In this document: positions 1 through 64,000 of the stretch, in pieces
Numbering within the stretch: the first letter of the stretch is position 1
How the letters are laid out: every line of letters starts with the position of its first letter
NCBI RefSeq assembly: GCF_963676275.1
Contig: NZ_OY781091.1
Location: 1,466,775 to 1,530,774 of the forward strand
Origin: an uncultured Cohaesibacter sp.
GTDB lineage: Bacteria > Pseudomonadota > Alphaproteobacteria > Rhizobiales > Cohaesibacteraceae
Reading direction: 5' to 3'
DNA length: 64,000 nucleotides
The notes under the pieces: model-generated
Told to the model about the DNA's origin: nothing
Database searches by the model: none
The model's input: the letters and a program-made list of their open reading frames with translations, nothing else
Translations under genes and position numbers: made by a program

Positions 1-151
1 TGGCCGGTAAGTTACCATTGCCAATGCCACGCTCTTAACTATCTGCCAACCATACACATTGGTAATAGGTGTGGTTTTGCAAACATTAACACCACTTAAA
101 CGAGAGGCGGATATTTTTGCCTAAGAATAAATCTATAGGTAATGGTGTCTT

Positions 152-1435
152 ATGGCCAGCACGCTATTCCGCAAAGAGGCACTTGCTGCAGCGAGTAAAA
201 TTGAGACTGTTCCGGAAGCAATGCGCGTTACCGGGTCTGCAATCCGTATTTCGTCGATCTTGATCGCTCTGGCTATCGTGTTATCGATTGGCTGGGCAAT
301 GGTGGTTCGTGTCCCTATCCATGTTAGTGGCTTTGGACTTCTTGTGGCTGAAGATGGCGTTCTCATCTCTTCCGCGCCCTCGACATCGTCTGGTTATGTA
401 GCCAAGATTCTGGTTCGTAAAAATCAAACCGTTTCACAAGGCACTCTGCTTGCCACACTTCGCCTGACAGATCGAGAGGCTGAACTACACAAGCAAGAGC
501 GCGAATTGACTTTGCTCAAAAGCAGCAAGAAGGACAGAGAAGCCATTCTTAAGTCTCAAACGGCGCTCAAGCTGGCTACAGCTGAGGATGGCGTTGCTGC
601 TCAAAAAGAACGAATTCGCTATTTGACAAGCAAAAGAGACTGGCTGCTGGATCGACAGAAAACGCTGACCGGGCTTCACGACAAAGGTATTATCTCACAG
701 GAAACCCTAGCGAATGCACATCTTACAGCAGATGCTTCGGAAGATGCGTTGGCAAGCGCCAAGTCTGAGCTGATCCAACAGCAGACAGAGATACAAACGA
801 TCAAATTCGCACAAGCCAATGAGATACTAGAGAACAAGCTCGAAATTGAACGTCAGGAAGCTGACTTGATGGCCACAAGAGAAGCCATCAGCAAGGACAG
901 CGAAATTACAGCCGATATCACTGGTGAAGTCGTCCGCATTAACACGCACCCGGGAAAACTGGTATCGACCGGCGAAACACTCTTCGAGATTACGCCCCGC
1001 ACAGAGGGAGCCTTGAAAGCTGTCGCTTTTGTTCCCATGGATGAAGGGAAGCGTTTGAAACTTGACGATAGGGTATTGCTGACCCCTTCCAGTCTTCCGT
1101 CTGCCATGCACGCCCAAATGATTGGCTCCGTGGCAGAGATATCTCCGCTACCGATATCCAAAGAAGCATTGAGGCAAACGGTCGGAGATGACGGGTTGAT
1201 CGAAATGATCACCGCGCATGGAGCGGTGTTTGAGGTCTGGATCGATCTACCCGTAAGCCAGAATACCGGTAATGGATATCTTTGGACATCCAACGAAGCG
1301 TCAGATCTGACCATAAGCTCAGGAACATCATTTAGTGCCAGCATCACTGTTGAACAAAGACCGTTGCTGGCTCTGGCGATACCGGCGTTAAAGCGTTTCC
1401 TCGGAGAACCCACGAACCTTTGGGCGGGGCGCTGA
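152..1435 (+). CDS. HlyD-family adaptor of an NHLM-type bacteriocin exporter
   Basis: Periplasmic adaptor (membrane fusion) protein, 427 aa, first gene of an export operon. One membrane segment lies at about residues 32-52, after a short cytoplasmic N-terminus. It is followed by a lipoyl/barrel half, a long charged coiled-coil region at about residues 105-245 (KQERELTLLKSSKKDREAIL), the returning lipoyl half and a beta-barrel domain. This is the HlyD plan. The ATG at 152 has only a weak AGGT upstream. The stop overlaps the next gene's ATG (ATGA), so translation is probably coupled. Two ABC exporters follow, one with a C39 peptidase, which is the gene set named NHLM/NHLP bacteriocin system secretion. 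No outer-membrane TolC-like gene is in the window, so the exporter presumably borrows one or its gene lies to the left. Confidence 0.85.
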   Translation: MASTLFRKEALAAASKIETVPEAMRVTGSAIRISSILIALAIVLSIGWAMVVRVPIHVSGFGLLVAEDGVLISSAPSTSSGYVAKILVRKNQTVSQGTLLATLRLTDREAELHKQERELTLLKSSKKDREAILKSQTALKLATAEDGVAAQKERIRYLTSKRDWLLDRQKTLTGLHDKGIISQETLANAHLTADASEDALASAKSELIQQQTEIQTIKFAQANEILENKLEIERQEADLMATREAISKDSEITADITGEVVRINTHPGKLVSTGETLFEITPRTEGALKAVAFVPMDEGKRLKLDDRVLLTPSSLPSAMHAQMIGSVAEISPLPISKEALRQTVGDDGLIEMITAHGAVFEVWIDLPVSQNTGNGYLWTSNEASDLTISSGTSFSASITVEQRPLLALAIPALKRFLGEPTNLWAGR

Positions 1436-3621
1436 TGCTGGGGCTTGGTCGCGATAGAACACGTATCGTTTTGCAGATGGAGGCGGCTGAGTGCGGAGCG
1501 GCTTGCCTCACCATGGTTCTGAGTGCCCACGGCAAGGAAATCACCTTGGAAGAAGCCCGTGAACGCTGCGGTACCTCGCGCGACGGAGTGGACGCTGCGT
1601 CTATCATGCGTGCAGCAACCTCCTATGATATGGATGTCAAGGCAATTCGCATTGATCCGGCAACTCTGAAAGACATCCCCTTACCTGCCATTCTTCATTG
1701 GAATTTCGATCATTTTGTCACATTGGAAGCTGTTAAAGGGGACAGAATAACCATTGTTGACCCCGCATCGGGACGACGACTTGTGCTGGCCGATGAGCTT
1801 GACCGAAGTATGACGGGACTCGTGCTGGCAATGGTGCCTGGTGACGGCTTCAAGAAAAGCGGACAACGGCCCAAGCTCGTTTCATCTCTCCTTGAGCAGG
1901 CAAGTGGCTCCATTGACGGACTAGCGATTGTGTTCCTCATTGGCATTCTGGGCGTTATCCCGGGACTTGTCCTTGCTGGCACCGTCGAAACCTTCGCAGA
2001 TTATGTGATCGGACATCAAAGAGCCAATTGGCTTTTCTTCATCCTTCTTGCTCTGGCTTGCACAATCATTACCCAAGCCATATTGAGAGGACTTCAGGAA
2101 TGGGTCGTATCTTCGCTCAAATCTAAGATCGGCGTTTCCATTGCCGCTAGAGCATTTGAGCACGCACTATTCTTGCCGCTTTCGTTTTTTGCACAAAGAA
2201 ATCCCGGTGAGGTGACCTCCCGCCTCAAAATTGGCTCTGAAATTGGAGGATTGGTTGCTGGCCCTCTCGCCCAGATTCTACCGAATATATTAGTCGTCAC
2301 AGCCTATCTGTCGGTAGTTGCCTTCTATGATTTGGTCCTTGGCAGCCTGATAGCTGCAATTTCCCTGCTCAATCTGTTGATCTTGATCAGGCTTTCTCGC
2401 CATCTGGCAGATGCCAATCGCTACCACGATGTTTTGGAGGGGCGGGTGAACGGAATAGCGATCGCTGGCTTTATGGCATTTGACTCCTTTCGAAAATTGG
2501 GGCGAGAAGACCTGCTGGCTTCCAAATGGCTGGCGGCGGAAGAGGCGAGCCTTGATGCAGAGCAACGGCTAGGCATATTGCGCACGATAGCTGGTCTGGG
2601 TCCGGCGGTCGCAACAATGGTCATTTCCATCTGTGTTCTGAGCGTTGGTTCGCTCCGTGTGATTGATGGGCAACTGGACCTGAATAACCTGTTGGCATTG
2701 CAGGTTTTGGCAAGTCTGGTTGCCGGGCCTGTCGCCGCACTTGCGTCGGATTATTGTTCATTACAGGAAGCGGCGGGATCCCTCCTTCGATTGCAAGATC
2801 TGGTGCGTCATCCATGCGATAGCATCGTCAACCGACATAATGGCGAGGTTCAATTCCCTGAAGGATCTCTCGAGCAACCAAGCGCAAGAAGCGAAACTGC
2901 CATTTTGAGTCTCGAAAATATATCTTTTGGATTTGGCAGCAACCAGGACCTTTTCAGCAATGTGTCACTCCAGCTCCGCCCAGGGGTAATGACTGCTGTG
3001 GTCGGATCTTCGGGCACCGGAAAGTCGACATTTGCCCGCATTTGCGCTGGCATTATTTCCCCGCGTCAAGGCACGGTCTGGTTTAAAGGGCAAACTCTGA
3101 AGGCGTGGTCCCATGAAACCCTCAGGCACGACCTTCTTTATGTTCCACAACAGGCTGCAATATTCACGGCTTCCGTGCGAGATAATATCCGGATGTGGGA
3201 TGAGGAAATCGAAGACGACCAGATTATGGACGCTTTGGAACGCGTTCAGCTCAGTGACGTTGTCCATGGGGTCGGTGGATTGGACCGGATGCTTTCGAGC
3301 CAATATCCTTGTTTCAGTGGTGGAGAAAGTCAACGTCTCGCGCTGGCTCGTGCTTTGGTTCGCCGCCCTTCTCTACTAATTCTTGATGAGGTTACCAGCG
3401 CGCTCGATACGTTGAGTGAGAAACAGATCCTAACCACTCTGCGTGATCAGAAAACAACCATATTGATTGTCACCCATCGCCTTGGCACAATCCGTCATTG
3501 CGATCAGCAATTGACGCTTGACGGAATGGGGCAGACGGTAATGAGCCGAAGGCTCTCAATACAAGATGATGCGAATGCGCAAGCGTCCCCTGCATTTTCA
3601 GATATGAGGGATGCTGTATGA
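1435..3621 (+). CDS. C39 peptidase / ABC exporter (NHLP-type) peptidase-permease-ATPase
   Basis: Exporter that cuts a double-glycine leader and pumps out the cargo; 728 aa from the ATG at 1435, which overlaps the adaptor's stop. The N-terminal C39 peptidase shows QMEAAECGAACL with catalytic Cys20, FDHF with His93 and VDPASG with Asp109, so the triad is complete. A transmembrane block covers about residues 160-440. The ATPase has Walker A GSSGTGKST near 525, signature FSGGESQR near 626, Walker B LLILDEVTSALD near 645 and the switch His in THR. Known family members process peptides with GG leaders. The candidate substrate with ISGG is encoded two genes downstream. An upstream start five codons earlier (1420) is possible, but it lacks the coupled ATGA arrangement. 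Confidence 0.9.
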   Translation: MLGLGRDRTRIVLQMEAAECGAACLTMVLSAHGKEITLEEARERCGTSRDGVDAASIMRAATSYDMDVKAIRIDPATLKDIPLPAILHWNFDHFVTLEAVKGDRITIVDPASGRRLVLADELDRSMTGLVLAMVPGDGFKKSGQRPKLVSSLLEQASGSIDGLAIVFLIGILGVIPGLVLAGTVETFADYVIGHQRANWLFFILLALACTIITQAILRGLQEWVVSSLKSKIGVSIAARAFEHALFLPLSFFAQRNPGEVTSRLKIGSEIGGLVAGPLAQILPNILVVTAYLSVVAFYDLVLGSLIAAISLLNLLILIRLSRHLADANRYHDVLEGRVNGIAIAGFMAFDSFRKLGREDLLASKWLAAEEASLDAEQRLGILRTIAGLGPAVATMVISICVLSVGSLRVIDGQLDLNNLLALQVLASLVAGPVAALASDYCSLQEAAGSLLRLQDLVRHPCDSIVNRHNGEVQFPEGSLEQPSARSETAILSLENISFGFGSNQDLFSNVSLQLRPGVMTAVVGSSGTGKSTFARICAGIISPRQGTVWFKGQTLKAWSHETLRHDLLYVPQQAAIFTASVRDNIRMWDEEIEDDQIMDALERVQLSDVVHGVGGLDRMLSSQYPCFSGGESQRLALARALVRRPSLLILDEVTSALDTLSEKQILTTLRDQKTTILIVTHRLGTIRHCDQQLTLDGMGQTVMSRRLSIQDDANAQASPAFSDMRDAV

Positions 3622-5831
3622 CCATGCAAGCACCAAAATCTGAATTTGATGCATCGGCCGAACGCATGAGCCGCTTCCTTCACTGGAGCGCTCCTGAATT
3701 GTCCTCATCCAACGATCCCCTTGTCGAAGCAATGCAGCAGATGGCTAAAAGCTGCAACACTAGGCTTGGGCAGAATGCAGCCGCGCTTGGTGATGAGACA
3801 CGCAGTGAAACGATCACTCGCCTTTCCTCGGAGGCCGGCATGCAGGCTCGCCCTGTTGTTCTTAAGGAACAGAGGATTGGTGATACTGTCGTCCCGTTGC
3901 TTGCATTCAGAAAAAGCTCGACAGACAAAGGGCAAAGCGAACCTGTCCTTCTGTATCGCCGCGGGCGTAACTGGTCGATAGCTGAATCAGGAACGCGATG
4001 GAGAAAGCAAGCAGTTAAAACTCTGGATCTGGGCGGGTTCGAAAAACATGCCTATATGGTTTTGCCATGCCTTCCGGAAGGCAAGATTTCGCTCTGGCAA
4101 TTGCTAAATTTTGGTCTGCACCAAAGCCGGGGTGAACTGCTCTCTTATTCCTTCATGACACTATTTACAGGAGCGGTTGTAGCACTCGTTCCCATGGTAA
4201 GCAGTCCTCTCCTGGACTATGTGGTCCCTGAGGGAGAACGCACTCTTCTATACAATCTCGTCATTTTCCTTGTGTTGCTTTTGCTGGTGAATCTCCTGAC
4301 GCGCCTTGCTGCGGGAATTGCACAACAGCGCATGCACGGTATCAATGGCTTTCAGCTCAGAGCGGCTGCGATTGAACGAACCATACGCATCGCCGAAAAG
4401 CAATCCGAGATGGGGCAGCCTCTTCCTTCGGCCCCTGTTGCAGTGTTGTCCTCCCGATCCATCGAAACTTGGTATCGCGGAGTTTGGGGACTGGCGATCA
4501 GCGTTGCCTCCAGTTTGATGATTGCACTGCCCAGCGTCTTTGTTCTGGCGACAACCTCTTTGCTCGCTGCTTTTATCGTTTCCGCAGTTCTTGTTTTCAT
4601 GTTGGGCTTTGGCTATTGGAACGCAAGATACCGGATCAAAACACTCATCAATGGTGTGTCGACACCGCAAAGCTGGATGACATATGCCTATGAAGGGCTA
4701 TCTATGGTCGACACAGTACGCGCGAGTGCGGCGGAAGGGCGATTGTTCACCCGTTGGGCGGATGCCTTTATGGCCTTAAGATACAGGTTTCTGGCTGCAG
4801 ACAGGATCGGTATACAAAGCTCTATTCTTGAAAGCATGGTGGATGGCCTCCTGATCTTGGCAGTGATTGTCACCATAGCCATGACAGGCAATTTAGAAAG
4901 TGGTTCCGCTCCTATCGCGCTTGTCATTGCTGCGGGGAACATTTCTGGCGCCGTTTCTGCCTTGTTGGGCGCATTTTCACAATCATCCATGCTCGGCATT
5001 CAATATCGGATGATCGAACCCCTGCTAAAAGCGGTTCCAAAACCCAAAGCCAAAAAAGATGTTAGGCATGAATTGAGAGGGCAGGTTTCATGTCAATCTC
5101 TTGTCTGTCGCCATGGTGTCTCTCCCCGAGCCGCAATCGACAACATTGGTTTTAATATTCAGGCCGGCGAGCACATAGGCATTGCCGGACCATCGGGTGC
5201 GGGCAAGTCGACGCTGGTAAAATGCTTGCTTGGCCTTATTCCCTGCGAGAGTGGAACAATACGGTTTGATGGCTTGGATTTGGCTTCTCTGGATATGCAG
5301 GCCGTTCGCAGGCAAATCGGTGTCGTTGGTCAAAATGATCGCTTATTTCCTGGCACACTTTTTGAGAATATCGCAATCGGAGCGGACGTTTCCGTTGATG
5401 ACGTCATGACAGCGGTCTCCCTCGCAGGGATGCTTGATGAAATAGAAGCCTTGCCATTGGGATTAAATACTCCAGTTGGAGAAACCGAATGTGGTTTCTC
5501 GGGAGGGCAAGTCCAACGCATCTTGCTCGCACGCGCCTTTTTAGGCAAACCGCAGATCCTGATTTTCGATGAAGCGACCAGTGCGCTTGACGCACGTCTA
5601 CAAGACCATGTGAACAGGGCAATTCATGAGACCGGAGCAACAGTCATCATGATCGCTCACAGGCTTGAAACTCTACGCAGCTGCGATCGCATTCTGGTGC
5701 TTGATCGCGGCCAGCTGGTAGAACAAGGACCCTATAAGGATTTAGCCGGGGCCAATAGCTTGTTCGCTTCTCTCATCGATGCAGAAGCAGGAAGAACCCG
5801 GTTGGATATGGAGAGTGGTTCACTAGCCTGA
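3618..5831 (+). CDS. NHLP-type bacteriocin export ABC transporter permease/ATPase
   Basis: Second half-transporter of the export complex, 737 aa, starting in an ATGA overlap with the C39 exporter. The first 170 residues are soluble and unlike a C39 domain (no Cys-Gly motif), as in the peptidase-less partner of NHLP systems. Six predicted membrane segments lie between about 175 and 470. The ATPase has Walker A AGPSGAGKST near 523, signature FSGGQVQR near 627, Walker B ILIFDEATSALD near 647 and AHR. It probably forms a heterodimer with the preceding protein. The cargo is inferred from the neighbouring double-glycine protein; nothing in this gene itself names the cargo. Confidence 0.88.
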   Translation: MTMQAPKSEFDASAERMSRFLHWSAPELSSSNDPLVEAMQQMAKSCNTRLGQNAAALGDETRSETITRLSSEAGMQARPVVLKEQRIGDTVVPLLAFRKSSTDKGQSEPVLLYRRGRNWSIAESGTRWRKQAVKTLDLGGFEKHAYMVLPCLPEGKISLWQLLNFGLHQSRGELLSYSFMTLFTGAVVALVPMVSSPLLDYVVPEGERTLLYNLVIFLVLLLLVNLLTRLAAGIAQQRMHGINGFQLRAAAIERTIRIAEKQSEMGQPLPSAPVAVLSSRSIETWYRGVWGLAISVASSLMIALPSVFVLATTSLLAAFIVSAVLVFMLGFGYWNARYRIKTLINGVSTPQSWMTYAYEGLSMVDTVRASAAEGRLFTRWADAFMALRYRFLAADRIGIQSSILESMVDGLLILAVIVTIAMTGNLESGSAPIALVIAAGNISGAVSALLGAFSQSSMLGIQYRMIEPLLKAVPKPKAKKDVRHELRGQVSCQSLVCRHGVSPRAAIDNIGFNIQAGEHIGIAGPSGAGKSTLVKCLLGLIPCESGTIRFDGLDLASLDMQAVRRQIGVVGQNDRLFPGTLFENIAIGADVSVDDVMTAVSLAGMLDEIEALPLGLNTPVGETECGFSGGQVQRILLARAFLGKPQILIFDEATSALDARLQDHVNRAIHETGATVIMIAHRLETLRSCDRILVLDRGQLVEQGPYKDLAGANSLFASLIDAEAGRTRLDMESGSLA

Positions 5832-5930
5832 GCGTCGTAATTCAATTCAAAAAGCACTCGTTATATTAGACAATAATAAATCGTTATACGGTAAATTGCA
5901 TTTGTTGTTCGTGACGCGAGGGGGGCAATC

Positions 5931-6917
5931 ATGCCACAGAAAACGAGAAATAAGTTTGATGCATTAAAAGAGACCATCTCTATTGAAGATCTTGCCAGCA
6001 TTTCCGGTGGTAAACGCGATTATGCAGGCGATGTGGCAACGATCTCTGATCCTGATTTGGGTGTACATGTGTCCGTCGGCGGCCAAGTCGACATGCATTC
6101 CAACGATGGAGCGATCAGTGCCTCCGGCGGGATCAGTGTCGGTGATGGGGTTTCCGGACATATGGACTCTGGCACGGTGTCTGGTTCAGCAGGCGTTGGA
6201 GCATCAGTTTCGGGAGAGATGCACGAAACTCTCGGCCCCGTAACAGCGGACGCATCAGCAGAAGCGCATGCCGGTGGCGGTGTCTCGGGTAGCGCACATT
6301 CGAGTGGCAGCGACACGAGCGTGTCTGTTTCGGTTGGTGTTGGTGCTGGCGTTTCCGGTGATGTTGATGAAGGAGTGTCAACACACGGTGTTGGTGCATC
6401 TATCACGGCTGGTGGCACTGCCTCGGTAGGCGAAAACGCTGACGGTTCTGTCGATATTCAGCATGGTCACGGAAACTATGGCGCAAGCGGCAGTGGCGAG
6501 GCAATGGCCGGAGCCGGAACAGAGGTCCATGCAGGCGGCGGGGCATCCGTATCCGGCGTCGGATCTGGAAGCGCCTCTGGCGGCGTTTCCGAAGGCGAAG
6601 TCGGTATCGGAGGAGAGGCTCACGCGGGCATTTCCCACGGGCATTTGAATTTTGGTCTGGGAGGAGACATTGCTGCCGGAGTGGGTATTGACTTCGACTT
6701 CAGTGCTTCAATCAATATAGCTCCTTTCGAAAATGCCCTGAGTTCTCTGGGGCATGATCTGGCACCAATCGCCTCGGAGATTGGTCACGACTTGAGCCAT
6801 GCCGCGCACGAGGTGGGCCATGCGGTCAGTCATGAAGCTCATCATGTAGAGCATGAAGTCAGTCATGCGGCGCATAAGGTGGGTCACGCCGTAAAACATG
6901 TATTCCATGGTTGGTAA
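5931..6917 (+). CDS. Double-glycine-leader Gly/Ser-rich protein with His-rich C-terminus (candidate export substrate)
   Basis: Unknown protein, 328 aa, 99 bp after the exporter genes with its own strong GAGGGGGG ribosome site. Residues 16-27 read ISIEDLASISGG, matching the LSxxELxxIxGG leader cut by C39 peptidases; cleavage is expected after Gly27. Residues 35-260 are low-complexity Gly/Ser/Ala/Val with repeating GxGxSVSG-like units and many His and acidic residues. Residues 267-328 form a helical, His-rich tail with 14 His at three- and four-residue spacing (EVGHAVSHEAHHVEHEVSHA is typical), ending HVFHGW. There are no cysteines, so no disulfide or lanthionine chemistry is suggested. Size and composition differ from ordinary bacteriocin peptides. 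It could be a secreted metal-binding, adhesive or toxic protein. Export by the adjacent system is inferred from leader and position. Confidence 0.75.
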   Translation: MPQKTRNKFDALKETISIEDLASISGGKRDYAGDVATISDPDLGVHVSVGGQVDMHSNDGAISASGGISVGDGVSGHMDSGTVSGSAGVGASVSGEMHETLGPVTADASAEAHAGGGVSGSAHSSGSDTSVSVSVGVGAGVSGDVDEGVSTHGVGASITAGGTASVGENADGSVDIQHGHGNYGASGSGEAMAGAGTEVHAGGGASVSGVGSGSASGGVSEGEVGIGGEAHAGISHGHLNFGLGGDIAAGVGIDFDFSASINIAPFENALSSLGHDLAPIASEIGHDLSHAAHEVGHAVSHEAHHVEHEVSHAAHKVGHAVKHVFHGW

Positions 6918-6955
6918 TCCCATAACCGAGATAATGTCCCGCAGGAGTTTTAAAA

Positions 6956-7405
6956 ATGGCAACCAATAGCAAGGTCATTGAAAGTGTTCGAGACGCTATC
7001 ATGGGAATGACGACCGGAGGAGCCGCGCTTTCAGGTTGGTCTGCAGGTCAGGCTGTTTTGATTGGAGCCAAGACAGAGGAAGCTGCAACCGCGCGCATTG
7101 CGCAAGGGGGCGAGCTCAATAGTGCCTTGGATGCGTCCATTCCCGAAGCCGAAATGATTGTCGTCATGGACATATTCTGTAAGGCCCTTGATGAAACAAG
7201 GGATGCGATGGCTGCGTTCAATCGCGTCGCCGCGATCAAGATAGAGGCTACGGAAGGTGTTTCCGGAGCCCTTGAAGCGCGCTCTGTAGCTGAAGTTGAG
7301 TTCCGGGATGCGCTTGAAGCGGGAATGTCCCCTCAAGCGGCATTGCTGAGCGCTTTCCTTTCTGCCGGTGCAGTTATTCGCACCATGTCTGCCACGAAGC
7401 ACTAA
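6956..7405 (+). CDS. Hypothetical 149-aa protein in the export locus
   Basis: Not recognised. It is 149 aa, starts 38 bp after the His-tailed protein and has AGGAG about 9 bp upstream of its ATG. The sequence is Ala/Gly-rich and probably helical. An N-terminal stretch MGMTTGGAALSGWSAG (about residues 17-32) contains a Gly-Gly but lacks the acidic LSxxEL pattern of a real leader. A second helical hydrophobic stretch is at the C-terminus (AALLSAFLSAGAVI). There is no signal peptide and no Cys pair. Position between the putative cargo and the terminator suggests an accessory role (chaperone, immunity or second cargo), but nothing in the sequence decides between these. Confidence 0.6.
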   Translation: MATNSKVIESVRDAIMGMTTGGAALSGWSAGQAVLIGAKTEEAATARIAQGGELNSALDASIPEAEMIVVMDIFCKALDETRDAMAAFNRVAAIKIEATEGVSGALEARSVAEVEFRDALEAGMSPQAALLSAFLSAGAVIRTMSATKH

Positions 7406-7418
7406 TTGCATCACGAGA

Positions 7419-7457
7419 AACCACAGAAAAGGACCGAGAGGTTCCTCTTCTGTGGTT
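7419..7457. terminator. Bidirectional terminator hairpin
   Basis: Perfect 10-bp arms AACCACAGAA (7419-7428) and TTCTGTGGTT (7448-7457) close an inner AGGACC/GGTTCCT stem. It sits in the 53 bp between two convergent genes, so it likely ends both the export operon and the opposing oxidase gene. Confidence 0.7.
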
Positions 7458-7458
7458 G

Positions 7459-8976
7459 CTAGTCTCCAATCCGACCAGGAGAGAGAATGCCTTGCGGATC
7501 AAGAGCGTTCTTAAGCCGACGTCTTACCGACGTCCAAGTCTCTGTGGGCTTGGCCGCCAGCTCAAGGTCCAACAATCCTAAACGATAAGGCGAATACCCT
7601 TCAGCCTTGAGCCGTTTGCTGATATTGGCATGAGCGGATAAAGCGTCCGCTTCTGCTAACGGGTCGTCTCGATCCCAGGCTAGAGATACGAAACAGTGAA
7701 GAGCGCGAGACGAAATCGCCTGCATCCCAAGTGCCGCAAAAAGGTTCTCGCTCTGGCTTTCTTCCGTGAGGATCTCGTCAAGACGGCCAATTTCTTTCGC
7801 CTCAAACGGGATGACCGGACAAAGCCATACAAAGCCACAACGATCGGTATCCATGTTTCCTGGTGTCTGCGGACGATGCTTTTTGCCCCAATAACCACTC
7901 ATTGCATTGTTGCCATCTGAAAAGCCGGTCATTATCGTCTCTTGACGATGCCCGATCTCATCCCTGTCATCCTGTATATGAACAGAATTGGAAACCGGAA
8001 CCAGTTCGGCATGGATAATCTCTTGCGTGAGGTGCATAAGATCCGGATGGGGTGCAAATGCCAGTAGCGACGCTCCCCACTGCTTTGGCTTTGCCAACAA
8101 GGATTCTGCCTCTTTCGCATATCGCCCCAAGAGTGACGACGCCTGTTTGGCACCGTCCCAAAGCACGAGAGATTGTGGCGCAATCAATCCGGATGTGATC
8201 AAGCGGCGCAAGACCGGAACAGCCCTCTCTAACCCGTCGTTTTGTTTGATTTCTGCCATTATGGCGCAAGCATATGGCAAGGTTGGCTGCAACGCTATCG
8301 TTGCTGAGAGGACAATCCCGAAGTTGGACTGGCTGAAAAGACCTTCAATCAGAGGTCCGGCCGGGCGCGCATGCAGGCGGGATATTTCTGTTGGTCCGGT
8401 ACGAGCGTGCCCCGTTCGCAAGCGTTCTCCTGTCGCAAGAGCAACGTCAAAATCCCACAAAAGCCCAAAGCGATCGCCGTATGCACCTATTCCCTCTCCC
8501 CGTTCAAGGGCATTGGCCAATACACTCGCATCAACAGGCCCCCCAAAAGCGGGCAAATGGTACGAAAGCCCCTCTTTCTTCAAGCGTTGTTGTAAGCTTT
8601 GAAATGTGACACCTGGTTCAATGCGAACCGTGCCGTTTTCCATGTCCAGATCAAGAATTCGATCAAGAGACGAGAGATCCAGTATAAGCGCGTCAGATGA
8701 TGGCAACCGGGATCCCAGTCCCCAATTCCGTCCTCTTGAGACGGGATGCACTGGCATCCCCCACTCTGACGCTAGGCTTAACAGCGGCGCAACAATATCA
8801 ACCGTCTTGGGCTTTAATATTGCCAAAGGCTTGCCCGGCCATGGAAATGTTGCGCTCTTCCATGCGTCGCCTATGTCGCTTCCTGACGTGATCTGTAATT
8901 CTGTAAACAGCGAAGTAACGCGGTCTAGAAATCCTGAAAGCTTTATTTTCGCTGTAGCATCCACACTTGTTTGCAT
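7459..8976 (-). CDS. FAD-linked oxidase, vanillyl-alcohol oxidase / p-cresol methylhydroxylase type
   Basis: Predicted flavoprotein oxidase, 505 aa. The FAD-binding PCMH domain is seen at about residues 55-260: PVSRGRNWGLGSRLP, then LDLSSLDRIL and VRIEPGVTFQSLQQ, the usual order in this family. The C-terminal end LDPQGILSPGRIGD also matches the family close. There is no signal peptide. These enzymes oxidise para-substituted phenols or similar small aromatics; the real substrate is unknown. It is transcribed against the export operon and separated from it only by a hairpin. It could be an independent gene or part of the same accessory cargo. The ATG at 8976 is the first in frame and gives a normal N-terminus. 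Confidence 0.8.
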   Translation of the reverse strand: MQTSVDATAKIKLSGFLDRVTSLFTELQITSGSDIGDAWKSATFPWPGKPLAILKPKTVDIVAPLLSLASEWGMPVHPVSRGRNWGLGSRLPSSDALILDLSSLDRILDLDMENGTVRIEPGVTFQSLQQRLKKEGLSYHLPAFGGPVDASVLANALERGEGIGAYGDRFGLLWDFDVALATGERLRTGHARTGPTEISRLHARPAGPLIEGLFSQSNFGIVLSATIALQPTLPYACAIMAEIKQNDGLERAVPVLRRLITSGLIAPQSLVLWDGAKQASSLLGRYAKEAESLLAKPKQWGASLLAFAPHPDLMHLTQEIIHAELVPVSNSVHIQDDRDEIGHRQETIMTGFSDGNNAMSGYWGKKHRPQTPGNMDTDRCGFVWLCPVIPFEAKEIGRLDEILTEESQSENLFAALGMQAISSRALHCFVSLAWDRDDPLAEADALSAHANISKRLKAEGYSPYRLGLLDLELAAKPTETWTSVRRRLKNALDPQGILSPGRIGD

Positions 8977-9150
8977 GACATTACACTTTTGAAAAAGACA
9001 ATTACGCCTTAAGCCTACCGTCTTTGGTATCTCGCTGCATGGTTTTGTTTGCGCTTTCCGCTATATCCACCAAAACCGGATTCACGCAGCGTGTAAGGAG
9101 GCGGAGGTCTCCACCCGAACGATCCTGACAGAACGATTGCGCCCTAGTCG

Positions 9151-9309
9151 CTCGAATGGCTGCTTTAGTCCGCGGCATCGGAGATTTCGCAACTGCGTGA
9201 AATTACCGCAACCAGCCCGAACGGCGACGTTGGCCAAGACGAGCTTTGAGCCCCCCTCGAATGACCGCTTTGTTTCGCTGCACCGAAGATCTCGCACCTG
9301 CGGAAAATG
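9151..9309 (+). repeat. Two diverged 53-bp direct repeats
   Basis: Unit 1 (9151-9204) and unit 2 (9256-9309) both begin CTCGAATG, continue GCTTT, CGC, GCA, AGAT, TCGCA and CTGCG in register, and differ at scattered positions. The spacing from start to start is 105 bp. It looks like an old tandem or dispersed intergenic repeat, not a coding repeat. Confidence 0.6.
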
Positions 9310-9401
9310 TCCACAATCTGCCCTCTTTGTTTGGAGAGCAGCCGGGCGCCATGAATTTCGGCGCTGGAACGAATGTCCGGAAAGTCCGCTTACCTATCAC
9401 C

Positions 9402-9571
9402 TGGCCACTGAAAATGCTGCGGCTTGCTCGAACGGCAGGAATGCGGAAGCTGGCTTGCAGCAAATGCCAACTGACGAACGGCGGCTCTGGGCCGCGATTG
9501 CTAAACGCAAGCTAGGATGAGTGTTTTCGATGATGACGCGGTGCTCCAGACGGCAGGGAGCCCTCTTTGCC
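9402..9571 (+). repeat. Dispersed intergenic repeat, copy A
   Basis: Shares ordered blocks with 11662-11839: TGGCCA, AAAATGCTGCG, AACGGCA, CTGGCTTGCAGCA, ATGAC.GCGGT, CCAGA..GC.GGGAGC. The long collinear match with many substitutions marks it as a diverged member of a repeat family. A third, shorter copy is at 10941-11025. Confidence 0.65.
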
Positions 9572-9704
9572 AGAAGAGTACATCGACGCATGAAATTTAG
9601 GCTCAGATGCTGTAGACGCCTCCTAAAGGATCAACGAAATCCCACCTTCACACATCAGAGCCAGCGGCGGGCGTCAACAACATCAGAGCCTAAAAATTTC
9701 GTTT

Positions 9705-10223
9705 TTAATAACCACGCCAAATTTTGCCGCAGTTAGTCATGGGTACGAAAGCCAAATTCTTTGAACTCAAATTGCGGAATTGCTCTGACTTAAATCCAGA
9801 GGGGCCTCTATTTTCCAAAATCCAAGCCCGGTCTTCCGCTGTGAGCCCATCTGCATCAGCTCGAAATTCGACTTTTACAAAGCCAACGGAATAGCCAGTC
9901 AATCTACGAAAAATACCAATTGATATTCCTTTCCAACCGGTTGGGGACATCTCACAACAATTTGGATTTTTCTGAACAAAATCCTCATAACTCTGATACT
10001 CGACGTGGTTAACAATTTTTTTCGAGAAAAATCCCGGAATGCGAAATCTTTGGGGAGGGTAGTGTTCGTAGACAGATCGCATGGCAGCCTCGAAAAATTC
10101 TTGATCTTGTAGCCATCTTCTCTGGTCAGTACAGAAATCGTTATAGACAAGTATTTGGCGGAAAATGAGAAATGCTGCCAAACAAAGCAGAAGCAGTAAT
10201 GGTAATCTCCTTTTGGGCTGCAT
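9705..10223 (-). CDS. Hypothetical membrane-anchored protein
   Basis: Not recognised; 172 aa from the ATG at 10223 (an ATG eight codons further upstream, at 10247, would overlap the neighbouring broken gene). A hydrophobic segment at about residues 8-24 (LPLLLLLCLAAFLIF) suggests a signal anchor. The rest is a soluble domain rich in aromatic residues with four scattered Cys (FCTDQRR, NPNCCEM, TNCGK). It follows the frameshifted gene at 10225-10862 with no gap, so the two were probably one operon. There is no helpful functional context. Confidence 0.5.
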   Translation of the reverse strand: MQPKRRLPLLLLLCLAAFLIFRQILVYNDFCTDQRRWLQDQEFFEAAMRSVYEHYPPQRFRIPGFFSKKIVNHVEYQSYEDFVQKNPNCCEMSPTGWKGISIGIFRRLTGYSVGFVKVEFRADADGLTAEDRAWILENRGPSGFKSEQFRNLSSKNLAFVPMTNCGKIWRGY

Positions 10224-10224
10224 T

Positions 10225-10862
10225 TTACTTTTTCCTGTAATGGCCATGAACTAGAAATTGATAAAGAGGTGGATCAGATGCATATGGCCCGGGCACTAAA
10301 TGTGGCTCTTGATAGTCTGATAACCATGGCAACAGTTGCCTGATCCCCTTCGTTAACGGCTCGAATGTAATCATTATGCTTGCTACGAGGAATTTGACAT
10401 GTTCCAGAGTGCCTGCCGACAAGCCGAACAAGACTTGAAACGCCTCTTCTGTTGTTCTTCTCTAGCAGATTGCAAGCTCTTATGACCAGAAAATTGAATA
10501 CGCCGCCCCCTGAAAGAGCCATCTTCACGGGCGGTTGCCATAAGAGCAAAAACGGATTTCTTGCCAGGCAAATCCACGATGACAGCCTCACAAGATGTCC
10601 GCATGCTCAACACGCCAAGGCTCAACGGAACTCTGTCGCAAATTATGAAAAACTTCTGCACACCACTACCGGTGACAGGAACGCCATCCACTTCAAAAGT
10701 CACATCAAGACGGTAATGGACACTGCGCCACGGCATATACAATTCAACAGCCAGCCAGCCGCAAAAGAAGAGAGCTGTAAGCCACGCGAACGAGCGCTTT
10801 GTCCTACCACTTACATTTACAATCATTGCGTCCATTAGGGGATGTTTATTTTTTACCACCAT
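10225..10862 (-). pseudogene. Frameshifted paralogue of the gene at 23766-24497
   Basis: Read in three successive frames, this stretch reproduces the intact protein at 23766. Frame 1 (10862 to about 10512) gives RLDVTFEVDGVPVTGSGVQK, then CEAVIVDLPGKKSVFAL. Frame 2 (about 10516 to 10316) gives GGVFNFLVIRAC, LVRLVGRHSGTCQIP and VNEGDQATVAMVI. Frame 3 (about 10341 to 10225) gives LLPWLSDYQEPHL and HGHY. The counterparts in the intact copy are RLEVTFEVDGKPVTGSGVQR, GGYNFLIEIAC, VRFVGRLNRTCDIP, SDETDPASVKRVI, LPWISEYEGDRL and HGYF. Two frameshifts, the second with loss of about 30 codons, make it non-functional unless the assembly is wrong. Confidence 0.8.
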
Positions 10863-10940
10863 AACTTGATGTGGCTGAATTTCCCATTGTCGATTTTGCA
10901 GTGCATGTCTCGAAAGTATGCCAATCTGACACCGGGGCTA

Positions 10941-11025
10941 TGAAAATGCTGCACCTCGGTCGAACGGCTGCAATGGGGAAGCTTGCTTCTGGGATGTAAC
11001 CTCTGTCGAGAGGCCGGTAAGGGCC
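10941..11025 (+). repeat. Dispersed intergenic repeat, copy C (short)
   Basis: Begins TGAAAATGCTGC, then GTCGAACGGC, GAAGCTTGCTT and GGCCGCGAA in the order seen in copy A at 9412-9515. Only the left half of the longer element is present. Confidence 0.5.
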
Positions 11026-11293
11026 GCGAAATTTCGAGTTGATTGGGTTCGAACATTTTCCTTTGGTACTCCGCTTTGAAATGGAAATAGCAAGAGACTT
11101 GAGATTTGATCTCATGGGGAGCCAACCGCACGAACCTAAGCCTCCATTTGCGATATTGATTTGCCATCTAGCATTTATGCATATCAGGCTTTTCTGCTTT
11201 CGATTTCAAGAAGCATGAATTTTAACTAGCTCGACGCTTGTCGGTGCGCGAAGTGGTCAGTTCCGCGGAACTCGACCTTTTTGTTTCCCGCCT

Positions 11294-11446
11294 ATGCGCG
11301 AGAATGTCGGCGCGACATCCGTCGAATTCACAGATGAAGAGCTGGCAGAACTCAATACGGCGGTTCGGGCAATCGAAATCAAGGGCGCTCGCCTGCCTGA
11401 TGCCGTTCAAGCCATGTCCGGCGTAGAGGCTCCGGAAAAGATGTAG
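11294..11446 (+). pseudogene. C-terminal remnant of an aldo/keto reductase
   Basis: The frame from 11294 to the TAG at 11446 reads MRENVGA, then EFTDEELAELNTAVRAIE, GARLPDA and AMSGVEAPEKM. This is the last helix region of AKR13-type aldo/keto reductases (compare [20 protein letters not shown] in the intact enzyme at 55874-56863). Only about 50 residues of roughly 330 remain, with no catalytic barrel upstream. It is a decayed fragment, not a gene. Confidence 0.65.
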
Positions 11447-11661
11447 ACCGACAACAACGGTTTCAACATACGTTGACTTTCAATTCTAGTCTCTAGCCAA
11501 TGCCCCATCTCGGTTTAAAAGAAGAATTCCGGACTGAGGTGGGGATTGGGCCGATACATTAACTGCCAAATGATGAGTAAGCGTTCGGTAACCTACAGCA
11601 AGATAAACAAGCGGGAATGGAAGCCCGGCGCAAACAGCAATCGCTGCATTTTACACTCAAC

Positions 11662-11839
11662 TGGCCACCCTGCTACTAAAATGCTGCGCTCTGCGCTAAC
11701 GGCAAGAATAGGGACACTGGCTTGCAGCATGTGTAATACGATGAATGACCGGATTGGGCCGAGAATGCAATTCACGAGCCGGGATGAGCGTTTACCGGTG
11801 GTGACGCGGTGTACCAGATGGCTGGGAGCTCCTTTTATG
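11662..11839 (+). repeat. Dispersed intergenic repeat, copy B
   Basis: Collinear with copy A at 9402-9571: TGGCCA, AAAATGCTGCG, CTAACGGCA, CTGGCTTGCAGCA, GATGAGCG, GGTGACGCGGTG and CCAGATGGC.GGGAGC. It contains a short extra segment near the middle relative to copy A. Confidence 0.65.
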
Positions 11840-12374
11840 ACCTTCGGAATTATGGTTTGTTGGTAGCGCTGAAACAGTGATCGGAAATCGCACCACACCG
11901 CCATCATGCGAGTTTTGATGAGCAGCAGCAGATTGCTGCTCGGATGCAGACATTTGTACTGGATACCGCCTAGCTTGCACGCAAACTTCATCGGCACGGC
12001 CTTCCTATGCCGTCTCGTAGGAAATGCTCATCCTGATGTGTCCTTGTTGGCTATGGATTCAAGCGTGCTTTCATAAGCCTCCACTCATGCTTCGTTGGGA
12101 ACAGTTGAGCAGCGCTGATAAGTGTTTTCATAATCGGTAAATGTTGGCAACAAGGGAAAGTATGACTCACCAGGAGGCGGGCCGTTCATAAATAGGTCTT
12201 TGTCGCGAAGGCATGTTTTCATCGAAAAGGGGACCGTTTTCTAGAAATATACGCCCCCTGATTCAGTGATGAATATCGCTTTGTGGCCGAACCTGCATTT
12301 CGAAGATATCGACAGTAAAGGGTGTCGGCTTCTCGATCCCTGCAGATGCTGACAAGGCGCAATCGCAGCGCATT

Positions 12375-12674
12375 GTGGATCATATCCGCCGGAAGCCGAA
12401 GGCTGCGAATAGGATTGGGCAACGGATGGGCTCCATGCTCGGCAGATTGACCAAGATATTGAAGGAGACGGCGGAAAGGATCAGAAATTGTGAGGCCGAA
12501 CTCACGCATATCTATGAAAATTTGCCTGAGTTTATGCAGGCTTTTGGAAAGGGAATGAGCCAGCAGGAGTTTAACAATATGATGATCAAGCTGAAGGTTG
12601 CGCTTGCAATGAAGACAATCCGGGACGGGCTCAAGCGTGGCAAGACCGGGAAAATGGACGTGGAGGAAAGGTAA
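12375..12674 (+). CDS. Doubtful small helical protein
   Basis: A GTG-started frame of 99 aa; the open frame extends left to 12273 without an ATG. The sequence is charged and helical (GRLTKILKETAERIRNCEAE; GMSQQEFNNMMIKL), with the regular look of real protein. However, no ribosome site precedes the GTG and no family is recognised. It may be the tail of a decayed gene. It lies about 270 bp upstream of the defence operon on the same strand. Confidence 0.3.
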   Translation: MDHIRRKPKAANRIGQRMGSMLGRLTKILKETAERIRNCEAELTHIYENLPEFMQAFGKGMSQQEFNNMMIKLKVALAMKTIRDGLKRGKTGKMDVEER

Positions 12675-12887
12675 TAGCTTGTTCCCGGCGGTTTGCGTGA
12701 AAGCTGAAGCGGCGCAATTCATCGGGGGAGGATCTATCTGCTTGAGTCCATAAGCCGATGTCGTGGGTTGGTAGATACTTCTAATAGAGGCTTTGAGAGA
12801 AGGACTTTCCGAAGGTAGGTGGATTAATCTGAAAAGTTGCTCCTTTTGTCTATTGCGTACATTGGTTTAAATGTGATTATCCTGAAA

Positions 12888-12907
12888 TGTATTTTGTATA
12901 AATACAA
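12888..12907. promoter_or_regulatory. Palindromic operator/promoter of the defence operon
   Basis: TGTATTT (12888-12894) and AAATACA (12900-12906) form a perfect inverted repeat with a 5-nt gap; the overlapping TTGTAT-AA-ATACAA is also a perfect palindrome. It ends 36 bp before the methyltransferase ATG and includes a TATAAA-like -10 sequence. It is a plausible repressor site on the promoter. Confidence 0.45.
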
Positions 12908-12942
12908 TTTATAGATTCATTCTCAGGAAGCCAATTAAGCCA

Positions 12943-15711
12943 ATGAATGCCGTTGAGATCGAGGAGGCCGTATCGCGGCTAGCCGAACAGCCGTTTGATG
13001 CTGAAGCGTTCCCATATGCCTTCCTTGAAGCCTTCGACAACAAGCCGACGACGATCAAGCGGTTGAAAAAGGGCGAGACCAATTCTTCCAACATCGAAGG
13101 CGGCGTGCTTCAGCGCAACCATATCCATATAGCGGTTGCGCCAAAGGGCAAGGTCTCGGCCATGTTGACCCGCTTGAGGGAAAGCCCCGCGACCGCCAAG
13201 GCAAAGGCTAAATTCATCCTCGCGACTGACGGCGAAACACTGGAAGCGGAAGACATCAACTCCGGCGAGACGATTGCCTGTGACTATGCCGACTTCCCGA
13301 ACCATTTTGGCTTCTTCCTTCAACTGGCAGGTATTTCCACTGTCAAGCAGATCCGGGAAAGCACCTTCGATATCCGCGCCACAGCGCGCCTCAACAAGCT
13401 ATATGTTCAGCTGCTTGAAGATAATCCTGACTGGGGCAAGGCGGATCGCCGCCATGAGATGAACCATTTCATGGCACGGCTGATCTTTTGCTTCTTCGCC
13501 GAGGATACTGACATTTTCATCGGCGGCAATCTCTTCACTGCCACCATTGCGCAGATGACCGCACGGGACAGCTCCAACACCCATGAGGTGATTTCGGAAA
13601 TGTTCCGGGCGATGAATCTCAAGAGTGACGAACGGGAAGGGAGTGGCCTGCCTCGTTGGGCCGATAGCTTCCCCTACGTCAACGGTGGCCTCTTTGCGGG
13701 CGATTGCCAGGTACCGCACTTCACCAAGATTGCCAGGACCTATCTGCTGCATATCGGCAATCTGGATTGGACCAAGGTCAATCCGGACATTTTCGGCTCG
13801 ATGATTCAGGCGGTGGCCGATGATGACGAGCGCGGTGCGCTGGGCATGCACTATACCTCAGTGCCCAATATCCTTAAGCTGCTCAATCCTCTGTTTCTGG
13901 ATGACCTGCGCAGCAAGCTTGAGGAGGCGGGCGACAGTCCGCAGAAACTGTCCAATCTGCGCAAACGGATGGCCAGGATCCGGGTGTTTGATCCGGCCTG
14001 CGGCTCGGGCAATTTTCTTGTCATCGCCTACAAGCAGATGCGTGAGATCGAAGCCGAAATCAACCGGCGGCGCGGCGTGCCAGACCGGCGCACAGAAATC
14101 CCCCTGACCAATTTCCGCGGTATCGAGATCCGCGATTTTCCGGCCGAGATTGCCCGCCTTGCTCTCATCATTGCCGAATATCAGTGCGATGTGCTCTATC
14201 GCGGCCAGAAGGAGGCTCTGGCCGAATTCCTGCCACTCGACAGGCAGAACTGGATCACCTGTGGCAACGCCCTTCGGCTCGACTGGCTGAGTATCTGCCC
14301 GCCGACTGGCTCAGGCGTCAAAATGAAGAGCGATGACCTGTTCGAAACGCCATTGCTGCAGGCGGAAATCGATTTCGAGAATGAAGGTGGCGAAACCTAC
14401 GTCTGCGGCAATCCGCCTTATCTCGGTTCGACCTGGCAAAGCAAAGAGCAGAAAGACGATCTGAAAAGCATCTTCGATGGACGCACCAAAAGCTGGAAGT
14501 CGCTGGACTATGTTGCTGGCTGGTTCATGAAGGCAGCGGACTATGGCCTTCACACCCAATCGGTTGCTGCCTTTGTGTCAACCAATTCGATCTGTCAGGG
14601 CCAGCAGGTGCCAATCCTCTGGCCGCTCATCTTTAGCACCGGCCATGAAATCGCCTTTGCCCACACTAGCTTCAAATGGGCCAATCTCGCCAGTCACAAT
14701 GCGGGGGTGACTGTGGTGATCGTGGGAATTTCAAATCATGAGGGGCGTAACAAGAGGCTATATTCTGCTTCTTTCGATGGAAGTACAGTTCTGAAGTATC
14801 AAGAGAATATAAATGCGTACCTAGTCGGTGGAAAAAGTATTGTCGTCCATAAGGCTGCAAAACCGCTAAATTCTCTATCGGAAATGAGTTTTGGAAACAA
14901 AGCTGTTGACGGCGGAAACTTAACTATATCTCGGAATGAATTAGATGAATTGGGTCTATCTTCCAGTAAAATTCTTAGATTTATTCGGCGTTTTTACGGA
15001 TCTGCTGAGTTTATTCGTGGTTTAGTGCGGTATGTAATATGGATAGAAGATCAAAACCTTGATGAAGCCAACCAACTATTGCCGATAAGGCAACGTGTTG
15101 AAGGTGTTCGCCAAATGCGCCTCGCAAGTCCAGACAAAGGTGCGAATGAAATGGCAAAACGCCCGCACCAGATGCGCGAAATGAACTTCGGTTCTTTCCA
15201 AGCAATTGTGGTTCCTCGTGTTAGTTCCGAAAACCGGGACTATCTGCCTGTTGGCCTAGTCGAGGGTGGAACAATCATAGGAGATCGAAACTTCGCCCTC
15301 TATGACGCCCCACTCTGGAATATGGCGCTGATTGCATCGCGGCTGCATTGGGTCTGGATCGGAACAGTTTGTGTTCGCATGCGTACCGACTTCTCCTATT
15401 CCAACACCCTCGGCTGGAACACCTTCCCTGTTCCCAAACTCACCGAGAAGAACAAGGCCGATCTGACCCGCTGTGCCGAGGAGATCCTGCTGGCCCGCGA
15501 GGCCCATTTCCCCGCCACCATCGCCGATCTCTACGACCCTGCCGCCATGCCTGATGATCTGCGCGCTGCCCACGAGCACAACGACGAAGTGCTCGAACGC
15601 ATCTATATCGGCCGCCGCTTCAAGAATGACACCGAACGGCTGGAAAAGCTGTTCGATCTTTACACGAAAATGACGACGAAGGTTGAGGAGGCGAACGGTG
15701 CTACCGATTGA
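12943..15711 (+). CDS. MmeI-like class I SAM-dependent DNA adenine methyltransferase
   Basis: DNA methyltransferase, 922 aa, first gene of a four-gene operon. The N-terminal 330 residues are the MmeI-type N and helical spacer domains. Motif I FDPACGSGNFL is near residue 350 and motif IV GNPPY near 490, typical of N6-adenine methylases. Residues about 590-800 should be the target-recognition domain, and the C-terminal 120 residues (NTLGWNTFPVPKL onward) match the family's end. In MmeI the N-terminus carries a D...ExK nuclease; here I see TDGETLEAED and no clear ExK, so cleavage probably comes from the downstream GIY-YIG genes. Bases 14720-15330 (the recognition domain) are far more AT-rich than the flanks. 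Start chosen at the ATG with AGGAAG upstream. Confidence 0.85.
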   Translation: MNAVEIEEAVSRLAEQPFDAEAFPYAFLEAFDNKPTTIKRLKKGETNSSNIEGGVLQRNHIHIAVAPKGKVSAMLTRLRESPATAKAKAKFILATDGETLEAEDINSGETIACDYADFPNHFGFFLQLAGISTVKQIRESTFDIRATARLNKLYVQLLEDNPDWGKADRRHEMNHFMARLIFCFFAEDTDIFIGGNLFTATIAQMTARDSSNTHEVISEMFRAMNLKSDEREGSGLPRWADSFPYVNGGLFAGDCQVPHFTKIARTYLLHIGNLDWTKVNPDIFGSMIQAVADDDERGALGMHYTSVPNILKLLNPLFLDDLRSKLEEAGDSPQKLSNLRKRMARIRVFDPACGSGNFLVIAYKQMREIEAEINRRRGVPDRRTEIPLTNFRGIEIRDFPAEIARLALIIAEYQCDVLYRGQKEALAEFLPLDRQNWITCGNALRLDWLSICPPTGSGVKMKSDDLFETPLLQAEIDFENEGGETYVCGNPPYLGSTWQSKEQKDDLKSIFDGRTKSWKSLDYVAGWFMKAADYGLHTQSVAAFVSTNSICQGQQVPILWPLIFSTGHEIAFAHTSFKWANLASHNAGVTVVIVGISNHEGRNKRLYSASFDGSTVLKYQENINAYLVGGKSIVVHKAAKPLNSLSEMSFGNKAVDGGNLTISRNELDELGLSSSKILRFIRRFYGSAEFIRGLVRYVIWIEDQNLDEANQLLPIRQRVEGVRQMRLASPDKGANEMAKRPHQMREMNFGSFQAIVVPRVSSENRDYLPVGLVEGGTIIGDRNFALYDAPLWNMALIASRLHWVWIGTVCVRMRTDFSYSNTLGWNTFPVPKLTEKNKADLTRCAEEILLAREAHFPATIADLYDPAAMPDDLRAAHEHNDEVLERIYIGRRFKNDTERLEKLFDLYTKMTTKVEEANGATD

Positions 15712-16666
15712 AGCCATCAAGGCAAGCCCGGCAGAGGTCTGGCTTACCAGTTTTTATGGTTTTACGCCCGAGCTCTGGGGATTTCTGGGCTTTTCAAACC
15801 CAGGGAACAGGAAATCCTTCATCAAGGAGGCCGCCGACGGTGCTCTGGTCGTCATTTATGGCCACAAAAGCAAATCTCCGAAGGACATGCAAGGGTACAT
15901 CTTGGGTGTCTTGCAGGTTTCGCGTCGCATCAATCACGCTCAGGCATTCATGGATCCCATTGAATGGAAAATCAAGGAAACCAATGCCGACTCCAAGGGC
16001 AAATGGAATGAAGCGGTCAAAGCAACAAGAGCTTGGCGCGTTGTTCCAGAATCTTATGTATCGGTTGATGAGTTTGCCGATGAAACCTATTCGAGGGAAA
16101 AAGCTCAGTCCATGGGCTCACTTCCTGCGCGCCTGACTCAAAAGGAGGCTCTGAAGCTCCTCGATCTGGTCCTGGTTGAAACGCCAGTGTTTGGCGAGAC
16201 GCCGATCGATGCGGCTTCTCCCGTCCTGGCCCGGACTCTTTTCTCTCCCTCGAAGGCAGGCCCGATTTCTCAAGAGGGCTATTTCTGCAAAGAAGCGGAG
16301 GGGCCCAAGCAAAACTACATTCTCAAGCTGGAAGGTGACACAAGTGCTTTTCTTGGTCGGCCTTCTGAAGGCAGTATCATCATCAAGGTCGGCCTGTCTT
16401 GCAGCCCCTATACGCGCCAGAGAGCCTTCAATGCCTCCCTGCCAGCAGGCGCCTTTTCCTGGGCTTTGATGAGGTCGAATGAATTGGACGGTCGTCCTGC
16501 CTATCCATCCTCCAAAGCAGCTTTGGCGGGAGAAGCGGCTATGAAGGACTATCTTGCCAGAAATGGCATGTCTCTCGGAGGCGAGTTCTTTTTGGCAAGT
16601 CAGGATGCTATCGCCGACGCGTGGAAGTACGGCATAGGTGCCGCAGAAAAGGGGTATTATGACTAA
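15698..16666 (+). CDS. PUA-like N-domain plus GIY-YIG/T5orf172-like C-domain protein
   Basis: 322 aa, starting GTG at 15698 inside the end of the methyltransferase, six bases after a perfect AGGAGG. The C-terminal third contains IIKVGLSCSPYTRQRAFNAS (about residues 226-245) and then LPAGAFSW. This resembles the core of the T5orf172/GIY-YIG nuclease fold (KIG-x-T-x-xP-x-xR). The N-terminal 110 residues (VWLTSFYGF, DGALVVIYGHKSKSPKDMQG, YILGVLQVSRR) recall PUA/EVE-like domains, which in other proteins read modified bases. Both domain calls come from visual pattern only. It ends 8 bp inside the helicase gene. A nuclease or modification sensor of the system is the likely role. Confidence 0.55.
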   Translation: MLPIEAIKASPAEVWLTSFYGFTPELWGFLGFSNPGNRKSFIKEAADGALVVIYGHKSKSPKDMQGYILGVLQVSRRINHAQAFMDPIEWKIKETNADSKGKWNEAVKATRAWRVVPESYVSVDEFADETYSREKAQSMGSLPARLTQKEALKLLDLVLVETPVFGETPIDAASPVLARTLFSPSKAGPISQEGYFCKEAEGPKQNYILKLEGDTSAFLGRPSEGSIIIKVGLSCSPYTRQRAFNASLPAGAFSWALMRSNELDGRPAYPSSKAALAGEAAMKDYLARNGMSLGGEFFLASQDAIADAWKYGIGAAEKGYYD

Positions 16667-18722
16667 ATCCATCCCTTCTGTATCTGTCAATTACGCTGCA
16701 AATGGCAGCTCGAAAAAGTCTAATGAGCTTGGCATGCGGGTAATGCAGGAGCGCGCCTATGAGAAGCGTGGTGAGCAATATCTGTTGATCAAATCCCCTC
16801 CGGCCTCTGGTAAGAGCCGGGCCTTGATGTTCATAGCGCTCGACAAGCTGCACAATCAGGGGCTTAAACAGGCTCTGATCATCGTGCCGGAAAAGGCCAT
16901 CGGTGCCAGCTTCAATGATGAACCCCTGAGCAAGTTCGGCTTCTATTGGGATTGGCATGTTGAGCCGAAATGGAACCTCTGCAACGCGCCGGGCGAAGAC
17001 AGCAGCCCCAACAGCGGCAAGGTCAAGGCGATCGGCAGCTTTCTGGAAAGCGGCGATCCGCTGCTGGTCTGCACCCACGCGACCTTCCGCTTTGCCGTAG
17101 AGAAATATGGTATCGAGGCCTTTGATGACCGACTGTTGGCCGTGGACGAATTCCACCATGTTTCGGCCAACGAGGACAACAAGCTGGGTGCCTATCTCAG
17201 CCAGTTCATCGCCCACGATAGGGTTCATATTGTCGCCATGACTGGCTCCTATTTCCGCGGTGATGCCGCCCCCGTGCTCGCGCCTGACGATGAAGCCCGG
17301 TTCGAAACGGTGACCTACACCTATTACGAACAGCTCAACGGCTATGAATATCTAAAGACCCTCGACATCGGCTACTATTTTTACACCGGCCTCTATGCCG
17401 ACAGCATTCTGGAAGTGCTCGCCCCGACACAGAAGACCATCATTCACATCCCGAACGTAAATTCCAGTGAGAGCTCAAAGGACAAATATCGCGAGGTTGA
17501 GTACATCATCGGCGCTCTTGGCGAGTGGCAAGGTATTGACCCTGATACAGGTTTCAATCTGGTCAAGCGGGAGGATGGCACAGTCCTGCGCATTGCGGAT
17601 CTGGTTGATGACGACTCAAGCAAGCGCGAGAAGGTTTCTGCCGCGCTCAAGCGCGCTGAAGAGAAGAACAATCGCGATCACGTCGATATCATCATCGCTC
17701 TCGGCATGGCCAAGGAAGGGTTCGACTGGATCTGGTGTGAACATGCGCTCACAATCGGCTACAGGGCCAGTCTGACCGAGATCATCCAGATCATTGGCCG
17801 GGCGACCCGCGACGCCAAGGGCAAGACGCGCGCGCGCTTCACCAACCTGATTGCCGAACCGGACGCTTCCGAGGAAGCCGTCGCAGATGCGATCAATGAT
17901 ACCCTCAAGGCCATCGCCGCCAGCCTGCTCATGGAACAGGTTCTGACCCCGAAATTCAATTTCACGGCCAAAAGCCCGGCCAGCAGACCAGCGGAAGGGT
18001 TCGACTATGGCGAAGGCGGGTATGACCCCGATAAGGAGAATGTCGGTTTCAATGAGGAAACCGGCCAATACCAGATCGAAATCACGGGACTTGTCGAACC
18101 AAAAAGTCCCGAGGCAAAGCGCATTGTGAAGGAGGACCTCAACGAACTGGTAGCCGCGTTTGTGCAAGACAAGCCGTCACTGGAACGCGGCCTATTCGAT
18201 GAGGAACTGGTGCCAGAAGAGCTGACACAGGTGCGCATGGGCAAGATCGTGCGCGATAAGTTCCCTAATCTTGATACTCACGATCTGGAGGCTGTTCGCC
18301 AGCAGGCCATTGCTGCTCTCACCTTTACCCAGCAGGCCAAGGCCGCTGCGGCTTCGCACGATGAGGATGTTGTGGTGGGCGGCAATACAGCCCTGCTTGA
18401 TGGTGTTCGCAAATTTGCCATGGATGTCAGAGAGCTGGACATCGACCTGATTGATCATATCAACCCGTTTGGTGAAGCCTATGCGATTATGTCCAAGGCC
18501 ATGAACGAGGAAAGCCTCAAACAGGTTGCAGCCATCATCTCGGGTCGGAAAACCAAGCTGTCCCCTGAAGAAGCAAAAGATCTTGCTATTCGTGCCGTCC
18601 GTTTCAAGAAGGAAAGAGGCCGGTTGCCTGATATCGCCTCGCAGGATGCCTGGGAAAGCAAAATGGCAGAAGGCGCTGAAGCCTTCCGCCGCTATAAGGA
18701 CGAAGGCCGCTATGACAACTGA
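16659..18722 (+). CDS. SF2 DEAD/DEAH-type helicase of the defence operon
   Basis: ATP-driven helicase or translocase, 687 aa from the ATG at 16659 overlapping the previous stop by 8 bp. Walker A PPASGKSR lies at residues 47-54, motif II as DEFHH at about 163-167, motif III as MTGS and motif VI IIGRATRD near 379-386. The C-terminal 250 residues are helical and unassigned, probably contacting partners. The RecA pair resembles the helicase subunits of type I and type III restriction enzymes. Its place between the methyltransferase and two GIY-YIG-like proteins suggests ATP-dependent DNA tracking before cutting. There is no nuclease motif within this protein. Confidence 0.85.
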   Translation: MTKSIPSVSVNYAANGSSKKSNELGMRVMQERAYEKRGEQYLLIKSPPASGKSRALMFIALDKLHNQGLKQALIIVPEKAIGASFNDEPLSKFGFYWDWHVEPKWNLCNAPGEDSSPNSGKVKAIGSFLESGDPLLVCTHATFRFAVEKYGIEAFDDRLLAVDEFHHVSANEDNKLGAYLSQFIAHDRVHIVAMTGSYFRGDAAPVLAPDDEARFETVTYTYYEQLNGYEYLKTLDIGYYFYTGLYADSILEVLAPTQKTIIHIPNVNSSESSKDKYREVEYIIGALGEWQGIDPDTGFNLVKREDGTVLRIADLVDDDSSKREKVSAALKRAEEKNNRDHVDIIIALGMAKEGFDWIWCEHALTIGYRASLTEIIQIIGRATRDAKGKTRARFTNLIAEPDASEEAVADAINDTLKAIAASLLMEQVLTPKFNFTAKSPASRPAEGFDYGEGGYDPDKENVGFNEETGQYQIEITGLVEPKSPEAKRIVKEDLNELVAAFVQDKPSLERGLFDEELVPEELTQVRMGKIVRDKFPNLDTHDLEAVRQQAIAALTFTQQAKAAAASHDEDVVVGGNTALLDGVRKFAMDVRELDIDLIDHINPFGEAYAIMSKAMNEESLKQVAAIISGRKTKLSPEEAKDLAIRAVRFKKERGRLPDIASQDAWESKMAEGAEAFRRYKDEGRYDN

Positions 18723-19926
18723 TCTTGATGAACTCTACGACGAGCTGGAAGGCTACGCCAAGGCCGAGAAGCCGAAATCACGATCGCCTAAGGAAGAGCG
18801 GATCATTGCTGGCTTTGAAGAAATTCAGCGCTTTGTTGAGGAACACGGTCATCTGCCGCAACCTGGGCAGGATCGCGACATCTTCGAGAGGATCTATGCA
18901 ACGCGCCTTGATCAGATCCGTAATCAGCCGGAATGCCGCGAAATTCTGGCTGTTTTGGATCATCAGGGACTATTGCAGGGCGATACTGAAGCCGAGGCGC
19001 CGATCGAAGACATCAGTGACGATGAACTGCTTGCTGAGCTTGGTGGCTCTGTGGGCAGGGAAGACGATATCCGCCAGCTTAAGCATGTGAAATCCAGAGC
19101 TGAGGTTCATGCCGCTGAAGAGATAGCAGACCGTACACCCTGTGAAGATTTCGAACGCTTTAAGCCGATTTTTGAAGCTGTTCACAAAGAGCTGAAGGAA
19201 GGAGTTAGGGAAACCCGCAAGTTTGAGCTGAAATCTGAGATCGAGGTCGGGCGCTTTTTTGTCGTTGGCGGATTGATAGCGTATGTCGCAGAAAAAGGAG
19301 AAACTTATTCCAATGAGCAAGGCCGAACCGATGCCCGGCTGCGTGTCGTGTTTGACAACGGTACAGAGAGCAACATGCTCATGAGATCGCTTCAGCGCTC
19401 TCTCCATAAGGATGGGGATGCCGGCAGACGCATTACCGATCCAATCGCGGGGCCTCTATTTTCCGGAATAGCCGAACAGGAAGATCTTGCCAGTGGAACA
19501 ATCTATGTGCTGCGCAGCAAGTCATCCCATCCTCTGGTCAAGCAGCATGGGGAAGTCCTGCACAAGATCGGTGTGACAGGGGGGAGCGTTGAGAAGCGGA
19601 TCGCCAATGCTGCCCTTGATCCGACCTTCCTGCTGGCCGATGTTGAGATCGTCGCCACCTACATTCTCTACAACATCAAGCGAACCAAGCTTGAGAATCT
19701 CATTCATAAGTTCTTTGAGCCTGCCCGCCTGGAAATCCAGATTCCAGATCGCTTTGGAAATCTGGTAACGCCGAGAGAATGGTTTCTCGTTCCGCTTTAC
19801 GCTATCGATGAAGCGGTTAATCGGATCAAGGAAGGAACGTTGGCAGACTATTGCTACGATCCTTTGAGGGCTGAGCTCCACTACCGCATTCAAGCTTCGG
19901 CATCCTCCATTCTACAAAAAGAATGA
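18712..19926 (+). CDS. GIY-YIG (T5orf172-type) nuclease family protein
   Basis: Probable endonuclease of the defence operon, 404 aa from ATG 18712, overlapping the helicase stop by 11 bp. The C-terminal nuclease domain starts near residue 261: GTIYVLRSKS (the GIY strand), LHKIGVTGGSVEKRIANA (the YIG strand and the conserved Arg helix), then TKLENLIHKFF, which holds the expected catalytic Glu, and PREWF, the usual Asn/Trp-Phe end motif. The N-terminal 240 residues are acidic and helical and probably mediate assembly. This protein type is often seen beside a DEAD/DEAH helicase and a class I methyltransferase. A longer frame begins at 18526, but its upstream part lies inside the helicase gene. 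Confidence 0.8.
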   Translation: MTTDLDELYDELEGYAKAEKPKSRSPKEERIIAGFEEIQRFVEEHGHLPQPGQDRDIFERIYATRLDQIRNQPECREILAVLDHQGLLQGDTEAEAPIEDISDDELLAELGGSVGREDDIRQLKHVKSRAEVHAAEEIADRTPCEDFERFKPIFEAVHKELKEGVRETRKFELKSEIEVGRFFVVGGLIAYVAEKGETYSNEQGRTDARLRVVFDNGTESNMLMRSLQRSLHKDGDAGRRITDPIAGPLFSGIAEQEDLASGTIYVLRSKSSHPLVKQHGEVLHKIGVTGGSVEKRIANAALDPTFLLADVEIVATYILYNIKRTKLENLIHKFFEPARLEIQIPDRFGNLVTPREWFLVPLYAIDEAVNRIKEGTLADYCYDPLRAELHYRIQASASSILQKE

Positions 19927-20102
19927 TTTTGTTAGCCTCTGTGTGATAATAATTCAGGCAATAAACGGGAGAAGGCTGCTCCACCGCGGGCCTACGCAGC
20001 GCCCATGATTGGCCCATGAAATAGCCCGAATTTGGGGGGCAAAATGGGGTGTGAGTTTGGCGAGAAATTCAATGATTTCAATGTCGTTTCTTCCAGTCCT
20101 TC

Positions 20103-20150
20103 GCCTTCGGGAGGCAGGGGCCGGAGGTTCGAATCCTCTCACTCCGACCA
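20103..20150 (+). other. 3' fragment of tRNA-Pro(CGG): probable att site
   Basis: The 48 nt contain an anticodon loop TTCGGGA (anticodon CGG) with the 3' stem GGCAG, the variable loop, a complete T arm (GGAGG TTCGAAT CCTCT) and the acceptor strand CACTCCG followed by ACCA. The D arm and 5' acceptor strand are absent; upstream sequence does not fit a tRNA. Such 3' halves are what site-specific integration into a tRNA gene leaves at the far end of an island. With the tRNA on the + strand, the island should lie to the left, with the whole tRNA at its other end. No intact copy and no integrase are in the window. Confidence 0.7.
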
Positions 20151-20599
20151 ACCTTTTCAATAGGTTGGGTCTTTCCCCTTTGGGTGAAAAACAAAAAACT
20201 CATCAGAAATTCACTAGAAATATTTATGGCGAAGTGATCGTATCTGCGCGTCGTCGATTTCGTGTGAACAAAGTATGCGTTAATACCGCAAGCTCACAAA
20301 GCGAGCCTGCATGGTTAACTGCGCCCACCTCCCTGCCTGTTCTGGGGAGAGGCCTTGGTTTTATGGTGTGAGCCCTAACTTTGGACTGCCGGAAAACCAG
20401 CTTCTCTGGATTCCCTAACCGTTACGGGCAGGTTTCACCACCGGTATCACGCGGTGCAACGAGGATGCTCTATTCGACTGCCAAGTCAGGTCGATCCTCA
20501 TTGCTGTGTGTGAGGCTGATCTCCAACTTTTATCTTTATCTGTAAGGGTTGTGAACCGGTTTGCGTCAAGGCAGCCTCGAACCTGTTCCCAGAGGCTCG
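20151..20599. other. Gene-free stretch after the tRNA scar
   Basis: No coding sequence, hairpin with T-run, or repeat that I can support. It separates the tRNA fragment from the end of the dehydratase gene. Confidence 0.4.
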
Positions 20600-21844
20600 T
20601 CACAAAGTGAAGGATCGGCTCGCGAGGACTTTTTCTTCATCGATATGCATGCCAAGTCCGGCTTTTTCGGGGGTGAAAATCCGCCCCTTTTGGGGCCAGG
20701 GCGCGTCCTTGAGGAAATGCATGTTGATGTCATTCCATTTGGCGAGATATTCGATCAAGGGCACTTGGGCAGGGGATTGGGCCGCTGAGAAATGAATGCC
20801 CGCAGGGATCGAATGGCCATGAGGGATCAGTGTCACATCATGAACCGAGGCGAGGGCGGCTATTTTTATGATCTCTGAAACGCCCCCGCACCAATAAATG
20901 TCGGGTTGATAAATATCGAGCGCCTGTTTTTCGATAAAGCGCAGCATCCCCCAGCGGGTATATTCATGTTCTGCTCCGGAAAGCGGAATAGACGTCTTTT
21001 CTTTCAATCTGGCATGAACATCGATTCTGTCTGGCAGGAAAGGCTCCTCAAGCCATGAGGGCTGATAAGGGGCGATGCGTCGGCATAGCTCAACCGCATA
21101 TTCATAAGTCAGGGACTGCCAGGCATCGAACATGATCGGATAGTCATCGCCCACCGCTTCTCGTACAGTACGAACCAGCGCGACATTCTTGTTCATGCCG
21201 TCGATGCCTTCAGCGGGCGTGTGGCGGAAGAACCATTTTTGCCCTTCAAAGCCCTCCTGTTTAAAAGCCTTGGCTCTGGTATGAACCAGTTCCTCATCGT
21301 CTACGCTATATCCCAGCATGGAGGCGTAAGCGGGGACGCTGTCTCTGGTCTTGCCGCCCAGCAAACGCCAGACAGGCTGACCAAGACACTTGCCTTTTAG
21401 GTCCCACAGCGCGCAATCGACGGCAGAAATGGCGATCATGCCATAGCCCTGACGACCATGCGCCTGACTGCGATGCATGATGTCCCAAATAAACTCGGTG
21501 GCCAAAGGGTCCCTGTCGATCAGGAGGGGGGCGAGTTCGTCCAGAATGATGCGAGCGGGGGCCTTCCACAAGGGGCCTGCGATGCCGACATGGCCGTCAT
21601 TCGCTTCAATTTCAAGAAACAGCTGACTGAGGTAAAACCCGCTTTCCGCCTTTTGCACGCCCCCCTCCCGAGGAGGCTCACCACGGAACTCGGCATAGAA
21701 ATCGAGCGGTCGCATCAAGCGTTCTTCCCAGAAGGGACCATTTGTTTCTATGATGCCGTCAAGCTGGCGAATGCGTATGCTGCAAATTTTCAACCGGCTA
21801 TCCGGTTCGATTGTCTCATTCTTATGCACCGATGATGACCTCAA
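20600..21844 (-). CDS. Enolase-superfamily sugar-acid dehydratase (mandelate racemase subgroup)
   Basis: Predicted acid-sugar dehydratase, 414 aa. The capping domain occupies about residues 1-140 and the barrel follows. Metal ligands appear in order: FDAW (Asp), WLEEPF (Glu) and SGAEHE (Glu), with the catalytic His in PHGHS, the pattern of the mandelate racemase/rhamnonate dehydratase side of the family. EGFEGQKWFFRH is close to the rhamnonate dehydratase motif WFF, but the substrate cannot be read from sequence. It overlaps the regulator gene upstream by 23 bp, forming a two-gene operon. The likely transporter gene across the divergent promoter is broken, so the pathway may be non-functional. 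Confidence 0.82.
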   Translation of the reverse strand: MRSSSVHKNETIEPDSRLKICSIRIRQLDGIIETNGPFWEERLMRPLDFYAEFRGEPPREGGVQKAESGFYLSQLFLEIEANDGHVGIAGPLWKAPARIILDELAPLLIDRDPLATEFIWDIMHRSQAHGRQGYGMIAISAVDCALWDLKGKCLGQPVWRLLGGKTRDSVPAYASMLGYSVDDEELVHTRAKAFKQEGFEGQKWFFRHTPAEGIDGMNKNVALVRTVREAVGDDYPIMFDAWQSLTYEYAVELCRRIAPYQPSWLEEPFLPDRIDVHARLKEKTSIPLSGAEHEYTRWGMLRFIEKQALDIYQPDIYWCGGVSEIIKIAALASVHDVTLIPHGHSIPAGIHFSAAQSPAQVPLIEYLAKWNDINMHFLKDAPWPQKGRIFTPEKAGLGMHIDEEKVLASRSFTL

Positions 21845-22568
21845 TCGGCAGATGGTCCATGTCGCCCCGAAACATCGCCTCTATCACGTCAGCAGTTTCA
21901 TGCACATGGATCTGGATCAGTTTCTCAACCTCATCATCGCGCCCATCGCGCAGCAGATTCACCAGCTCAATGTGGGTCGCGTGGGCATTCTCCACCTGCT
22001 CGACGGTGTTGGTGAGGCGATATCGGAGCGCAGAAACACGCCCGGCGATGCGTTCATATGCTTCTGTCAGGCTCTTGTTATGGGCGATCTCGAAAATGGT
22101 GTTGTGAAACTCAATGTCGAGAGGCTGAAAGGCCTGCGGGCCCATTCTCAGAATGGTCGCCGAGCGCGCAACGACATCACTCAGTCTTTCAACAAGTTGG
22201 GACCGGTCTCGCTGACAGGCGAGCGCTATGGCGCCTTTTTCAAGAATGCTGCGCAATTCGCCAATTTCGCGCGCATCACTTTCATTGCAGGTGAAGACGA
22301 AGGTTCCGCGCTTGGGCCGAACCTCAACCATTTTTTCAGCCTCCAGCTTCATGAAGGCCTCCCGGACCGGGGTACGACTGACGCCGAGAACCTGCGCGAG
22401 GGCATTCTCTGAGAGCTGTTCTCCGAGGGCTATTTGCCCGGTTACGATCATGTCGCGTAATTGATTGGCGACGCGAACGGAGACCGACTCCGGTTCCTTT
22501 ATCGTCTGCATCTGAGACAGGAAAGACCGGCCGGAACCACTTTTCTCAATTTTTTTCGACTTTGGCAT
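21822..22568 (-). CDS. GntR-family regulator, FadR/FCD type
   Basis: Transcription factor, 248 aa. The winged helix at about residues 25-90 shows VRVANQLRDMIVTGQIALGE, QLSENALAQVLGVSRTPVRE and EKMVEVRPKRGTFV. The helical FCD ligand domain fills the rest, with the metal/ligand residues expected around EFH and HVHE. These regulators usually sense a sugar acid made or used by their neighbours and repress in its absence. It is co-transcribed with the dehydratase. Its likely operator is the palindrome at 22718-22734 in the promoter region, with a near-identical site at 25548-25564. Confidence 0.85.
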   Translation of the reverse strand: MPKSKKIEKSGSGRSFLSQMQTIKEPESVSVRVANQLRDMIVTGQIALGEQLSENALAQVLGVSRTPVREAFMKLEAEKMVEVRPKRGTFVFTCNESDAREIGELRSILEKGAIALACQRDRSQLVERLSDVVARSATILRMGPQAFQPLDIEFHNTIFEIAHNKSLTEAYERIAGRVSALRYRLTNTVEQVENAHATHIELVNLLRDGRDDEVEKLIQIHVHETADVIEAMFRGDMDHLPIEVIIGA

Positions 22569-22704
22569 ATTGATATATTCCCGAAATTATTCGCAGCCTA
22601 TTGGCGCCGAATGGACGTTGAGAACGGGCTGGGGACTTCGTCTGACTTGTGGTAATCGCTTGCATGTTATTGATCAATTTATGCAATAACACAATAGTTT
22701 CTCG

Positions 22705-22734
22705 TTGACAATCCAACTTGTATGTTACATACTA
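22705..22734 (+). promoter_or_regulatory. Promoter with GntR/FCD operator
   Basis: A consensus -35 TTGACA (22705-22710) is followed 17 bp later by CATACT. The -10 is embedded in the inverted repeat TTGTATGT-T-ACATACTA (22718-22734), whose core GTATGT-T-ACATAC is perfect. The TGT-x-ACA layout is the usual FCD-GntR operator. It would drive the truncated binding-protein gene at 22815, divergent from the regulator gene. Confidence 0.6.
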
Positions 22735-22814
22735 AGATGCGACGGTAAAATTGTCACAACTTTGGTCTAGCCAATATAGAAAAAGCCTTTTGGCGAAATT
22801 TGGGAGGAATCCAA

Positions 22815-22922
22815 ATGCTTAAAAAAGTTTCCGCAGCGCTTTGTGCAACCGCGGTGATCGCGCTTGCCGGTTTCAATGGTGCAAATGCCCAGTCGTCGTT
22901 GGTTTCAGAGGTAGATTTCTGA
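22815..22922 (+). pseudogene. Truncated transporter binding protein (signal peptide only)
   Basis: ATG at 22815 after a good GGGAGGA site. Residues 1-26 are a clean secretory signal peptide (MLKKVSAALCATAVIA, cut after GANAQ), as in periplasmic solute-binding proteins. After SSLVSE the frame runs into IS6-derived DNA and stops at residue 35. The gene faced away from the GntR/dehydratase operon under its operator, so it probably encoded the sugar-acid binding protein. The rest of the transporter is missing. Confidence 0.7.
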
Positions 22923-22931
22923 AACCAACGA
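22896..22931. repeat. Perfect 13-bp inverted repeat at the IS junction
   Basis: TCGTTGGTTTCAG (22896-22908) and CTGAAACCAACGA (22919-22931) are exact reverse complements with a 10-nt gap. The right arm is transposase coding sequence and the left arm lies in the broken signal-peptide gene, so the hairpin marks the rearrangement point. Confidence 0.75.
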
Positions 22932-23053
22932 TAGATCGTTGACAGGTCCACGGGCACGCCGCGTTCCGTTAGCATTTGTTCAAGATCTCGATAGCTTATG
23001 CCGTATCGTCAATACCAACAAACTGTCCACAAGATCACATCACCCTGAAAATG
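22917..23053 (-). mobile_element. IS6-family transposase N-terminal remnant
   Basis: Read on the minus strand from 23053: HFQGDVILWTVCWY, a stop codon, then RYGISYRDLEQMLTERGVPV and DLSTIYRWFQ. This is the N-terminal region (roughly residues 12-58) of IS6/IS240-type transposases. The in-frame TGA and loss of the DDE domain make it inactive. No terminal inverted repeats could be placed with confidence. Confidence 0.8.
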
Positions 23054-23340
23054 TCAGTCTAGAGCAGTTGTTTTTTGAAAAAAGAGCCGCGTTTAGGGCG
23101 CTGAGCATTTCCATAAAGCAAGCGAAGATCACTTTCCTCAAGTCAAATTCTATCTATAATTGAACTGGTTAAGCGATTGAGCTTGCTATTCAATAACTGA
23201 AACCACCAGAAATTGTAATTTTGGTCGTGACACGTTGATTGAAATTGTCCAGACTGAAGCGAATTGAAATCATCCAAAATATTAAAAGCCCCAGCAAGTC
23301 AGAAGATTAGCAAATTCTTACGTTAAATCGGTCTTTAGCA

Positions 23341-23658
23341 ATGACGAAATTCGCCGATAAAAACAAGATTCAACCTCAGATTACAACCGGGGGAGAGAAA
23401 GATCGACCTTCACCGGAAATGCATCTTGCTACTATTAATACCAGTGTCGGTGAAGGCATCATGTTGCTGGCACGGGATCCTAGATGCCACCATGTCAGTC
23501 TTGCCAATATCGAGTGGTTAATTACACCGGCAATCATTGCAAATCAGTTCATGACCTTATGGAGCCAAGTGAATAATAAAGACCACAAGGAAACTGGAGT
23601 CGCTATGCCGCTTGCATTGGCTCTTAGAGCGAAAGTATCTTCTGGCAGCTGCTATTAG
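23341..23658 (+). pseudogene. Truncated HlyC-like toxin-activating acyltransferase
   Basis: 105 aa. Residues about 36-90 follow the RTX-toxin lysine acyltransferase pattern: VGEGIMLLARDPRCHH, LANIEWLITPAIIANQF, then AMPLALALRAKVS (E. coli HlyC has VLPAIRANQY and a PVA..SWA segment at these places). In HlyC the catalytic His lies in SPLHR; here the aligned position is Cys (DPRCHH). The frame ends where the second half, with the catalytic Asp region, should begin; the usual length is about 165 aa. It is therefore most likely a dead remnant. No RTX toxin gene is nearby. Confidence 0.55.
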
Positions 23659-23765
23659 TAGGACCGAGGGGCCCGCAGAATGCACTGAATAAAGGGGTTC
23701 AAGAGAATCTTGGATCGGAAGTTTGCATCGTTTAAATTCAATCGTTTCTAATCTAGTAGATTGTA

Positions 23766-24497
23766 ATGAATAAAAACTCTCCTAAGCAGCTTATTAAGGT
23801 TCTTTTGACGATCTCCGTTTTGCTTTTCGGGATCCGAGAACTTTGGGATTGGCATGCACCGGTTCGAACGGTAAATTTCCGGCTAGAGGTGACCTTTGAA
23901 GTGGATGGCAAGCCTGTGACAGGTAGCGGGGTGCAAAGATTTGTTGTGGGCAAAGCTGTTGGGATTGGCCAACAAACCTACCGTCATAGAATATTTGGTG
24001 AAGCTGTTGTGGTCGATCTGCCGGATAGGCCATCCGTGTTCGCACTGTTAGCCTTCTCTCGATATGATCGTAATGGAGTTTATGTTCGACCATCAGGCGG
24101 CTACAATTTCTTGATTGAGATCGCTTGCAAATTAAGAGAGAGAACGAAAGGTTTCTCCCCTGCAGAATATGTGCGTTTTGTGGGCCGTCTTAATCGCACA
24201 TGCGACATTCCAAATAGATATCTGCCAATTATGGTTGTGTTTTCTGATGAAACAGACCCGGCTTCTGTAAAGCGCGTTATCCCAGAATTTCCTGAACAGG
24301 CTCTTGGAAAAGGAGTCAAGTTTATTGGTGAAAGCATAACAGTCACCAAAACAGCGACAACACAAAAAATTAAGAAACGATTACCATGGATCTCTGAATA
24401 TGAGGGTGATCGGCTAACATCTGGATATACTTACTCACCTAATCCTTCATTGCCAGATTATTTAAGGCACGGATATTTCGAGAGATTTTCAAAATGA
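23766..24497 (+). CDS. Hypothetical exported/anchored protein, intact paralogue of the 10.2-10.9 kb pseudogene
   Basis: 243 aa, no function known to me. A hydrophobic segment at about residues 9-24 suggests a signal anchor. It is followed by RLEVTFEVDGKPVTGSGVQR, a beta-rich start typical of a family of uncharacterised alphaproteobacterial proteins, then EAVVVDLPDRPSVFALLAF. Two Cys (IACKL and RTCDIP) could pair. The C-terminus LPWISEYEGDRL to HGYFERF is conserved in the decayed copy, showing it is a real gene. It sits alone between the HlyC remnant and a convergent glycosyltransferase-like gene, whose end it overlaps by 59 bp. Confidence 0.65.
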   Translation: MNKNSPKQLIKVLLTISVLLFGIRELWDWHAPVRTVNFRLEVTFEVDGKPVTGSGVQRFVVGKAVGIGQQTYRHRIFGEAVVVDLPDRPSVFALLAFSRYDRNGVYVRPSGGYNFLIEIACKLRERTKGFSPAEYVRFVGRLNRTCDIPNRYLPIMVVFSDETDPASVKRVIPEFPEQALGKGVKFIGESITVTKTATTQKIKKRLPWISEYEGDRLTSGYTYSPNPSLPDYLRHGYFERFSK

Positions 24498-25389
24498 CCG
24501 AGAAATTAGCTAAAGCCAAATATTTATCAGCCTTTAGCTTTCGGACATTGTCACCGGCCTGACTGCCATCTGAATCGGGCGGAAGGTGAATGATGCCGGC
24601 TTCCGGATGGAAACAGAAACCATATCCCTTCATCAGCGCGTTGATGACATAATCATAATCTTCCCCGCGCGGAATATAGGGATCGTGGCAAATATGGGCT
24701 ATCAGCTCTCTGGAAAAGATCATGTTGCCGCCGAAAGCCACCACATTGGGATGAATTTCCGGACTTTTCGCCATGGCCTTTTTGAGCGCTTCATTCATAT
24801 AGAAATTCTTTTTGAGATACAGATTCTCCAGTTTTCCAAGCGCTTCGGCACCCTTGAGACGAAACTCGCCATTTCTGTCAAAATAGGGGCCTGCCATGCC
24901 TTCAGCAAAGTCAACGCTCTCCAGTCCACCGACGGCCTTTTCGATATAGCGCATGTCTTCGATGATTTCATCGTCATCAATGCCGATGACATATTTTGCT
25001 CCCATGCAATAGGGAACGAAGAGCTGGACATTTCGTATGTTGCCGTAGCTGTCCATGGATAGCAAAGGGTCGTCGAGGAAGGCGTTCAGCTTGCCTACGT
25101 CTTCCGGTGTGACCAGATGAAGCTTTTTCTTTGCTTTGTAAGGGGCGAGAATCTCTCGTACCCGCGCAGTCGCCTTTTCCAGATATTCGTCATGCGTTAC
25201 CGCCAGCACGACAAGAAGATGAAAATCCCCTGGCAATTTGCAAAGGCTGTCTATCGTCCGGGTTAGTGTTTCCGCGCCGTCCAGATCGGTCGGGTGGTCA
25301 AAGTCGATACAGGGCGGATTCTCCGCCGTGCCGTAATCCCCCCAATAACTCGGTACGGTTACCCATATGTCATTGTAGTTTATGTTCAT
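24439..25389 (-). CDS. GT-A type glycosyltransferase-like protein
   Basis: 316 aa from the ATG at 25389 (MNINYNDIWVTVPSYWGDYG). A Rossmann-like N-terminal half leads to YVIGIDDDEII (about residue 135), the DxD metal site of GT-A glycosyltransferases, then GGNMIFSREL and RGEDYDYVINAL, as in family-2 enzymes. Acceptor and donor are unknown. Its promoter region carries the same TATGTTACAT operator as the GntR-controlled promoter at 22.7 kb, so it probably belonged to the sugar-acid locus. The last 20 residues are encoded antiparallel to the end of the neighbouring gene; the original C-terminus may have been lost. Confidence 0.65.
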   Translation of the reverse strand: MNINYNDIWVTVPSYWGDYGTAENPPCIDFDHPTDLDGAETLTRTIDSLCKLPGDFHLLVVLAVTHDEYLEKATARVREILAPYKAKKKLHLVTPEDVGKLNAFLDDPLLSMDSYGNIRNVQLFVPYCMGAKYVIGIDDDEIIEDMRYIEKAVGGLESVDFAEGMAGPYFDRNGEFRLKGAEALGKLENLYLKKNFYMNEALKKAMAKSPEIHPNVVAFGGNMIFSRELIAHICHDPYIPRGEDYDYVINALMKGYGFCFHPEAGIIHLPPDSDGSQAGDNVRKLKADKYLALANFSVILKISRNIRALNNLAMKD

Positions 25390-26047
25390 TTTGAAATATC
25401 TAGCCTCTCGTCCCTGATAGCGCACGAAGCTGCCTTTTGGGCTGATGCCTCAAGGCAACCTCTCTGCTCCCGGATACAAATTGTGCGATAGCAACGCCGC
25501 CTTGAGAATGCGCGCCAATTGCTGAAAGCTGACTGGTATCGATTGTCTTATATGTTACATGTAAGTTTATTAAGTCAATGAAAATTTGCCGAATATCGGA
25601 TTTTGGTATTCTTGTATGTAAGGAGAATATGCATGAGGGACCGGCGAAGGATATGAGCAGACACTCCAGCAATTCCCCATCTTTGTCAGGCCTTCCGGCG
25701 TGCCTTGAAAGCACGATCAAGGCTTCTGATCTGTTGCAGAATGAGGGGAGATGCCATTTCCGAATGGCTGAAACGAGAAGGGGATGGGTATCGAAAGGAT
25801 AGGGCCTTAGGCAAGTCCCATACGGGCAGGTTTGACGACAGACTGCTTGCGCGATTTCGGAGCCTTAAAGCTCCGCCATCTTCTCCTCAGCGCTCCATCA
25901 CTGTTGTGGTCTGGGCCATGAGGAGACATTGGCAATCGCTTTGCCAAAGGACTGGGCGATCGTCAGATCGGTCAGGATGGGCTCTGGGCCCATCCTGATA
26001 TTCGGCTTGAACTGGCTGCATGGGAGCGCGGCAACCGGCGCGCTTCT
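25390..26047. other. Gene-free stretch with one operator
   Basis: Holds the GntR-like palindrome at 25548-25564 and otherwise only short frames without family signatures (for example 25578-25802 and 25705-25998 on the + strand). One of them reads EWLKREGDGYRKD, faintly like BrnA antitoxins, but it is too weak to call. Confidence 0.5.
25548..25564 (-). promoter_or_regulatory. GntR/FCD operator, second copy
   Basis: TTATATGT-T-ACATGTAA, an inverted repeat with one mismatch sharing the decamer TATGTTACAT with the site at 22721-22730. It lies 160 bp upstream of the glycosyltransferase-like start. Confidence 0.55.
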
Positions 26048-28330
26048 CTATTTGCGGAATGCCTTGGCGAGCGCCTCGCCCAACAGACCCATTCCCTCGC
26101 TCTTTCCTTGCCGGTTTGAAGGGCCTTTGTCGCGCGATTTCGGCGCTGGTTTCTTGCCCCGGGCTGGTTCGCCAATCTCTGGATTGGACTTCATGGACAG
26201 GCTGATGCGTTTGCCTCTGACATCCACTGAGGTAACCACGACCTTGACGATCTGGCCTGCCTTGACGACCTTGGACGGATCGGTAACAAAGCTGTCCGAA
26301 AGCTGCGAGATATGCACCAGTCCGTCCTGATGGACGCCGATATCGACGAATGCACCGAAGGCGGCGACGTTGGTGACAGTGCCCTCCAGCCGCATGCCGG
26401 GTTGAAGATCGGAAATCTCGTGGATGCCTTCCATGAAGGTGGCTGTCTTGAACTGCGGACGCGGGTCTCGGCCCGGTTTGCGCAGTTCCTCGATGATGTC
26501 CTTGATCGTCGGGATGCCGAATTCTCCGGTCACGAATTTCTCCGGATCAACATCCCGAAGGCTGCTGGCGTCGCCCATGATGTCGCGCAAGTCACGGCCA
26601 CAGTCGGCAACGATCTTTTTGGCAACCTTGTAGGCTTCGGGATGCACGGCGGATGCATCAAGCGGCTCGGAGCCGCCGATCACCCGCAGGAAGCCGGCGC
26701 ATTGCGAGAAGGCTCGCGCGCCGAGCCTTGGCACTGACTTGAGTTCGGTCCGTTTGGTGAAGACGCCATTGCTGTCGCGATAGCTGACGATGGATTCGGC
26801 CAGCGATGGCCCGACACCGGCGACATACGACAGCAGCGCAGGGGAGGCGGTGTTGACATCGACGCCGACCGAGTTCACCACATCTTCGACAGCGCCCGCC
26901 AGCGCCCGGGCAAGGCGGGACTGGTCGACATCATGCTGATATTGCCCGACACCAATCGCCTTGGGATCGATCTTCACCAGTTCGGCAAGCGGATCCTGCA
27001 AGCGGCGGGCGATGGAAACCGCCCCGCGCAAAGAAACATCCAGATCAGGGAATTCACGCGAGGCAAATTCCGAGGCCGAATAGACCGAGGCACCTGCTTC
27101 GCTGACGACCACTTTCGTCGGCTTCTTGCCATCTATTCCCTTGAGCAATTCGGCAACCAGAGCATCGGTCTCGCGAGAGGCGGTGCCGTTGCCGATGGCA
27201 ATCAGTTCCACACCGAACTTTCTGACAAGAGCGCCAAGCTCGGCCAATGTGCCGCGCACATCATTGCGTGGTGCATAGGGGTAAACCGTGCTGGTAGCCA
27301 GCAGCTTGCCGGTTGCGTCGACGACGGCCACCTTCACCCCTGTGCGGATGCCGGGGTCAAGACCCATGGTTGCCTTCATGCCAGCAGGTGCGGCCATGAG
27401 CAGGGCCTTCAGATTGGTGACAAAGACGTCAATCGCCTCTTTCTCGGCCCGTTCGCGCATCTCGGAGGTCATTTCCGAAATGAGCCGGGTGGTGAATTTC
27501 ACCTTCCAGGTCCAGTCGACGATCTTGTCAAGAAAGGCATTGCCGCGCGGCACCTTGTTGTCATTGCTGATGGCAGATTTGGAAAAGGCAACGGCCTCGT
27601 CATCAAACTCGATATCGATAGACAGGACTTCGGCTTCCTGACCACGCAGCATGGCCAGAATGCGATGCCCCGGTGCCTTGGCCCAGTTTTCCGTATGGTC
27701 GAAATAATCGGCGAACTTGTTGCCTTCCTCTTCCTTGCCGGAGACGACAGTTGCCTTAAGCCGTGCGGACTTCTTCGCTGCAGGACGGATTTTCGCTGCC
27801 GTGTCAGGATGGTGGGAGAATTGCTCCGAGAGAATATCCCTGACCCCATCCAGCGCCTCTTTGACGCTCGCAACCTTCTCGCCCAGGAAGGGGCTTGCCA
27901 AACTTTCCGGATCGCTTTCCGGCTGCGCCATGATGGCATCGGCCAGTGGCTGCAAACCGTTGTCGATGGCCTTTTGCGCTCTGGTTTTCAACTTGACGCG
28001 GAAAGGCGCATTGATGTCTTCAAGCTCGGCCTTTGTCGTCGCCTTGGCGAGACGGGCGAGAATGTCATCCGTCAGCTTGCCTTGCGCCTCGATAGAGGAC
28101 CGCACGGCTTCGCGCCGCTTGGAGAATTCGCGCAGGTAAATGAGCCGCTCATCCAGCTTGCGCAACTGGATGTCGTCGAGCCCGCCGGTTACTTCTTTTC
28201 GATAGCGGGCGATGAATGGAATGGTGTCTCCATTGTCGATCAGCTCGACAGCCGCGATGACCTGTTTTGCCTGACAACCGATTTCTGCAGCTATCAGAGA
28301 CGGAATGGACATTTCTTCAATCAAACTCAT
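26048..28330 (-). CDS. tex: Tex-family RNA-binding transcription accessory protein
   Basis: Conserved nucleic-acid binding protein, 760 aa from MSLIEEMS at 28330 (a frame extending 16 codons further has no better start). The Tex N-terminal helical domain comes first. The YqgF-like domain has GLDPGIRTGVKVAVVD near residue 325. The helix-hairpin-helix domain shows NTASPALLSYVAGVGPSLAE near 500. The C-terminal S1 domain begins LRPGM-like LQPGMRLEGTVTNVAAFGAF near 640, with HISQLS. A basic tail (ARGKKPAPKSRDKG) follows. Full length and intact; probably core chromosome. No operon partners. Confidence 0.95.
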   Translation of the reverse strand: MSLIEEMSIPSLIAAEIGCQAKQVIAAVELIDNGDTIPFIARYRKEVTGGLDDIQLRKLDERLIYLREFSKRREAVRSSIEAQGKLTDDILARLAKATTKAELEDINAPFRVKLKTRAQKAIDNGLQPLADAIMAQPESDPESLASPFLGEKVASVKEALDGVRDILSEQFSHHPDTAAKIRPAAKKSARLKATVVSGKEEEGNKFADYFDHTENWAKAPGHRILAMLRGQEAEVLSIDIEFDDEAVAFSKSAISNDNKVPRGNAFLDKIVDWTWKVKFTTRLISEMTSEMRERAEKEAIDVFVTNLKALLMAAPAGMKATMGLDPGIRTGVKVAVVDATGKLLATSTVYPYAPRNDVRGTLAELGALVRKFGVELIAIGNGTASRETDALVAELLKGIDGKKPTKVVVSEAGASVYSASEFASREFPDLDVSLRGAVSIARRLQDPLAELVKIDPKAIGVGQYQHDVDQSRLARALAGAVEDVVNSVGVDVNTASPALLSYVAGVGPSLAESIVSYRDSNGVFTKRTELKSVPRLGARAFSQCAGFLRVIGGSEPLDASAVHPEAYKVAKKIVADCGRDLRDIMGDASSLRDVDPEKFVTGEFGIPTIKDIIEELRKPGRDPRPQFKTATFMEGIHEISDLQPGMRLEGTVTNVAAFGAFVDIGVHQDGLVHISQLSDSFVTDPSKVVKAGQIVKVVVTSVDVRGKRISLSMKSNPEIGEPARGKKPAPKSRDKGPSNRQGKSEGMGLLGEALAKAFRK

Positions 28331-28586
28331 AATCCGAATCTTGGTTGTTTGCGCCGATATTGCTGCAATTTGGGGCAATATGAAAGCGGATTAGAAATTA
28401 CCACAGCTTTCTTGTTTGCCTGCCGCAGGATCGCACAAGGTCTCTGCCAGCGTCTCTGCCAACCTCCCTGTCAGTGTCTCTGTCGGCAGGCACCTTTTCG
28501 GCATGCCTGCCGGACCTGTTGCTATTGGCTGCTGCTATCTGATCGACGGATCTGAGCTGGCAGCAAATATTGGCAAATGGCGATGC

Positions 28587-29093
28587 TCACTTCATCGCGT
28601 TGCGTTGATCATGCATCTTGCGGATCTCATCTGGCCATTTGCTCTTGATGTAGGACAGCACGGCGATGATTTCTTCATCACTGAGAATATCCTTATAGAC
28701 TGGCATGTCGGTCTTGTAGTCCGGCATGTTGGCTAACGCCGCAAGACCATATTTCGTGATCCCGAACAGCACAGCATCTTCATGATGCCAAGTGTGGCCT
28801 GTTTCATCATGCGGCGGGGCAGGAAGGAGGCCATTTTCGTTGGTCTCACGCCAGTTTGGTTGTCCCTCCAGATTGTCTCCATGGCATGAGGCGCACTGCT
28901 CGGAATAGACCTGCTGGCCCAGCGCCACGACATTTCTGTCATCGGGGCGCAGGAGCGCGGAGCCCTTGTCGCCGCCATTCTGCGCATAGAGCATTCCGCC
29001 GAGGCCAACCGCCAGCATGGCGGCCAGACCAGTGGCAACAACGATGCTTCTTGTTGCCGTGAAATGGGCAAATTTGCCTTTCTTTGCTTTCAT
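28587..29093 (-). CDS. Membrane-anchored or secreted class I cytochrome c
   Basis: 168 aa starting MKAKKGKF at 29093; its ATG overlaps the oxidase's TGA. A hydrophobic N-terminal segment (VATGLAAMLAVGLGGML) exports it and may remain as an anchor. Haem attachment site CASCH is near residue 71; the likely Met ligand is in NMPDYKTDMPVY. The fold close IIAVLSYIKSKWP is typical of cytochrome c. Next to a multicopper oxidase it probably carries electrons to or from that enzyme in the periplasm. Confidence 0.85.
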   Translation of the reverse strand: MKAKKGKFAHFTATRSIVVATGLAAMLAVGLGGMLYAQNGGDKGSALLRPDDRNVVALGQQVYSEQCASCHGDNLEGQPNWRETNENGLLPAPPHDETGHTWHHEDAVLFGITKYGLAALANMPDYKTDMPVYKDILSDEEIIAVLSYIKSKWPDEIRKMHDQRNAMK

Positions 29094-30496
29094 CACACCA
29101 CCTCGAACCATGTGGTCATGCCTGCTGCGGCATGTTCGAGCATGTGGCAATGCAACAGCCATTTGCCGGGATTGTCGGCAACAAAGGCAATTCTTGTCTT
29201 CTGGCCGGGGCCGATCAGGAAGGTATCCTTCCACGGGCGTCCTTCATCGATTTCGCTGCCCTCGCGCTGCTCGATCCGGAAATGATGGCCATGGACATGC
29301 ATGGCGTGAGGCCAGGCGGTGTCATTGACCATTTCCACGATGACGGTTTCCCCGCGTTTGGCCGTGAAGAATTGCTGTTCGGGCAGATTGGCAACGCCGT
29401 TCAAGGCCCAGAATTGCCTGCTCTGCATCATGCTTTCCCGGCCAAGGGGCTTGCCCTGATAGGTGATGCCGTCAAAGCGCCCCATGGCGCCACCGGTTAT
29501 GAGCAGCGGGTGGACCGTTGCTTCGGCCAGATCAGGCTCTGCGAGCGCATTGGGCTTGAGCGTCGGGATGCCAGCGGTGGCCGACGCCGTGCCGGTATCG
29601 CTGACGCGAAAATTGAGGAACGGGAAGGGGCTGTTGCCGGAAAGCTCTTCCAGCGCGAAATCCTGTCCGGCTTTCGGGATGACCAGCAGATCAACGCGCT
29701 GCGCCGAAGCCAGAAGATAGGGCTGATACGGCAAGCGGATCGGCTCGGGCAGGGGCTGGCCATCAAAGGCAAGAATGCGGGCGTCGAACCGGTTCGGGTC
29801 GAGTTCGAGCGTGCGGGCATTGCAGACATTGATCAGCCGTAAGCGATAGGCTTCTCCGGCCTTCAGCGCCACATCGGGTCGGCTCTTGCCATTGACAGTG
29901 ATCCAGTTGCCGAGCCTGCCGGCATGGCTCCAGTCCATCATCTCGCCCATCGTGCTTTCATCAAACTGGCCGGTGTCCAGCAGCCGCCAGTCGTCGATGA
30001 CCAGCGTGATGTCATGGTCTCTATCAAAGGTGGGGTAGGGCTCTTCAATGATCAGAGGGCCATAAAGCCCACGCCCGACCTGATTCCAGCTTTTGTTGTG
30101 GGCATGATACCAGTAGGTTCCGGCATCCGGGGCAACGAAATCATATTCGAAGCTTTCGCCGGGATTCACTGCCTTCTGGGTCAGGCCGGGCACCCCGTCC
30201 ATGGCATTGGCGATGCGCACGCCGTGCCAATGGATCGAGGATGGCTCGTCCAGTTCGTTGATGAAGCGGACCTTCACGCGCTCCCCCTGTCGAACCCTGA
30301 TCTCGGGGCCCGGGGCGGTTCCATTATAGGTCCAGAGGGTTGAGGCCGGACTGTCCGGATAGAGTGACTGTTCCGACTTGCCAGCCCGGATTTCCAGAAA
30401 TCCGTCCTCTGCAAGGGCAAAGTGATAGGGGGCAAGGGCTGTCGCAGCAGCAACGCCAGCGCCAAGCTTGCAAAAATTTCGTCTGTTGAGTTTCAT
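29093..30496 (-). CDS. Tat-exported multicopper oxidase
   Basis: 467 aa from MKLNRRNF at 30496, which gives a twin-arginine signal peptide (NRRNFCKLGAGVAAATALAP). Three cupredoxin domains are present. The four copper-binding motifs are all intact: HWHGVR, WYHAH, HAMHVHGHHF and HCHMLEHAAAGM. The type 1 ligand set has a Met ligand. It is related to CueO/CopA-type and nitrite-free laccase-like oxidases, and probably oxidises Cu(I) or small phenolics in the periplasm. It is co-transcribed with two c-type cytochromes and a Cys/His-rich small protein, which favours a copper-handling role. Confidence 0.9.
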   Translation of the reverse strand: MKLNRRNFCKLGAGVAAATALAPYHFALAEDGFLEIRAGKSEQSLYPDSPASTLWTYNGTAPGPEIRVRQGERVKVRFINELDEPSSIHWHGVRIANAMDGVPGLTQKAVNPGESFEYDFVAPDAGTYWYHAHNKSWNQVGRGLYGPLIIEEPYPTFDRDHDITLVIDDWRLLDTGQFDESTMGEMMDWSHAGRLGNWITVNGKSRPDVALKAGEAYRLRLINVCNARTLELDPNRFDARILAFDGQPLPEPIRLPYQPYLLASAQRVDLLVIPKAGQDFALEELSGNSPFPFLNFRVSDTGTASATAGIPTLKPNALAEPDLAEATVHPLLITGGAMGRFDGITYQGKPLGRESMMQSRQFWALNGVANLPEQQFFTAKRGETVIVEMVNDTAWPHAMHVHGHHFRIEQREGSEIDEGRPWKDTFLIGPGQKTRIAFVADNPGKWLLHCHMLEHAAAGMTTWFEVV

Positions 30497-30587
30497 GGGG
30501 CAATTCCCGTTGTCAGCCGCAGTCATGGTGCTGCTTTGAGCACGCGCGACGGCAACCGAAGCATTCTTTCAAAAGGGTGAGCAAGCG

Positions 30588-31124
30588 TCAGGGTTTTCTG
30601 GCGCGGAACGCTCGATGGCAGTCTGAGCAGGTCTCGATCATCATTGTGACCAATCCATCGGCAGGCATCTGGCCGAGCGCGTCAAGGCTCGGGCTGCCAT
30701 TGCTCATCATGTCTTCCATGTGGCTCTGACCTTCCTGCATCAGACCATTGTCTGCCGCCAGTTCCAGACCGCTTGCAAGATCTTTGAGCTGGTGCGCCAA
30801 TTCAGAAAAGCGGTCCCAGTCCGACCAGATCTCTGCCTTTGCGTGGGTTGGATTTTGAAGCGATCCTTCCGGGAATTGCTGCGTCATCTTCTTGCCCGCA
30901 TGGAGCCGGATGATCTTTGCCTGTTCCCGGACAAGATCGGCATCATAATCGTCTTCATCTGCCATCATGCCTTTGAGATTACGGACAGCCTTGCCGATCT
31001 TCTTCATCGCATGCATGCGTGTCTCCACGATTCCCGTTGCCCCTTCATGGGCCGAAACAGGTGGCGCAACGCCAACCGGTGCTGCGACCGTCATGACGGC
31101 AGCAACCGCAAACATTCTTTTCAT
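30588..31124 (-). CDS. Cytochrome c'-type periplasmic haem protein
   Basis: 178 aa from MKRMFAV at 31124. A signal peptide ends near VSAHEG. The protein is all-helical with the haem motif CSDCH at the extreme C-terminus (ETCSDCHRAFRARKP), the hallmark of cytochrome c'. It is Met- and His-rich in the middle (MEDMMSN). Members bind NO or serve as electron carriers; the setting beside a multicopper oxidase suggests a copper or redox stress role. Confidence 0.85.
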   Translation of the reverse strand: MKRMFAVAAVMTVAAPVGVAPPVSAHEGATGIVETRMHAMKKIGKAVRNLKGMMADEDDYDADLVREQAKIIRLHAGKKMTQQFPEGSLQNPTHAKAEIWSDWDRFSELAHQLKDLASGLELAADNGLMQEGQSHMEDMMSNGSPSLDALGQMPADGLVTMMIETCSDCHRAFRARKP

Positions 31125-31169
31125 GTGAACGTGCCTTTGATTGAGTTTGAACTGAATATGCAAATTCAA

Positions 31170-31529
31170 TCAGGCGAGGCGGGGAGGTGGGGGATCCGGC
31201 GTAAAGATATGGGCGATCAGATCACGGACTCTATGCGCGGGGACGTCATAGCCGGAGGATGGGGTATGCGTGGCAATATTCGAGAGCAACGCCAGAAGCG
31301 TCGCCCCACAATGCAATTGATGCTCATCGAGCGTTGTCACGCAGCCCTGACAGGGTTGCATCTGCTGATGTGAGGACCGATCGGAATGATCATGCGCGGA
31401 TATGGTTTGGCTGGCTGTTTGCAGCTCGGCAGCGTGGGTGAAATTGCCGCCCGAATAGACAAGGCCGAGCATGCTCATGACAATGAGCATGTTTCCTATC
31501 CATCCAAATCGAGCGACGATGCGCTTCAT
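31170..31529 (-). CDS. Small Cys/His-rich exported protein (DUF2946-like)
   Basis: 119 aa from MKRIVARF at 31529, first gene of the copper-type operon. An N-terminal signal (MLIVMSMLGLVYS) is followed by AHDHSDRSSHQQMQPCQGC, then EHQLHCGATLLAL, and a proline-rich end PDPPPPRLA. This resembles small proteins that accompany copper-resistance genes. The conserved Cys, His and Met residues suggest metal binding. The family assignment is tentative. Confidence 0.6.
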   Translation of the reverse strand: MKRIVARFGWIGNMLIVMSMLGLVYSGGNFTHAAELQTASQTISAHDHSDRSSHQQMQPCQGCVTTLDEHQLHCGATLLALLSNIATHTPSSGYDVPAHRVRDLIAHIFTPDPPPPRLA

Positions 31530-31652
31530 CTCAACTGGTCCTGTTTCCCGATGTGTCTTGCCAGTATGACATAAAATCATGCATGACAGGGTCACAAATT
31601 CGCGAAGACGATAAAGGCTCCAGTGAGGGGAAGGTCAAGTGCTGTTTTGGGC

Positions 31653-31698
31653 AAGGATCTGGCACAAGATTCTGGCACAAGAATCTGGTACAGGATCT
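31653..31698 (-). repeat. 13-bp tandem repeats upstream of the copper-type operon
   Basis: Three consecutive 13-mers: AAGGATCTGGCAC (31653-31665), AAGATTCTGGCAC (31666-31678) and AAGAATCTGGTAC (31679-31691), followed by a half unit AGGATCT. They lie 124 bp upstream of the first gene of the operon. They may be an iterated protein-binding site. Confidence 0.6.
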
Positions 31699-31845
31699 TT
31701 CGTTCAGATAAGCCCCTATCTTGAACTCTGATACACCTGATGAGCCTTGAAGAGCATCGCGCGCAAGGGATCGAGAATTGCTTCTTTTACAGGCGGTTAC
31801 AGCAGCGGGGGCAGGCAATAAGGTGCCGGTTCTTGACGTCGCTGC

Positions 31846-32667
31846 TCATCGGGCGATCAGAACCTCGACACCGCGCCTCTCAAATTCCTTTGCATCCTGA
31901 TCGGAGATGCCGTCATCGGTTATGAAGGAATTGATGAGTTCCAGAGCGCCCAGTCTGGTGAAGGATGATTTGTTCACTTTGGTGGAATCGGCAACCAGAT
32001 AAACATGAGATGCCGCCTTGATCATTGCCTTCTTGAGTTCAAGGTCTGCAAAGCTTGGATAGGTAAGGCCGGTTTCGGCCCCGACACCCGCCGTGGCGAG
32101 GAACAGTTTGCCAGCATAGATATTCTTGAAATACTCGACCGCATGATCACCACTGATCGAGAGTGTGGGAGATTTGAACTGGCCACCGGGCAGATGAACC
32201 GCAAAGCCCGGAGCAGCCCCCAAGATGATGGCGATGTTGAGCGCATTGGTGATGACCGTCATGCCAACGCGATCCGTGATGCGGGTGGCCACCTCCGTGG
32301 TCGTAGTGCCTGCATCCATGATGATGGTCTCGTGATTGCCAACCAATGAGGCGGCATAACTGCCGATCAGACGCTTCTTGTCCATATTCTCCATATGCTG
32401 GAGAACCATCGTGCCGACCGGTGCCGACGACATGCGTCTCAGATGCGCACCACCATGTTCGCGAATGATGCTGCCTTCGATCTCGAGGCGCTCGAGATCC
32501 TGACGGATGGTGGCCTCAGACACCTCGAAGGCATTCGACAGGTCGCGCACTCTGGCGCTGCCTTCTTCCTTGAGCCATTCGAGGATTTTACGCCGGCGGG
32601 GTTCTGCCAGAAGGCCGGTAATCCCTTCATTCGTCGTGTTGGTGATTTTCACGTTTGGTTTGTTCAT
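31846..32667 (-). CDS. DeoR/GlpR-family transcriptional regulator
   Basis: 273 aa. The N-terminal winged helix at about residues 22-75 reads RRRKILEWLKEEGSARVRDL, SNAFEVSEATIRQDLERLE and GSIIREHGGAHL, the DeoR signature. The C-terminal DeoRC sugar-phosphate sensing domain (DAGTTTTEVA, ITNALNIA) follows. It is the last gene of the ABC-transporter operon, 114 bp after the permease. It probably represses the cluster through TTTCG-type half-sites seen in the divergent promoter at 37.2-37.4 kb, with a phosphorylated sugar as inducer. Confidence 0.88.
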   Translation of the reverse strand: MNKPNVKITNTTNEGITGLLAEPRRRKILEWLKEEGSARVRDLSNAFEVSEATIRQDLERLEIEGSIIREHGGAHLRRMSSAPVGTMVLQHMENMDKKRLIGSYAASLVGNHETIIMDAGTTTTEVATRITDRVGMTVITNALNIAIILGAAPGFAVHLPGGQFKSPTLSISGDHAVEYFKNIYAGKLFLATAGVGAETGLTYPSFADLELKKAMIKAASHVYLVADSTKVNKSSFTRLGALELINSFITDDGISDQDAKEFERRGVEVLIAR

Positions 32668-32781
32668 ATTGGTCAGGATCTCTTCTGGCGAAATTGTTGT
32701 TCTCCTAGCACTCCGGCAAATCTAAGGCAATCTGTCTTGCATGAAAAGATCTGTCGGCCGGAAAAGGCCGACAGTGAGCGC

Positions 32782-33858
32782 TTATTCGTTGAGGGCGGCC
32801 TGCTGTTGCAGCACCACGCGAGCCTGCAATTTTTGCTGGGCCTGATCGACAACCACCGCAGCGATGATGACGAGACCCTTGATAACGGTCTGCCAGAAAG
32901 CCGAAACACCCATCATGACCAGACCATCAGAGAGAATGCCGATGACGAAGGCCCCGACGATGGTGCCTGCGATCTTGCCGCGACCACCGGACATCGAGGT
33001 GCCGCCGAGCACGGCTGCCGCAATGGCGTTGAGCTCGAACATGTTGCCCGTCGCCGGGTGCGATGCGACCAGTTGGGACGAGATGATAAGGCCAACCAAT
33101 GCGGCGCAGAAGCCCGAGAACATATAGACGGCAATCTTCACCCGATGGACATTGACCCCGGAAAGGGCAGCTCCCTTCTCATTGCCTCCGACCGCATAGA
33201 TATAGCGCCCCAGCGGCGTCCGGCTGGCGACATAAGCCGCGCCGAGGCCGACGGCGATCAGCATCCAGATCGAAATCGGAATGCCCAGAAAGTTCCCCGC
33301 GCCGATCAGATAGAAGCTGCTGTTGCCAAATTCTGCCGTCCCGTTGAGATTGGGGAAGGTGCGCCCGTCTGACGACAGCAGCGCCGCCCCTCGTGCCACA
33401 TAGAGCATGCCCAGCGTGGCAATGAAGGGCGCGACATTGAGCTTGGTTATGAGGATGCCGTTGACAAGGCCGATCAGGATGCCGACACAGATGACCACCA
33501 GCATGATCTCGATGGTGTTGAACTGGATGGTCCAGCCAAGACCAACATCCACGCCATAGAGCACCAGCCAGCCAGCGACCATGCCGCAGAAGCCGACAAT
33601 CGAGCCAACCGACAGGTCAATGCCGCCTGTGATGATGACGAAGGTCATGCCGATGGCGAGGAAGGCGTTGAGCGCGACATGTTTGGACATGATGATCATG
33701 TTTGCCGCGCTGAGGAAGTTGGGAGCCGCAAAGGCGAAGAATGTAAAGACGATGATCAGGGCGATGAAGGTTCTGGCTTTCAAAAGCACAAGCAGCAGGG
33801 CCCCTGAAGTCTTTTCATTGGTCGGATTTGCTGTTGGGTTTGCTGTGGCGCTACTCAT
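32782..33858 (-). CDS. Ribose-type ABC transporter permease (RbsC family)
   Basis: 358 aa with about ten hydrophobic segments from residue 25 to 345. Family motifs include GGIDLSVGSIVGF near residue 83, LNVAPFIATLGML near 140 and GGTSMSGGRGKIAGTIVGA near 290, all typical of BPD_transp_2 sugar permeases. The ATG overlaps the stop of the ATPase gene (ATGA). It forms the membrane channel for the sugar delivered by the binding protein at 36157-37098. Confidence 0.92.
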   Translation of the reverse strand: MSSATANPTANPTNEKTSGALLLVLLKARTFIALIIVFTFFAFAAPNFLSAANMIIMSKHVALNAFLAIGMTFVIITGGIDLSVGSIVGFCGMVAGWLVLYGVDVGLGWTIQFNTIEIMLVVICVGILIGLVNGILITKLNVAPFIATLGMLYVARGAALLSSDGRTFPNLNGTAEFGNSSFYLIGAGNFLGIPISIWMLIAVGLGAAYVASRTPLGRYIYAVGGNEKGAALSGVNVHRVKIAVYMFSGFCAALVGLIISSQLVASHPATGNMFELNAIAAAVLGGTSMSGGRGKIAGTIVGAFVIGILSDGLVMMGVSAFWQTVIKGLVIIAAVVVDQAQQKLQARVVLQQQAALNE

Positions 33859-35405
33859 GATAGGGCTTCCTCCAAAGCGCGGTGTTTTATGATTTTTCCC
33901 GGTGTCGAGGCGGAAACGAGCGCCTCACTCGAAACGCTTGCCGCCTCGAATTCTCCGCTTATCTGCCCGTTTGCCATGACGATGATGCGATCACTCAGTG
34001 CCATGACCTCTTCCAGATCCGAGGTAACGAAGATGATGCCCAGCCCCTCGGCGGTCAGCTCACGCATCGTTCGGAACATTTCCGCTTTGGCGCCGATATC
34101 GATGCCTCTTGAGGGCTCGTCCATCAACAGAATCTTGGGGTGGGTCATGAGGGCCTTCGAAACAACGACCTTCTGCTGATTGCCACCGGAAAGGCTGGAG
34201 ACCGGATTTTCCAGCGATGCGATCTTGATCGAGAGCTTGCGGACAAATTCTGCGGCGGCTTTCGCCTCCCGTGTCAGATTCATATGGAAAAACTTCGTGA
34301 AGTCCCAGAGCGATGACAGGGTGATATTCTCGCGGATCGGCAAGATCTCGATCAGGCCGTCCTGCTTGCGGTTTTCCGGAATGAGAGCGATGCCGTGATT
34401 GATCCGGCCGCTGACAGTCTTGTCGCGCACCTCTTCTCCGGCGACGAAGACCTTGCCGCCCGAAGAGGGATGCTGCGCCATGATGCACTCGAAAAATTCG
34501 GAGCGACCCGCTCCCATCAAGCCATAGACACCGAGTATTTCTCCGGCGCGAACGGACATGGATACATGATCGACAAGAAAGCCCCCGCCCATTCTTGGCA
34601 GGCTGATCTCTTCGGCGCGGAAAATCTCGTCTCCGAAACCCTGAACCTGGGTCTTGGGAAAATCTTTCGACGCGCCCCCGATCATGTTCTGCACGATCCA
34701 GCCCAGATCGATATCCTCCATCGAGCGGGCGCCGGTAATCTTGCCGTCGCGCAGCACGGTGATATAGTCGCCAATCCGCACCAGCTCTTCGAGCCTGTGT
34801 GAAATATAGACGATGCCCACGCCTTCGGATTTCAAATCGCGGATGACCCGAAAGAGGATGTCCACTTCTGTTGCCGAGAGGGCAGAGGTCGGCTCGTCAA
34901 GGATCAGGATGCGCGCATTCTGGACCAGCGATTTGGCAATCTCGACGATCTGTTGCTGGCCAATGCGCAGGTCTCCCAGCGGTGTATCCGGATCAATGTC
35001 GTCATGCTCAAGGCGCTTCAGGATCTTGCGTGTCTCCCTGCGCTGATGCTCGCGATCAATATCGATGCCGCCTCGTGTCTTTTCGCGGCCGATGAAGATA
35101 TTCTCGGCAACGGTCAGGTTGGGAAACAGGTTCAGCTCCTGAAAAACGATGCCGATGCCCGCCGCTTCAGCCTGATTCTTGTTGTAGAACCTGACCTTCT
35201 CTCCCCAAAGCTCCATGCTGCCCAAGGTGAGCGGCTCCACGCCCGCCACGATCTTCATCATGGTGGATTTGCCTGCTCCATTCTCGCCGACAAGCACATT
35301 CACGGCCCCCATATACAGGTCGAAGTCGACCCGATTGAGGGCGATCGTTCCGGGATAGACCTTGATCCCGTCACGAATTTTCAAGCCGATTTCATTGCTG
35401 CCCAT
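33855..35405 (-). CDS. Sugar ABC transporter ATPase with two ABC domains (RbsA family)
   Basis: 516 aa, two nucleotide-binding domains in tandem. Domain 1 has Walker A GENGAGKST near residue 38, signature DLRIGQQQIVEIAK, Walker B ILILDEPTSAL. Domain 2 has the usual degenerate P-loop GLMGAGRSEF near 295, signature SSLSGGNQQKVVVSKAL and ILLMDEPSRGIDIGAK. It powers uptake of a monosaccharide. It lies 3 bp after the lipoprotein gene and overlaps the permease start. Confidence 0.93.
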   Translation of the reverse strand: MGSNEIGLKIRDGIKVYPGTIALNRVDFDLYMGAVNVLVGENGAGKSTMMKIVAGVEPLTLGSMELWGEKVRFYNKNQAEAAGIGIVFQELNLFPNLTVAENIFIGREKTRGGIDIDREHQRRETRKILKRLEHDDIDPDTPLGDLRIGQQQIVEIAKSLVQNARILILDEPTSALSATEVDILFRVIRDLKSEGVGIVYISHRLEELVRIGDYITVLRDGKITGARSMEDIDLGWIVQNMIGGASKDFPKTQVQGFGDEIFRAEEISLPRMGGGFLVDHVSMSVRAGEILGVYGLMGAGRSEFFECIMAQHPSSGGKVFVAGEEVRDKTVSGRINHGIALIPENRKQDGLIEILPIRENITLSSLWDFTKFFHMNLTREAKAAAEFVRKLSIKIASLENPVSSLSGGNQQKVVVSKALMTHPKILLMDEPSRGIDIGAKAEMFRTMRELTAEGLGIIFVTSDLEEVMALSDRIIVMANGQISGEFEAASVSSEALVSASTPGKIIKHRALEEALS

Positions 35406-35408
35406 CGC

Positions 35409-36056
35409 TCAGTCCTCCACTGCGATCTGAACCGGGACGAGCAATATTGCGTCGCTCTGTTTGGGCAGGCTGAAGGCGCCTGTAAAACTGATATTCTTGC
35501 CAATCAGGTCGCCATCGGGCAGCTTGATTGCCGCGCTTGCGACATCATTCAGGGCGCGCGCCAGCTTTGCAAATTCGATCTGATCGCGGAAATCCGTGAA
35601 GACGAAGAAACTGGCGGAATCGCGTAACGCCGTTCCCTTGATGACAGGGCCGAGCTGGATCGTCAGATCTGCCGCGCTGTCACCATCGACATCCAATTCC
35701 AGCTTGGCTGCGCGGGATTTGCGATTGGAGGCGATGACGGTGCCTTTGCCCTTGGCGACGAAGTTCCACGGGCTGCCCTCGCTGGCTTTGGGAATGCCCA
35801 GCTTCTCGCCCGCTGTGTCCAGATTGGCAGCAATGGCGGGCAGGATCTGATCGATTTCCTGCGCCTTTTCATGCATGTAGGGTAGGAGCTTCGGTTCGTA
35901 GGTCTCCTGCGCCAGAGCGGCCATGCGTTCTTCATCGCTCATCTGGGCGGCGGTCTGGGCGATATCGTTCGGATCGGGATTCTTAACTATCTTGCAACCT
36001 GCGACGATGGGCAGCATCGTCAGAAGACAGGCCACGATTAGCGGGGGCCGGGTCAT
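35409..36056 (-). CDS. DUF2291 family lipoprotein of the sugar ABC operon
   Basis: 215 aa. A signal peptide ends in a lipobox (IVAGC, Cys21). The mature part carries the DUF2291 pattern (AQETYEPKLLPYMHEKA, VIKGTALRDSASFF, DFRDQIEFAKLARALN). Proteins of this family sit between binding protein and ATPase genes of ribose-type transporters; the function is not established. Here it occupies exactly that place. Confidence 0.85.
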   Translation of the reverse strand: MTRPPLIVACLLTMLPIVAGCKIVKNPDPNDIAQTAAQMSDEERMAALAQETYEPKLLPYMHEKAQEIDQILPAIAANLDTAGEKLGIPKASEGSPWNFVAKGKGTVIASNRKSRAAKLELDVDGDSAADLTIQLGPVIKGTALRDSASFFVFTDFRDQIEFAKLARALNDVASAAIKLPDGDLIGKNISFTGAFSLPKQSDAILLVPVQIAVED

Positions 36057-36156
36057 GTCGAACCTTCATGTCGTTCGAGGGGAGTGGCGCTGCAAACAGG
36101 CAGCGCCACAGAAAAACCTGGCGCGGAAACTATGCGCCGGAGCTACTGCCTGAAGA

Positions 36157-37170
<1,014 letters not shown>

Positions 37171-37192
37171 TTATGTCAATCACTATCGAATG

Positions 37193-37402
37193 TTTTCGTA
37201 TTTTTTGATTTGAACAGCGCTTAATGGTTGTGGAAATGTCTTTTTATGTCCGTTTTGAAGTGCAATCTGATCATCTACTTTCGTCGTATATCAGCCAAAT
37301 ATTGCGAATTTCGTTGCGAGTTGTCGATATTGGGCGATAGTCTAAGGTTGTGTCTGCATTTTGGACTGAAGGGCAGCAAAAATAATGACTTTGCGTTTTT
37401 CG
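37193..37402. promoter_or_regulatory. Divergent promoter region with repeated TTTCG half-sites
   Basis: The AT-rich 415 bp between the binding-protein and isomerase genes contains TTTCG at 37194-37198, 37279-37283, 37309-37313 and 37398-37402, all in the same orientation. Iterated TTTCG words are usual targets of DeoR/GlpR-type repressors, and one is encoded in the operon. Confidence 0.4.
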
Positions 37403-37514
37403 ATTGCAAATGAAGATAAACGATAGTAAATGAGAATAAATGAGAAATTCGCTGGCGTCTGGGAGCGTTGAATATGGGCGCCGTCGAGATTTCGGAAATG
37501 AGGAGACGACAGCA

Positions 37515-38978
37515 ATGAGTGTGAAGGCGATGCGCAAGGTGACCCTTGGTGTGGTTATCGGTAGTCGGGCGTTTTTTAATGGTGCGCCCTGCAAGGCGGC
37601 GCGCGATGAGGTGATGGCGCATCTGGACAGGCTCGGGGTCGGGGTGGAGATCCTGCCCTTTGAGGCGACAGTCAATGGCGCGGTCCAGTCCATCGAGGAT
37701 GCCAAACTCTATGCTGCCCACTTTTCCGCCAAACGCGATAAACTGGACGGACTGGTCATTTGTCTGCCGAATTTCGGCGATGAAATCGCGATTGCAGAAT
37801 TGATCAACCGGGCCAAGCTTGATCTGCCCATTCTGTTGCAGGCGAGCAATGATGAGGTCGACAAGGTCGATGTGAAGTCACGCCGGGATGCCTTCTGTGG
37901 CAAGATTTCCGTGGCGAACAATTTCTACCAATATGGGGTACCCTTCACGGAAACGACTTCGCATACCTGCGATGTTGCTTCGGATGAATTTGCCGCCGAT
38001 CTGGAGCGGTTTGCCCGACTTTGCAGAACGGTTCGAGGGCTGAAGAATGCGCGCATCGGGGCAATCGGAGCCCGAACCGGTCCCTTCCAGACCATGCGTT
38101 TCTCGGAGAAACTGCTACAGGGCAGCGGCATCACGGTGGTTACGGTGGATCTGTCCGAGATGATCGCCTCTGCCGCAGCGATTGCGGATTCCGATCCGGA
38201 TCTTGCTGCAATGCTCGGTGCGATCAAGGACTATGGCACCATCCCCTCTCACATCACGCAGGACCAGATCACCCGTCAGGCCAAATGGTCGCTGGCTGTC
38301 AATCGCTGGATAGAAGCAAATGAATGCGATGCTTCGGCCATTCAGTGCTGGCGTTCGCTGCAAGATAATTTCGGCTGCGCCACCTGCCTGACCATGTCGA
38401 TGATGGGCGAGCAATTGATGCCGTCTGCCTGTGAGGTCGATGTAATGGGGGCCATATCCATGTATGCCCTGACGCTGGCCGCCGGATCGCCTTCAGCCAT
38501 TCTGGACTGGAACAACAATTATGCCTATGAGGCAGACAAGTGCGTCTGCACCCATTGCGGCAATTATCCCAAGCAATTCATCGGCAAAGTCCCGGAAATC
38601 GGCGAGCTTGATGTGTTGGGTGAAACCATTGGCCGGTCAAAATGCTTTGGCGCGGTAAAAGGCAAGGTAGAGCCCGGTCCGATGACCTTCTTGCGGATTT
38701 CGTCCGATGATCGTCTTGGCACGCTGAAGGCCTATACCGGACAGGGCAGCTTCACCGATGATCCTTTCCCGATGGATGGCGGCATCGCTGTCACAAAGGT
38801 CAATGCGCTTCGTACCTTGATGAATTTCGTCTCCCAGAACGGGTTCGAGCATCATGTGGCGATGGTGCGCGGAAATCATGCAGACGTGGTGACTGAAGCC
38901 GTCTCCCGCTACATGAAATGGCCGCTTTACAATCACGATACTCCTCCCGTCCCGACGCTCGCCTGGCCGGCTCGCTGA
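37515..38978 (+). CDS. L-fucose/L-arabinose isomerase-like sugar isomerase
   Basis: 487 aa from the ATG at 37515 with AGGAGA upstream. It shows the N-terminal domains of the fucose/arabinose isomerase fold (VVIGSRAFFNGAPCKAARDE, then LDGLVICLPNFGDEIA and ARIGAIGARTGPFQTMRFSE) and a C-terminal barrel. CVCTHCGNYPKQF carries a CxxC pair, and HHVAMVRGNHADVV is probably part of the metal site. It would convert an aldose to a ketose. The substrate is unknown. It leads the catabolic operon running to the right. Confidence 0.75.
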   Translation: MSVKAMRKVTLGVVIGSRAFFNGAPCKAARDEVMAHLDRLGVGVEILPFEATVNGAVQSIEDAKLYAAHFSAKRDKLDGLVICLPNFGDEIAIAELINRAKLDLPILLQASNDEVDKVDVKSRRDAFCGKISVANNFYQYGVPFTETTSHTCDVASDEFAADLERFARLCRTVRGLKNARIGAIGARTGPFQTMRFSEKLLQGSGITVVTVDLSEMIASAAAIADSDPDLAAMLGAIKDYGTIPSHITQDQITRQAKWSLAVNRWIEANECDASAIQCWRSLQDNFGCATCLTMSMMGEQLMPSACEVDVMGAISMYALTLAAGSPSAILDWNNNYAYEADKCVCTHCGNYPKQFIGKVPEIGELDVLGETIGRSKCFGAVKGKVEPGPMTFLRISSDDRLGTLKAYTGQGSFTDDPFPMDGGIAVTKVNALRTLMNFVSQNGFEHHVAMVRGNHADVVTEAVSRYMKWPLYNHDTPPVPTLAWPAR

Positions 38979-39097
38979 CCGACTGGGGCGGCAGAATCTG
39001 TCAGGTCGAGTGCCGGGTGGCAGAGTGACAGGTCACGCCTTTGCTGTGGCATGATTTTTCTGCGCCGATGAAGATAAGAGAAACTATGGAGATTCAG

Positions 39098-39919
39098 ATG
39101 GACATTCAGGATCTTAAAGTCATTGCCAACAGGATCCGTCGTCGCGATCTGAGGGCTGTTTATGAGGCTGGCGCTGGCCATATTGGCGGCGAGATGTCGG
39201 TGATTGACATCTTGACCGCTCTCTATTTCCATGTGCTGCATGTCGATCCGGCCAAACCGCTGGACCCGGAGCGAGACCGCTTCATTCTCAGCAAGGGGCA
39301 TACGGCCTGCGCTCTTTATGTCACTTTGTCGGAGAAAGGTTTTCTTCCAAAAGAAGAGATAGAGACCTTCCTCAAGCCTCACTCCCGCCTGAACGGGCAT
39401 CCCAACCGCACCAAGCTGCCCGGTGTCGAGACCAATACCGGCCCGCTGGGGCATGGGCTGCCTGTTGGTGTGGGGATGGCATTGGCCGCCAGACTGGATG
39501 GCGCTTCATGGCAAACCTATGTCGTCACTGGCGACGGGGAAATGCAGGAAGGCAGCAACTGGGAGGCCATCGCGTCAGCGGCACACTATAAACTCGATAA
39601 TCTGACCCTGATCATCGACCATAATCGCCTGCAACAAGGAGCCCGGCTCGCCGACACCAACAATCTGGCCCCGTTCGCGCCAAAGCTGGCAGCCTTCGGT
39701 TGGGATGTCGAGGAGATTGACGGGCATGATATGGAGGCGATTGTCGCTGCGCTCTCTGCTGAGCGGAGGGTTGCCGGCAAGCCACGCGCCATTCTTGCTC
39801 ATACCAACAAGGGCAACGGCATCTCTTTCATGTCTGACAATGTTGCCTGGCATCACAAGGTGCCCAATGCCGAACAATATAAGCAGGCCATGGCCGAACT
39901 CGAGGAGGCAATCCAATGA
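39098..39919 (+). CDS. Transketolase-like protein, N-terminal (TPP-binding) subunit
   Basis: 273 aa from the ATG at 39098 (GGAG six bases upstream; an ATG at 39086 is also possible). GAGHIGGEMSVIDIL and DRFILSKGHTACALY are transketolase N-domain motifs. The TPP motif GDGEMQEGSNWEA continues to an Asn in LIIDHNRLQ. The C-terminal subunit overlaps by ATGA, so the two make one enzyme. A split transketolase beside an FGGY kinase and an isomerase is the layout of the apulose-4-phosphate transketolase pathway; which ketose phosphate is used here is inference. Confidence 0.9.
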   Translation: MDIQDLKVIANRIRRRDLRAVYEAGAGHIGGEMSVIDILTALYFHVLHVDPAKPLDPERDRFILSKGHTACALYVTLSEKGFLPKEEIETFLKPHSRLNGHPNRTKLPGVETNTGPLGHGLPVGVGMALAARLDGASWQTYVVTGDGEMQEGSNWEAIASAAHYKLDNLTLIIDHNRLQQGARLADTNNLAPFAPKLAAFGWDVEEIDGHDMEAIVAALSAERRVAGKPRAILAHTNKGNGISFMSDNVAWHHKVPNAEQYKQAMAELEEAIQ

Positions 39920-40875
39920 CAGCAACAATCAAGGAATCCAAGCTTTATGATTGTCGCGATGCCTTTTCCGCGACGCTTGTGGCGATGGCTGCCGAAAATA
40001 ACGCGATTGTTGCCGTCTGCAACGATTCCGTCGGCTCCTCCAAACTGGATGCTTTTCGCGATGCCTATCCGCAAAGGCTCATCAATGTGGGAATTGCCGA
40101 ACAGACAATGATCGGTGTTGGGGCTGGTCTGGCCAATGGTGGCAAGATCCCCTTTGTCTGTGGTGCAGCCTGCTTCCTGACCGGGCGGGCGCTGGAACAG
40201 ATCAAGGCGGATGTGGCCTATTCCGACACGAATGTGAAACTGGTCGGCATCAGTTCGGGCATGGCTTACGGCAATCTGGGGCCAACACATCATTCTACCG
40301 AAGATTTCGCCTGGATACGTGCCATTCCGAATATCGCGATCGTGGCTCCCTGCGACAATATCGAAACGGCAGCAGCGGTTGCCTTCGCAGCAGAGTATGA
40401 AGGACCAATCTTCCTTCGGCTCAGCCGCACCGGCGTGCCGCAATTGCTGCCTGATGATCATGTTTTCGAACTGGGGAAGGCAAACAGGCTGCGCGATGGC
40501 AATGATGTCACCGTGATTGCCAATGGCACACTGACGCACAGGGCCATGGCGGCAGCCGAGCTGCTTGCGCTGAAGGGGATCAGCACCAGAATTCTCAATA
40601 TGGCCAGCGTCAAGCCTCTCGATGAGGAGGCAATCGTCTGCGCCGCCGAGGAAACCGGGGCCATCCTCACCTGTGAGGAGCATACCATTCTGGGCGGGCT
40701 TGGCAGTGCCGTGGCGGAAATTGTAACCGAAACATGCCCGGTTCCGATGAAACGGCTGGGTGTGCCGGGCATTTTCCCGCCGACGGGGTCTGCCGAATTT
40801 CTGCTCGACGAGTTTGGCATGTCGCCTCAGGGCATCGCCGATGCGGCGCAGCAACTGCTCAAGCGCAAGGTGTGA
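39916..40875 (+). CDS. Transketolase-like protein, C-terminal (pyrimidine-binding) subunit
   Basis: 319 aa, starting in an ATGA overlap with the N-terminal subunit. It shows the pyrimidine domain (RLINVGIAEQTMIGVGAGLA with the catalytic Glu that activates TPP), THHSTEDFAWIRAIPNI and the C-terminal domain (GTLTHRAMAAAELLA; EEHTILGGLGSAV). Together with the preceding gene it completes a heterodimeric transketolase. Confidence 0.92.
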   Translation: MTATIKESKLYDCRDAFSATLVAMAAENNAIVAVCNDSVGSSKLDAFRDAYPQRLINVGIAEQTMIGVGAGLANGGKIPFVCGAACFLTGRALEQIKADVAYSDTNVKLVGISSGMAYGNLGPTHHSTEDFAWIRAIPNIAIVAPCDNIETAAAVAFAAEYEGPIFLRLSRTGVPQLLPDDHVFELGKANRLRDGNDVTVIANGTLTHRAMAAAELLALKGISTRILNMASVKPLDEEAIVCAAEETGAILTCEEHTILGGLGSAVAEIVTETCPVPMKRLGVPGIFPPTGSAEFLLDEFGMSPQGIADAAQQLLKRKV

Positions 40876-40944
40876 CGGCAAGATAACGAGAAGGCAAAAG
40901 ACAAATAGACAAGAAGGTCACGCATCAGGGAGGAATGAGGCGCG

Positions 40945-42414
40945 ATGCAACGGGGGATTTTGGCAATTGATGAGGGGACGACGAACAGCAAGGCGATCGT
41001 TGTGCTCGAGAATGGCGAGATCTTTGCGCGTGGATCCTGCCCGGTAAAGACACTGCATCCGCAGTCCGGCTGGGTGGAGCAGGACCCGCAACAGGTCTGG
41101 CAAAGCACTCTGGCTGCGATGAAAGACTGTCTGTCGCAAGCCGGTGAGGTTGAAATCCTTGCCATCGGTCTGTCCAATCAGCGCGAGTCGGTCATGCTGT
41201 GGGACCGCAAAACCGGCGAAGCGCTTGGCCCTCTGGTCACCTGGCAATGCCGCCGCACGGCTCCCGCTTGCGATGCCTTGAAGGCAAAGGGGCTGGAGGC
41301 GCTTGTGATGGCGCGCACCGGGTTGCCGCTGGATCCGCTCTTCCCGGCCACCAAGATCCATTGGCTTCTTGAGCATCACGCCAAGGGGCGGAAAGCCGCT
41401 GATCTGTGCGTTGGCACGGTGGATTCATGGTTGATCTGGAATTTCACCAAAGGGGCGGTGCATGCCTGTGACGCATCCAATGCGGCCCGCACCCAGCTTT
41501 ATGACATCTCCAAGGGCTGTTGGGACGAAAAGCTCTGCGAGATTTTTGAGGTGCCGTCGGTCGTGCTGCCAGAGGTGGCCAACTCCTCCCACATCTTCGG
41601 TCGGACGGCTGGTCTTGAGATGCTGCCCGATGGCGTGCCGGTCGCATCGGCAATCGGAGATTCTCACGCAGCGCTCTTTGCCCATGGGGCATTTGATGCT
41701 GGTGATGGCAAGGTCACCTTTGGAACCGGGTCTTCGGTGATGACGACCTTGCCTTCTTTCATCGCGCCCCCCAGAGGGGTTACAACGACGATTGCATGGC
41801 AGCTTGATGATGTTGCCACCTTTGCATTCGAGGGCAATATTCTGGTCAGTGCATCGATCCTGCCCTGGACGGCCGAGTTGCTGGCTGAGCCGGATGTCAC
41901 AGCGCTGCTGGAACTGGCGCAAACCGTTGACACTGCGCTCGGCGTGACGCTGGTGCCAGCTCATGTCGGGCTGGGCTCACCCCATTGGGATGCAAAGGCG
42001 CGCGGGCTCATCAGCGGCCTTTCCTTCAATAGCGGCAGGGCTCACCTTGCCAGAGCCGCCGCTGAAAGCATGGCCTGTCAGGTTGCCGATGTCTTCAGGA
42101 TCATTCGCGAGAATACCGGAGGTGGTATCGGTCGCCTGTCCGTGGATGGAGGCCCCAGCAAAAACAGTTTCCTGATGCAATTGGTGGCCGATTTGATCAA
42201 TCATCCCATTGTCGTGACCGAAAGTGCAGAAGCTTCTGCGCTCGGAGCGGCCTATCTGGCCGGGCTGGCCACTGGTTTCTGGCCCGATCTGGAAAGCGTG
42301 CGCGCCCTTGAAGGCCATGGTCAGCAAATCTCGCCGAAGATTGATGCCGCAGAGCGCGAGGCCATTCTGGAGGCTTGGAATCTGGCTATCACGCGCGCCA
42401 GAATAACCGGTTAG
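40945..42414 (+). CDS. FGGY-family carbohydrate kinase
   Basis: 489 aa. Phosphate-binding loop ILAIDEGTTNSKAIV at the N-terminus; SNQRESVMLWDRKTG and LVTWQCRRT resemble glycerol kinase. The adenosine motif VTFGTGSSVM is near 255 and the second FGGY signature (SVDGGPSKNSFLMQLVADLI) near 405. It would phosphorylate the ketose made by the isomerase before transketolase cleavage. The residues do not by themselves tell a glycerol, erythritol or pentulose substrate apart; the neighbours favour a pentulose. Confidence 0.9.
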   Translation: MQRGILAIDEGTTNSKAIVVLENGEIFARGSCPVKTLHPQSGWVEQDPQQVWQSTLAAMKDCLSQAGEVEILAIGLSNQRESVMLWDRKTGEALGPLVTWQCRRTAPACDALKAKGLEALVMARTGLPLDPLFPATKIHWLLEHHAKGRKAADLCVGTVDSWLIWNFTKGAVHACDASNAARTQLYDISKGCWDEKLCEIFEVPSVVLPEVANSSHIFGRTAGLEMLPDGVPVASAIGDSHAALFAHGAFDAGDGKVTFGTGSSVMTTLPSFIAPPRGVTTTIAWQLDDVATFAFEGNILVSASILPWTAELLAEPDVTALLELAQTVDTALGVTLVPAHVGLGSPHWDAKARGLISGLSFNSGRAHLARAAAESMACQVADVFRIIRENTGGGIGRLSVDGGPSKNSFLMQLVADLINHPIVVTESAEASALGAAYLAGLATGFWPDLESVRALEGHGQQISPKIDAAEREAILEAWNLAITRARITG

Positions 42415-42599
42415 CATATCTTCATGATCGCAAAGCTTTTGCATGTGGTCCGCTGATTGATGAATTGAGAACATAAAGGTAAGATCCTTTTATGGTCTAA
42501 TCTTTTCAATCGTGATCTCTTATGTATCTCCTGAAAATGGCGCAGGCCCGGTGCCCCGGTGCCCCGGTGCGTCTGTGCTTTCACAAGGAGTATGAGAGA

Positions 42600-43016
42600 A
42601 TGTCCAACGAAAAGAATCCCGACGGAATTTTTGAACGCGGCCCGGAAAATGTGGCCTATGCCCAGTATTTTGTCGGCCAGAGCTATCTGAATATCCTGTC
42701 GAAAGAAGGCGTTTTCATCGGCAATGTCACCTTCGAACCCGGTTGCCGCAACAACTGGCACATTCACAAGGCAGACAAGGGCGGTGGGCAGATCCTGCTC
42801 TGCACTTCCGGCAAGGGCTGGTATCAGGAATGGGGCAAACCGGCTCAGGCCTTGAATGCTGGTGATGTGGTCAATATCCCCGCTGGCGTCAAACATTGGC
42901 ATGGTGCCGCTCAGGACAGCTGGTTTTCTCACCTTGCCATCGAAGTGCCCGGCGAAAATGCATCCAACGAATGGCTCGAGGCCGTCTCCGCAAAAGACTA
43001 TGCCGCATTGGCCTAG
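42600..43016 (+). CDS. Single-domain cupin protein
   Basis: 138 aa from ATG 42600 with AAGGAG ten bases upstream. The cupin metal motif is complete: NNWHIHKADKGGGQILLCTS, then GDVVNIPAGVKHWHGA, giving three or four His/Glu ligands. The family is used for sugar mutarotation, isomerisation or decarboxylation steps, and its job in this cluster is unknown. It is spaced 185 bp from the kinase, so it may have its own promoter. Confidence 0.8.
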   Translation: MSNEKNPDGIFERGPENVAYAQYFVGQSYLNILSKEGVFIGNVTFEPGCRNNWHIHKADKGGGQILLCTSGKGWYQEWGKPAQALNAGDVVNIPAGVKHWHGAAQDSWFSHLAIEVPGENASNEWLEAVSAKDYAALA

Positions 43017-43135
43017 CTGGCCACAGGCACTGCTGGCGCAGTCACGGTCACTGTCGCTGTCACGGGCACTGGCTCTGGCGACGCCATCGGAGCTGATCGA
43101 CTGAACACCCCCCTCGCTCAGAAAGGATCTTTGAA

Positions 43136-43954
43136 ATGAAAGACGTAACCGTTGTTGTGGGCGCCGGGGGGATCGGGCAGGCCATCACCCGTCGCATCAG
43201 TCAGGGGCGCCATATTCTGGTTGCCAATCACACTGAGGAAGCATCCAAGGCCGCAGCAAACATTCTGGAGCTGGCCGGTTTTGATGTAACGGCCATGGCC
43301 GTCGATATTGCAGATCGCGGCATGGTGCAGGCCCTTGCGGCAAAGGCTCAGGAGCTGGGGCCGATCAGGGCGCTGGTGCATGCTGCTGGTGTTTCACCCT
43401 CGCAGGCGCCAATCGAGCAGATCCTCAAGGTCGATCTCTACGGAACAGCGGTTTTGCTGGAAGAATTCGGCAAGGTAATCGCTCCCGGTGGCGCTGGTGT
43501 CGTGATCTCGTCGCAGTCGGGCTATCGCATGCCCGCTCTGAGCGCCGAACAGGATGCGCTGCTGGCCACGGCTCCTGCCGAGCAATTGCTTGACCTTGAT
43601 TTCGTCAAGGGCGTCAAGGACACGCTGCATGCCTATCAGATGTCCAAGCGGTGCAATTCATTGCGGGTAAGGGGCGAGGCGATCAACTGGGCCAAGCGCG
43701 ATGCGCGGGTGAATGCGATCAGTCCGGGCATCATCGTAACGCCACTGGCCCATGATGAGCTTTATGGCGAACGCGCGGAATTCTATCAGACCATGCTGAG
43801 GAAAATGCCTGCCGGACGGGCCGGAACTCCCGATGAGGTGGCAGCGCTTGCCGCGCATATCATGGGGCCGGAAGCGGGCTTCATCACCGGCAGCGATTTC
43901 CTGATTGATGGCGGTGCCACTGCCAACTATTTCTACAGTCCCGACGCGGGTTAG
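43136..43954 (+). CDS. Short-chain dehydrogenase/reductase
   Basis: 272 aa. The cofactor loop VVGAGGIGQAI is a variant of the usual TGxxxGIG, and VHAAGVS stands for NNAG. Catalytic Ser is in SSQSGYRMP and YQMSKRCN gives the YxxxK pair. An insertion of about 30 residues separates them (EQDALLATAPAEQLL). The C-terminus FITGSDFLIDGGA is canonical. It probably oxidises or reduces a sugar or polyol in the pathway encoded around it. Confidence 0.85.
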   Translation: MKDVTVVVGAGGIGQAITRRISQGRHILVANHTEEASKAAANILELAGFDVTAMAVDIADRGMVQALAAKAQELGPIRALVHAAGVSPSQAPIEQILKVDLYGTAVLLEEFGKVIAPGGAGVVISSQSGYRMPALSAEQDALLATAPAEQLLDLDFVKGVKDTLHAYQMSKRCNSLRVRGEAINWAKRDARVNAISPGIIVTPLAHDELYGERAEFYQTMLRKMPAGRAGTPDEVAALAAHIMGPEAGFITGSDFLIDGGATANYFYSPDAG

Positions 43955-43969
43955 CCTTAACCATCTGCT

Positions 43970-43979
43970 ATTCATGAAT
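43970..43979. promoter_or_regulatory. ATTCATGAAT palindrome (site 1)
   Basis: Exact 10-bp palindrome in the 169 bp between the SDR and alcohol dehydrogenase genes, followed by TGG as at 49436. It is one of four exact copies in the window, all intergenic or at a gene start. Confidence 0.4.
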
Positions 43980-44123
43980 TGGCAACATAGGATCATTCGG
44001 GATTGCGGTATTCTGGCTTTAACGTCCCGCATATATACTCGCCCATGATTGCAAATATCAAAAACAACACAATCAGCGGATCATCTTGATGCGCAGACAA
44101 AGCAAAAGCTAAGGAGACAGTTG

Positions 44124-45140
44124 ATGCTAGGAACAATGCTCTATGGTCCGGGTGACGTGCGTTACGAAGAGGTGCCTGAGCCTCAGATCGTCCATCCCAC
44201 CGATGCCATTATCCGCCTGTCGGCTACCTGCATCTGCGGATCGGATCTCTGGCCTTATCGTGGCCTGAATGACATCGCAGCGCCCATGGCGATGGGACAT
44301 GAATATTGCGGTGTCGTGGAAGCTGTTGGTGACGCTGTCACCACGGTCAAGCCGGGTGACTTCGTGGTCGGCTCTTTCTGCCTTTCCGACAATACATGCC
44401 CCCATTGCGGCCACGGCTTCCATTCATCCTGCGAACAGCGTGAATTCATGACCGGTGCGCAGGCCCCGCTTGCACGGGTCGCGCTGGCTGATGGCACTCT
44501 GGTCAAAACCGCCGGCCAGCCTTCCGAGGATCTCATTCCGCATCTGCTCGCAGCCTCGGACGTTCTGGGGACCGGCTGGTATGCTGCCGATGCTGCAAGG
44601 GTGCAGCCCGGCTCGACGGTGGTTGTCGTGGGAGACGGCGCGGTTGGCCTGATGGGCGTACTCTCAGCCAAGCAGATGGGAGCAGAGCGCATCATTGCCA
44701 TGAGCCGCCACAAGTCCCGTCAGGATCTGGCTCTTGAATTCGGCGCAACCGACATCGTGGCTGAACGCGGCGACGAAGGCGTTGCCAAGATCAGGGAACT
44801 GACCGCAAGGATCGGTGCGGATTCCGTGCTCGAATGCGTCGGCACCGAGCAATCCATGCAGCAGGCAATCGCCTGTGCGCGTCCGGGGTCTACCGTCGGC
44901 TTTGTTGGCGTGCCTCATGGCGTCAAGATTGACGGGCAGGATCTGTTCTTCGCTCAGGTTGGTCTGATGGGCGGTCCGGCTCCGGTGCGTCGCTTCCTGC
45001 CTGACCTGATGCAGCTGGTGACCGATCGCAAGATTGCACCGGGCAAGGTCTTTGACCTGCAAATCCCGATTGAAGATGTCGCCGAAGGCTATAAGGCGAT
45101 GGATGAAAGACGCGCCATCAAGACCCTGTTGCGCGTCTAG
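44124..45140 (+). CDS. Zinc-dependent alcohol dehydrogenase
   Basis: 338 aa from the ATG at 44124 with AAGGAG eight bases upstream. Catalytic zinc ligands: CICGSDLWPY (Cys) and MGHEYCGVVE (His-Glu). The structural zinc region is shortened (CPHCGHGFHSSCEQ). Rossmann loop VVVGDGAVGLMGVLSA is near 178. The family includes threonine- and sorbitol-type dehydrogenases. It is last gene of the catabolic cluster and is followed by a strong terminator. Confidence 0.88.
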   Translation: MLGTMLYGPGDVRYEEVPEPQIVHPTDAIIRLSATCICGSDLWPYRGLNDIAAPMAMGHEYCGVVEAVGDAVTTVKPGDFVVGSFCLSDNTCPHCGHGFHSSCEQREFMTGAQAPLARVALADGTLVKTAGQPSEDLIPHLLAASDVLGTGWYAADAARVQPGSTVVVVGDGAVGLMGVLSAKQMGAERIIAMSRHKSRQDLALEFGATDIVAERGDEGVAKIRELTARIGADSVLECVGTEQSMQQAIACARPGSTVGFVGVPHGVKIDGQDLFFAQVGLMGGPAPVRRFLPDLMQLVTDRKIAPGKVFDLQIPIEDVAEGYKAMDERRAIKTLLRV

Positions 45141-45167
45141 AATAGCCGCTCCAGATGAAGACGGAGG

Positions 45168-45200
45168 CCGGATCTGTTTGCTCAGACCCGGTCTTTTTTT
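45168..45200 (+). terminator. Rho-independent terminator
   Basis: CCGGATCTG (45168-45176) pairs with CAGACCCGG (45183-45191) with one mismatch, followed by TCTTTTTTT. It lies 28 bp after the alcohol dehydrogenase stop. Confidence 0.75.
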
Positions 45201-45456
45201 GCTTGCAGATCAGAATTGTTTCAAATATGGGAAAGTTTATATTTGTTTCTTGGTTGTTTTAACTAAGAAAAAATACATACAAACTCAATATATATGAAGC
45301 TCTGGCATAGAGTTTATGACTATTTCACATCTAGTCTTCATCACAATTATTGATAAGATTTTCATATGCCTGATGTTGGCCCATAAATAACCTTCCTTCA
45401 ATTTCAGTCGGGTCTTCAGGATCAGGGCATTCCTCTGAACAATGCGGAGACGGACC

Positions 45457-46473
45457 ATGGCAAAGAAGATCGAACGCCGCAGCTTCCTCAAGACGACAGG
45501 GGCCGCGGTCGCAGGGGCTGCACTTTTCAGCAATTTGGGTGACAGTCAGGCACAAGCAGAGACCCCGGCGCAAAAGTCGAAGGTCTATTTTTCCAAGGAT
45601 CTGAGCTATGAAGGGCTGCTGGCCCTTTATGCCAAAGTCAATCAGGGCATGAGTGGCAAGATCGGTATCAAATTGCATACCGGCGAACCGAATGGCCCAA
45701 ATCTTCTGCCGATAGACTTCATCAAGGGGCTGCAGGCAGAAATTCCCAACAGCAATATCGTGGAATGCAACGTGCTCTATCCAAGCACGCGCCAGAATGC
45801 CGATACCCATCGGCAAACCATTGCCACCAATGGCTTTGACTTCTGCCCGGTCGATATCATGGATGAAGATGGCGACGCCATGCTGCCGATTGCCGGCATG
45901 CAGGAGATTATCGAGGCGCAGGGGAGTGGCTCGGAGAGCGTTAAGCTAACCGAAGGCCAACATTATGCGGAAGTCGCCGTCGGCAAGAATCTGCTTAATT
46001 ACGACTCCCTGCTGGTCTATACCCATTTCAAGGGCCACGCGATGGGCGGCTTTGGTGGATCGCTCAAGAATATTGCCATTGGCTGCGCTTCCGGCAAGGT
46101 CGGCAAACGGATGATCCATGGCGATGACTGGGTGAGGGGGCCATTATTCCTCGAAAGAATGGTCGAGGCCGGTAAGGGCATCACCGATCATTTTGGAGAA
46201 AAAATCACCTATATCAATGTCCTGAAAAATATCTCGGTGGATTGCGACTGCGATGCCCATGGCGCACCTCCTTCCTGTAGCGACATCGGCATTCTGGCAT
46301 CTACCGACATTCTGGCCATTGATCAGGCCTCTGTCGACATGATCTACGCCATGCCGAAGAAAGACAAAAGAGCCATGGTTGTGCGCATCGAGAGCCGTCA
46401 GGGCCTGCATCAGCTTACCCATATGAAAGCACTCGGAATGGGCAACGCCGACTATGAACTGATCAATATATGA
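45457..46473 (+). CDS. Tat-exported DUF362 domain protein
   Basis: 338 aa from ATG 45457. A twin-arginine signal peptide (ERRSFLKTTGAAVAGAALF) predicts folded export. DUF362 features are GKIGIKLHTGEPNGPNLLP, THFKGHAMGGFGGSLKNIAI and SVDCDCDAHGAPPSCSDIG, the last with four Cys able to bind a cluster or metal. Function is unknown; some DUF362 proteins are ferredoxin-like. Its 3' end faces larB across a shared hairpin. Confidence 0.82.
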   Translation: MAKKIERRSFLKTTGAAVAGAALFSNLGDSQAQAETPAQKSKVYFSKDLSYEGLLALYAKVNQGMSGKIGIKLHTGEPNGPNLLPIDFIKGLQAEIPNSNIVECNVLYPSTRQNADTHRQTIATNGFDFCPVDIMDEDGDAMLPIAGMQEIIEAQGSGSESVKLTEGQHYAEVAVGKNLLNYDSLLVYTHFKGHAMGGFGGSLKNIAIGCASGKVGKRMIHGDDWVRGPLFLERMVEAGKGITDHFGEKITYINVLKNISVDCDCDAHGAPPSCSDIGILASTDILAIDQASVDMIYAMPKKDKRAMVVRIESRQGLHQLTHMKALGMGNADYELINI

Positions 46474-46506
46474 TGCAATGAAGGCCGAAAGGCCCGGGTG
46501 GGCATC

Positions 46507-46538
46507 AAAAAAAGGCAGCTCCCGGAGCTGCCTTTTTC
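46507..46538. terminator. Bidirectional terminator
   Basis: GGCAGCTCC (46514-46522) and GGAGCTGCC (46524-46532) form a stem flanked by seven A on the left and CTTTTTC on the right, so it can end both the DUF362 gene and the convergent lar operon. Confidence 0.8.
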
Positions 46539-46628
46539 ATGTTGATGGCCCAGACACGCTATTCAGACTGGCTAGACAGACCGACAGCCCAAACCGCCAG
46601 CACTGCGAGGGCGTTTGACAGCGGGCCG

Positions 46629-47306
46629 CTATTTGGTCAGGGCAAGGATTTTGAAGGCAGCGGCGGCGGCTCCGAAGCCATTGTCGATATTGACTGTCAT
46701 GATACCCGGAGAGCAGGCTCCCAGAGCAGAAGAAAGGGCGGCCTTGCCACCTTCTGCCACTCCATAGCCCACCGATGTGGGCACCGCGATCAACGGGGCG
46801 GAAACCAGACCGGCCAACACCGAGAAGAGCGCACCCTCCATTCCCGCTACCGCAATGATGACCTTGTATTGGCTGATCTCGGGCATGGCATCGAGCAGAC
46901 GCCACAAGCCGGCAACGCCGATATCGGCGAATAAATCGGTCTCTATTCCGAGATATTCCGCGCTGCGTTTGGCTTCCATCATCACCGGCAGATCGGATGT
47001 ACCAGCCCCGACAATGGCCAAAGCCGGAGAGGCAAAACAGCGCTCCATCCGCCCGCCGATTACGCCTGTTCGCGAGACCGGTTCATAGTCGAGTTGAGGT
47101 GAGGCCAGCAGCTCGGCCTTATCGGCATCAAGACGCGTCAACAAGAGCGGATGGGACCGGCTTTTCGCCATCGCGATAATGGCTGCCAGTTGTTCGATGC
47201 TCTTGTTTTCGCAAAAGACCGCTTCCGGCACGCCGGTTCGCTCTCTCCTTGCCCAGTCGAAGCGAATTGCGGCGCTCTTTTCGGACATGTCACTCGCCTG
47301 GGTCAT
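46629..47306 (-). CDS. larB: LarB, nickel-pincer cofactor biosynthesis carboxylase/hydrolase
   Basis: 225 aa from ATG 47306, overlapping larE's end (ATG 47288 just after the larE stop is the alternative). The short N-terminal part (IRFDWARRERTGVPEAVFCE) is LarB-specific. The PurE-like domain has AIVGAGTSDLPVMMEAKRSA, DIGVAGLWRLL, VAGMEGALFSVLAGLV and PTSVGYGVAEGG. LarB carboxylates nicotinic acid adenine dinucleotide and splits the phosphoanhydride, the first step of nickel-pincer nucleotide synthesis. It is last in the larC-larE-larB operon. Confidence 0.93.
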   Translation of the reverse strand: MTQASDMSEKSAAIRFDWARRERTGVPEAVFCENKSIEQLAAIIAMAKSRSHPLLLTRLDADKAELLASPQLDYEPVSRTGVIGGRMERCFASPALAIVGAGTSDLPVMMEAKRSAEYLGIETDLFADIGVAGLWRLLDAMPEISQYKVIIAVAGMEGALFSVLAGLVSAPLIAVPTSVGYGVAEGGKAALSSALGACSPGIMTVNIDNGFGAAAAAFKILALTK

Positions 47307-48069
47307 GTTTGAAAGCACTGCCTCTCTGATAATGGGCAACGCCCAGCCAGTCGCGATCTTCAGCCCGGCATTGGGCGGCGATCTGTTCGACCAGTTCTCT
47401 TGCCACCTCTTGCGACGCTTGCAACTGGACACCCTTGCTGGTGATCCTGCAACGGATGTCGGCATCGGGCAGGGAGCCGCGCACGATCCGCTCCACCTTG
47501 TCGACAAATATCAGGTCGCTGGCCGAGATGCCAATGCCCGTCTCGATGCGGCTGGCAAGGCAGGGTTGGGCGGCCAGTTCGGCAATATCCTCAAGCTTGA
47601 GAAAACGTGCAATCGCGCGCACATCTTCCTTGCATAATTGCGTCAGAACAAAGGGATGCACAACGCCGATTTCCTCGGCAGCCTGAAGGCCGGGCCGAAA
47701 GTCGCCCAGATCATCCAGATTGGTACCCGATGCGATCCTCCCCTCGGTGATGATTTCGCGAATGCGGCCATAAAGGTTCGTCTTGCAGAAATAGCAGCGA
47801 TTGACGGGATTCTTGAGATAATTCTCATCGGCGAATTCTCCCGCCTCGATGATACTCAGCTGCCATTGGCCTGCCTCGGCATGGCGTTTGACCCGCTCGG
47901 TGGCAGATGCTGGCACCGCCGGGGAGACCGCATGCACCGCGGCGAAATCTTTGCCGAGCCATCGGGCCGCATGGGCCAGCGTCAGGCTGTCCACCCCGCC
48001 ACTCACCGCAATGGTGAGCCTTGGCAGGGCATCAAAGACCGAGGCGAGGCGGGCGAGTTCAGGATTCAT
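47290..48069 (-). CDS. larE: LarE, ATP-dependent sacrificial sulfur transferase
   Basis: 259 aa. PP-loop IAVSGGVDSLTLAHAA near residue 20; NRCYFCKTNLY near 88 and QPCLASRIETG near 160. The last holds the Cys that in single-Cys LarE proteins is converted to dehydroalanine. The CxxC at CYFC is usual too. It inserts sulfur into the pincer precursor. It overlaps larC by 11 bp and larB by 17 bp. Confidence 0.93.
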   Translation of the reverse strand: MNPELARLASVFDALPRLTIAVSGGVDSLTLAHAARWLGKDFAAVHAVSPAVPASATERVKRHAEAGQWQLSIIEAGEFADENYLKNPVNRCYFCKTNLYGRIREIITEGRIASGTNLDDLGDFRPGLQAAEEIGVVHPFVLTQLCKEDVRAIARFLKLEDIAELAAQPCLASRIETGIGISASDLIFVDKVERIVRGSLPDADIRCRITSKGVQLQASQEVARELVEQIAAQCRAEDRDWLGVAHYQRGSAFKHDPGE

Positions 48070-49210
48070 TTTGTCTCTCGGTTTCTCGGCTTGTGGCGCG
48101 ACGGTCTTTCAAGCCGCTGATTTGAGCCAGACTGTCGCTTTCCGTCTTGGCGGTGACACCGTTGGGGCGTCTCACCCGTTTGACATTTTCCGGCGCATCC
48201 AGCCGTTCCAATATGCTGCGGCGGCATTCATCGATCCGCAAGCCGATGGTGGAGGTTTCGGCAAAGCAAAGCTCGATGAGGCTGTCACCATGCCCCGCAA
48301 TGCCCAGTATCTCGATGCAGAAGCGCATGCGCCCCTTCTTGCCAAAGCCGACATGATAGCCCGCATCAAGAACAAAGGGTGCTTGCCGGATCCGGTCGAG
48401 CGCCAGCGACATTTCTTCCGCCGTCATGTCGTCAATATCGAAAGACAGCCGGGTCACCATGTCCCCGCGCTTGTCGATGCTGATGTCACTGACAAACAGA
48501 CGCAGAATATTGGGTTGCCTGACGAGGCGCTTCGAACCCGCCGAAACGCCCAGCTCACCAAGCCAGCCCGCAGGCGCGCTGGCCCGTGGCGTGGTGACGA
48601 GCGTTTTGAGAATGGCAGCGCCCGTTGGCGTGATGCGCTCGCCTTCCTCATCGTCCTGCGACATCTCGAAGCCCTTGAGCAACTGGCATGTGGCGGGTGC
48701 AGGAACCGGCAGCAGACCATGCGCCATCTGCACCCGACCGCTGCCCGGCGGCAGGGCGCTGCAACTCCAGCTCTCAATGCCGGAGCCGATGACGCAACTG
48801 GCAACGCCGATAATGTCGGCCAGCGAATCCCAGTCTGCCACTTCATGAAAATGCACCTTTTCGACATCCTCCCCATGACAGATGGCTTCCGCTTCAGCCA
48901 GATGCGTGAAAATGGCAATTGCGAGCGCCTTCACATCAGGATTGGCGCTGGCATTGCTGATAAAGGCCCTGATATCACGCCAATGATGGGTTGGTGGCGC
49001 GTCGGTGGCGACATCCACATCGACGCGGGTTACCTGCAACCCCATCACCTTGTCCTTGCGAACCGTCAGCTCGACATGATCTGAAATACCGAACTCTGCA
49101 AGATCCTTGCGCAAGCCTTGTTCCAGATGCGGGAAGGCATCGAGGAAGGCTCCCAATGTCATATCGCCGGAAATGCCTCCGACGACATCAAAATGTCCGT
49201 GTAAGGGCAT
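48059..49210 (-). CDS. larC: LarC, nickel insertase for the pincer cofactor
   Basis: 383 aa from MPLHGHFD at 49210 (an ATG nine codons upstream is possible). N-terminal GGISGDMTLGAFLDAF and HFHEVADWDSLADIIG are LarC signatures with candidate nickel/CTP ligands; the C-terminal domain begins SFDIDDMTAEEMS. In some bacteria the gene is split by a programmed frameshift into larC1/larC2; here it is one continuous frame. It is the first gene of the operon. Confidence 0.92.
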   Translation of the reverse strand: MPLHGHFDVVGGISGDMTLGAFLDAFPHLEQGLRKDLAEFGISDHVELTVRKDKVMGLQVTRVDVDVATDAPPTHHWRDIRAFISNASANPDVKALAIAIFTHLAEAEAICHGEDVEKVHFHEVADWDSLADIIGVASCVIGSGIESWSCSALPPGSGRVQMAHGLLPVPAPATCQLLKGFEMSQDDEEGERITPTGAAILKTLVTTPRASAPAGWLGELGVSAGSKRLVRQPNILRLFVSDISIDKRGDMVTRLSFDIDDMTAEEMSLALDRIRQAPFVLDAGYHVGFGKKGRMRFCIEILGIAGHGDSLIELCFAETSTIGLRIDECRRSILERLDAPENVKRVRRPNGVTAKTESDSLAQISGLKDRRATSRETERQNES

Positions 49211-49435
49211 ATTCAAGTCTCCAATGCAGGATGGCATGATCCGGGAACTGCCATCTCAGTGACGGGACGGATCAGTCTGGGCTGATCAAATGAATGGCCT
49301 TAAATGCAAGAATGAAATGGGGCTTGGCAAAACTTGCAATATGATGATTTCAAAGCCTGATTGCTTGTCCAGCAAGGATAAAACAACAGCTCTGTCCAGT
49401 ATAGTCGCCCCCGGCGCATTAAGCCAATGCGCGCG

Positions 49436-49445
49436 ATTCATGAAT
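49436..49445. promoter_or_regulatory. ATTCATGAAT palindrome (site 2)
   Basis: Exact palindrome followed by TGG, identical over 13 bases to the site at 43970. It lies in the 270-bp gap upstream of larC and just after the efflux-pump gene. Confidence 0.35.
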
Positions 49446-49482
49446 TGGTCTGAGGGCGGCCCTGTCTGGCAAGCCGGAAGGA

Positions 49483-50700
49483 TCACTCCGCCCGTTGGCG
49501 CCCCAACAACAGGACCGCCAGACTGGCCAGAGTGAACAGGGCCATGATCCAGGCCATGGGCCAGGGCGTGCCATCTCGAAAGAAGGTAAGCAGCAGCGAA
49601 GATATGATGCCGCTGCCATATTGCAGCGACCCGATGAGCGCCGATGCAGAGCCTGCAGTCTTGACCTCATCAAGTGCCGCCGCCGTTGCCGTCGCCGCGA
49701 TGATGCCATTCAGGGCAAAGAAGATGAAAATCGTGATGATCATCACCGGCAGGCTTGCGACCCCACTGTAAACGGCACCCGCCAGAGCCAGCATGGAGAG
49801 GCAGGAAAGGCCCGTTGACAGCCTCAGCAGAAGATCCATGGAAAAGCGATCAAGCAGGAAGCGGTTGAAATAGCTCATCGTGATGACGCCCACGATGTTG
49901 CAGGCAAACAGATAGCCGTAATATTGATAATCAACGCCATAATAATTGATGTAAACAAAGGGCGATCCGATGATGAAGCCATAGGCGCTGGTGTAATAGA
50001 ATGTCACACACAGGGTGTAGCGCATGAATTCCCTGTTTTTCATCAGCGCGATATAGTTCCGCAAGGCGGACATGATGGAAGAGGGAGACCTGTTTTCCCC
50101 GGATATGGTTTTCTCTGGCAGGGTTTCGGGCAGTTTGAAAATCGACAGAAACATCAGAAGGCCGATCACCGCAAGCAGCCAGAAAATCGCGTGCCAGCTG
50201 CTGAAGCGTATGATTTGCCCGCCCAGCAGCGGCCCGGCGATCGGTGCAATCGCCATCACCATCACCAGCGTTGAAAGCATTTGCGCCGCTCTTGTCCGCG
50301 TATAGAGATCGCGGATCATCGCCCTTGAAAGCATAGGCCCGGTGCAGGCGCCGAAAGCCTGAAAGACGCGCCAGAAGACGATCTGTTCGATCGACTGCGC
50401 CATCGCACAGCCAACCGAGCCGACGACAAAGACCAGCATGCCGATGAATAGAGGCTTTCTGCGGCCGATATGATCACTGATCGGCCCCCAGATCAGTTGC
50501 GCAATGGCAAAGCCGATGAGAAATCCGGTCACGGTCAGTTCGGCATCGCCATGAAGCTCTTTTGCCATTCTCGGCATCGCGGGCAAATAGATGTCCGTCG
50601 ACAGGGATGTAAAGGCCATCAGTGCGCCGAGAATGGAGATGAAGATAATTTGATAATATGTCGAATTAGCTTTTTCTTCTTGAATTTGTACAGTGCTCAT
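49483..50700 (-). CDS. Bcr/CflA-type MFS drug efflux transporter
   Basis: 405 aa from ATG 50700, twelve hydrophobic segments. STDIYLPAMPRM in the first segment region and GPISDHIGRRKPLF (the MFS loop 2-3 motif) are diagnostic of the Bcr/CflA group, as are RDLYTRTRAAQMLS and PIAGPLLGG. It exports small toxic compounds by proton exchange. It is transcribed away from the redox operon at 51313 across a 600-bp gap holding an ATTCATGAAT palindrome. Confidence 0.9.
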   Translation of the reverse strand: MSTVQIQEEKANSTYYQIIFISILGALMAFTSLSTDIYLPAMPRMAKELHGDAELTVTGFLIGFAIAQLIWGPISDHIGRRKPLFIGMLVFVVGSVGCAMAQSIEQIVFWRVFQAFGACTGPMLSRAMIRDLYTRTRAAQMLSTLVMVMAIAPIAGPLLGGQIIRFSSWHAIFWLLAVIGLLMFLSIFKLPETLPEKTISGENRSPSSIMSALRNYIALMKNREFMRYTLCVTFYYTSAYGFIIGSPFVYINYYGVDYQYYGYLFACNIVGVITMSYFNRFLLDRFSMDLLLRLSTGLSCLSMLALAGAVYSGVASLPVMIITIFIFFALNGIIAATATAAALDEVKTAGSASALIGSLQYGSGIISSLLLTFFRDGTPWPMAWIMALFTLASLAVLLLGRQRAE

Positions 50701-51312
50701 GGGCTCTTCTATTTGTCTTTGGCCTTTTGCGCGGAACAAAAGGGTGATGCAAGGTTGCAAGATCGAATGCCGCTATGCTGCTTGTGTCTTGCCGATGGGG
50801 GCTTGCGTTTTTTCCGGGATGCTGCATTTCGCGCAAAGACCTGAAAGAGGGCCGGGATGGCCCGCCATTTGACCATCCCATTGACCATTCCAGATCCGGT
50901 CTCTGTGTCAGATGGCTCTTTTGGCAAGCGGTCTTTTCGGGGACGTTTTTTTCAATATCGATGAAAAACCGCCTTTTGATAAGGCGCATAAATTGACTTA
51001 CGCCTATATCTATAATTCATGAATAGGCCAGCCTAATAAGCAGCCAGATAAGCAACGAGATAAAGAGCCATCCGGAAGCACCAAAGTCTGCGATTGATTT
51101 ATTACGCAGCGGTATAAGTTCATGCCGATTTTAGTGGCTAATCAATGAAATGAAATGGGCCTATCTTTTGTTTCAACGAGGGCCCAACGCATTCCATTAG
51201 AGCAGTCGGCAGACGCTGGGAAAAGGCCCATACAGCAGACGAAGAAAGCAGACGTGGACGGCAGGTGCAGTCAGCGACTGCTGTTCGTCTTGTCTTTTCA
51301 AAGGATCGGACA
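50701..51312. other. Divergent intergenic region with ATTCATGAAT palindrome (site 3)
   Basis: Gene-free. It contains the exact palindrome at 51015-51024 between the efflux and redox genes, plus AT-rich segments suitable for promoters. No ORF here has protein character. Confidence 0.5.
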
Positions 51313-51906
51313 ATGAAGAAAATACTCATTCTCGGAGCCGCGGGACAAATCGCCCGTGTCACCACGGATCTCTTTCTGGAGACCACCGACGCGGAGCTTG
51401 TGCTTTATGCCCGCAATGCCTCCCGGCTTGATGCGCTCGCTTCCAATCCTCGTATATCGATCGTGAATGGCGATGTGATGGATGATGTCAAGCTGGAAGC
51501 CGCCATGGCCAAGGTGGATGTCGTCTATGCCAATCTCTCGGGCAATATGGCCGCGCAGGCCAGAAAGATCATCACCGCCATGCATAATGCGCGCCTCAAA
51601 CGGCTGATCTTTGTCAGTTCGATGGGGATCTATGGTGAGGTGCCGGGCGAGCGCTATTCCAGCATTCTCGACCCTTATCGGGATTCGGCGCTGGAGATCG
51701 AAGCCTCCGATCTTGATTACACGATCATCCGGCCTGAATGGCTGAATAATCGCGACGAGATCGCCTATGGCACCACGCTGAAAGGCGAGCCTTTCAAGAA
51801 TCCTGAAGCCTATGTTTCGCGCAAGAGCGTTGCCGATCTGATCGTCAAATGCGCCATGGAGACCGGCTTCGGACTGCATCAAAGCTTCGGTGTCCATAAG
51901 GCCTGA
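51313..51906 (+). CDS. NAD(P)-binding epimerase/SDR-like protein
   Basis: 197 aa from MKKILILGAAGQIARV at 51313. Rossmann loop GAAGQIA; single-domain atypical SDR (NmrA/BVR-like) with LIFVSSMGIYGEVPG, lacking a clear YxxxK pair. Members are oxidoreductases or NAD(P) sensors. It heads a set of reductases on the same strand; the next gene is 41 bp away. Confidence 0.8.
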   Translation: MKKILILGAAGQIARVTTDLFLETTDAELVLYARNASRLDALASNPRISIVNGDVMDDVKLEAAMAKVDVVYANLSGNMAAQARKIITAMHNARLKRLIFVSSMGIYGEVPGERYSSILDPYRDSALEIEASDLDYTIIRPEWLNNRDEIAYGTTLKGEPFKNPEAYVSRKSVADLIVKCAMETGFGLHQSFGVHKA

Positions 51907-51947
51907 TTTACCGTTCTTTCATTTCCTTCTCGCAACAGGAGACAAAC

Positions 51948-52844
51948 ATGCAAGGTTTCAATCCTACAATCACATTGAACAATGGCGTTACGATGCCTGC
52001 CGTTGGCCTTGGTGTCTATCGCTCCAGACCGGAAGATACCGGCGGGGCGATCAAGGCGGCGCTGGCGGCCGGATATCGCATGATCGATACCGCCGCAGCC
52101 TATCGCAACGAAACCGAAGTGGGAGAGGCCGTGAGAGCAAGCAACATCGCCCGCGATGACATCTTCATCCAGACCAAGCTCTGGATCAGCGACTATAGCT
52201 ATGATGGTGCCATGCATGGTTTCGAGCGCTCGATGAGGAAACTCGGCTTTGATCATGTCGATCTCTATCTGCTGCATCAGCCGGCCCCGGCCGAGTTTGA
52301 CCGCACCGTGGGGGCCTACAAGGCGGCTGAGAAGCTTCTTTCCGAGGGGCGTATCCGCGCTATCGGCATCAGCAATTTCAGTCCCGCCCATATCGAGCGC
52401 CTGATGGCCGAGACCGATATTGTGCCTGCCGTCAATCAGGTCGAGCTGCATCCTTTCTTCACCCAGAAGCCCTTGATTGACTTCCACAAGAAGCATGACA
52501 TCGTCACGCAGGCCTGGTCACCCATCGGTGGCGTTCAGCGCTATTGGCGCGAAGATGCCACGCCAGAAGAAGATCCGTTGACCCATCCCGTGATTGCGGC
52601 GCTGGCTGAAAAATACAGCAAGACACCGGCCCAGATCATTCTGCGCTGGCAACTGGATCTGGGCATTTCGATCATTCCGAAATCTACCCAAAATGCCCGC
52701 ATCATTGAGAATTTCGACATTTTCGACTTCTCTCTGACTGCGGACGAGATTGCCGTCATTGATGCGCTCGATACCGGCAAACGGGGCGGCCCGGATCCTG
52801 AACATTCCGACCGCAAGGCGTTCCCCTTCGTGATCGAAGACTGA
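51948..52844 (+). CDS. Aldo/keto reductase (DkgA/DkgB type)
   Basis: 298 aa. Motifs MIDTAAAYRNETEVG (catalytic Asp and Tyr), FIQTKLWISD (Lys) and LYLLHQPAP (His) give the full tetrad. IGISNFSP, VNQVELHPF and IIPKSTQNARI mark the NADPH site. It reduces small aldehydes or ketones. It has a good ribosome site (AGGAG) and lies in a row of like-oriented redox genes. Confidence 0.92.
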   Translation: MQGFNPTITLNNGVTMPAVGLGVYRSRPEDTGGAIKAALAAGYRMIDTAAAYRNETEVGEAVRASNIARDDIFIQTKLWISDYSYDGAMHGFERSMRKLGFDHVDLYLLHQPAPAEFDRTVGAYKAAEKLLSEGRIRAIGISNFSPAHIERLMAETDIVPAVNQVELHPFFTQKPLIDFHKKHDIVTQAWSPIGGVQRYWREDATPEEDPLTHPVIAALAEKYSKTPAQIILRWQLDLGISIIPKSTQNARIIENFDIFDFSLTADEIAVIDALDTGKRGGPDPEHSDRKAFPFVIED

Positions 52845-52891
52845 TCAACAAAAACCAAATCGCACCAATCATCTTTGGAAGGAAAGTAACC

Positions 52892-53947
52892 ATGCCTACT
52901 CAAATCAAAGCCGTCGGCACGACAGAAGCCAAGAAACCTTTGGAAGTGATGGACATTGCCCGGCGCGATTTGCAGCCGGACGACGTCCAGTTTCAGGTGC
53001 TCTATTGCGGCATCTGCCATTCTGATCTGCATCAGGTTCACAACGACTTCGGCGCGGGGCATTTCCCCATGGTGCCCGGCCATGAGATCGTTGGCCGTGT
53101 GACCGCTGTCGGCAGTGACGTTACGTCCTTCAAGGTCGGCGATCTTGCCGCTGTTGGCTGCATCGTTGATTCCTGTGGCCATTGCCCGGCCTGCCGTCAT
53201 GATCTGGAGCAGTTCTGCGAAGGGGAAGAGGGCACGACCCTGTCCTTCAACACGCCAGACAAATATATGGGCGGCATGACCTATGGCGGCTTCTCCCAGA
53301 CCTATGTCTGCAAGGAGCAATATACCCTGCATGTGCCTGAAAGCCTCGACTTGGCTGCCGCAGCACCGCTGCTTTGTGCCGGTATCACGGTCTACTCTCC
53401 GCTCAAGCATTGGGGTGCCGGTGCAGGCAAAACCGTTGGTATCGTTGGCATCGGTGGCCTTGGTCATGTCGCCATCAAGATTGCCAAGGCGATGGGCGCC
53501 CATGTTGTCGTCTTCACCACCTCTGCTGCCAAGGTCGAAGACGCCAAACGTCTTGGCGCCCATGAAGCCGTCTTGTCGAGTGATCCAGAACAGATGAGGG
53601 CCTTTGCCTCCAAGGTCGACATCATCATCGACACGGTCTCGGCCAAGCATGAAGTCAACGCCTATCTCAACCTGTTGGCCATCGACGGCTCTCTGGTGCT
53701 GGTGGGCCTTCCCGCCGAACCTCTGGAAGTGGGCGCTTTCAATGTTGTCAAGGGCCGCCGCAACTTCTCCGGCTCCAACATCGGTGGCATCGCCGAGACG
53801 CAGGAAATGCTCGACTTCTGCGCCGAACATGACATTGTGGCCGACATCGAACTGATCAAGGCCGATCAGATCAACGAGGCTTTCGAGCGTCTTGAAAAGA
53901 ACAATGTGCGCTATCGCTTCGTGATTGACATGTCGACGCTCGCCTGA
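52892..53947 (+). CDS. NAD(P)-dependent zinc alcohol dehydrogenase, CAD/YahK type
   Basis: 351 aa. Catalytic zinc CGICHSDLHQVHNDFG and GHEIVGRV; structural zinc CGHCPACRHDLEQFC with all four Cys; Rossmann loop GIGGLGHVAIKIAKAMG. These features define cinnamyl-alcohol-dehydrogenase-like aldehyde reductases such as YahK. It is likely part of an aldehyde-detoxification operon with its neighbours. A strong hairpin follows 33 bp after the stop. Confidence 0.93.
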   Translation: MPTQIKAVGTTEAKKPLEVMDIARRDLQPDDVQFQVLYCGICHSDLHQVHNDFGAGHFPMVPGHEIVGRVTAVGSDVTSFKVGDLAAVGCIVDSCGHCPACRHDLEQFCEGEEGTTLSFNTPDKYMGGMTYGGFSQTYVCKEQYTLHVPESLDLAAAAPLLCAGITVYSPLKHWGAGAGKTVGIVGIGGLGHVAIKIAKAMGAHVVVFTTSAAKVEDAKRLGAHEAVLSSDPEQMRAFASKVDIIIDTVSAKHEVNAYLNLLAIDGSLVLVGLPAEPLEVGAFNVVKGRRNFSGSNIGGIAETQEMLDFCAEHDIVADIELIKADQINEAFERLEKNNVRYRFVIDMSTLA

Positions 53948-53979
53948 ATGCTGAAGCATCGATAAAAAATGAAAGCAAA

Positions 53980-54010
53980 ATGGCCGGATCTGGAATGTTG
54001 ATCCGGCCAT
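53980..54010 (+). terminator. Stem-loop after the alcohol dehydrogenase
   Basis: Perfect arms ATGGCCGGATC (53980-53990) and GATCCGGCCAT (54000-54010), 9-nt loop. No T-run follows, so it may be an attenuating or mRNA-stabilising hairpin instead of a classic terminator. Confidence 0.55.
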
Positions 54011-54061
54011 TGCAATGAAAAATTAGAGACCGGAAAAAAACAGAGACCAGAAAGCAGAGCC

Positions 54062-54772
54062 ATGAGCCAGCGCCCTGAAACCATTTGCCATATGATCACC
54101 AGTCTTGATGCCCATGTTGAAGTGGAACGCTGGTGCCAGACCGAGGGAGCCGACCGGGACGAACAGGTCGAACTCTATTTCGAGCTTCAGGAATCCTTCG
54201 GGGCAAGGGGCTATATCGTCGGACGCGTCACAATGGAGCCTTACGCTGAAGGTGCTATCCTCTCCCATCAAGAAGCCGCAGCCCTGCCCAAACCATCCCG
54301 CACGATCCATATCGCTGACAATGCGCAGGAATCCCTTGCCATCGTGCTAGACCCGAAAGGCAAATTGCACTGGAAGGAGGGGATGCTCGATGGTGACCAT
54401 CTGCTGATGGTGCTCGGGCCGGAGGTCAGCGATCTTCATTTGCAGGAACTGGCTGCGCGGGGCGTCTCCTATCTCATCGCGCCTAAGGCAGATATCGATC
54501 CTGCCTGGCTGCTTGACCAACTGGCAATCCATTTTGAGGCAAAAAGAGTTATGGTCGAAGGCGGCGGGGTCATCAATGGCCTGTTTCTCAAGGCTGGTCT
54601 GATTGACGAGATCAGCTTGCTCATGGTGCCTGCTATCGATGGCGCACAAGGGGCGCGCAATGTCTTCGACACAGGAGCTGCGAGCCTCAAGGACAGTCTC
54701 AAACTCGCTCTCTTGTCCGTTGAGGCCAAGCCACATCAGACCGTGCATCTGCGCTACAAGGTCAGCAACTAG
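54062..54772 (+). CDS. RibD C-terminal / dihydrofolate-reductase-like protein
   Basis: 236 aa. The NADPH-binding fold of the RibD C-terminal family: YFELQESFGARGYIVGRVTM near the start, and VMVEGGGVINGLFLKAGLID near residue 160, the family's best motif. It reduces a pteridine, pyrimidine or other small carbonyl; the specific substrate is unknown. Its end overlaps the convergent LysR gene by 4 bp. Confidence 0.85.
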   Translation: MSQRPETICHMITSLDAHVEVERWCQTEGADRDEQVELYFELQESFGARGYIVGRVTMEPYAEGAILSHQEAAALPKPSRTIHIADNAQESLAIVLDPKGKLHWKEGMLDGDHLLMVLGPEVSDLHLQELAARGVSYLIAPKADIDPAWLLDQLAIHFEAKRVMVEGGGVINGLFLKAGLIDEISLLMVPAIDGAQGARNVFDTGAASLKDSLKLALLSVEAKPHQTVHLRYKVSN

Positions 54773-55665
54773 CGCGATTTGAGACGCAAGGCATCCAGCA
54801 CGATGGCAAAGGCCGAAGAGGCCTGTCGCCGTGACGGATAATAGAGATAATAGCCGGGAAAGGGCGGGCTCCAGTCTTCCAGCGTGGCAACAAGCTCGCC
54901 GCTTTTCAGATAGGGCTCGACATGATGATCGGTCAGGCAGCATAGCCCATGGCCATCGCGGCAGGCCTGAATGATCATGTCCGGGTCATCAGACGTGAAT
55001 TGCCCCTCGACGCGCACATTGAGCGGCTTGCCGTCTTTCTCGAATTCCCAGGGGTAAAGCCCGCCCAGCGTCGGCAGGCGCAAATTGATGCATGTATGTT
55101 CCGTCAGATCATGGGGTGTTTTCGGATGCCCGTATTTTGCGAAATAGTCAGGCGTGCCAACCACCAGCATGCGCAGTTCCGGGCCGATCCGCACGGCGAT
55201 CATGTCCTTCTCCACACTCTCGCCCAGCCTGACCCCGGCATCGAAGCGCTGTTCCACGATGTCCGTCCATTTCGCATCAATCGAAATCTCGATGCGGATA
55301 TCGGGATATTCCTTCATGATCGGGGCGAGCTTGGGATAGAGAATATCCATGGCTGCCTTGCGCGAACTGTTGATGCGCACCAGTCCGGCAGGGCGCGAGC
55401 GGAAAACGCTGAGACCGCGCAGTTCATTTTCGATATTGTCGAGCGACGGGCGCAGGGTGGCTGCCAGCTTTTCACCCACCTCGGTAGGCGAGACATTGCG
55501 TGTGGTGCGGGTCAGAAGGCGCAGGTCCAGCCGCTCTTCCAGCCGCTTGACCGTATGGCTGAGCGATGATTGCGATGTGCCAAGACGTGCGGCAGCCTTG
55601 GTGAAGCTTCTTTCTTCGCAAACGGCCAGAAAGGCGATGAGATCGCCCAGTTCATCTCTCTTCAT
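54769..55665 (-). CDS. LysR-family transcriptional regulator
   Basis: 298 aa. N-terminal helix-turn-helix FLAVCEERSFTKAAARLGTS, QSSLSHTVKRLEERLDLRLL and TRTTRNVSPTEVG; the ligand domain follows. It is divergent from the aldo/keto reductase and flavodoxin genes at 55.9-57.6 kb. The palindrome ATTCATGAAT straddles its own start codon, with a near copy at 55762 in the same intergenic space, which suggests autoregulation. Confidence 0.93.
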   Translation of the reverse strand: MKRDELGDLIAFLAVCEERSFTKAAARLGTSQSSLSHTVKRLEERLDLRLLTRTTRNVSPTEVGEKLAATLRPSLDNIENELRGLSVFRSRPAGLVRINSSRKAAMDILYPKLAPIMKEYPDIRIEISIDAKWTDIVEQRFDAGVRLGESVEKDMIAVRIGPELRMLVVGTPDYFAKYGHPKTPHDLTEHTCINLRLPTLGGLYPWEFEKDGKPLNVRVEGQFTSDDPDMIIQACRDGHGLCCLTDHHVEPYLKSGELVATLEDWSPPFPGYYLYYPSRRQASSAFAIVLDALRLKSR

Positions 55666-55771
55666 TCATGAATTTCCAATATCAGCATAAATGGAAAAAT
55701 GTCTCTGGTTAATAGAGATGGGGCCCGGCAGGCCGCTTGTCAATGCTGCCAAAGGGTCTCAATTCATGAAC
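55664..55771. promoter_or_regulatory. ATTCATGAAT palindromes in the lysR/AKR promoter region (site 4 and a near copy)
   Basis: Exact copy at 55664-55673, overlapping the lysR ATG, and ATTCATGAAC at 55762-55771, about 90 bp further into the divergent space. The pair is a candidate binding region for the adjacent LysR protein. Confidence 0.5.
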
Positions 55772-55846
55772 AATCGATATAGGCCCTTGCTGAAATCATC
55801 GCCTAATCAAAACAATCCCGGCAGAGTAGATTTGCATCATCAATAA

Positions 55847-56863
<1,017 letters not shown>

Positions 56864-56956
56864 ACAGAATGGTCCTTCACTAAAAATGGATGGATCCGGC
56901 CGGCTTTCCTCGGTCGGGTTCCTAAAGCAAAGCGATTGGAGGGGAAGGGGAAATCG

Positions 56957-57586
56957 ATGACCAGCAATCGGAACAAAGACAAGATGTCAGCATCCAGCAG
57001 ACGCAGTTTTCTCATGGCGGCCGCTTCCATCGGCTTGTCCGTGCCCTTTCTCCTGTCCAATGCCAGAGCGCAGCAGAGCGGCGGCCAAAGCCGGATCCTT
57101 GTCGCCTGCTTCTCGCGCACCGGCAATACGCGCACTGTCGCCGAACAGATTGTGGCGCTGACGGGGGCAGATTTCTTCGAGCTCAAGACCACACACAGCT
57201 ATCCGGCGGAATATCGCGCCACCACAGATCAGGCCAAACGGGAACAGCAGCAGAATTTCCGGCCCCAGCTGACCGACAATGTCGCCAACATGGATCAGTA
57301 TGATGTGGTCTTTGTCGGCTATCCAAACTGGTGGGGAACGATGCCGATGGCCTTCTTCTCCTTCCTTGAAGCGTATGATTTCGCGGGCAAAAGCATTGTG
57401 CCTTTCTGCACCCATGAGGGCAGTCGGCTGGGGCGCAGTGTTGCCGATATCGAAGCCTTGTGCCCCAACGCGGCCTTGCTGGGTGGTTTGGTCCTGAGAG
57501 GGGCCAGCGACGGCTCGATCGTCACGGCTTCCACCTCGGCACAAAGCGCTGTGCGCGACTGGGTCGGGTCTCTGCGGCTTTCGTGA
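56957..57586 (+). CDS. Tat-exported flavodoxin-like protein
   Basis: 209 aa from ATG 56957 with a purine-rich ribosome site. A twin-arginine signal (SSRRSFLMAAASIGLSVPFL) precedes the FMN-binding fold: LVACFSRTGNTRTVAEQIV (phosphate loop), GYPNWWGTMPMAFFSF and PFCTHEGSRLG. Exported flavodoxins of this type are found beside aldo/keto reductases and membrane cytochrome-like proteins. It is 17 bp upstream of a four-helix membrane protein that may pass it electrons. Confidence 0.9.
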   Translation: MTSNRNKDKMSASSRRSFLMAAASIGLSVPFLLSNARAQQSGGQSRILVACFSRTGNTRTVAEQIVALTGADFFELKTTHSYPAEYRATTDQAKREQQQNFRPQLTDNVANMDQYDVVFVGYPNWWGTMPMAFFSFLEAYDFAGKSIVPFCTHEGSRLGRSVADIEALCPNAALLGGLVLRGASDGSIVTASTSAQSAVRDWVGSLRLS

Positions 57587-57602
57587 CCAAAGAGGGTATG
57601 TC

Positions 57603-58307
57603 TTGAACCGACAATTGCTCTTGCGCCTCGGGCTTGATTGCATCGCAACCGGGCTGTTCATTTTCGCGCTGGCCTATGACTGGCTTGGTGGCCTGATCCA
57701 TGAGGTCATCGGAACGGCTTTCTTTGTCCTTCTGATCGCGCATACTGTCTTTAATCGGCGCTGGTATGCATCTCTTGCCAAGGCGATGCAGAACAGGCGC
57801 CGCCTGATCACGACGATCATCAATCTCAGCCTGCTTCTGGCAGCCCTTGCCTTGCTCGTAACCAGCCTGATGATATCCCGTACGCTTTTCGGCTTTCTCG
57901 GCCTTCAGGGGGATTATCTGGCGCGGCAGATTCACACATTGTCGGCCTACTGGATGCTGGTCATTGTCGGCATCCATCTTGGCATGCACTGGAGCATGAT
58001 CATGAGCGCGGTGCGTTCCCTTTTGCGGTTTCAGGGCCCCGTCTGGTTGCGGATATGGGGTCTCAGAGCCTTGACGCTGCTTCTTGTGATCAATGGCATT
58101 GCCGCTTCCTTTGAAATGAATATCGGCTCCAAGCTCATTCTCTATTTCACCTTCAGCTATTGGGATTTCGAGAATGAAGCGCTCGGCTTCCTGATCAATT
58201 ATGGCTCCATCATCGCCCTCTATGCCGCGCTCGCCCACTATGGCTCCAAGCGCCTGCAAGGCAAAAGGGAGCGGCACTCTTCCGGCTCTGTCCGCTCCAA
58301 AGCCTGA
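57603..58307 (+). CDS. DUF4405-type membrane protein
   Basis: 234 aa, probable TTG start at 57603 (the nearest ATG is followed at once by a stop). It has about six hydrophobic segments, and membrane His residues in LIHEVIGTAF, LIAHTVF, IHTLSAYW and IHLGMHWSM, arranged like b-haem ligands. DUF4405 proteins are thought to be cytochrome b561-like. Coupled to the exported flavodoxin it could supply electrons across the membrane. The function is inferred. Confidence 0.75.
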   Translation: MNRQLLLRLGLDCIATGLFIFALAYDWLGGLIHEVIGTAFFVLLIAHTVFNRRWYASLAKAMQNRRRLITTIINLSLLLAALALLVTSLMISRTLFGFLGLQGDYLARQIHTLSAYWMLVIVGIHLGMHWSMIMSAVRSLLRFQGPVWLRIWGLRALTLLLVINGIAASFEMNIGSKLILYFTFSYWDFENEALGFLINYGSIIALYAALAHYGSKRLQGKRERHSSGSVRSKA

Positions 58308-59070
58308 CGACGAATGAAACGAACGAGGCGAAATCAAAAGGGCAGGCAGCGCGGCCGACCGCTGTCTGTCCGCTTGGATGCCCTGTTAGAATTATCAGTA
58401 TTTCGATAATCCGAATGCACGTCTCCGCTCCTCAAATCCGGTTTCAAGACATGTTTTGATAACTGGCCCAAGATGCCTGAACCCGACATCGGGACGAATT
58501 ACGCACAACTATTCGCACGTTTTTTTGCGCGCAATAATGGCCCCCGAAAAGGGCCTTTCGCGCAGGATTCCGGCTCATGAAAAGTGACAAGTGCGGCATT
58601 CGGAAAATCGGCATCAAATCCGCTTGAAACAACAAAATTTGAGCCTTGGATTTACAAATTTTTACCACCGGAATTACCTCCGTTTTTTCTCCTGCCAATC
58701 TCCTTTCAAACCGCCCTTGGCATACCCCGTTTCCTCAATTCGGGCTTGCCGGGGCGTTGCATTTTTCAAAAAAATATCTTACTAAAAATGAGTGCTTACT
58801 CGTGTTAGCATGTATTTCTGGGAGGAACTGCATTGCGTTTGAACCTGTAGAGTCAGCGCACGGGAGGAGTCTGTCGTCGCTTGGCAAAATGGCCGCGACA
58901 TGGATATGGGCAGACGCCTTTCGGTGCGTAAAATTCTTGGCCCAAATGCCATCATTTCCGTTTTGAAATATATACCGAGCCAGCCGTGTCGTTCGTTGCG
59001 TGGACGGGTTTCTCACCCGCAGGTTCTTCACCTTTCCCGTTTGCGCATTCACAACAAATAGGCAGTGGAA
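58308..59070. other. Long intergenic region before the TRAP operon
   Basis: 760 bp without a convincing gene. It has a small hairpin GGCCC/GGGCC followed by TTT (58539-58558) that may end the DUF4405 transcript, and an AT-rich patch at 58765-58810 containing GAGT-GCTT-ACTC, a possible operator for the operon to the right. Confidence 0.5.
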
Positions 59071-60024
59071 ATGACCAAGAAAAATAACGAGGCGCTAGAA
59101 CATCATTCTGGAGTTTGGCCAGTGATGTTGACCCCCTTTACCGAGAATCTGGAAATCGACTGGAAAGCACTTGAGAAGCTGATCGACTGGTACATCGCTG
59201 CCGGTGTCCATGGTCTGTTTGCCAATTGCCAGTCCAGCGAGATGTTCTTCCTGACCGACAAGGAATCTGTAGCTCTTACGAAATTCGTCGTTGATTACAC
59301 CGATGGCCGGGTAGCCGTGGTTGCTTCTGGTCATACCGCGAGTGCTCCGGCTCAACAGGTCGAGCAATTGCAGGCTGCCGCCGAGACCGGTGTTGACAGT
59401 GTCATCATGATCTCCAACCGTCTGGCCAGCCCCGATGAGAGCGACGCGGTCTTCCTTGAGCGCTTGCAGGCGATGACGGCCAAGATCCCCCAGAAGGTCG
59501 GTGTCGGCCTTTACGAATGCCCTTATCCCTACAAGCGCCTGCTGTCGGATGAAGCCGTGAAATGGTGCGCAGAGTCCGGCCGCTACACCTTCATCAAGGA
59601 CACCTGCTGCGATATCAAGACCCTGACACGGCGCGCAAAAATCGTTGAAGGCAGTGAGCTTCACATCATGAATGCGAACGGCCAGACGGTTCTGGAAAGC
59701 CTGAAGGCCGGTTGCCACGGCTATAGCGGTGTGATGGCAAACTTCCATCCGCAGCTTTGGGTCTGGCTGGTCGAAAATTGGCAGAGTGAACCGGAAAAGG
59801 CGCTGCTGCTGTCTGAATATCTGACCTCTGCCGCCCTGCTGGAAAGCCTTGATTATCCGGTTTGTGCCAAGCATTACCAGAAGTCGATCGGCAACTTCAA
59901 CACCGATCTCTCCCGCACCCGTCCGGTTGCTGGCTACTATAACAACCATTTCCCGACCACTGTCATGCAGACGCTGGATCTGGGCGAGAAAATCGTTGAA
60001 ATGCTCGGTATTTCAACCAAGTAG
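59071..60024 (+). CDS. Dihydrodipicolinate synthase (DapA)-family aldolase/lyase
   Basis: 317 aa from ATG 59071 (a GTG two codons earlier is possible). It has a DapA-like barrel: GVWPVMLTPFTENLEIDWKA at the start, GLYECPYPYKRLL with the catalytic Tyr and YTFIKDTCCD with the Schiff-base Lys. The usual GTTGE loop is replaced by ANCQSSEMF, so it is not an ordinary dapA. Related enzymes cleave 2-keto-3-deoxy sugar acids, sialic acid or similar keto acids. It is first of an operon with a 2-hydroxyacid dehydrogenase and a TRAP transporter, so it probably acts on the imported acid. Confidence 0.88.
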   Translation: MTKKNNEALEHHSGVWPVMLTPFTENLEIDWKALEKLIDWYIAAGVHGLFANCQSSEMFFLTDKESVALTKFVVDYTDGRVAVVASGHTASAPAQQVEQLQAAAETGVDSVIMISNRLASPDESDAVFLERLQAMTAKIPQKVGVGLYECPYPYKRLLSDEAVKWCAESGRYTFIKDTCCDIKTLTRRAKIVEGSELHIMNANGQTVLESLKAGCHGYSGVMANFHPQLWVWLVENWQSEPEKALLLSEYLTSAALLESLDYPVCAKHYQKSIGNFNTDLSRTRPVAGYYNNHFPTTVMQTLDLGEKIVEMLGISTK

Positions 60025-60040
60025 TCAGCTGGAGAATACT

Positions 60041-60994
60041 ATGTCCTACAAAATATTGGTCACCGCGACCAATTATTCCCAGCTTTGCGCCGAAGCCAAG
60101 GCCCTGCTGGAAAGCAACGATTGCGAAGTCATTGAAAGTCCTTTCGGGCGTCCCATGACCTTTGAGGAAATCAAGGAACGCATTGCAGATATCGACGCGG
60201 TTGTTGCCGGTGTTGACGACTGGAATGAGGCGGTTTTCAAGATCGCTCCAAAACTCAAGGTCATTTCCCGTTTCGGTGTCGGCGTCGACAATATCGACAT
60301 TGAAACCGCGCGCAAATTTGACATCAAGGTCACCAACGCGGCTGGCGGCAACTCCAACGCCGTTGCCGAGCTGACGATGGGGCTGATCATTGGTGCGATG
60401 CGTCATATCCCACAGCTTCATGCAACCACGAGGGAAGGGGCCTGGGATCGTTTCGTCGGTGAGGAGATTGTCGGACGCACGGTCGGTCTGCTTGGTTTTG
60501 GCAATATCGCACGTCTTATTGCCAAAAAGCTTCAGGGCTTCGACGTCAAGATTGTCGCCTATGACAAATTCCCCAACATGGAAGCTGCCAAGGCGCTCAA
60601 TGTCGAAATGACAGACGCCGATACGGTTCTTGCCAGCGCAGACATCCTCTGCATGATGTTGCCAAGTCTTCCCGAAACCCGTCATTTCATGAATGCCGAA
60701 AATTTCGCCAAGATGAAGGACGGGGCTTATCTGGTCAACACCGCCCGCGGTGCCCTGATTGATGAGAAGGCGCTGGCAGCAGCTCTGGAAAGTGGCAAGC
60801 TGCGTTCTGCTGCGATTGACGTCTATGAGCAGGAGCCGACATCGCCGGACAATCCGCTCTTTTCCCTCTCCGGTATCGTGACGACGCCTCACACCGCCGC
60901 AGAAACCTACGAGACCTACCATGGGGTCGGCCTTCTGACTGCCAATGCCATCCTTGATGTGCTGGCAGGCCGCAAGCCCAAAAATCTTCTCTGA
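60041..60994 (+). CDS. D-2-hydroxyacid dehydrogenase (phosphoglycerate dehydrogenase family)
   Basis: 317 aa from ATG 60041 with GGAGAA upstream. FGVGVDNIDIETARKF, GRTVGLLGFGNIARLIAKKL (Rossmann loop) and NTARGALIDEKALAAAL (catalytic Arg), then TPHTAAET (His), are all in place. There is no ACT-type regulatory domain, so it is a short catabolic enzyme and not SerA. It lies 16 bp after the lyase gene and probably interconverts a 2-keto and 2-hydroxy acid linked to the TRAP substrate. Confidence 0.92.
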   Translation: MSYKILVTATNYSQLCAEAKALLESNDCEVIESPFGRPMTFEEIKERIADIDAVVAGVDDWNEAVFKIAPKLKVISRFGVGVDNIDIETARKFDIKVTNAAGGNSNAVAELTMGLIIGAMRHIPQLHATTREGAWDRFVGEEIVGRTVGLLGFGNIARLIAKKLQGFDVKIVAYDKFPNMEAAKALNVEMTDADTVLASADILCMMLPSLPETRHFMNAENFAKMKDGAYLVNTARGALIDEKALAAALESGKLRSAAIDVYEQEPTSPDNPLFSLSGIVTTPHTAAETYETYHGVGLLTANAILDVLAGRKPKNLL

Positions 60995-61069
60995 AAATCA
61001 GACAGGAGCAGGGGCTCCGGCCCCTGCCTCCCGCCCGAAGCAAACCCTTATTCACAAAGGGAGGATGTT

Positions 61070-61579
61070 GTGAAGACTCTCTTATTCCTTGACCGGAATG
61101 CGGAGCGGATCATTGTCACTGCCGTGCTGGTGATCACGTCCATAACTCTGGTCGCTCAGGTATTCATGCGCTATGTGCTCGCTGAACCTCTGGTTTGGGC
61201 TGAAGAGCTTGCGCGCTTTCTTCTGGTTTGGTGCACGATGGTCGGCAGTAGCCTTGCCGTCAAGGAAGCCCGCCATATCATCGTTGATTTCGCCCCGGTC
61301 CTGTTCGGTCCCCGTTCGGTTGCCCTGTTCAGTTATATCTCGCATGCAGGCGTTCTCGCCTTCTGCTGCGTCATTCTCTATTACAGCATCCCCTTTGTTG
61401 AAAGGGTGAGGGCCATTGGCCAGCTTTCGCCGACGCTGGAAGTCCCCATGTGGATGGTCTATGCCGCTCTTCCCGTCGGAACTTTTGCAGCCGCGCTGCG
61501 TACCCTGCAAGCGGTTTATCTGCAAATCAAGGACCCCAATTTCGCCAAACAAGGCGCACCTTTGGAGGAGGCAGTCTAA
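61070..61579 (+). CDS. TRAP transporter small permease (DctQ)
   Basis: 169 aa, GTG start at 61070 directly after GGGAGG. Four hydrophobic segments; FMRYVLAEPLVWAEELARFL is the DctQ signature, followed by VGSSLAVKEARHI. It pairs with the large permease whose gene overlaps by one base (TAATG). Confidence 0.93.
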   Translation: MKTLLFLDRNAERIIVTAVLVITSITLVAQVFMRYVLAEPLVWAEELARFLLVWCTMVGSSLAVKEARHIIVDFAPVLFGPRSVALFSYISHAGVLAFCCVILYYSIPFVERVRAIGQLSPTLEVPMWMVYAALPVGTFAAALRTLQAVYLQIKDPNFAKQGAPLEEAV

Positions 61580-62856
61580 TGTATCCTGCAATAGCTCTTT
61601 TCTCCTTCATGTTCCTGCTGCTGTTAACGATTCCCATCGCCATGTCGCTGGGGCTGGCAGCTTTCATTCCGGGTTGGCTGGGCGCTCCGATCAATCCCAG
61701 TCAGGTGATCAGAACAATCGTCACCTCGATTGACTCTTTCCCGCTGCTTGCTGTGCCGCTTTTCATGGTTGCCGGTGACATCATGACCCAGGGCGGTCTC
61801 GCCCGCAGACTGTTCAGCTTTGCCGACGCCCTGCTTGGCCGCTTCAATGGTGGTTTGGCAATTTCCACGGTCGTCGCCTGCATGTTGTTTGGCGCTATCT
61901 CGGGGTCTTCTCCGGCCACCGTTGCCGCGATTGGTGCCATGGCGATCCCGCTGCTGGTCAATAACGGCTATGACAAGCGTTTCTCGACGGTTCTGGTTAC
62001 GACGGCAGGCACCCTTGGCGTTATTGTCCCGCCAAGTATTCCGATGATCATCTATGGTATGGCGGCCAACGTATCTGTCAGCCGCCTGTTCATCGCCGGT
62101 ATCGGGCCTGCGCTGGTCATCGGTGCGCTACTGTGCGGTTATGCCTTCTGGTATGGCACCAAGCACAAGGACAAGATCAAGACCTCGGCTGGCAAGGTGC
62201 CTGTTCACAAGGCGCTGCGCGAGAGCTTCTGGGCTCTGCTGGCTCCGGTGGTCGTTCTGGGTGGCATTTATTCCGGTGCCTTCACCCCGACGGAAGCGGC
62301 CGCGATTGCCGTTGCCTACAGCTCCTTTGTTGCCCTGTTCATCTTCCGTGAACTGAACCTTTCCGGTCTGATCAAGACCATCGGCCAAACCGCACTGATC
62401 ATCGCCCCCATTCTGGTGATCACCGGCACCGGTGCTGCTCTTGGGCGCGTTTTCAACCTGTTGCGCGTGCCGGCGATGCTCGGTGACCTGATCAACGGTG
62501 CCATCAGCGACCAGATCATGCTGCTGCTGCTGATCAACGGCATTCTGCTCATTCTTGGCATGTTCATGGAAACCCTGTCGGCAATCATCGTGCTGACCCC
62601 GATCCTGCTGCCGATCATCACGCCATTCGGCATTGATCCGCTGCATTTCGGTCTGGTCATGACGACAAACCTTGCCATCGGCTTTGTGACCCCTCCGGTG
62701 GGAGCGAACATCTTCATCGCCACCGGCTTGACCAAGATGAGCGTTGTCGATCTCTGCAAGGGATTACCCGTTCCGCTTGGCCTGCTTCTCATCGGGCTGG
62801 CCATCATCACCTATGTCCCCGATCTGTCTCTCTGGCTGGCAGCAGCCGTTGGATAG
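61579..62856 (+). CDS. TRAP transporter large permease (DctM)
   Basis: 425 aa from ATG 61579. About twelve hydrophobic segments. Conserved LLAVPLFMVAGDIMTQGGLA, GAISGSSPATVAAIGAM, PPSIPMIIYGM and GFVTPPVGANIFIATGL identify the DctM family. It carries an organic acid with sodium, using the binding protein encoded next. Confidence 0.95.
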   Translation: MYPAIALFSFMFLLLLTIPIAMSLGLAAFIPGWLGAPINPSQVIRTIVTSIDSFPLLAVPLFMVAGDIMTQGGLARRLFSFADALLGRFNGGLAISTVVACMLFGAISGSSPATVAAIGAMAIPLLVNNGYDKRFSTVLVTTAGTLGVIVPPSIPMIIYGMAANVSVSRLFIAGIGPALVIGALLCGYAFWYGTKHKDKIKTSAGKVPVHKALRESFWALLAPVVVLGGIYSGAFTPTEAAAIAVAYSSFVALFIFRELNLSGLIKTIGQTALIIAPILVITGTGAALGRVFNLLRVPAMLGDLINGAISDQIMLLLLINGILLILGMFMETLSAIIVLTPILLPIITPFGIDPLHFGLVMTTNLAIGFVTPPVGANIFIATGLTKMSVVDLCKGLPVPLGLLLIGLAIITYVPDLSLWLAAAVG

Positions 62857-62916
62857 TCCAATCTGAACCTCAAACCAAGTAATCGAAACTGAAATAGTAT
62901 AAAGGGAGTGAAACCA

Positions 62917-63921
62917 ATGAAGGTGATCAAATCACTGCTCGCAGGTGCAGTCTTCGCCGCTGTATCCGTAACCAGCCCGGCATGGTCCGCCGATTATACC
63001 ATGATCATGGCCCACACCTTGTCGGACACCCAGCATCCGATCTATCAGGCCTTCCTCAAGCTGAAGACCCTGATTGAGGAGCGCTCTGGCGGTCGCATCG
63101 AAGTGCTTGATCAGGGCGGCGGCGCTTTGGGAGGAGACCGCGAAATCATGGAAGGCACCATGTTTGGAGACATCCAGTTCGGCCCGATGTCCACGTCCGC
63201 AGCGACCCAGTTCATCCCAGAACTGTCGGTGTTCGACATTCCTTACGTCATGCCGGTCAATGATGAAGAACGCCGCAAGCTGGTCAATGAAAGCGCATTG
63301 GCCAAAGGCATTGCCGACGCTCTTGATGCCAAGGGCCTGCGTTATGAAGGCATCATGAATGGCGGCTTCCGCAACCTGACAACGGCCAAGACCGAAGTGC
63401 ATTCGCCAGAGGATCTTGCCAAGGCAGGCCTGCGCATTCGGGTTCAGGAAAACCCGGTTCACATCAAGATCTGGAAAGATCTCGGTGCTGCTCCAACCCC
63501 GATTTCCTTCCCCGAACTTTATGGGGCTCTGCAGCAGGGCGTGGTTGACGGACAGGAAAACCCCTATGGTCACATTCTGTCCCAGCGCTTCTATGAAGTG
63601 CAGAAATATCTGACCAACACCCGTCACATCTTCCTTGCCAACATCTCCCTGATCAACAAGGACTGGTATGAGAGCCTGCCGGAAGATCTTCAGAAGGTCG
63701 TTGACGACAGCTTCAAGGAAGCAACCGATTTCCAGTGGGAGCTGCAGGCCAAGCTTGAAGATTCCCAGCGCGAAGAGCTTTCCAAGCATATGACCATCAT
63801 TGACCCGACCCCGGCTGAAATGAAGGAATTCCAGGAAAAGACGGCTGATGTGGCCGAACTGGTTCGTGAGAAGGCTGGTGATCAGATCGTCGACACCCTG
63901 ATGTCGGAAATCTCCAGATAA
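62917..63921 (+). CDS. TRAP transporter substrate-binding protein (DctP)
   Basis: 334 aa from ATG 62917, eight bases after AAGGGAG. The signal peptide ends at SPAWSADY. DctP features: HTLSDTQHPIYQAFLKLKTL, GLRIRVQENPVHIKIWKDLG with the Arg that grips the substrate carboxylate, and LYGALQQGVVDGQENPYGHI. The ligand is an acid handled by the upstream lyase and dehydrogenase; its identity is unknown. Confidence 0.95.
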   Translation: MKVIKSLLAGAVFAAVSVTSPAWSADYTMIMAHTLSDTQHPIYQAFLKLKTLIEERSGGRIEVLDQGGGALGGDREIMEGTMFGDIQFGPMSTSAATQFIPELSVFDIPYVMPVNDEERRKLVNESALAKGIADALDAKGLRYEGIMNGGFRNLTTAKTEVHSPEDLAKAGLRIRVQENPVHIKIWKDLGAAPTPISFPELYGALQQGVVDGQENPYGHILSQRFYEVQKYLTNTRHIFLANISLINKDWYESLPEDLQKVVDDSFKEATDFQWELQAKLEDSQREELSKHMTIIDPTPAEMKEFQEKTADVAELVREKAGDQIVDTLMSEISR

Positions 63922-64000
63922 TCTGATTTCAAACAAGAAAAGACAAACAAGGTTGTCGCCGTTTTCTTCGGCGGCAACGCAAATTGGCGGACGACTATCC

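What the first reader, a model, noticed from the sequence alone, without database searches (positions are those of the whole stretch)
12943..19926. Four-gene coupled defence operon: MmeI-like methylase, PUA/GIY-YIG-like protein, SF2 helicase, GIY-YIG nuclease
Overlaps of 14, 8 and 11 bp show one translational unit. The sequence shows an N6-adenine methylase without a visible ExK nuclease site, a helicase with motifs I, II and VI, and two proteins with GIY-YIG-like cores. From family knowledge, MmeI-type enzymes cut by themselves; here cutting and tracking seem to be moved to separate subunits. I cannot match this exact four-part set to a named system, so it may be undescribed or only sparsely described.
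Basis: partly seen in the sequence, partly recalled or inferred. Interest (0 to 1): 0.78.

Follow-up and report, generated by a model that had tools for sequence, protein, structure and literature searches.

The report
Restriction operon with a swappable slot
A bacterial DNA-defence operon of a known but little-studied kind (a DNA-marking enzyme, a DNA motor and a cutter) carries a fourth gene, probably a reader of chemically modified DNA joined to a cutter, in a slot where related operons carry other genes or nothing.

Summary
The four genes, their order and the 14-, 8- and 11-bp overlaps are confirmed. Genes 1, 3 and 4 are a DnmA(YeeA)-YeeB-YeeC cluster (MmeI-family m6A methyltransferase without its nuclease motif, SF2 helicase, T5orf172/GIY-YIG protein), in print as a 'Type I-like' RM candidate. 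Gene 2 is the new part: its N-terminal half is EVE/YTH-like by predicted fold; its C-terminal half is a probable GIY-YIG nuclease, weakly supported by sequence and not by fold. The set recurs: of 40 gene-2 homologues found in one scan of GTDB contigs, 18 lie exactly between methyltransferase and helicase. That position is a variable slot: of 36 operons drawn by the helicase, 19 have a gap of at most 40 nt and 17 more than 250 nt, with RhuM, PD-(D/E)XK or YhcG genes in some. Gene 2 is gained or lost often and also accompanies Type ISP, MmeI+Mrr, Type I and Type III genes. Best reading: a Type I-like RM core carrying a modification-dependent (type IV-like) reader-nuclease as an exchangeable cassette, near one end of a 42.6-kb element integrated at tRNA-Pro. 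New variant of a known kind; function untested.

The parts
12943..15711 (+). Gene 1: DnmA/YeeA-type MmeI-family gamma-class N6-adenine methyltransferase with its target-recognition domain; MmeI nuclease motif absent
   Evidence: Pfam MmeI_N, MmeI_hel, MmeI_Mtase (1.5e-121), MmeI_TRD, MmeI_C; PADLOC REase_MTase_IIG 6.5e-291; MmeI 5hr4 E 4.6e-133; no D-x(8-11)-ExK
15698..16666 (+). Gene 2: two-domain protein, EVE/YTH-type PUA-like reader plus probable GIY-YIG nuclease; cargo of the slot
   Evidence: No library match on its own; AF2 model pLDDT 88.4; best fold match 2p5d E 3.7e-4, then 1wmm, 1zce, 2ar1 and YTH at E 0.005-0.1; T5orf172 in 13 and EVE in 7 of 39 family members at E<=1, the window copy in neither
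15734..16193 (+). Gene 2, N-terminal half (about residues 13-165), read as PUA-like; W15, W27, W90, W103, W113 in 37-39 of 39 members
   Evidence: Foldseek with the whole model, not repeated by the C-terminal half alone; column counts
16307..16663 (+). Gene 2, C-terminal half (about residues 204-322): Y207, K230-x-G232, R240, E279, E296 invariant in 39 of 39; probable GIY-YIG
   Evidence: Pfam T5orf172 best E 5.7e-4 among members; column counts; no significant fold match
16659..18722 (+). Gene 3: YeeB, SF2 DEAD/ResIII-type helicase or translocase
   Evidence: Pfam DEAD 3.1e-6, ResIII 2.4e-4; motifs read; relatives up to 78% identical in other operons
18712..19926 (+). Gene 4: YeeC, T5orf172/MUG113 (GIY-YIG) nuclease candidate
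   Evidence: Pfam MUG113 6.2e-13, T5orf172 1.6e-11; Y, K-x-G, R, E, EW columns invariant in 10 aligned sequences
20103..20150 (+). Right end of a 42.6-kb integrative element: exact 48-bp copy of the 3' end of tRNA-Pro(CGG)
   Evidence: Own-genome pattern search, tRNA-Pro(CGG) at the left copy, 48-bp exact repeat, Phage_integrase beside the left copy

Best explanation
Genes 1, 3 and 4 form a DnmA-YeeB-YeeC restriction-modification core that works like a split, Type I-like enzyme. DnmA binds an asymmetric site of about six base pairs and methylates an adenine. At unmethylated sites it recruits or licenses YeeB, which moves along DNA using ATP, and YeeC, which cuts. Gene 2 is not a core subunit. 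It is an exchangeable accessory in a slot between the methyltransferase and helicase genes. Its EVE/YTH-type domain probably recognises a modified base, and its C-terminal domain probably cuts DNA, so it most likely attacks phages whose modified DNA escapes the core. Shown here: gene content, order and overlaps, absence of the MmeI nuclease motif, recurrence of the set, variability of the slot, repeated gain or loss of gene 2, and the PUA-like fold prediction. Inferred from families and precedent: translocation, cutting, base reading, division of labour.
For: Core identity: Pfam, PADLOC and PDB matches and the same gene order in B. subtilis, with helicase and nuclease families most often at the first and second positions downstream of DnmA homologues (PMC7261158, PMC9973331, passages). 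Nuclease motif absent in the window and in 44 of 44 relatives scanned. Gene 2 fold: best PDB match 2p5d (E 3.7e-4), then 1wmm, 1zce and 2ar1 (E 0.005-0.07; all four EVE proteins by recall), then Mmi1 YTH (0.1). Recurrence: 18 of 40 gene-2 loci have it exactly between methyltransferase and YeeB; YeeC is seen in 15 of these 18, and the other 3 contigs end first. Slot: 17 of 36 YeeB-drawn operons have more than 250 nt there, 19 have 40 nt or less; cargo includes RhuM, PDDEXK_4 and YhcG, one copy of each matching PADLOC candidate defence families PDC-S05, PDC-S26 and PDC-S02. Independence: gene 2 against YeeB rho 0.00 (493 of 999 permutations as high), YeeB against YeeC 0.60 (0 of 999), 15 loci; gene-2 presence needs 11 changes on a 52-row YeeB tree, 9 forced by supported branches. 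In L041 a second copy of the end of the methyltransferase gene (residues 885-920) stands between two cargo genes, as a scar of insertion would. Precedents: TgvAB, a type IV system embedded in a Type I operon (PMC11411939, passages), and EVE fusions to GIY-YIG nucleases (PMC7641849, passages).
Against: No experiment. The GIY-YIG assignment of gene 2 is weak: the window protein has no Pfam match, a fold search with a good model of this half found nothing significant, and comparison with YeeC failed (hhalign probability 1.4; local profile search). The distance test is not clean: gene 1, a core gene, tracks YeeB only weakly (rho 0.33, 13 of 999) and YeeC not significantly (0.20, 136 of 999), perhaps because TRDs are swapped. 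Gene-2 presence is still somewhat clustered on the YeeB tree (11 changes against 15.0 in shuffles, 3 of 500 as low). Tests in B. subtilis found no restriction of plasmid uptake and no phage protection by dnmA, yeeB or yeeC. 13 of 40 gene-2 relatives have no RM neighbour that I recognised. No modified base was tested.
Confidence: 0.56

Rival explanations
1. Gene 2 is a working fourth subunit of this variant: its PUA-like domain adds DNA contacts or a licence check and its nuclease domain works with or replaces YeeC after YeeB translocation.
For: Overlapping genes in the window; 4-nt overlap of the methyltransferase and gene-2 ORFs (counted from the first start codon) in 12 of 18 slot loci; the set recurs over several alphaproteobacterial families.
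Against: Present in 2 of 36 YeeB-drawn operons; YeeC is kept in all 36 of these and in 15 of 18 gene-2 slot loci, the other 3 contigs ending first; divergence does not track YeeB or YeeC; relatives occur with other RM kinds and without recognised RM genes.
Confidence: 0.21
2. Gene 2 reads N6-methyladenine, the mark made by its companion methyltransferases, and acts as a regulator or safeguard, for example limiting the system or cutting wrongly marked DNA, rather than attacking phages with modified cytosine.
For: 26 of 40 loci have a companion methyltransferase of adenine type, one of them only a TRD-like fragment and two of the N6/N4 class; YTH folds, which read m6A, come next after EVE in the fold search.
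Against: A nuclease that cut at the operon's own mark would attack the host; EVE proteins rank above YTH; 13 of 40 relatives have no recognised RM neighbour; no binding data.
Confidence: 0.13
3. The operon is a relic: an orphan methyltransferase with decaying restriction genes, as proposed for B. subtilis DnmA.
For: Negative restriction and phage tests in B. subtilis (PMC7261158, PMC9973331, passages).
Against: All four window ORFs are intact with conserved motifs; YeeB relatives up to 78% identical in other genomes and 77% in full-length plasmid matches; PMC9973331 reports that V. crassostreae deletions of dnmA and yeeB raised sensitivity to some phages (primary paper not seen).
Confidence: 0.1

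Closest known systems
DnmA(YeeA)-YeeB-YeeC of Bacillus subtilis (Type I-like RM candidate)
   Same: Nuclease-less MmeI-type m6A methyltransferase followed by an SF2 helicase and a T5orf172 protein, same order and strand
   Different: The published cluster has three genes; here an EVE-type gene lies between the first two. The B. subtilis copy showed no restriction in published tests.
MmeI (Type IIL)
   Same: All five MmeI domains and the shared target-recognition domain
   Different: No D...ExK nuclease motif; helicase and nuclease are separate genes
EVE-GIY-YIG fusion proteins predicted as modification-dependent restriction enzymes (Bell et al. 2020, PMC7641849, passages)
   Same: Same two-domain logic: PUA-like reader plus GIY-YIG-type nuclease
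   Different: Too divergent for Pfam in the window copy; embedded in an RM operon. I could not compare sequences with the examples of that paper.
TgvAB embedded in the Type I RM operon of V. cholerae VPI-2 (PMC11411939, passages)
   Same: A modification-dependent system carried inside an RM operon, suggested to give complementary cover
   Different: GmrSD-type (DUF262/DUF1524) proteins, two genes, inside hsd genes; no such domain was found in gene 2

Membership tests
DnmA-YeeB-YeeC cluster | MmeI-family methyltransferase without the N-terminal nuclease motif | tested here: met
   Pfam five MmeI domains; no D-x(8-11)-ExK in the window or in 44 of 44 relatives
DnmA-YeeB-YeeC cluster | SF2 helicase then T5orf172 gene downstream on the same strand | tested here: met
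   order as in PMC9973331
DnmA-YeeB-YeeC cluster | Methyltransferase and helicase genes adjacent, as in B. subtilis (a feature of the type case rather than a definition) | tested here: not met
   Gene 2 intervenes here; 17 of 36 YeeB-drawn operons have more than 250 nt between them, so adjacency is not kept in the family
DnmA-YeeB-YeeC cluster | N6-adenine methylation of an asymmetric site | not testable with these tools
   Needs long-read methylation data; motifs FDPACGSGNFL and NPPY are present
Type IIL MmeI enzymes | Single polypeptide that methylates and cuts (PD-ExK) | tested here: not met
   residues D70, E80, K82 from PMC4833311
Type I RM | HsdM, HsdS and HsdR genes | tested here: not met
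   Gene 1's best matches are MmeI models; the general N6_Mtase domain also passes its cut-off (28.7 bits) but no HsdS or HsdR model is matched by the four proteins
EVE domain proteins | EVE/PUA-like fold in the N-terminal half | tested here: met
   Foldseek best 2p5d E 3.7e-4, the only match under 0.001; next 1wmm, 1zce, 2ar1 at 0.005-0.07; Pfam EVE in 7 of 39 members, best E 0.014, none for the window copy. Met at fold level by a predicted model, not by sequence.
GIY-YIG (T5orf172) nucleases, gene 2 | GIY-YIG domain with catalytic Y, R and E | tested here: inconclusive
   T5orf172 in 13 of 39 members, best E 5.7e-4; Y207, R240, E279 invariant; no fold match; hhalign with YeeC 1.4
Type IV (modification-dependent) restriction | Cuts modified DNA and spares unmodified DNA | not testable with these tools
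   No activity data

The most novel reading that the evidence does not exclude
Gene 2 belongs to a portable family, found almost only in Alphaproteobacteria in my searches, of EVE-type reader-nucleases that plug into at least five kinds of methyltransferase-based restriction systems (DnmA-YeeB-YeeC, Type ISP with a PLD-helicase, MmeI+Mrr, Type I, Type III) as an anti-evasion module. The DnmA/YeeB junction is a cassette site where such modules are swapped as cleanly as target-recognition domains.
Probability: 0.4. Interest if true: 0.66.

Novelty: new variant of a known kind. Interest (0 to 1): 0.5.

Why it matters
The DnmA-YeeB-YeeC cluster is widespread but its function is disputed. Operons with closely related helicases that differ in target-recognition domain and slot cargo (pairs) are natural experiments to ask what the core does and what each cargo adds. 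The slot is also a place to look for further defence genes: it already holds members of three PADLOC candidate families and several proteins without any family. Gene 2, if a modification-dependent nuclease, would be a case outside Type I of a type IV enzyme embedded in a restriction operon to cover phages that escape it.

Tried and rejected
Considered and rejected: a Type I or BREX/DISARM assignment for gene 1 (only weak secondary matches to PglX and DrmMI); a direct relationship of the gene-2 C-terminal half with YeeC (hhalign probability 1.4; a local profile of that half did not retrieve YeeC above background, reversed sequences scoring as high); a fold match of that half to a GIY-YIG structure (none significant).

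Led nowhere: gene 2 in viral contigs (none of 91 candidate stretches) and in phage records (no match at 1e-3); Rfam over 9000-24000 (none at gathering score); PDB sequence searches with gene-2 profiles gave only non-significant best matches, PH1033 at E 0.81 and the UPF0213 protein 1ywl at E 0.97, which fit the reading but prove nothing. The first slot counts by ORF hid some genes behind longer antisense ORFs, so I recounted by tblastn. Labels 'empty' for L039, L121 and L126 in the tree are therefore wrong; the gene-2 count on that tree is not affected, and its occupied/empty count is not used. L066 is labelled gene-2-bearing there although its gene 2 lies downstream of YeeC. In L041 measured the gap from a second copy of the methyltransferase end; the true gap is larger; it counts as occupied either way.

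Dropped rows: L095 and L096 (no ORF matching gene 2; 40 of 42 kept); L026/L051 (G317, E 9e-4, no cluster); the fragmentary YeeB matches in G646 and G620 (L115-L117) were not followed up, L060 (partial methyltransferase) and L061 (near-copy of L030) were left out.
Full report
What is there. The four ORFs are present as described: 12943-15711, 15698-16666, 16659-18722 and 18712-19926, all +, overlapping by 14, 8 and 11 bp. Gene 2 starts at GTG 15698 behind GAGGAGG, with an alternative TTG at 15683.

Gene 1. Pfam finds all five MmeI domains (methyltransferase 1.5e-121, TRD 2.1e-82) and the MmeI structure 5hr4 is the best PDB match (4.6e-133). FDPACGSGNFL and NPPY fit the gamma-class motifs named in PMC4833311 (passages). 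MmeI's catalytic D70...E80-x-K82 (same paper) has no counterpart: a D-x(8-11)-ExK scan of the first 140 residues found none in the window and none in 44 relatives of 850 aa or more in the fetched loci, while a split MmeI protein in L090 has D-x9-ETK. Residues aligned to MmeI 806 and 808 are R and D. By analogy to the K-D pair that specifies G:C in PMC4833311, I predict G after the methylated adenine; this is inference.

Genes 3 and 4. Gene 3 is an SF2 helicase (DEAD 3.1e-6, ResIII 2.4e-4) with SPPASGKS, DEFH and QIIGRATRD in its sequence. Gene 4 matches MUG113 (6.2e-13) and T5orf172 (1.6e-11) in its C-terminal third, with Y, K-x-G, R, E and EW columns invariant in 10 aligned sequences.

The core is known. 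B. subtilis DnmA (YeeA) is an m6A methyltransferase of GACGAG, followed by yeeB and yeeC. PMC7261158 (passages) says Morgan et al. 2009 grouped it with MmeI homologues that lack the nuclease motif and are flanked by such genes, and that a Type I-like system was suggested. PMC9973331 (passages) reports helicase and T5orf172 families most often at the first and second position downstream of DnmA homologues, no effect on three phages in B. subtilis, and, citing another study that I did not see, raised phage sensitivity after deletion of dnmA or yeeB in Vibrio crassostreae. I searched the open library ten times and saw no description of a defined gene between dnmA and yeeB; PMC9973331 does mention an 'Uncharacterized protein family' scattered through DnmA neighbourhoods that might be another member in some bacteria.

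Gene 2 by itself matches nothing in Pfam, PADLOC, NCBIfam, PHROGs or PDB sequences at the limits used. I collected relatives in the class (6 of 385 genomes, own included), on plasmids (3 records of 72,556) and in GTDB contigs (42 loci; by title all Alphaproteobacteria except L067, a Fimbriimonadaceae MAG, and L094, titled Arthrobacter). Viral contigs and phage records gave none. Of 39 family members, 13 match T5orf172 (best E 5.7e-4), 7 MUG113 and 7 EVE (best 0.014) at E<=1; the window copy matches none. The AlphaFold2 model is good (pLDDT 88.4, pTM 0.65). Its best PDB match is 2p5d (E 3.7e-4, the only one under 0.001), then 1wmm, 1zce and 2ar1 (0.005-0.07) and the Mmi1 YTH domain (0.1). That the first four are EVE proteins is recalled; that they align with the N-terminal half is inferred from their length and from their absence among the matches listed for the C-terminal half. 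Five tryptophans in the N-terminal half are kept in 37-39 of 39 members. The C-terminal half was modelled alone (pLDDT 90.9) and found no significant fold match. Profile comparison with YeeC failed, and a local profile search did not connect them. Y207, K230-x-G232, R240, E279 and E296 are invariant in 39 of 39. I call this half a probable, not a shown, GIY-YIG nuclease.

Recurrence. Of the 42 GTDB loci, 40 have an ORF matching gene 2. In 18 it lies between a DnmA-type methyltransferase and YeeB on the same strand, in two of them with a further ORF beside it (L069, L077) and in L061 with further small ORFs (one search confirms YeeB in all 18 and YeeC in 15; the other 3 contigs end). In 1 (L066) it lies just downstream of YeeC. 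In 3 (L079, L081, L089) it follows a Type ISP-like methyltransferase with a PLD-SNF2 helicase before and an AlbA-domain gene after (for L079; the others by similarity). In L090 it stands between a split MmeI (with one unassigned ORF) and Mrr, in L087 between a fragment with a sub-threshold MmeI_TRD match and Mrr, in L074 beside Type III Mod and Res, in L070 0.9 kb from an N6/N4 methyltransferase, in L076 beside an Mrr gene. In 13 I recognised no RM gene, but not every neighbour was scanned. On a plasmid (L053) it follows hsdM and hsdS genes.

The slot. To count without bias for gene 2, I drew operons by YeeB: 18 of 385 genomes of the class and 24 of 398 of the phylum had a match. After leaving out one spurious match (G317), two genomes with fragments (G620, G646) and genomes seen twice, 36 operons remain, the window and two operons of G355 among them. 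I measured the gap between methyltransferase and YeeB by tblastn, less unaligned ends (the window by its own coordinates). In 19 it is 40 nt or less, in 17 more than 250 nt, none in between. In 14 of the 17 there is an open frame of 200 aa or more. Gene 2 is in 2 of 36 (window and L030). Among operons with YeeB at least 66% identical to the window's, 16 of 26 are occupied; among the divergent ones (44-49%), 1 of 10. Cargo includes RhuM (L036, L123), PDDEXK_4 (L037, L129) and RhuM with YhcG (L041). One of each was scanned in PADLOC and matches candidate families PDC-S05, PDC-S26 and PDC-S02. In L041 a second copy of the methyltransferase end (residues 885-920) stands between RhuM and YhcG, which looks like the scar of an insertion. 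L030 has gene 2 with a YafQ-type toxin gene.

Independent movement. Over 15 four-gene loci, YeeB and YeeC distances go together (rho 0.60, 0 of 999 permutations as high), while gene 2 goes with neither YeeB (0.00, 493 of 999) nor YeeC (-0.06, 634 of 999). The test is not clean: gene 1 tracks YeeB weakly (0.33, 13 of 999), and YeeC (0.20, 136) and gene 2 (0.20, 125) not significantly. On a quick tree of 52 YeeB proteins gene-2 presence needs 11 changes, 9 of them forced by supported branches; shuffled labels need 15.0, so presence is somewhat clustered. Six pairs of operons with related helicases and different slots were compared at DNA level. In the four pairs with whole methyltransferases, homology runs through the first about 1,470 bases of that gene, breaks in the TRD and returns for its last part; in all six it breaks in the slot and resumes at or just after the start of yeeB, running on into or through yeeC at 77-93% identity. 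So the TRD and the slot are the two exchanged segments. The association with gene 2 is not recent: 20 of 25 rows of one side of the gene-2 tree are DnmA-YeeB-YeeC companions, though that side's support is modest (86/49).

Mechanism. I think the core restricts like a Type I enzyme in pieces and gene 2 adds modification-dependent attack. Precedents: EVE-GIY-YIG fusions predicted as modification-dependent nucleases (PMC7641849, passages); TgvAB inside a Type I operon, active against T-even-like phages (PMC11411939, passages); winged-helix-GIY-YIG fusions shown to sense adenine methylation (PMC11037411, passages). Against: no activity data, a weak nuclease call, negative B. subtilis tests. A subunit role or an m6A-reading role for gene 2 is not excluded. 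On checking I lowered the main confidence slightly (0.58 to 0.56) because the distance test is less clean than first written.

Setting. The operon lies near the right end of a 42.6-kb element. The exact 48-bp 3' end of tRNA-Pro(CGG) stands at window 20103-20150 and again 42.6 kb upstream, where the tRNA is whole and a phage-type integrase lies next to it. In congener G007 a sequence like the one that follows the window copy stands directly behind an intact tRNA-Pro(CGG), as an empty site would; of the three congener loci examined, the other two showed no tRNA.

Verdict. It is a new variant of a known kind.

Noticed in passing
window 1-20150 and own genome 1444305-1486924 (L145, L146): A 42.6-kb element bounded by 48-bp repeats of the tRNA-Pro(CGG) 3' end, with a phage-type integrase at the left end; it spans the window from its start to 20150. 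A third copy of the tRNA end at 1013235 (45 bp exact) has no tRNA found beside it and may be the scar of another element.
   Followed up: partly
window 152-5831: HlyD-family adaptor, C39-peptidase ABC transporter and a second ABC transporter in a row: a peptide or protein export cluster in the same element.
   Followed up: no
L079 1997-11574, L081, L089: A recurring operon in Rhizobiales: PLD-SNF2 helicase, Type ISP-like methyltransferase, gene-2 relative, AlbA-domain gene; the helicase resembles PADLOC 'HKD+Snf2'.
   Followed up: partly
L035 6633-7577, L038 4762-5478, L127 3747-4577, L029 9017-9892: Slot genes with no Pfam match above cut-off and no PADLOC match; candidates for unknown defence genes.
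   Followed up: partly
L041 2634-2741: A 36-residue second copy of the methyltransferase end between two cargo genes (RhuM and YhcG), a possible footprint of how cargo enters the slot.
   Followed up: no
   Followed up: partly
L032 8813-10231, L052 7527-8960, L079-L086: Many gene-2 relatives outside the slot have ORFs of 440-480 aa, with an N-terminal extension of roughly 130 residues; two scanned whole (L079, L085) had no Pfam match. It may be a second DNA-binding domain.
   Followed up: no
window 12375-12674: A 99-aa ORF on the + strand upstream of the operon, without a Pfam match; could be a small regulator or chance.
   Followed up: no
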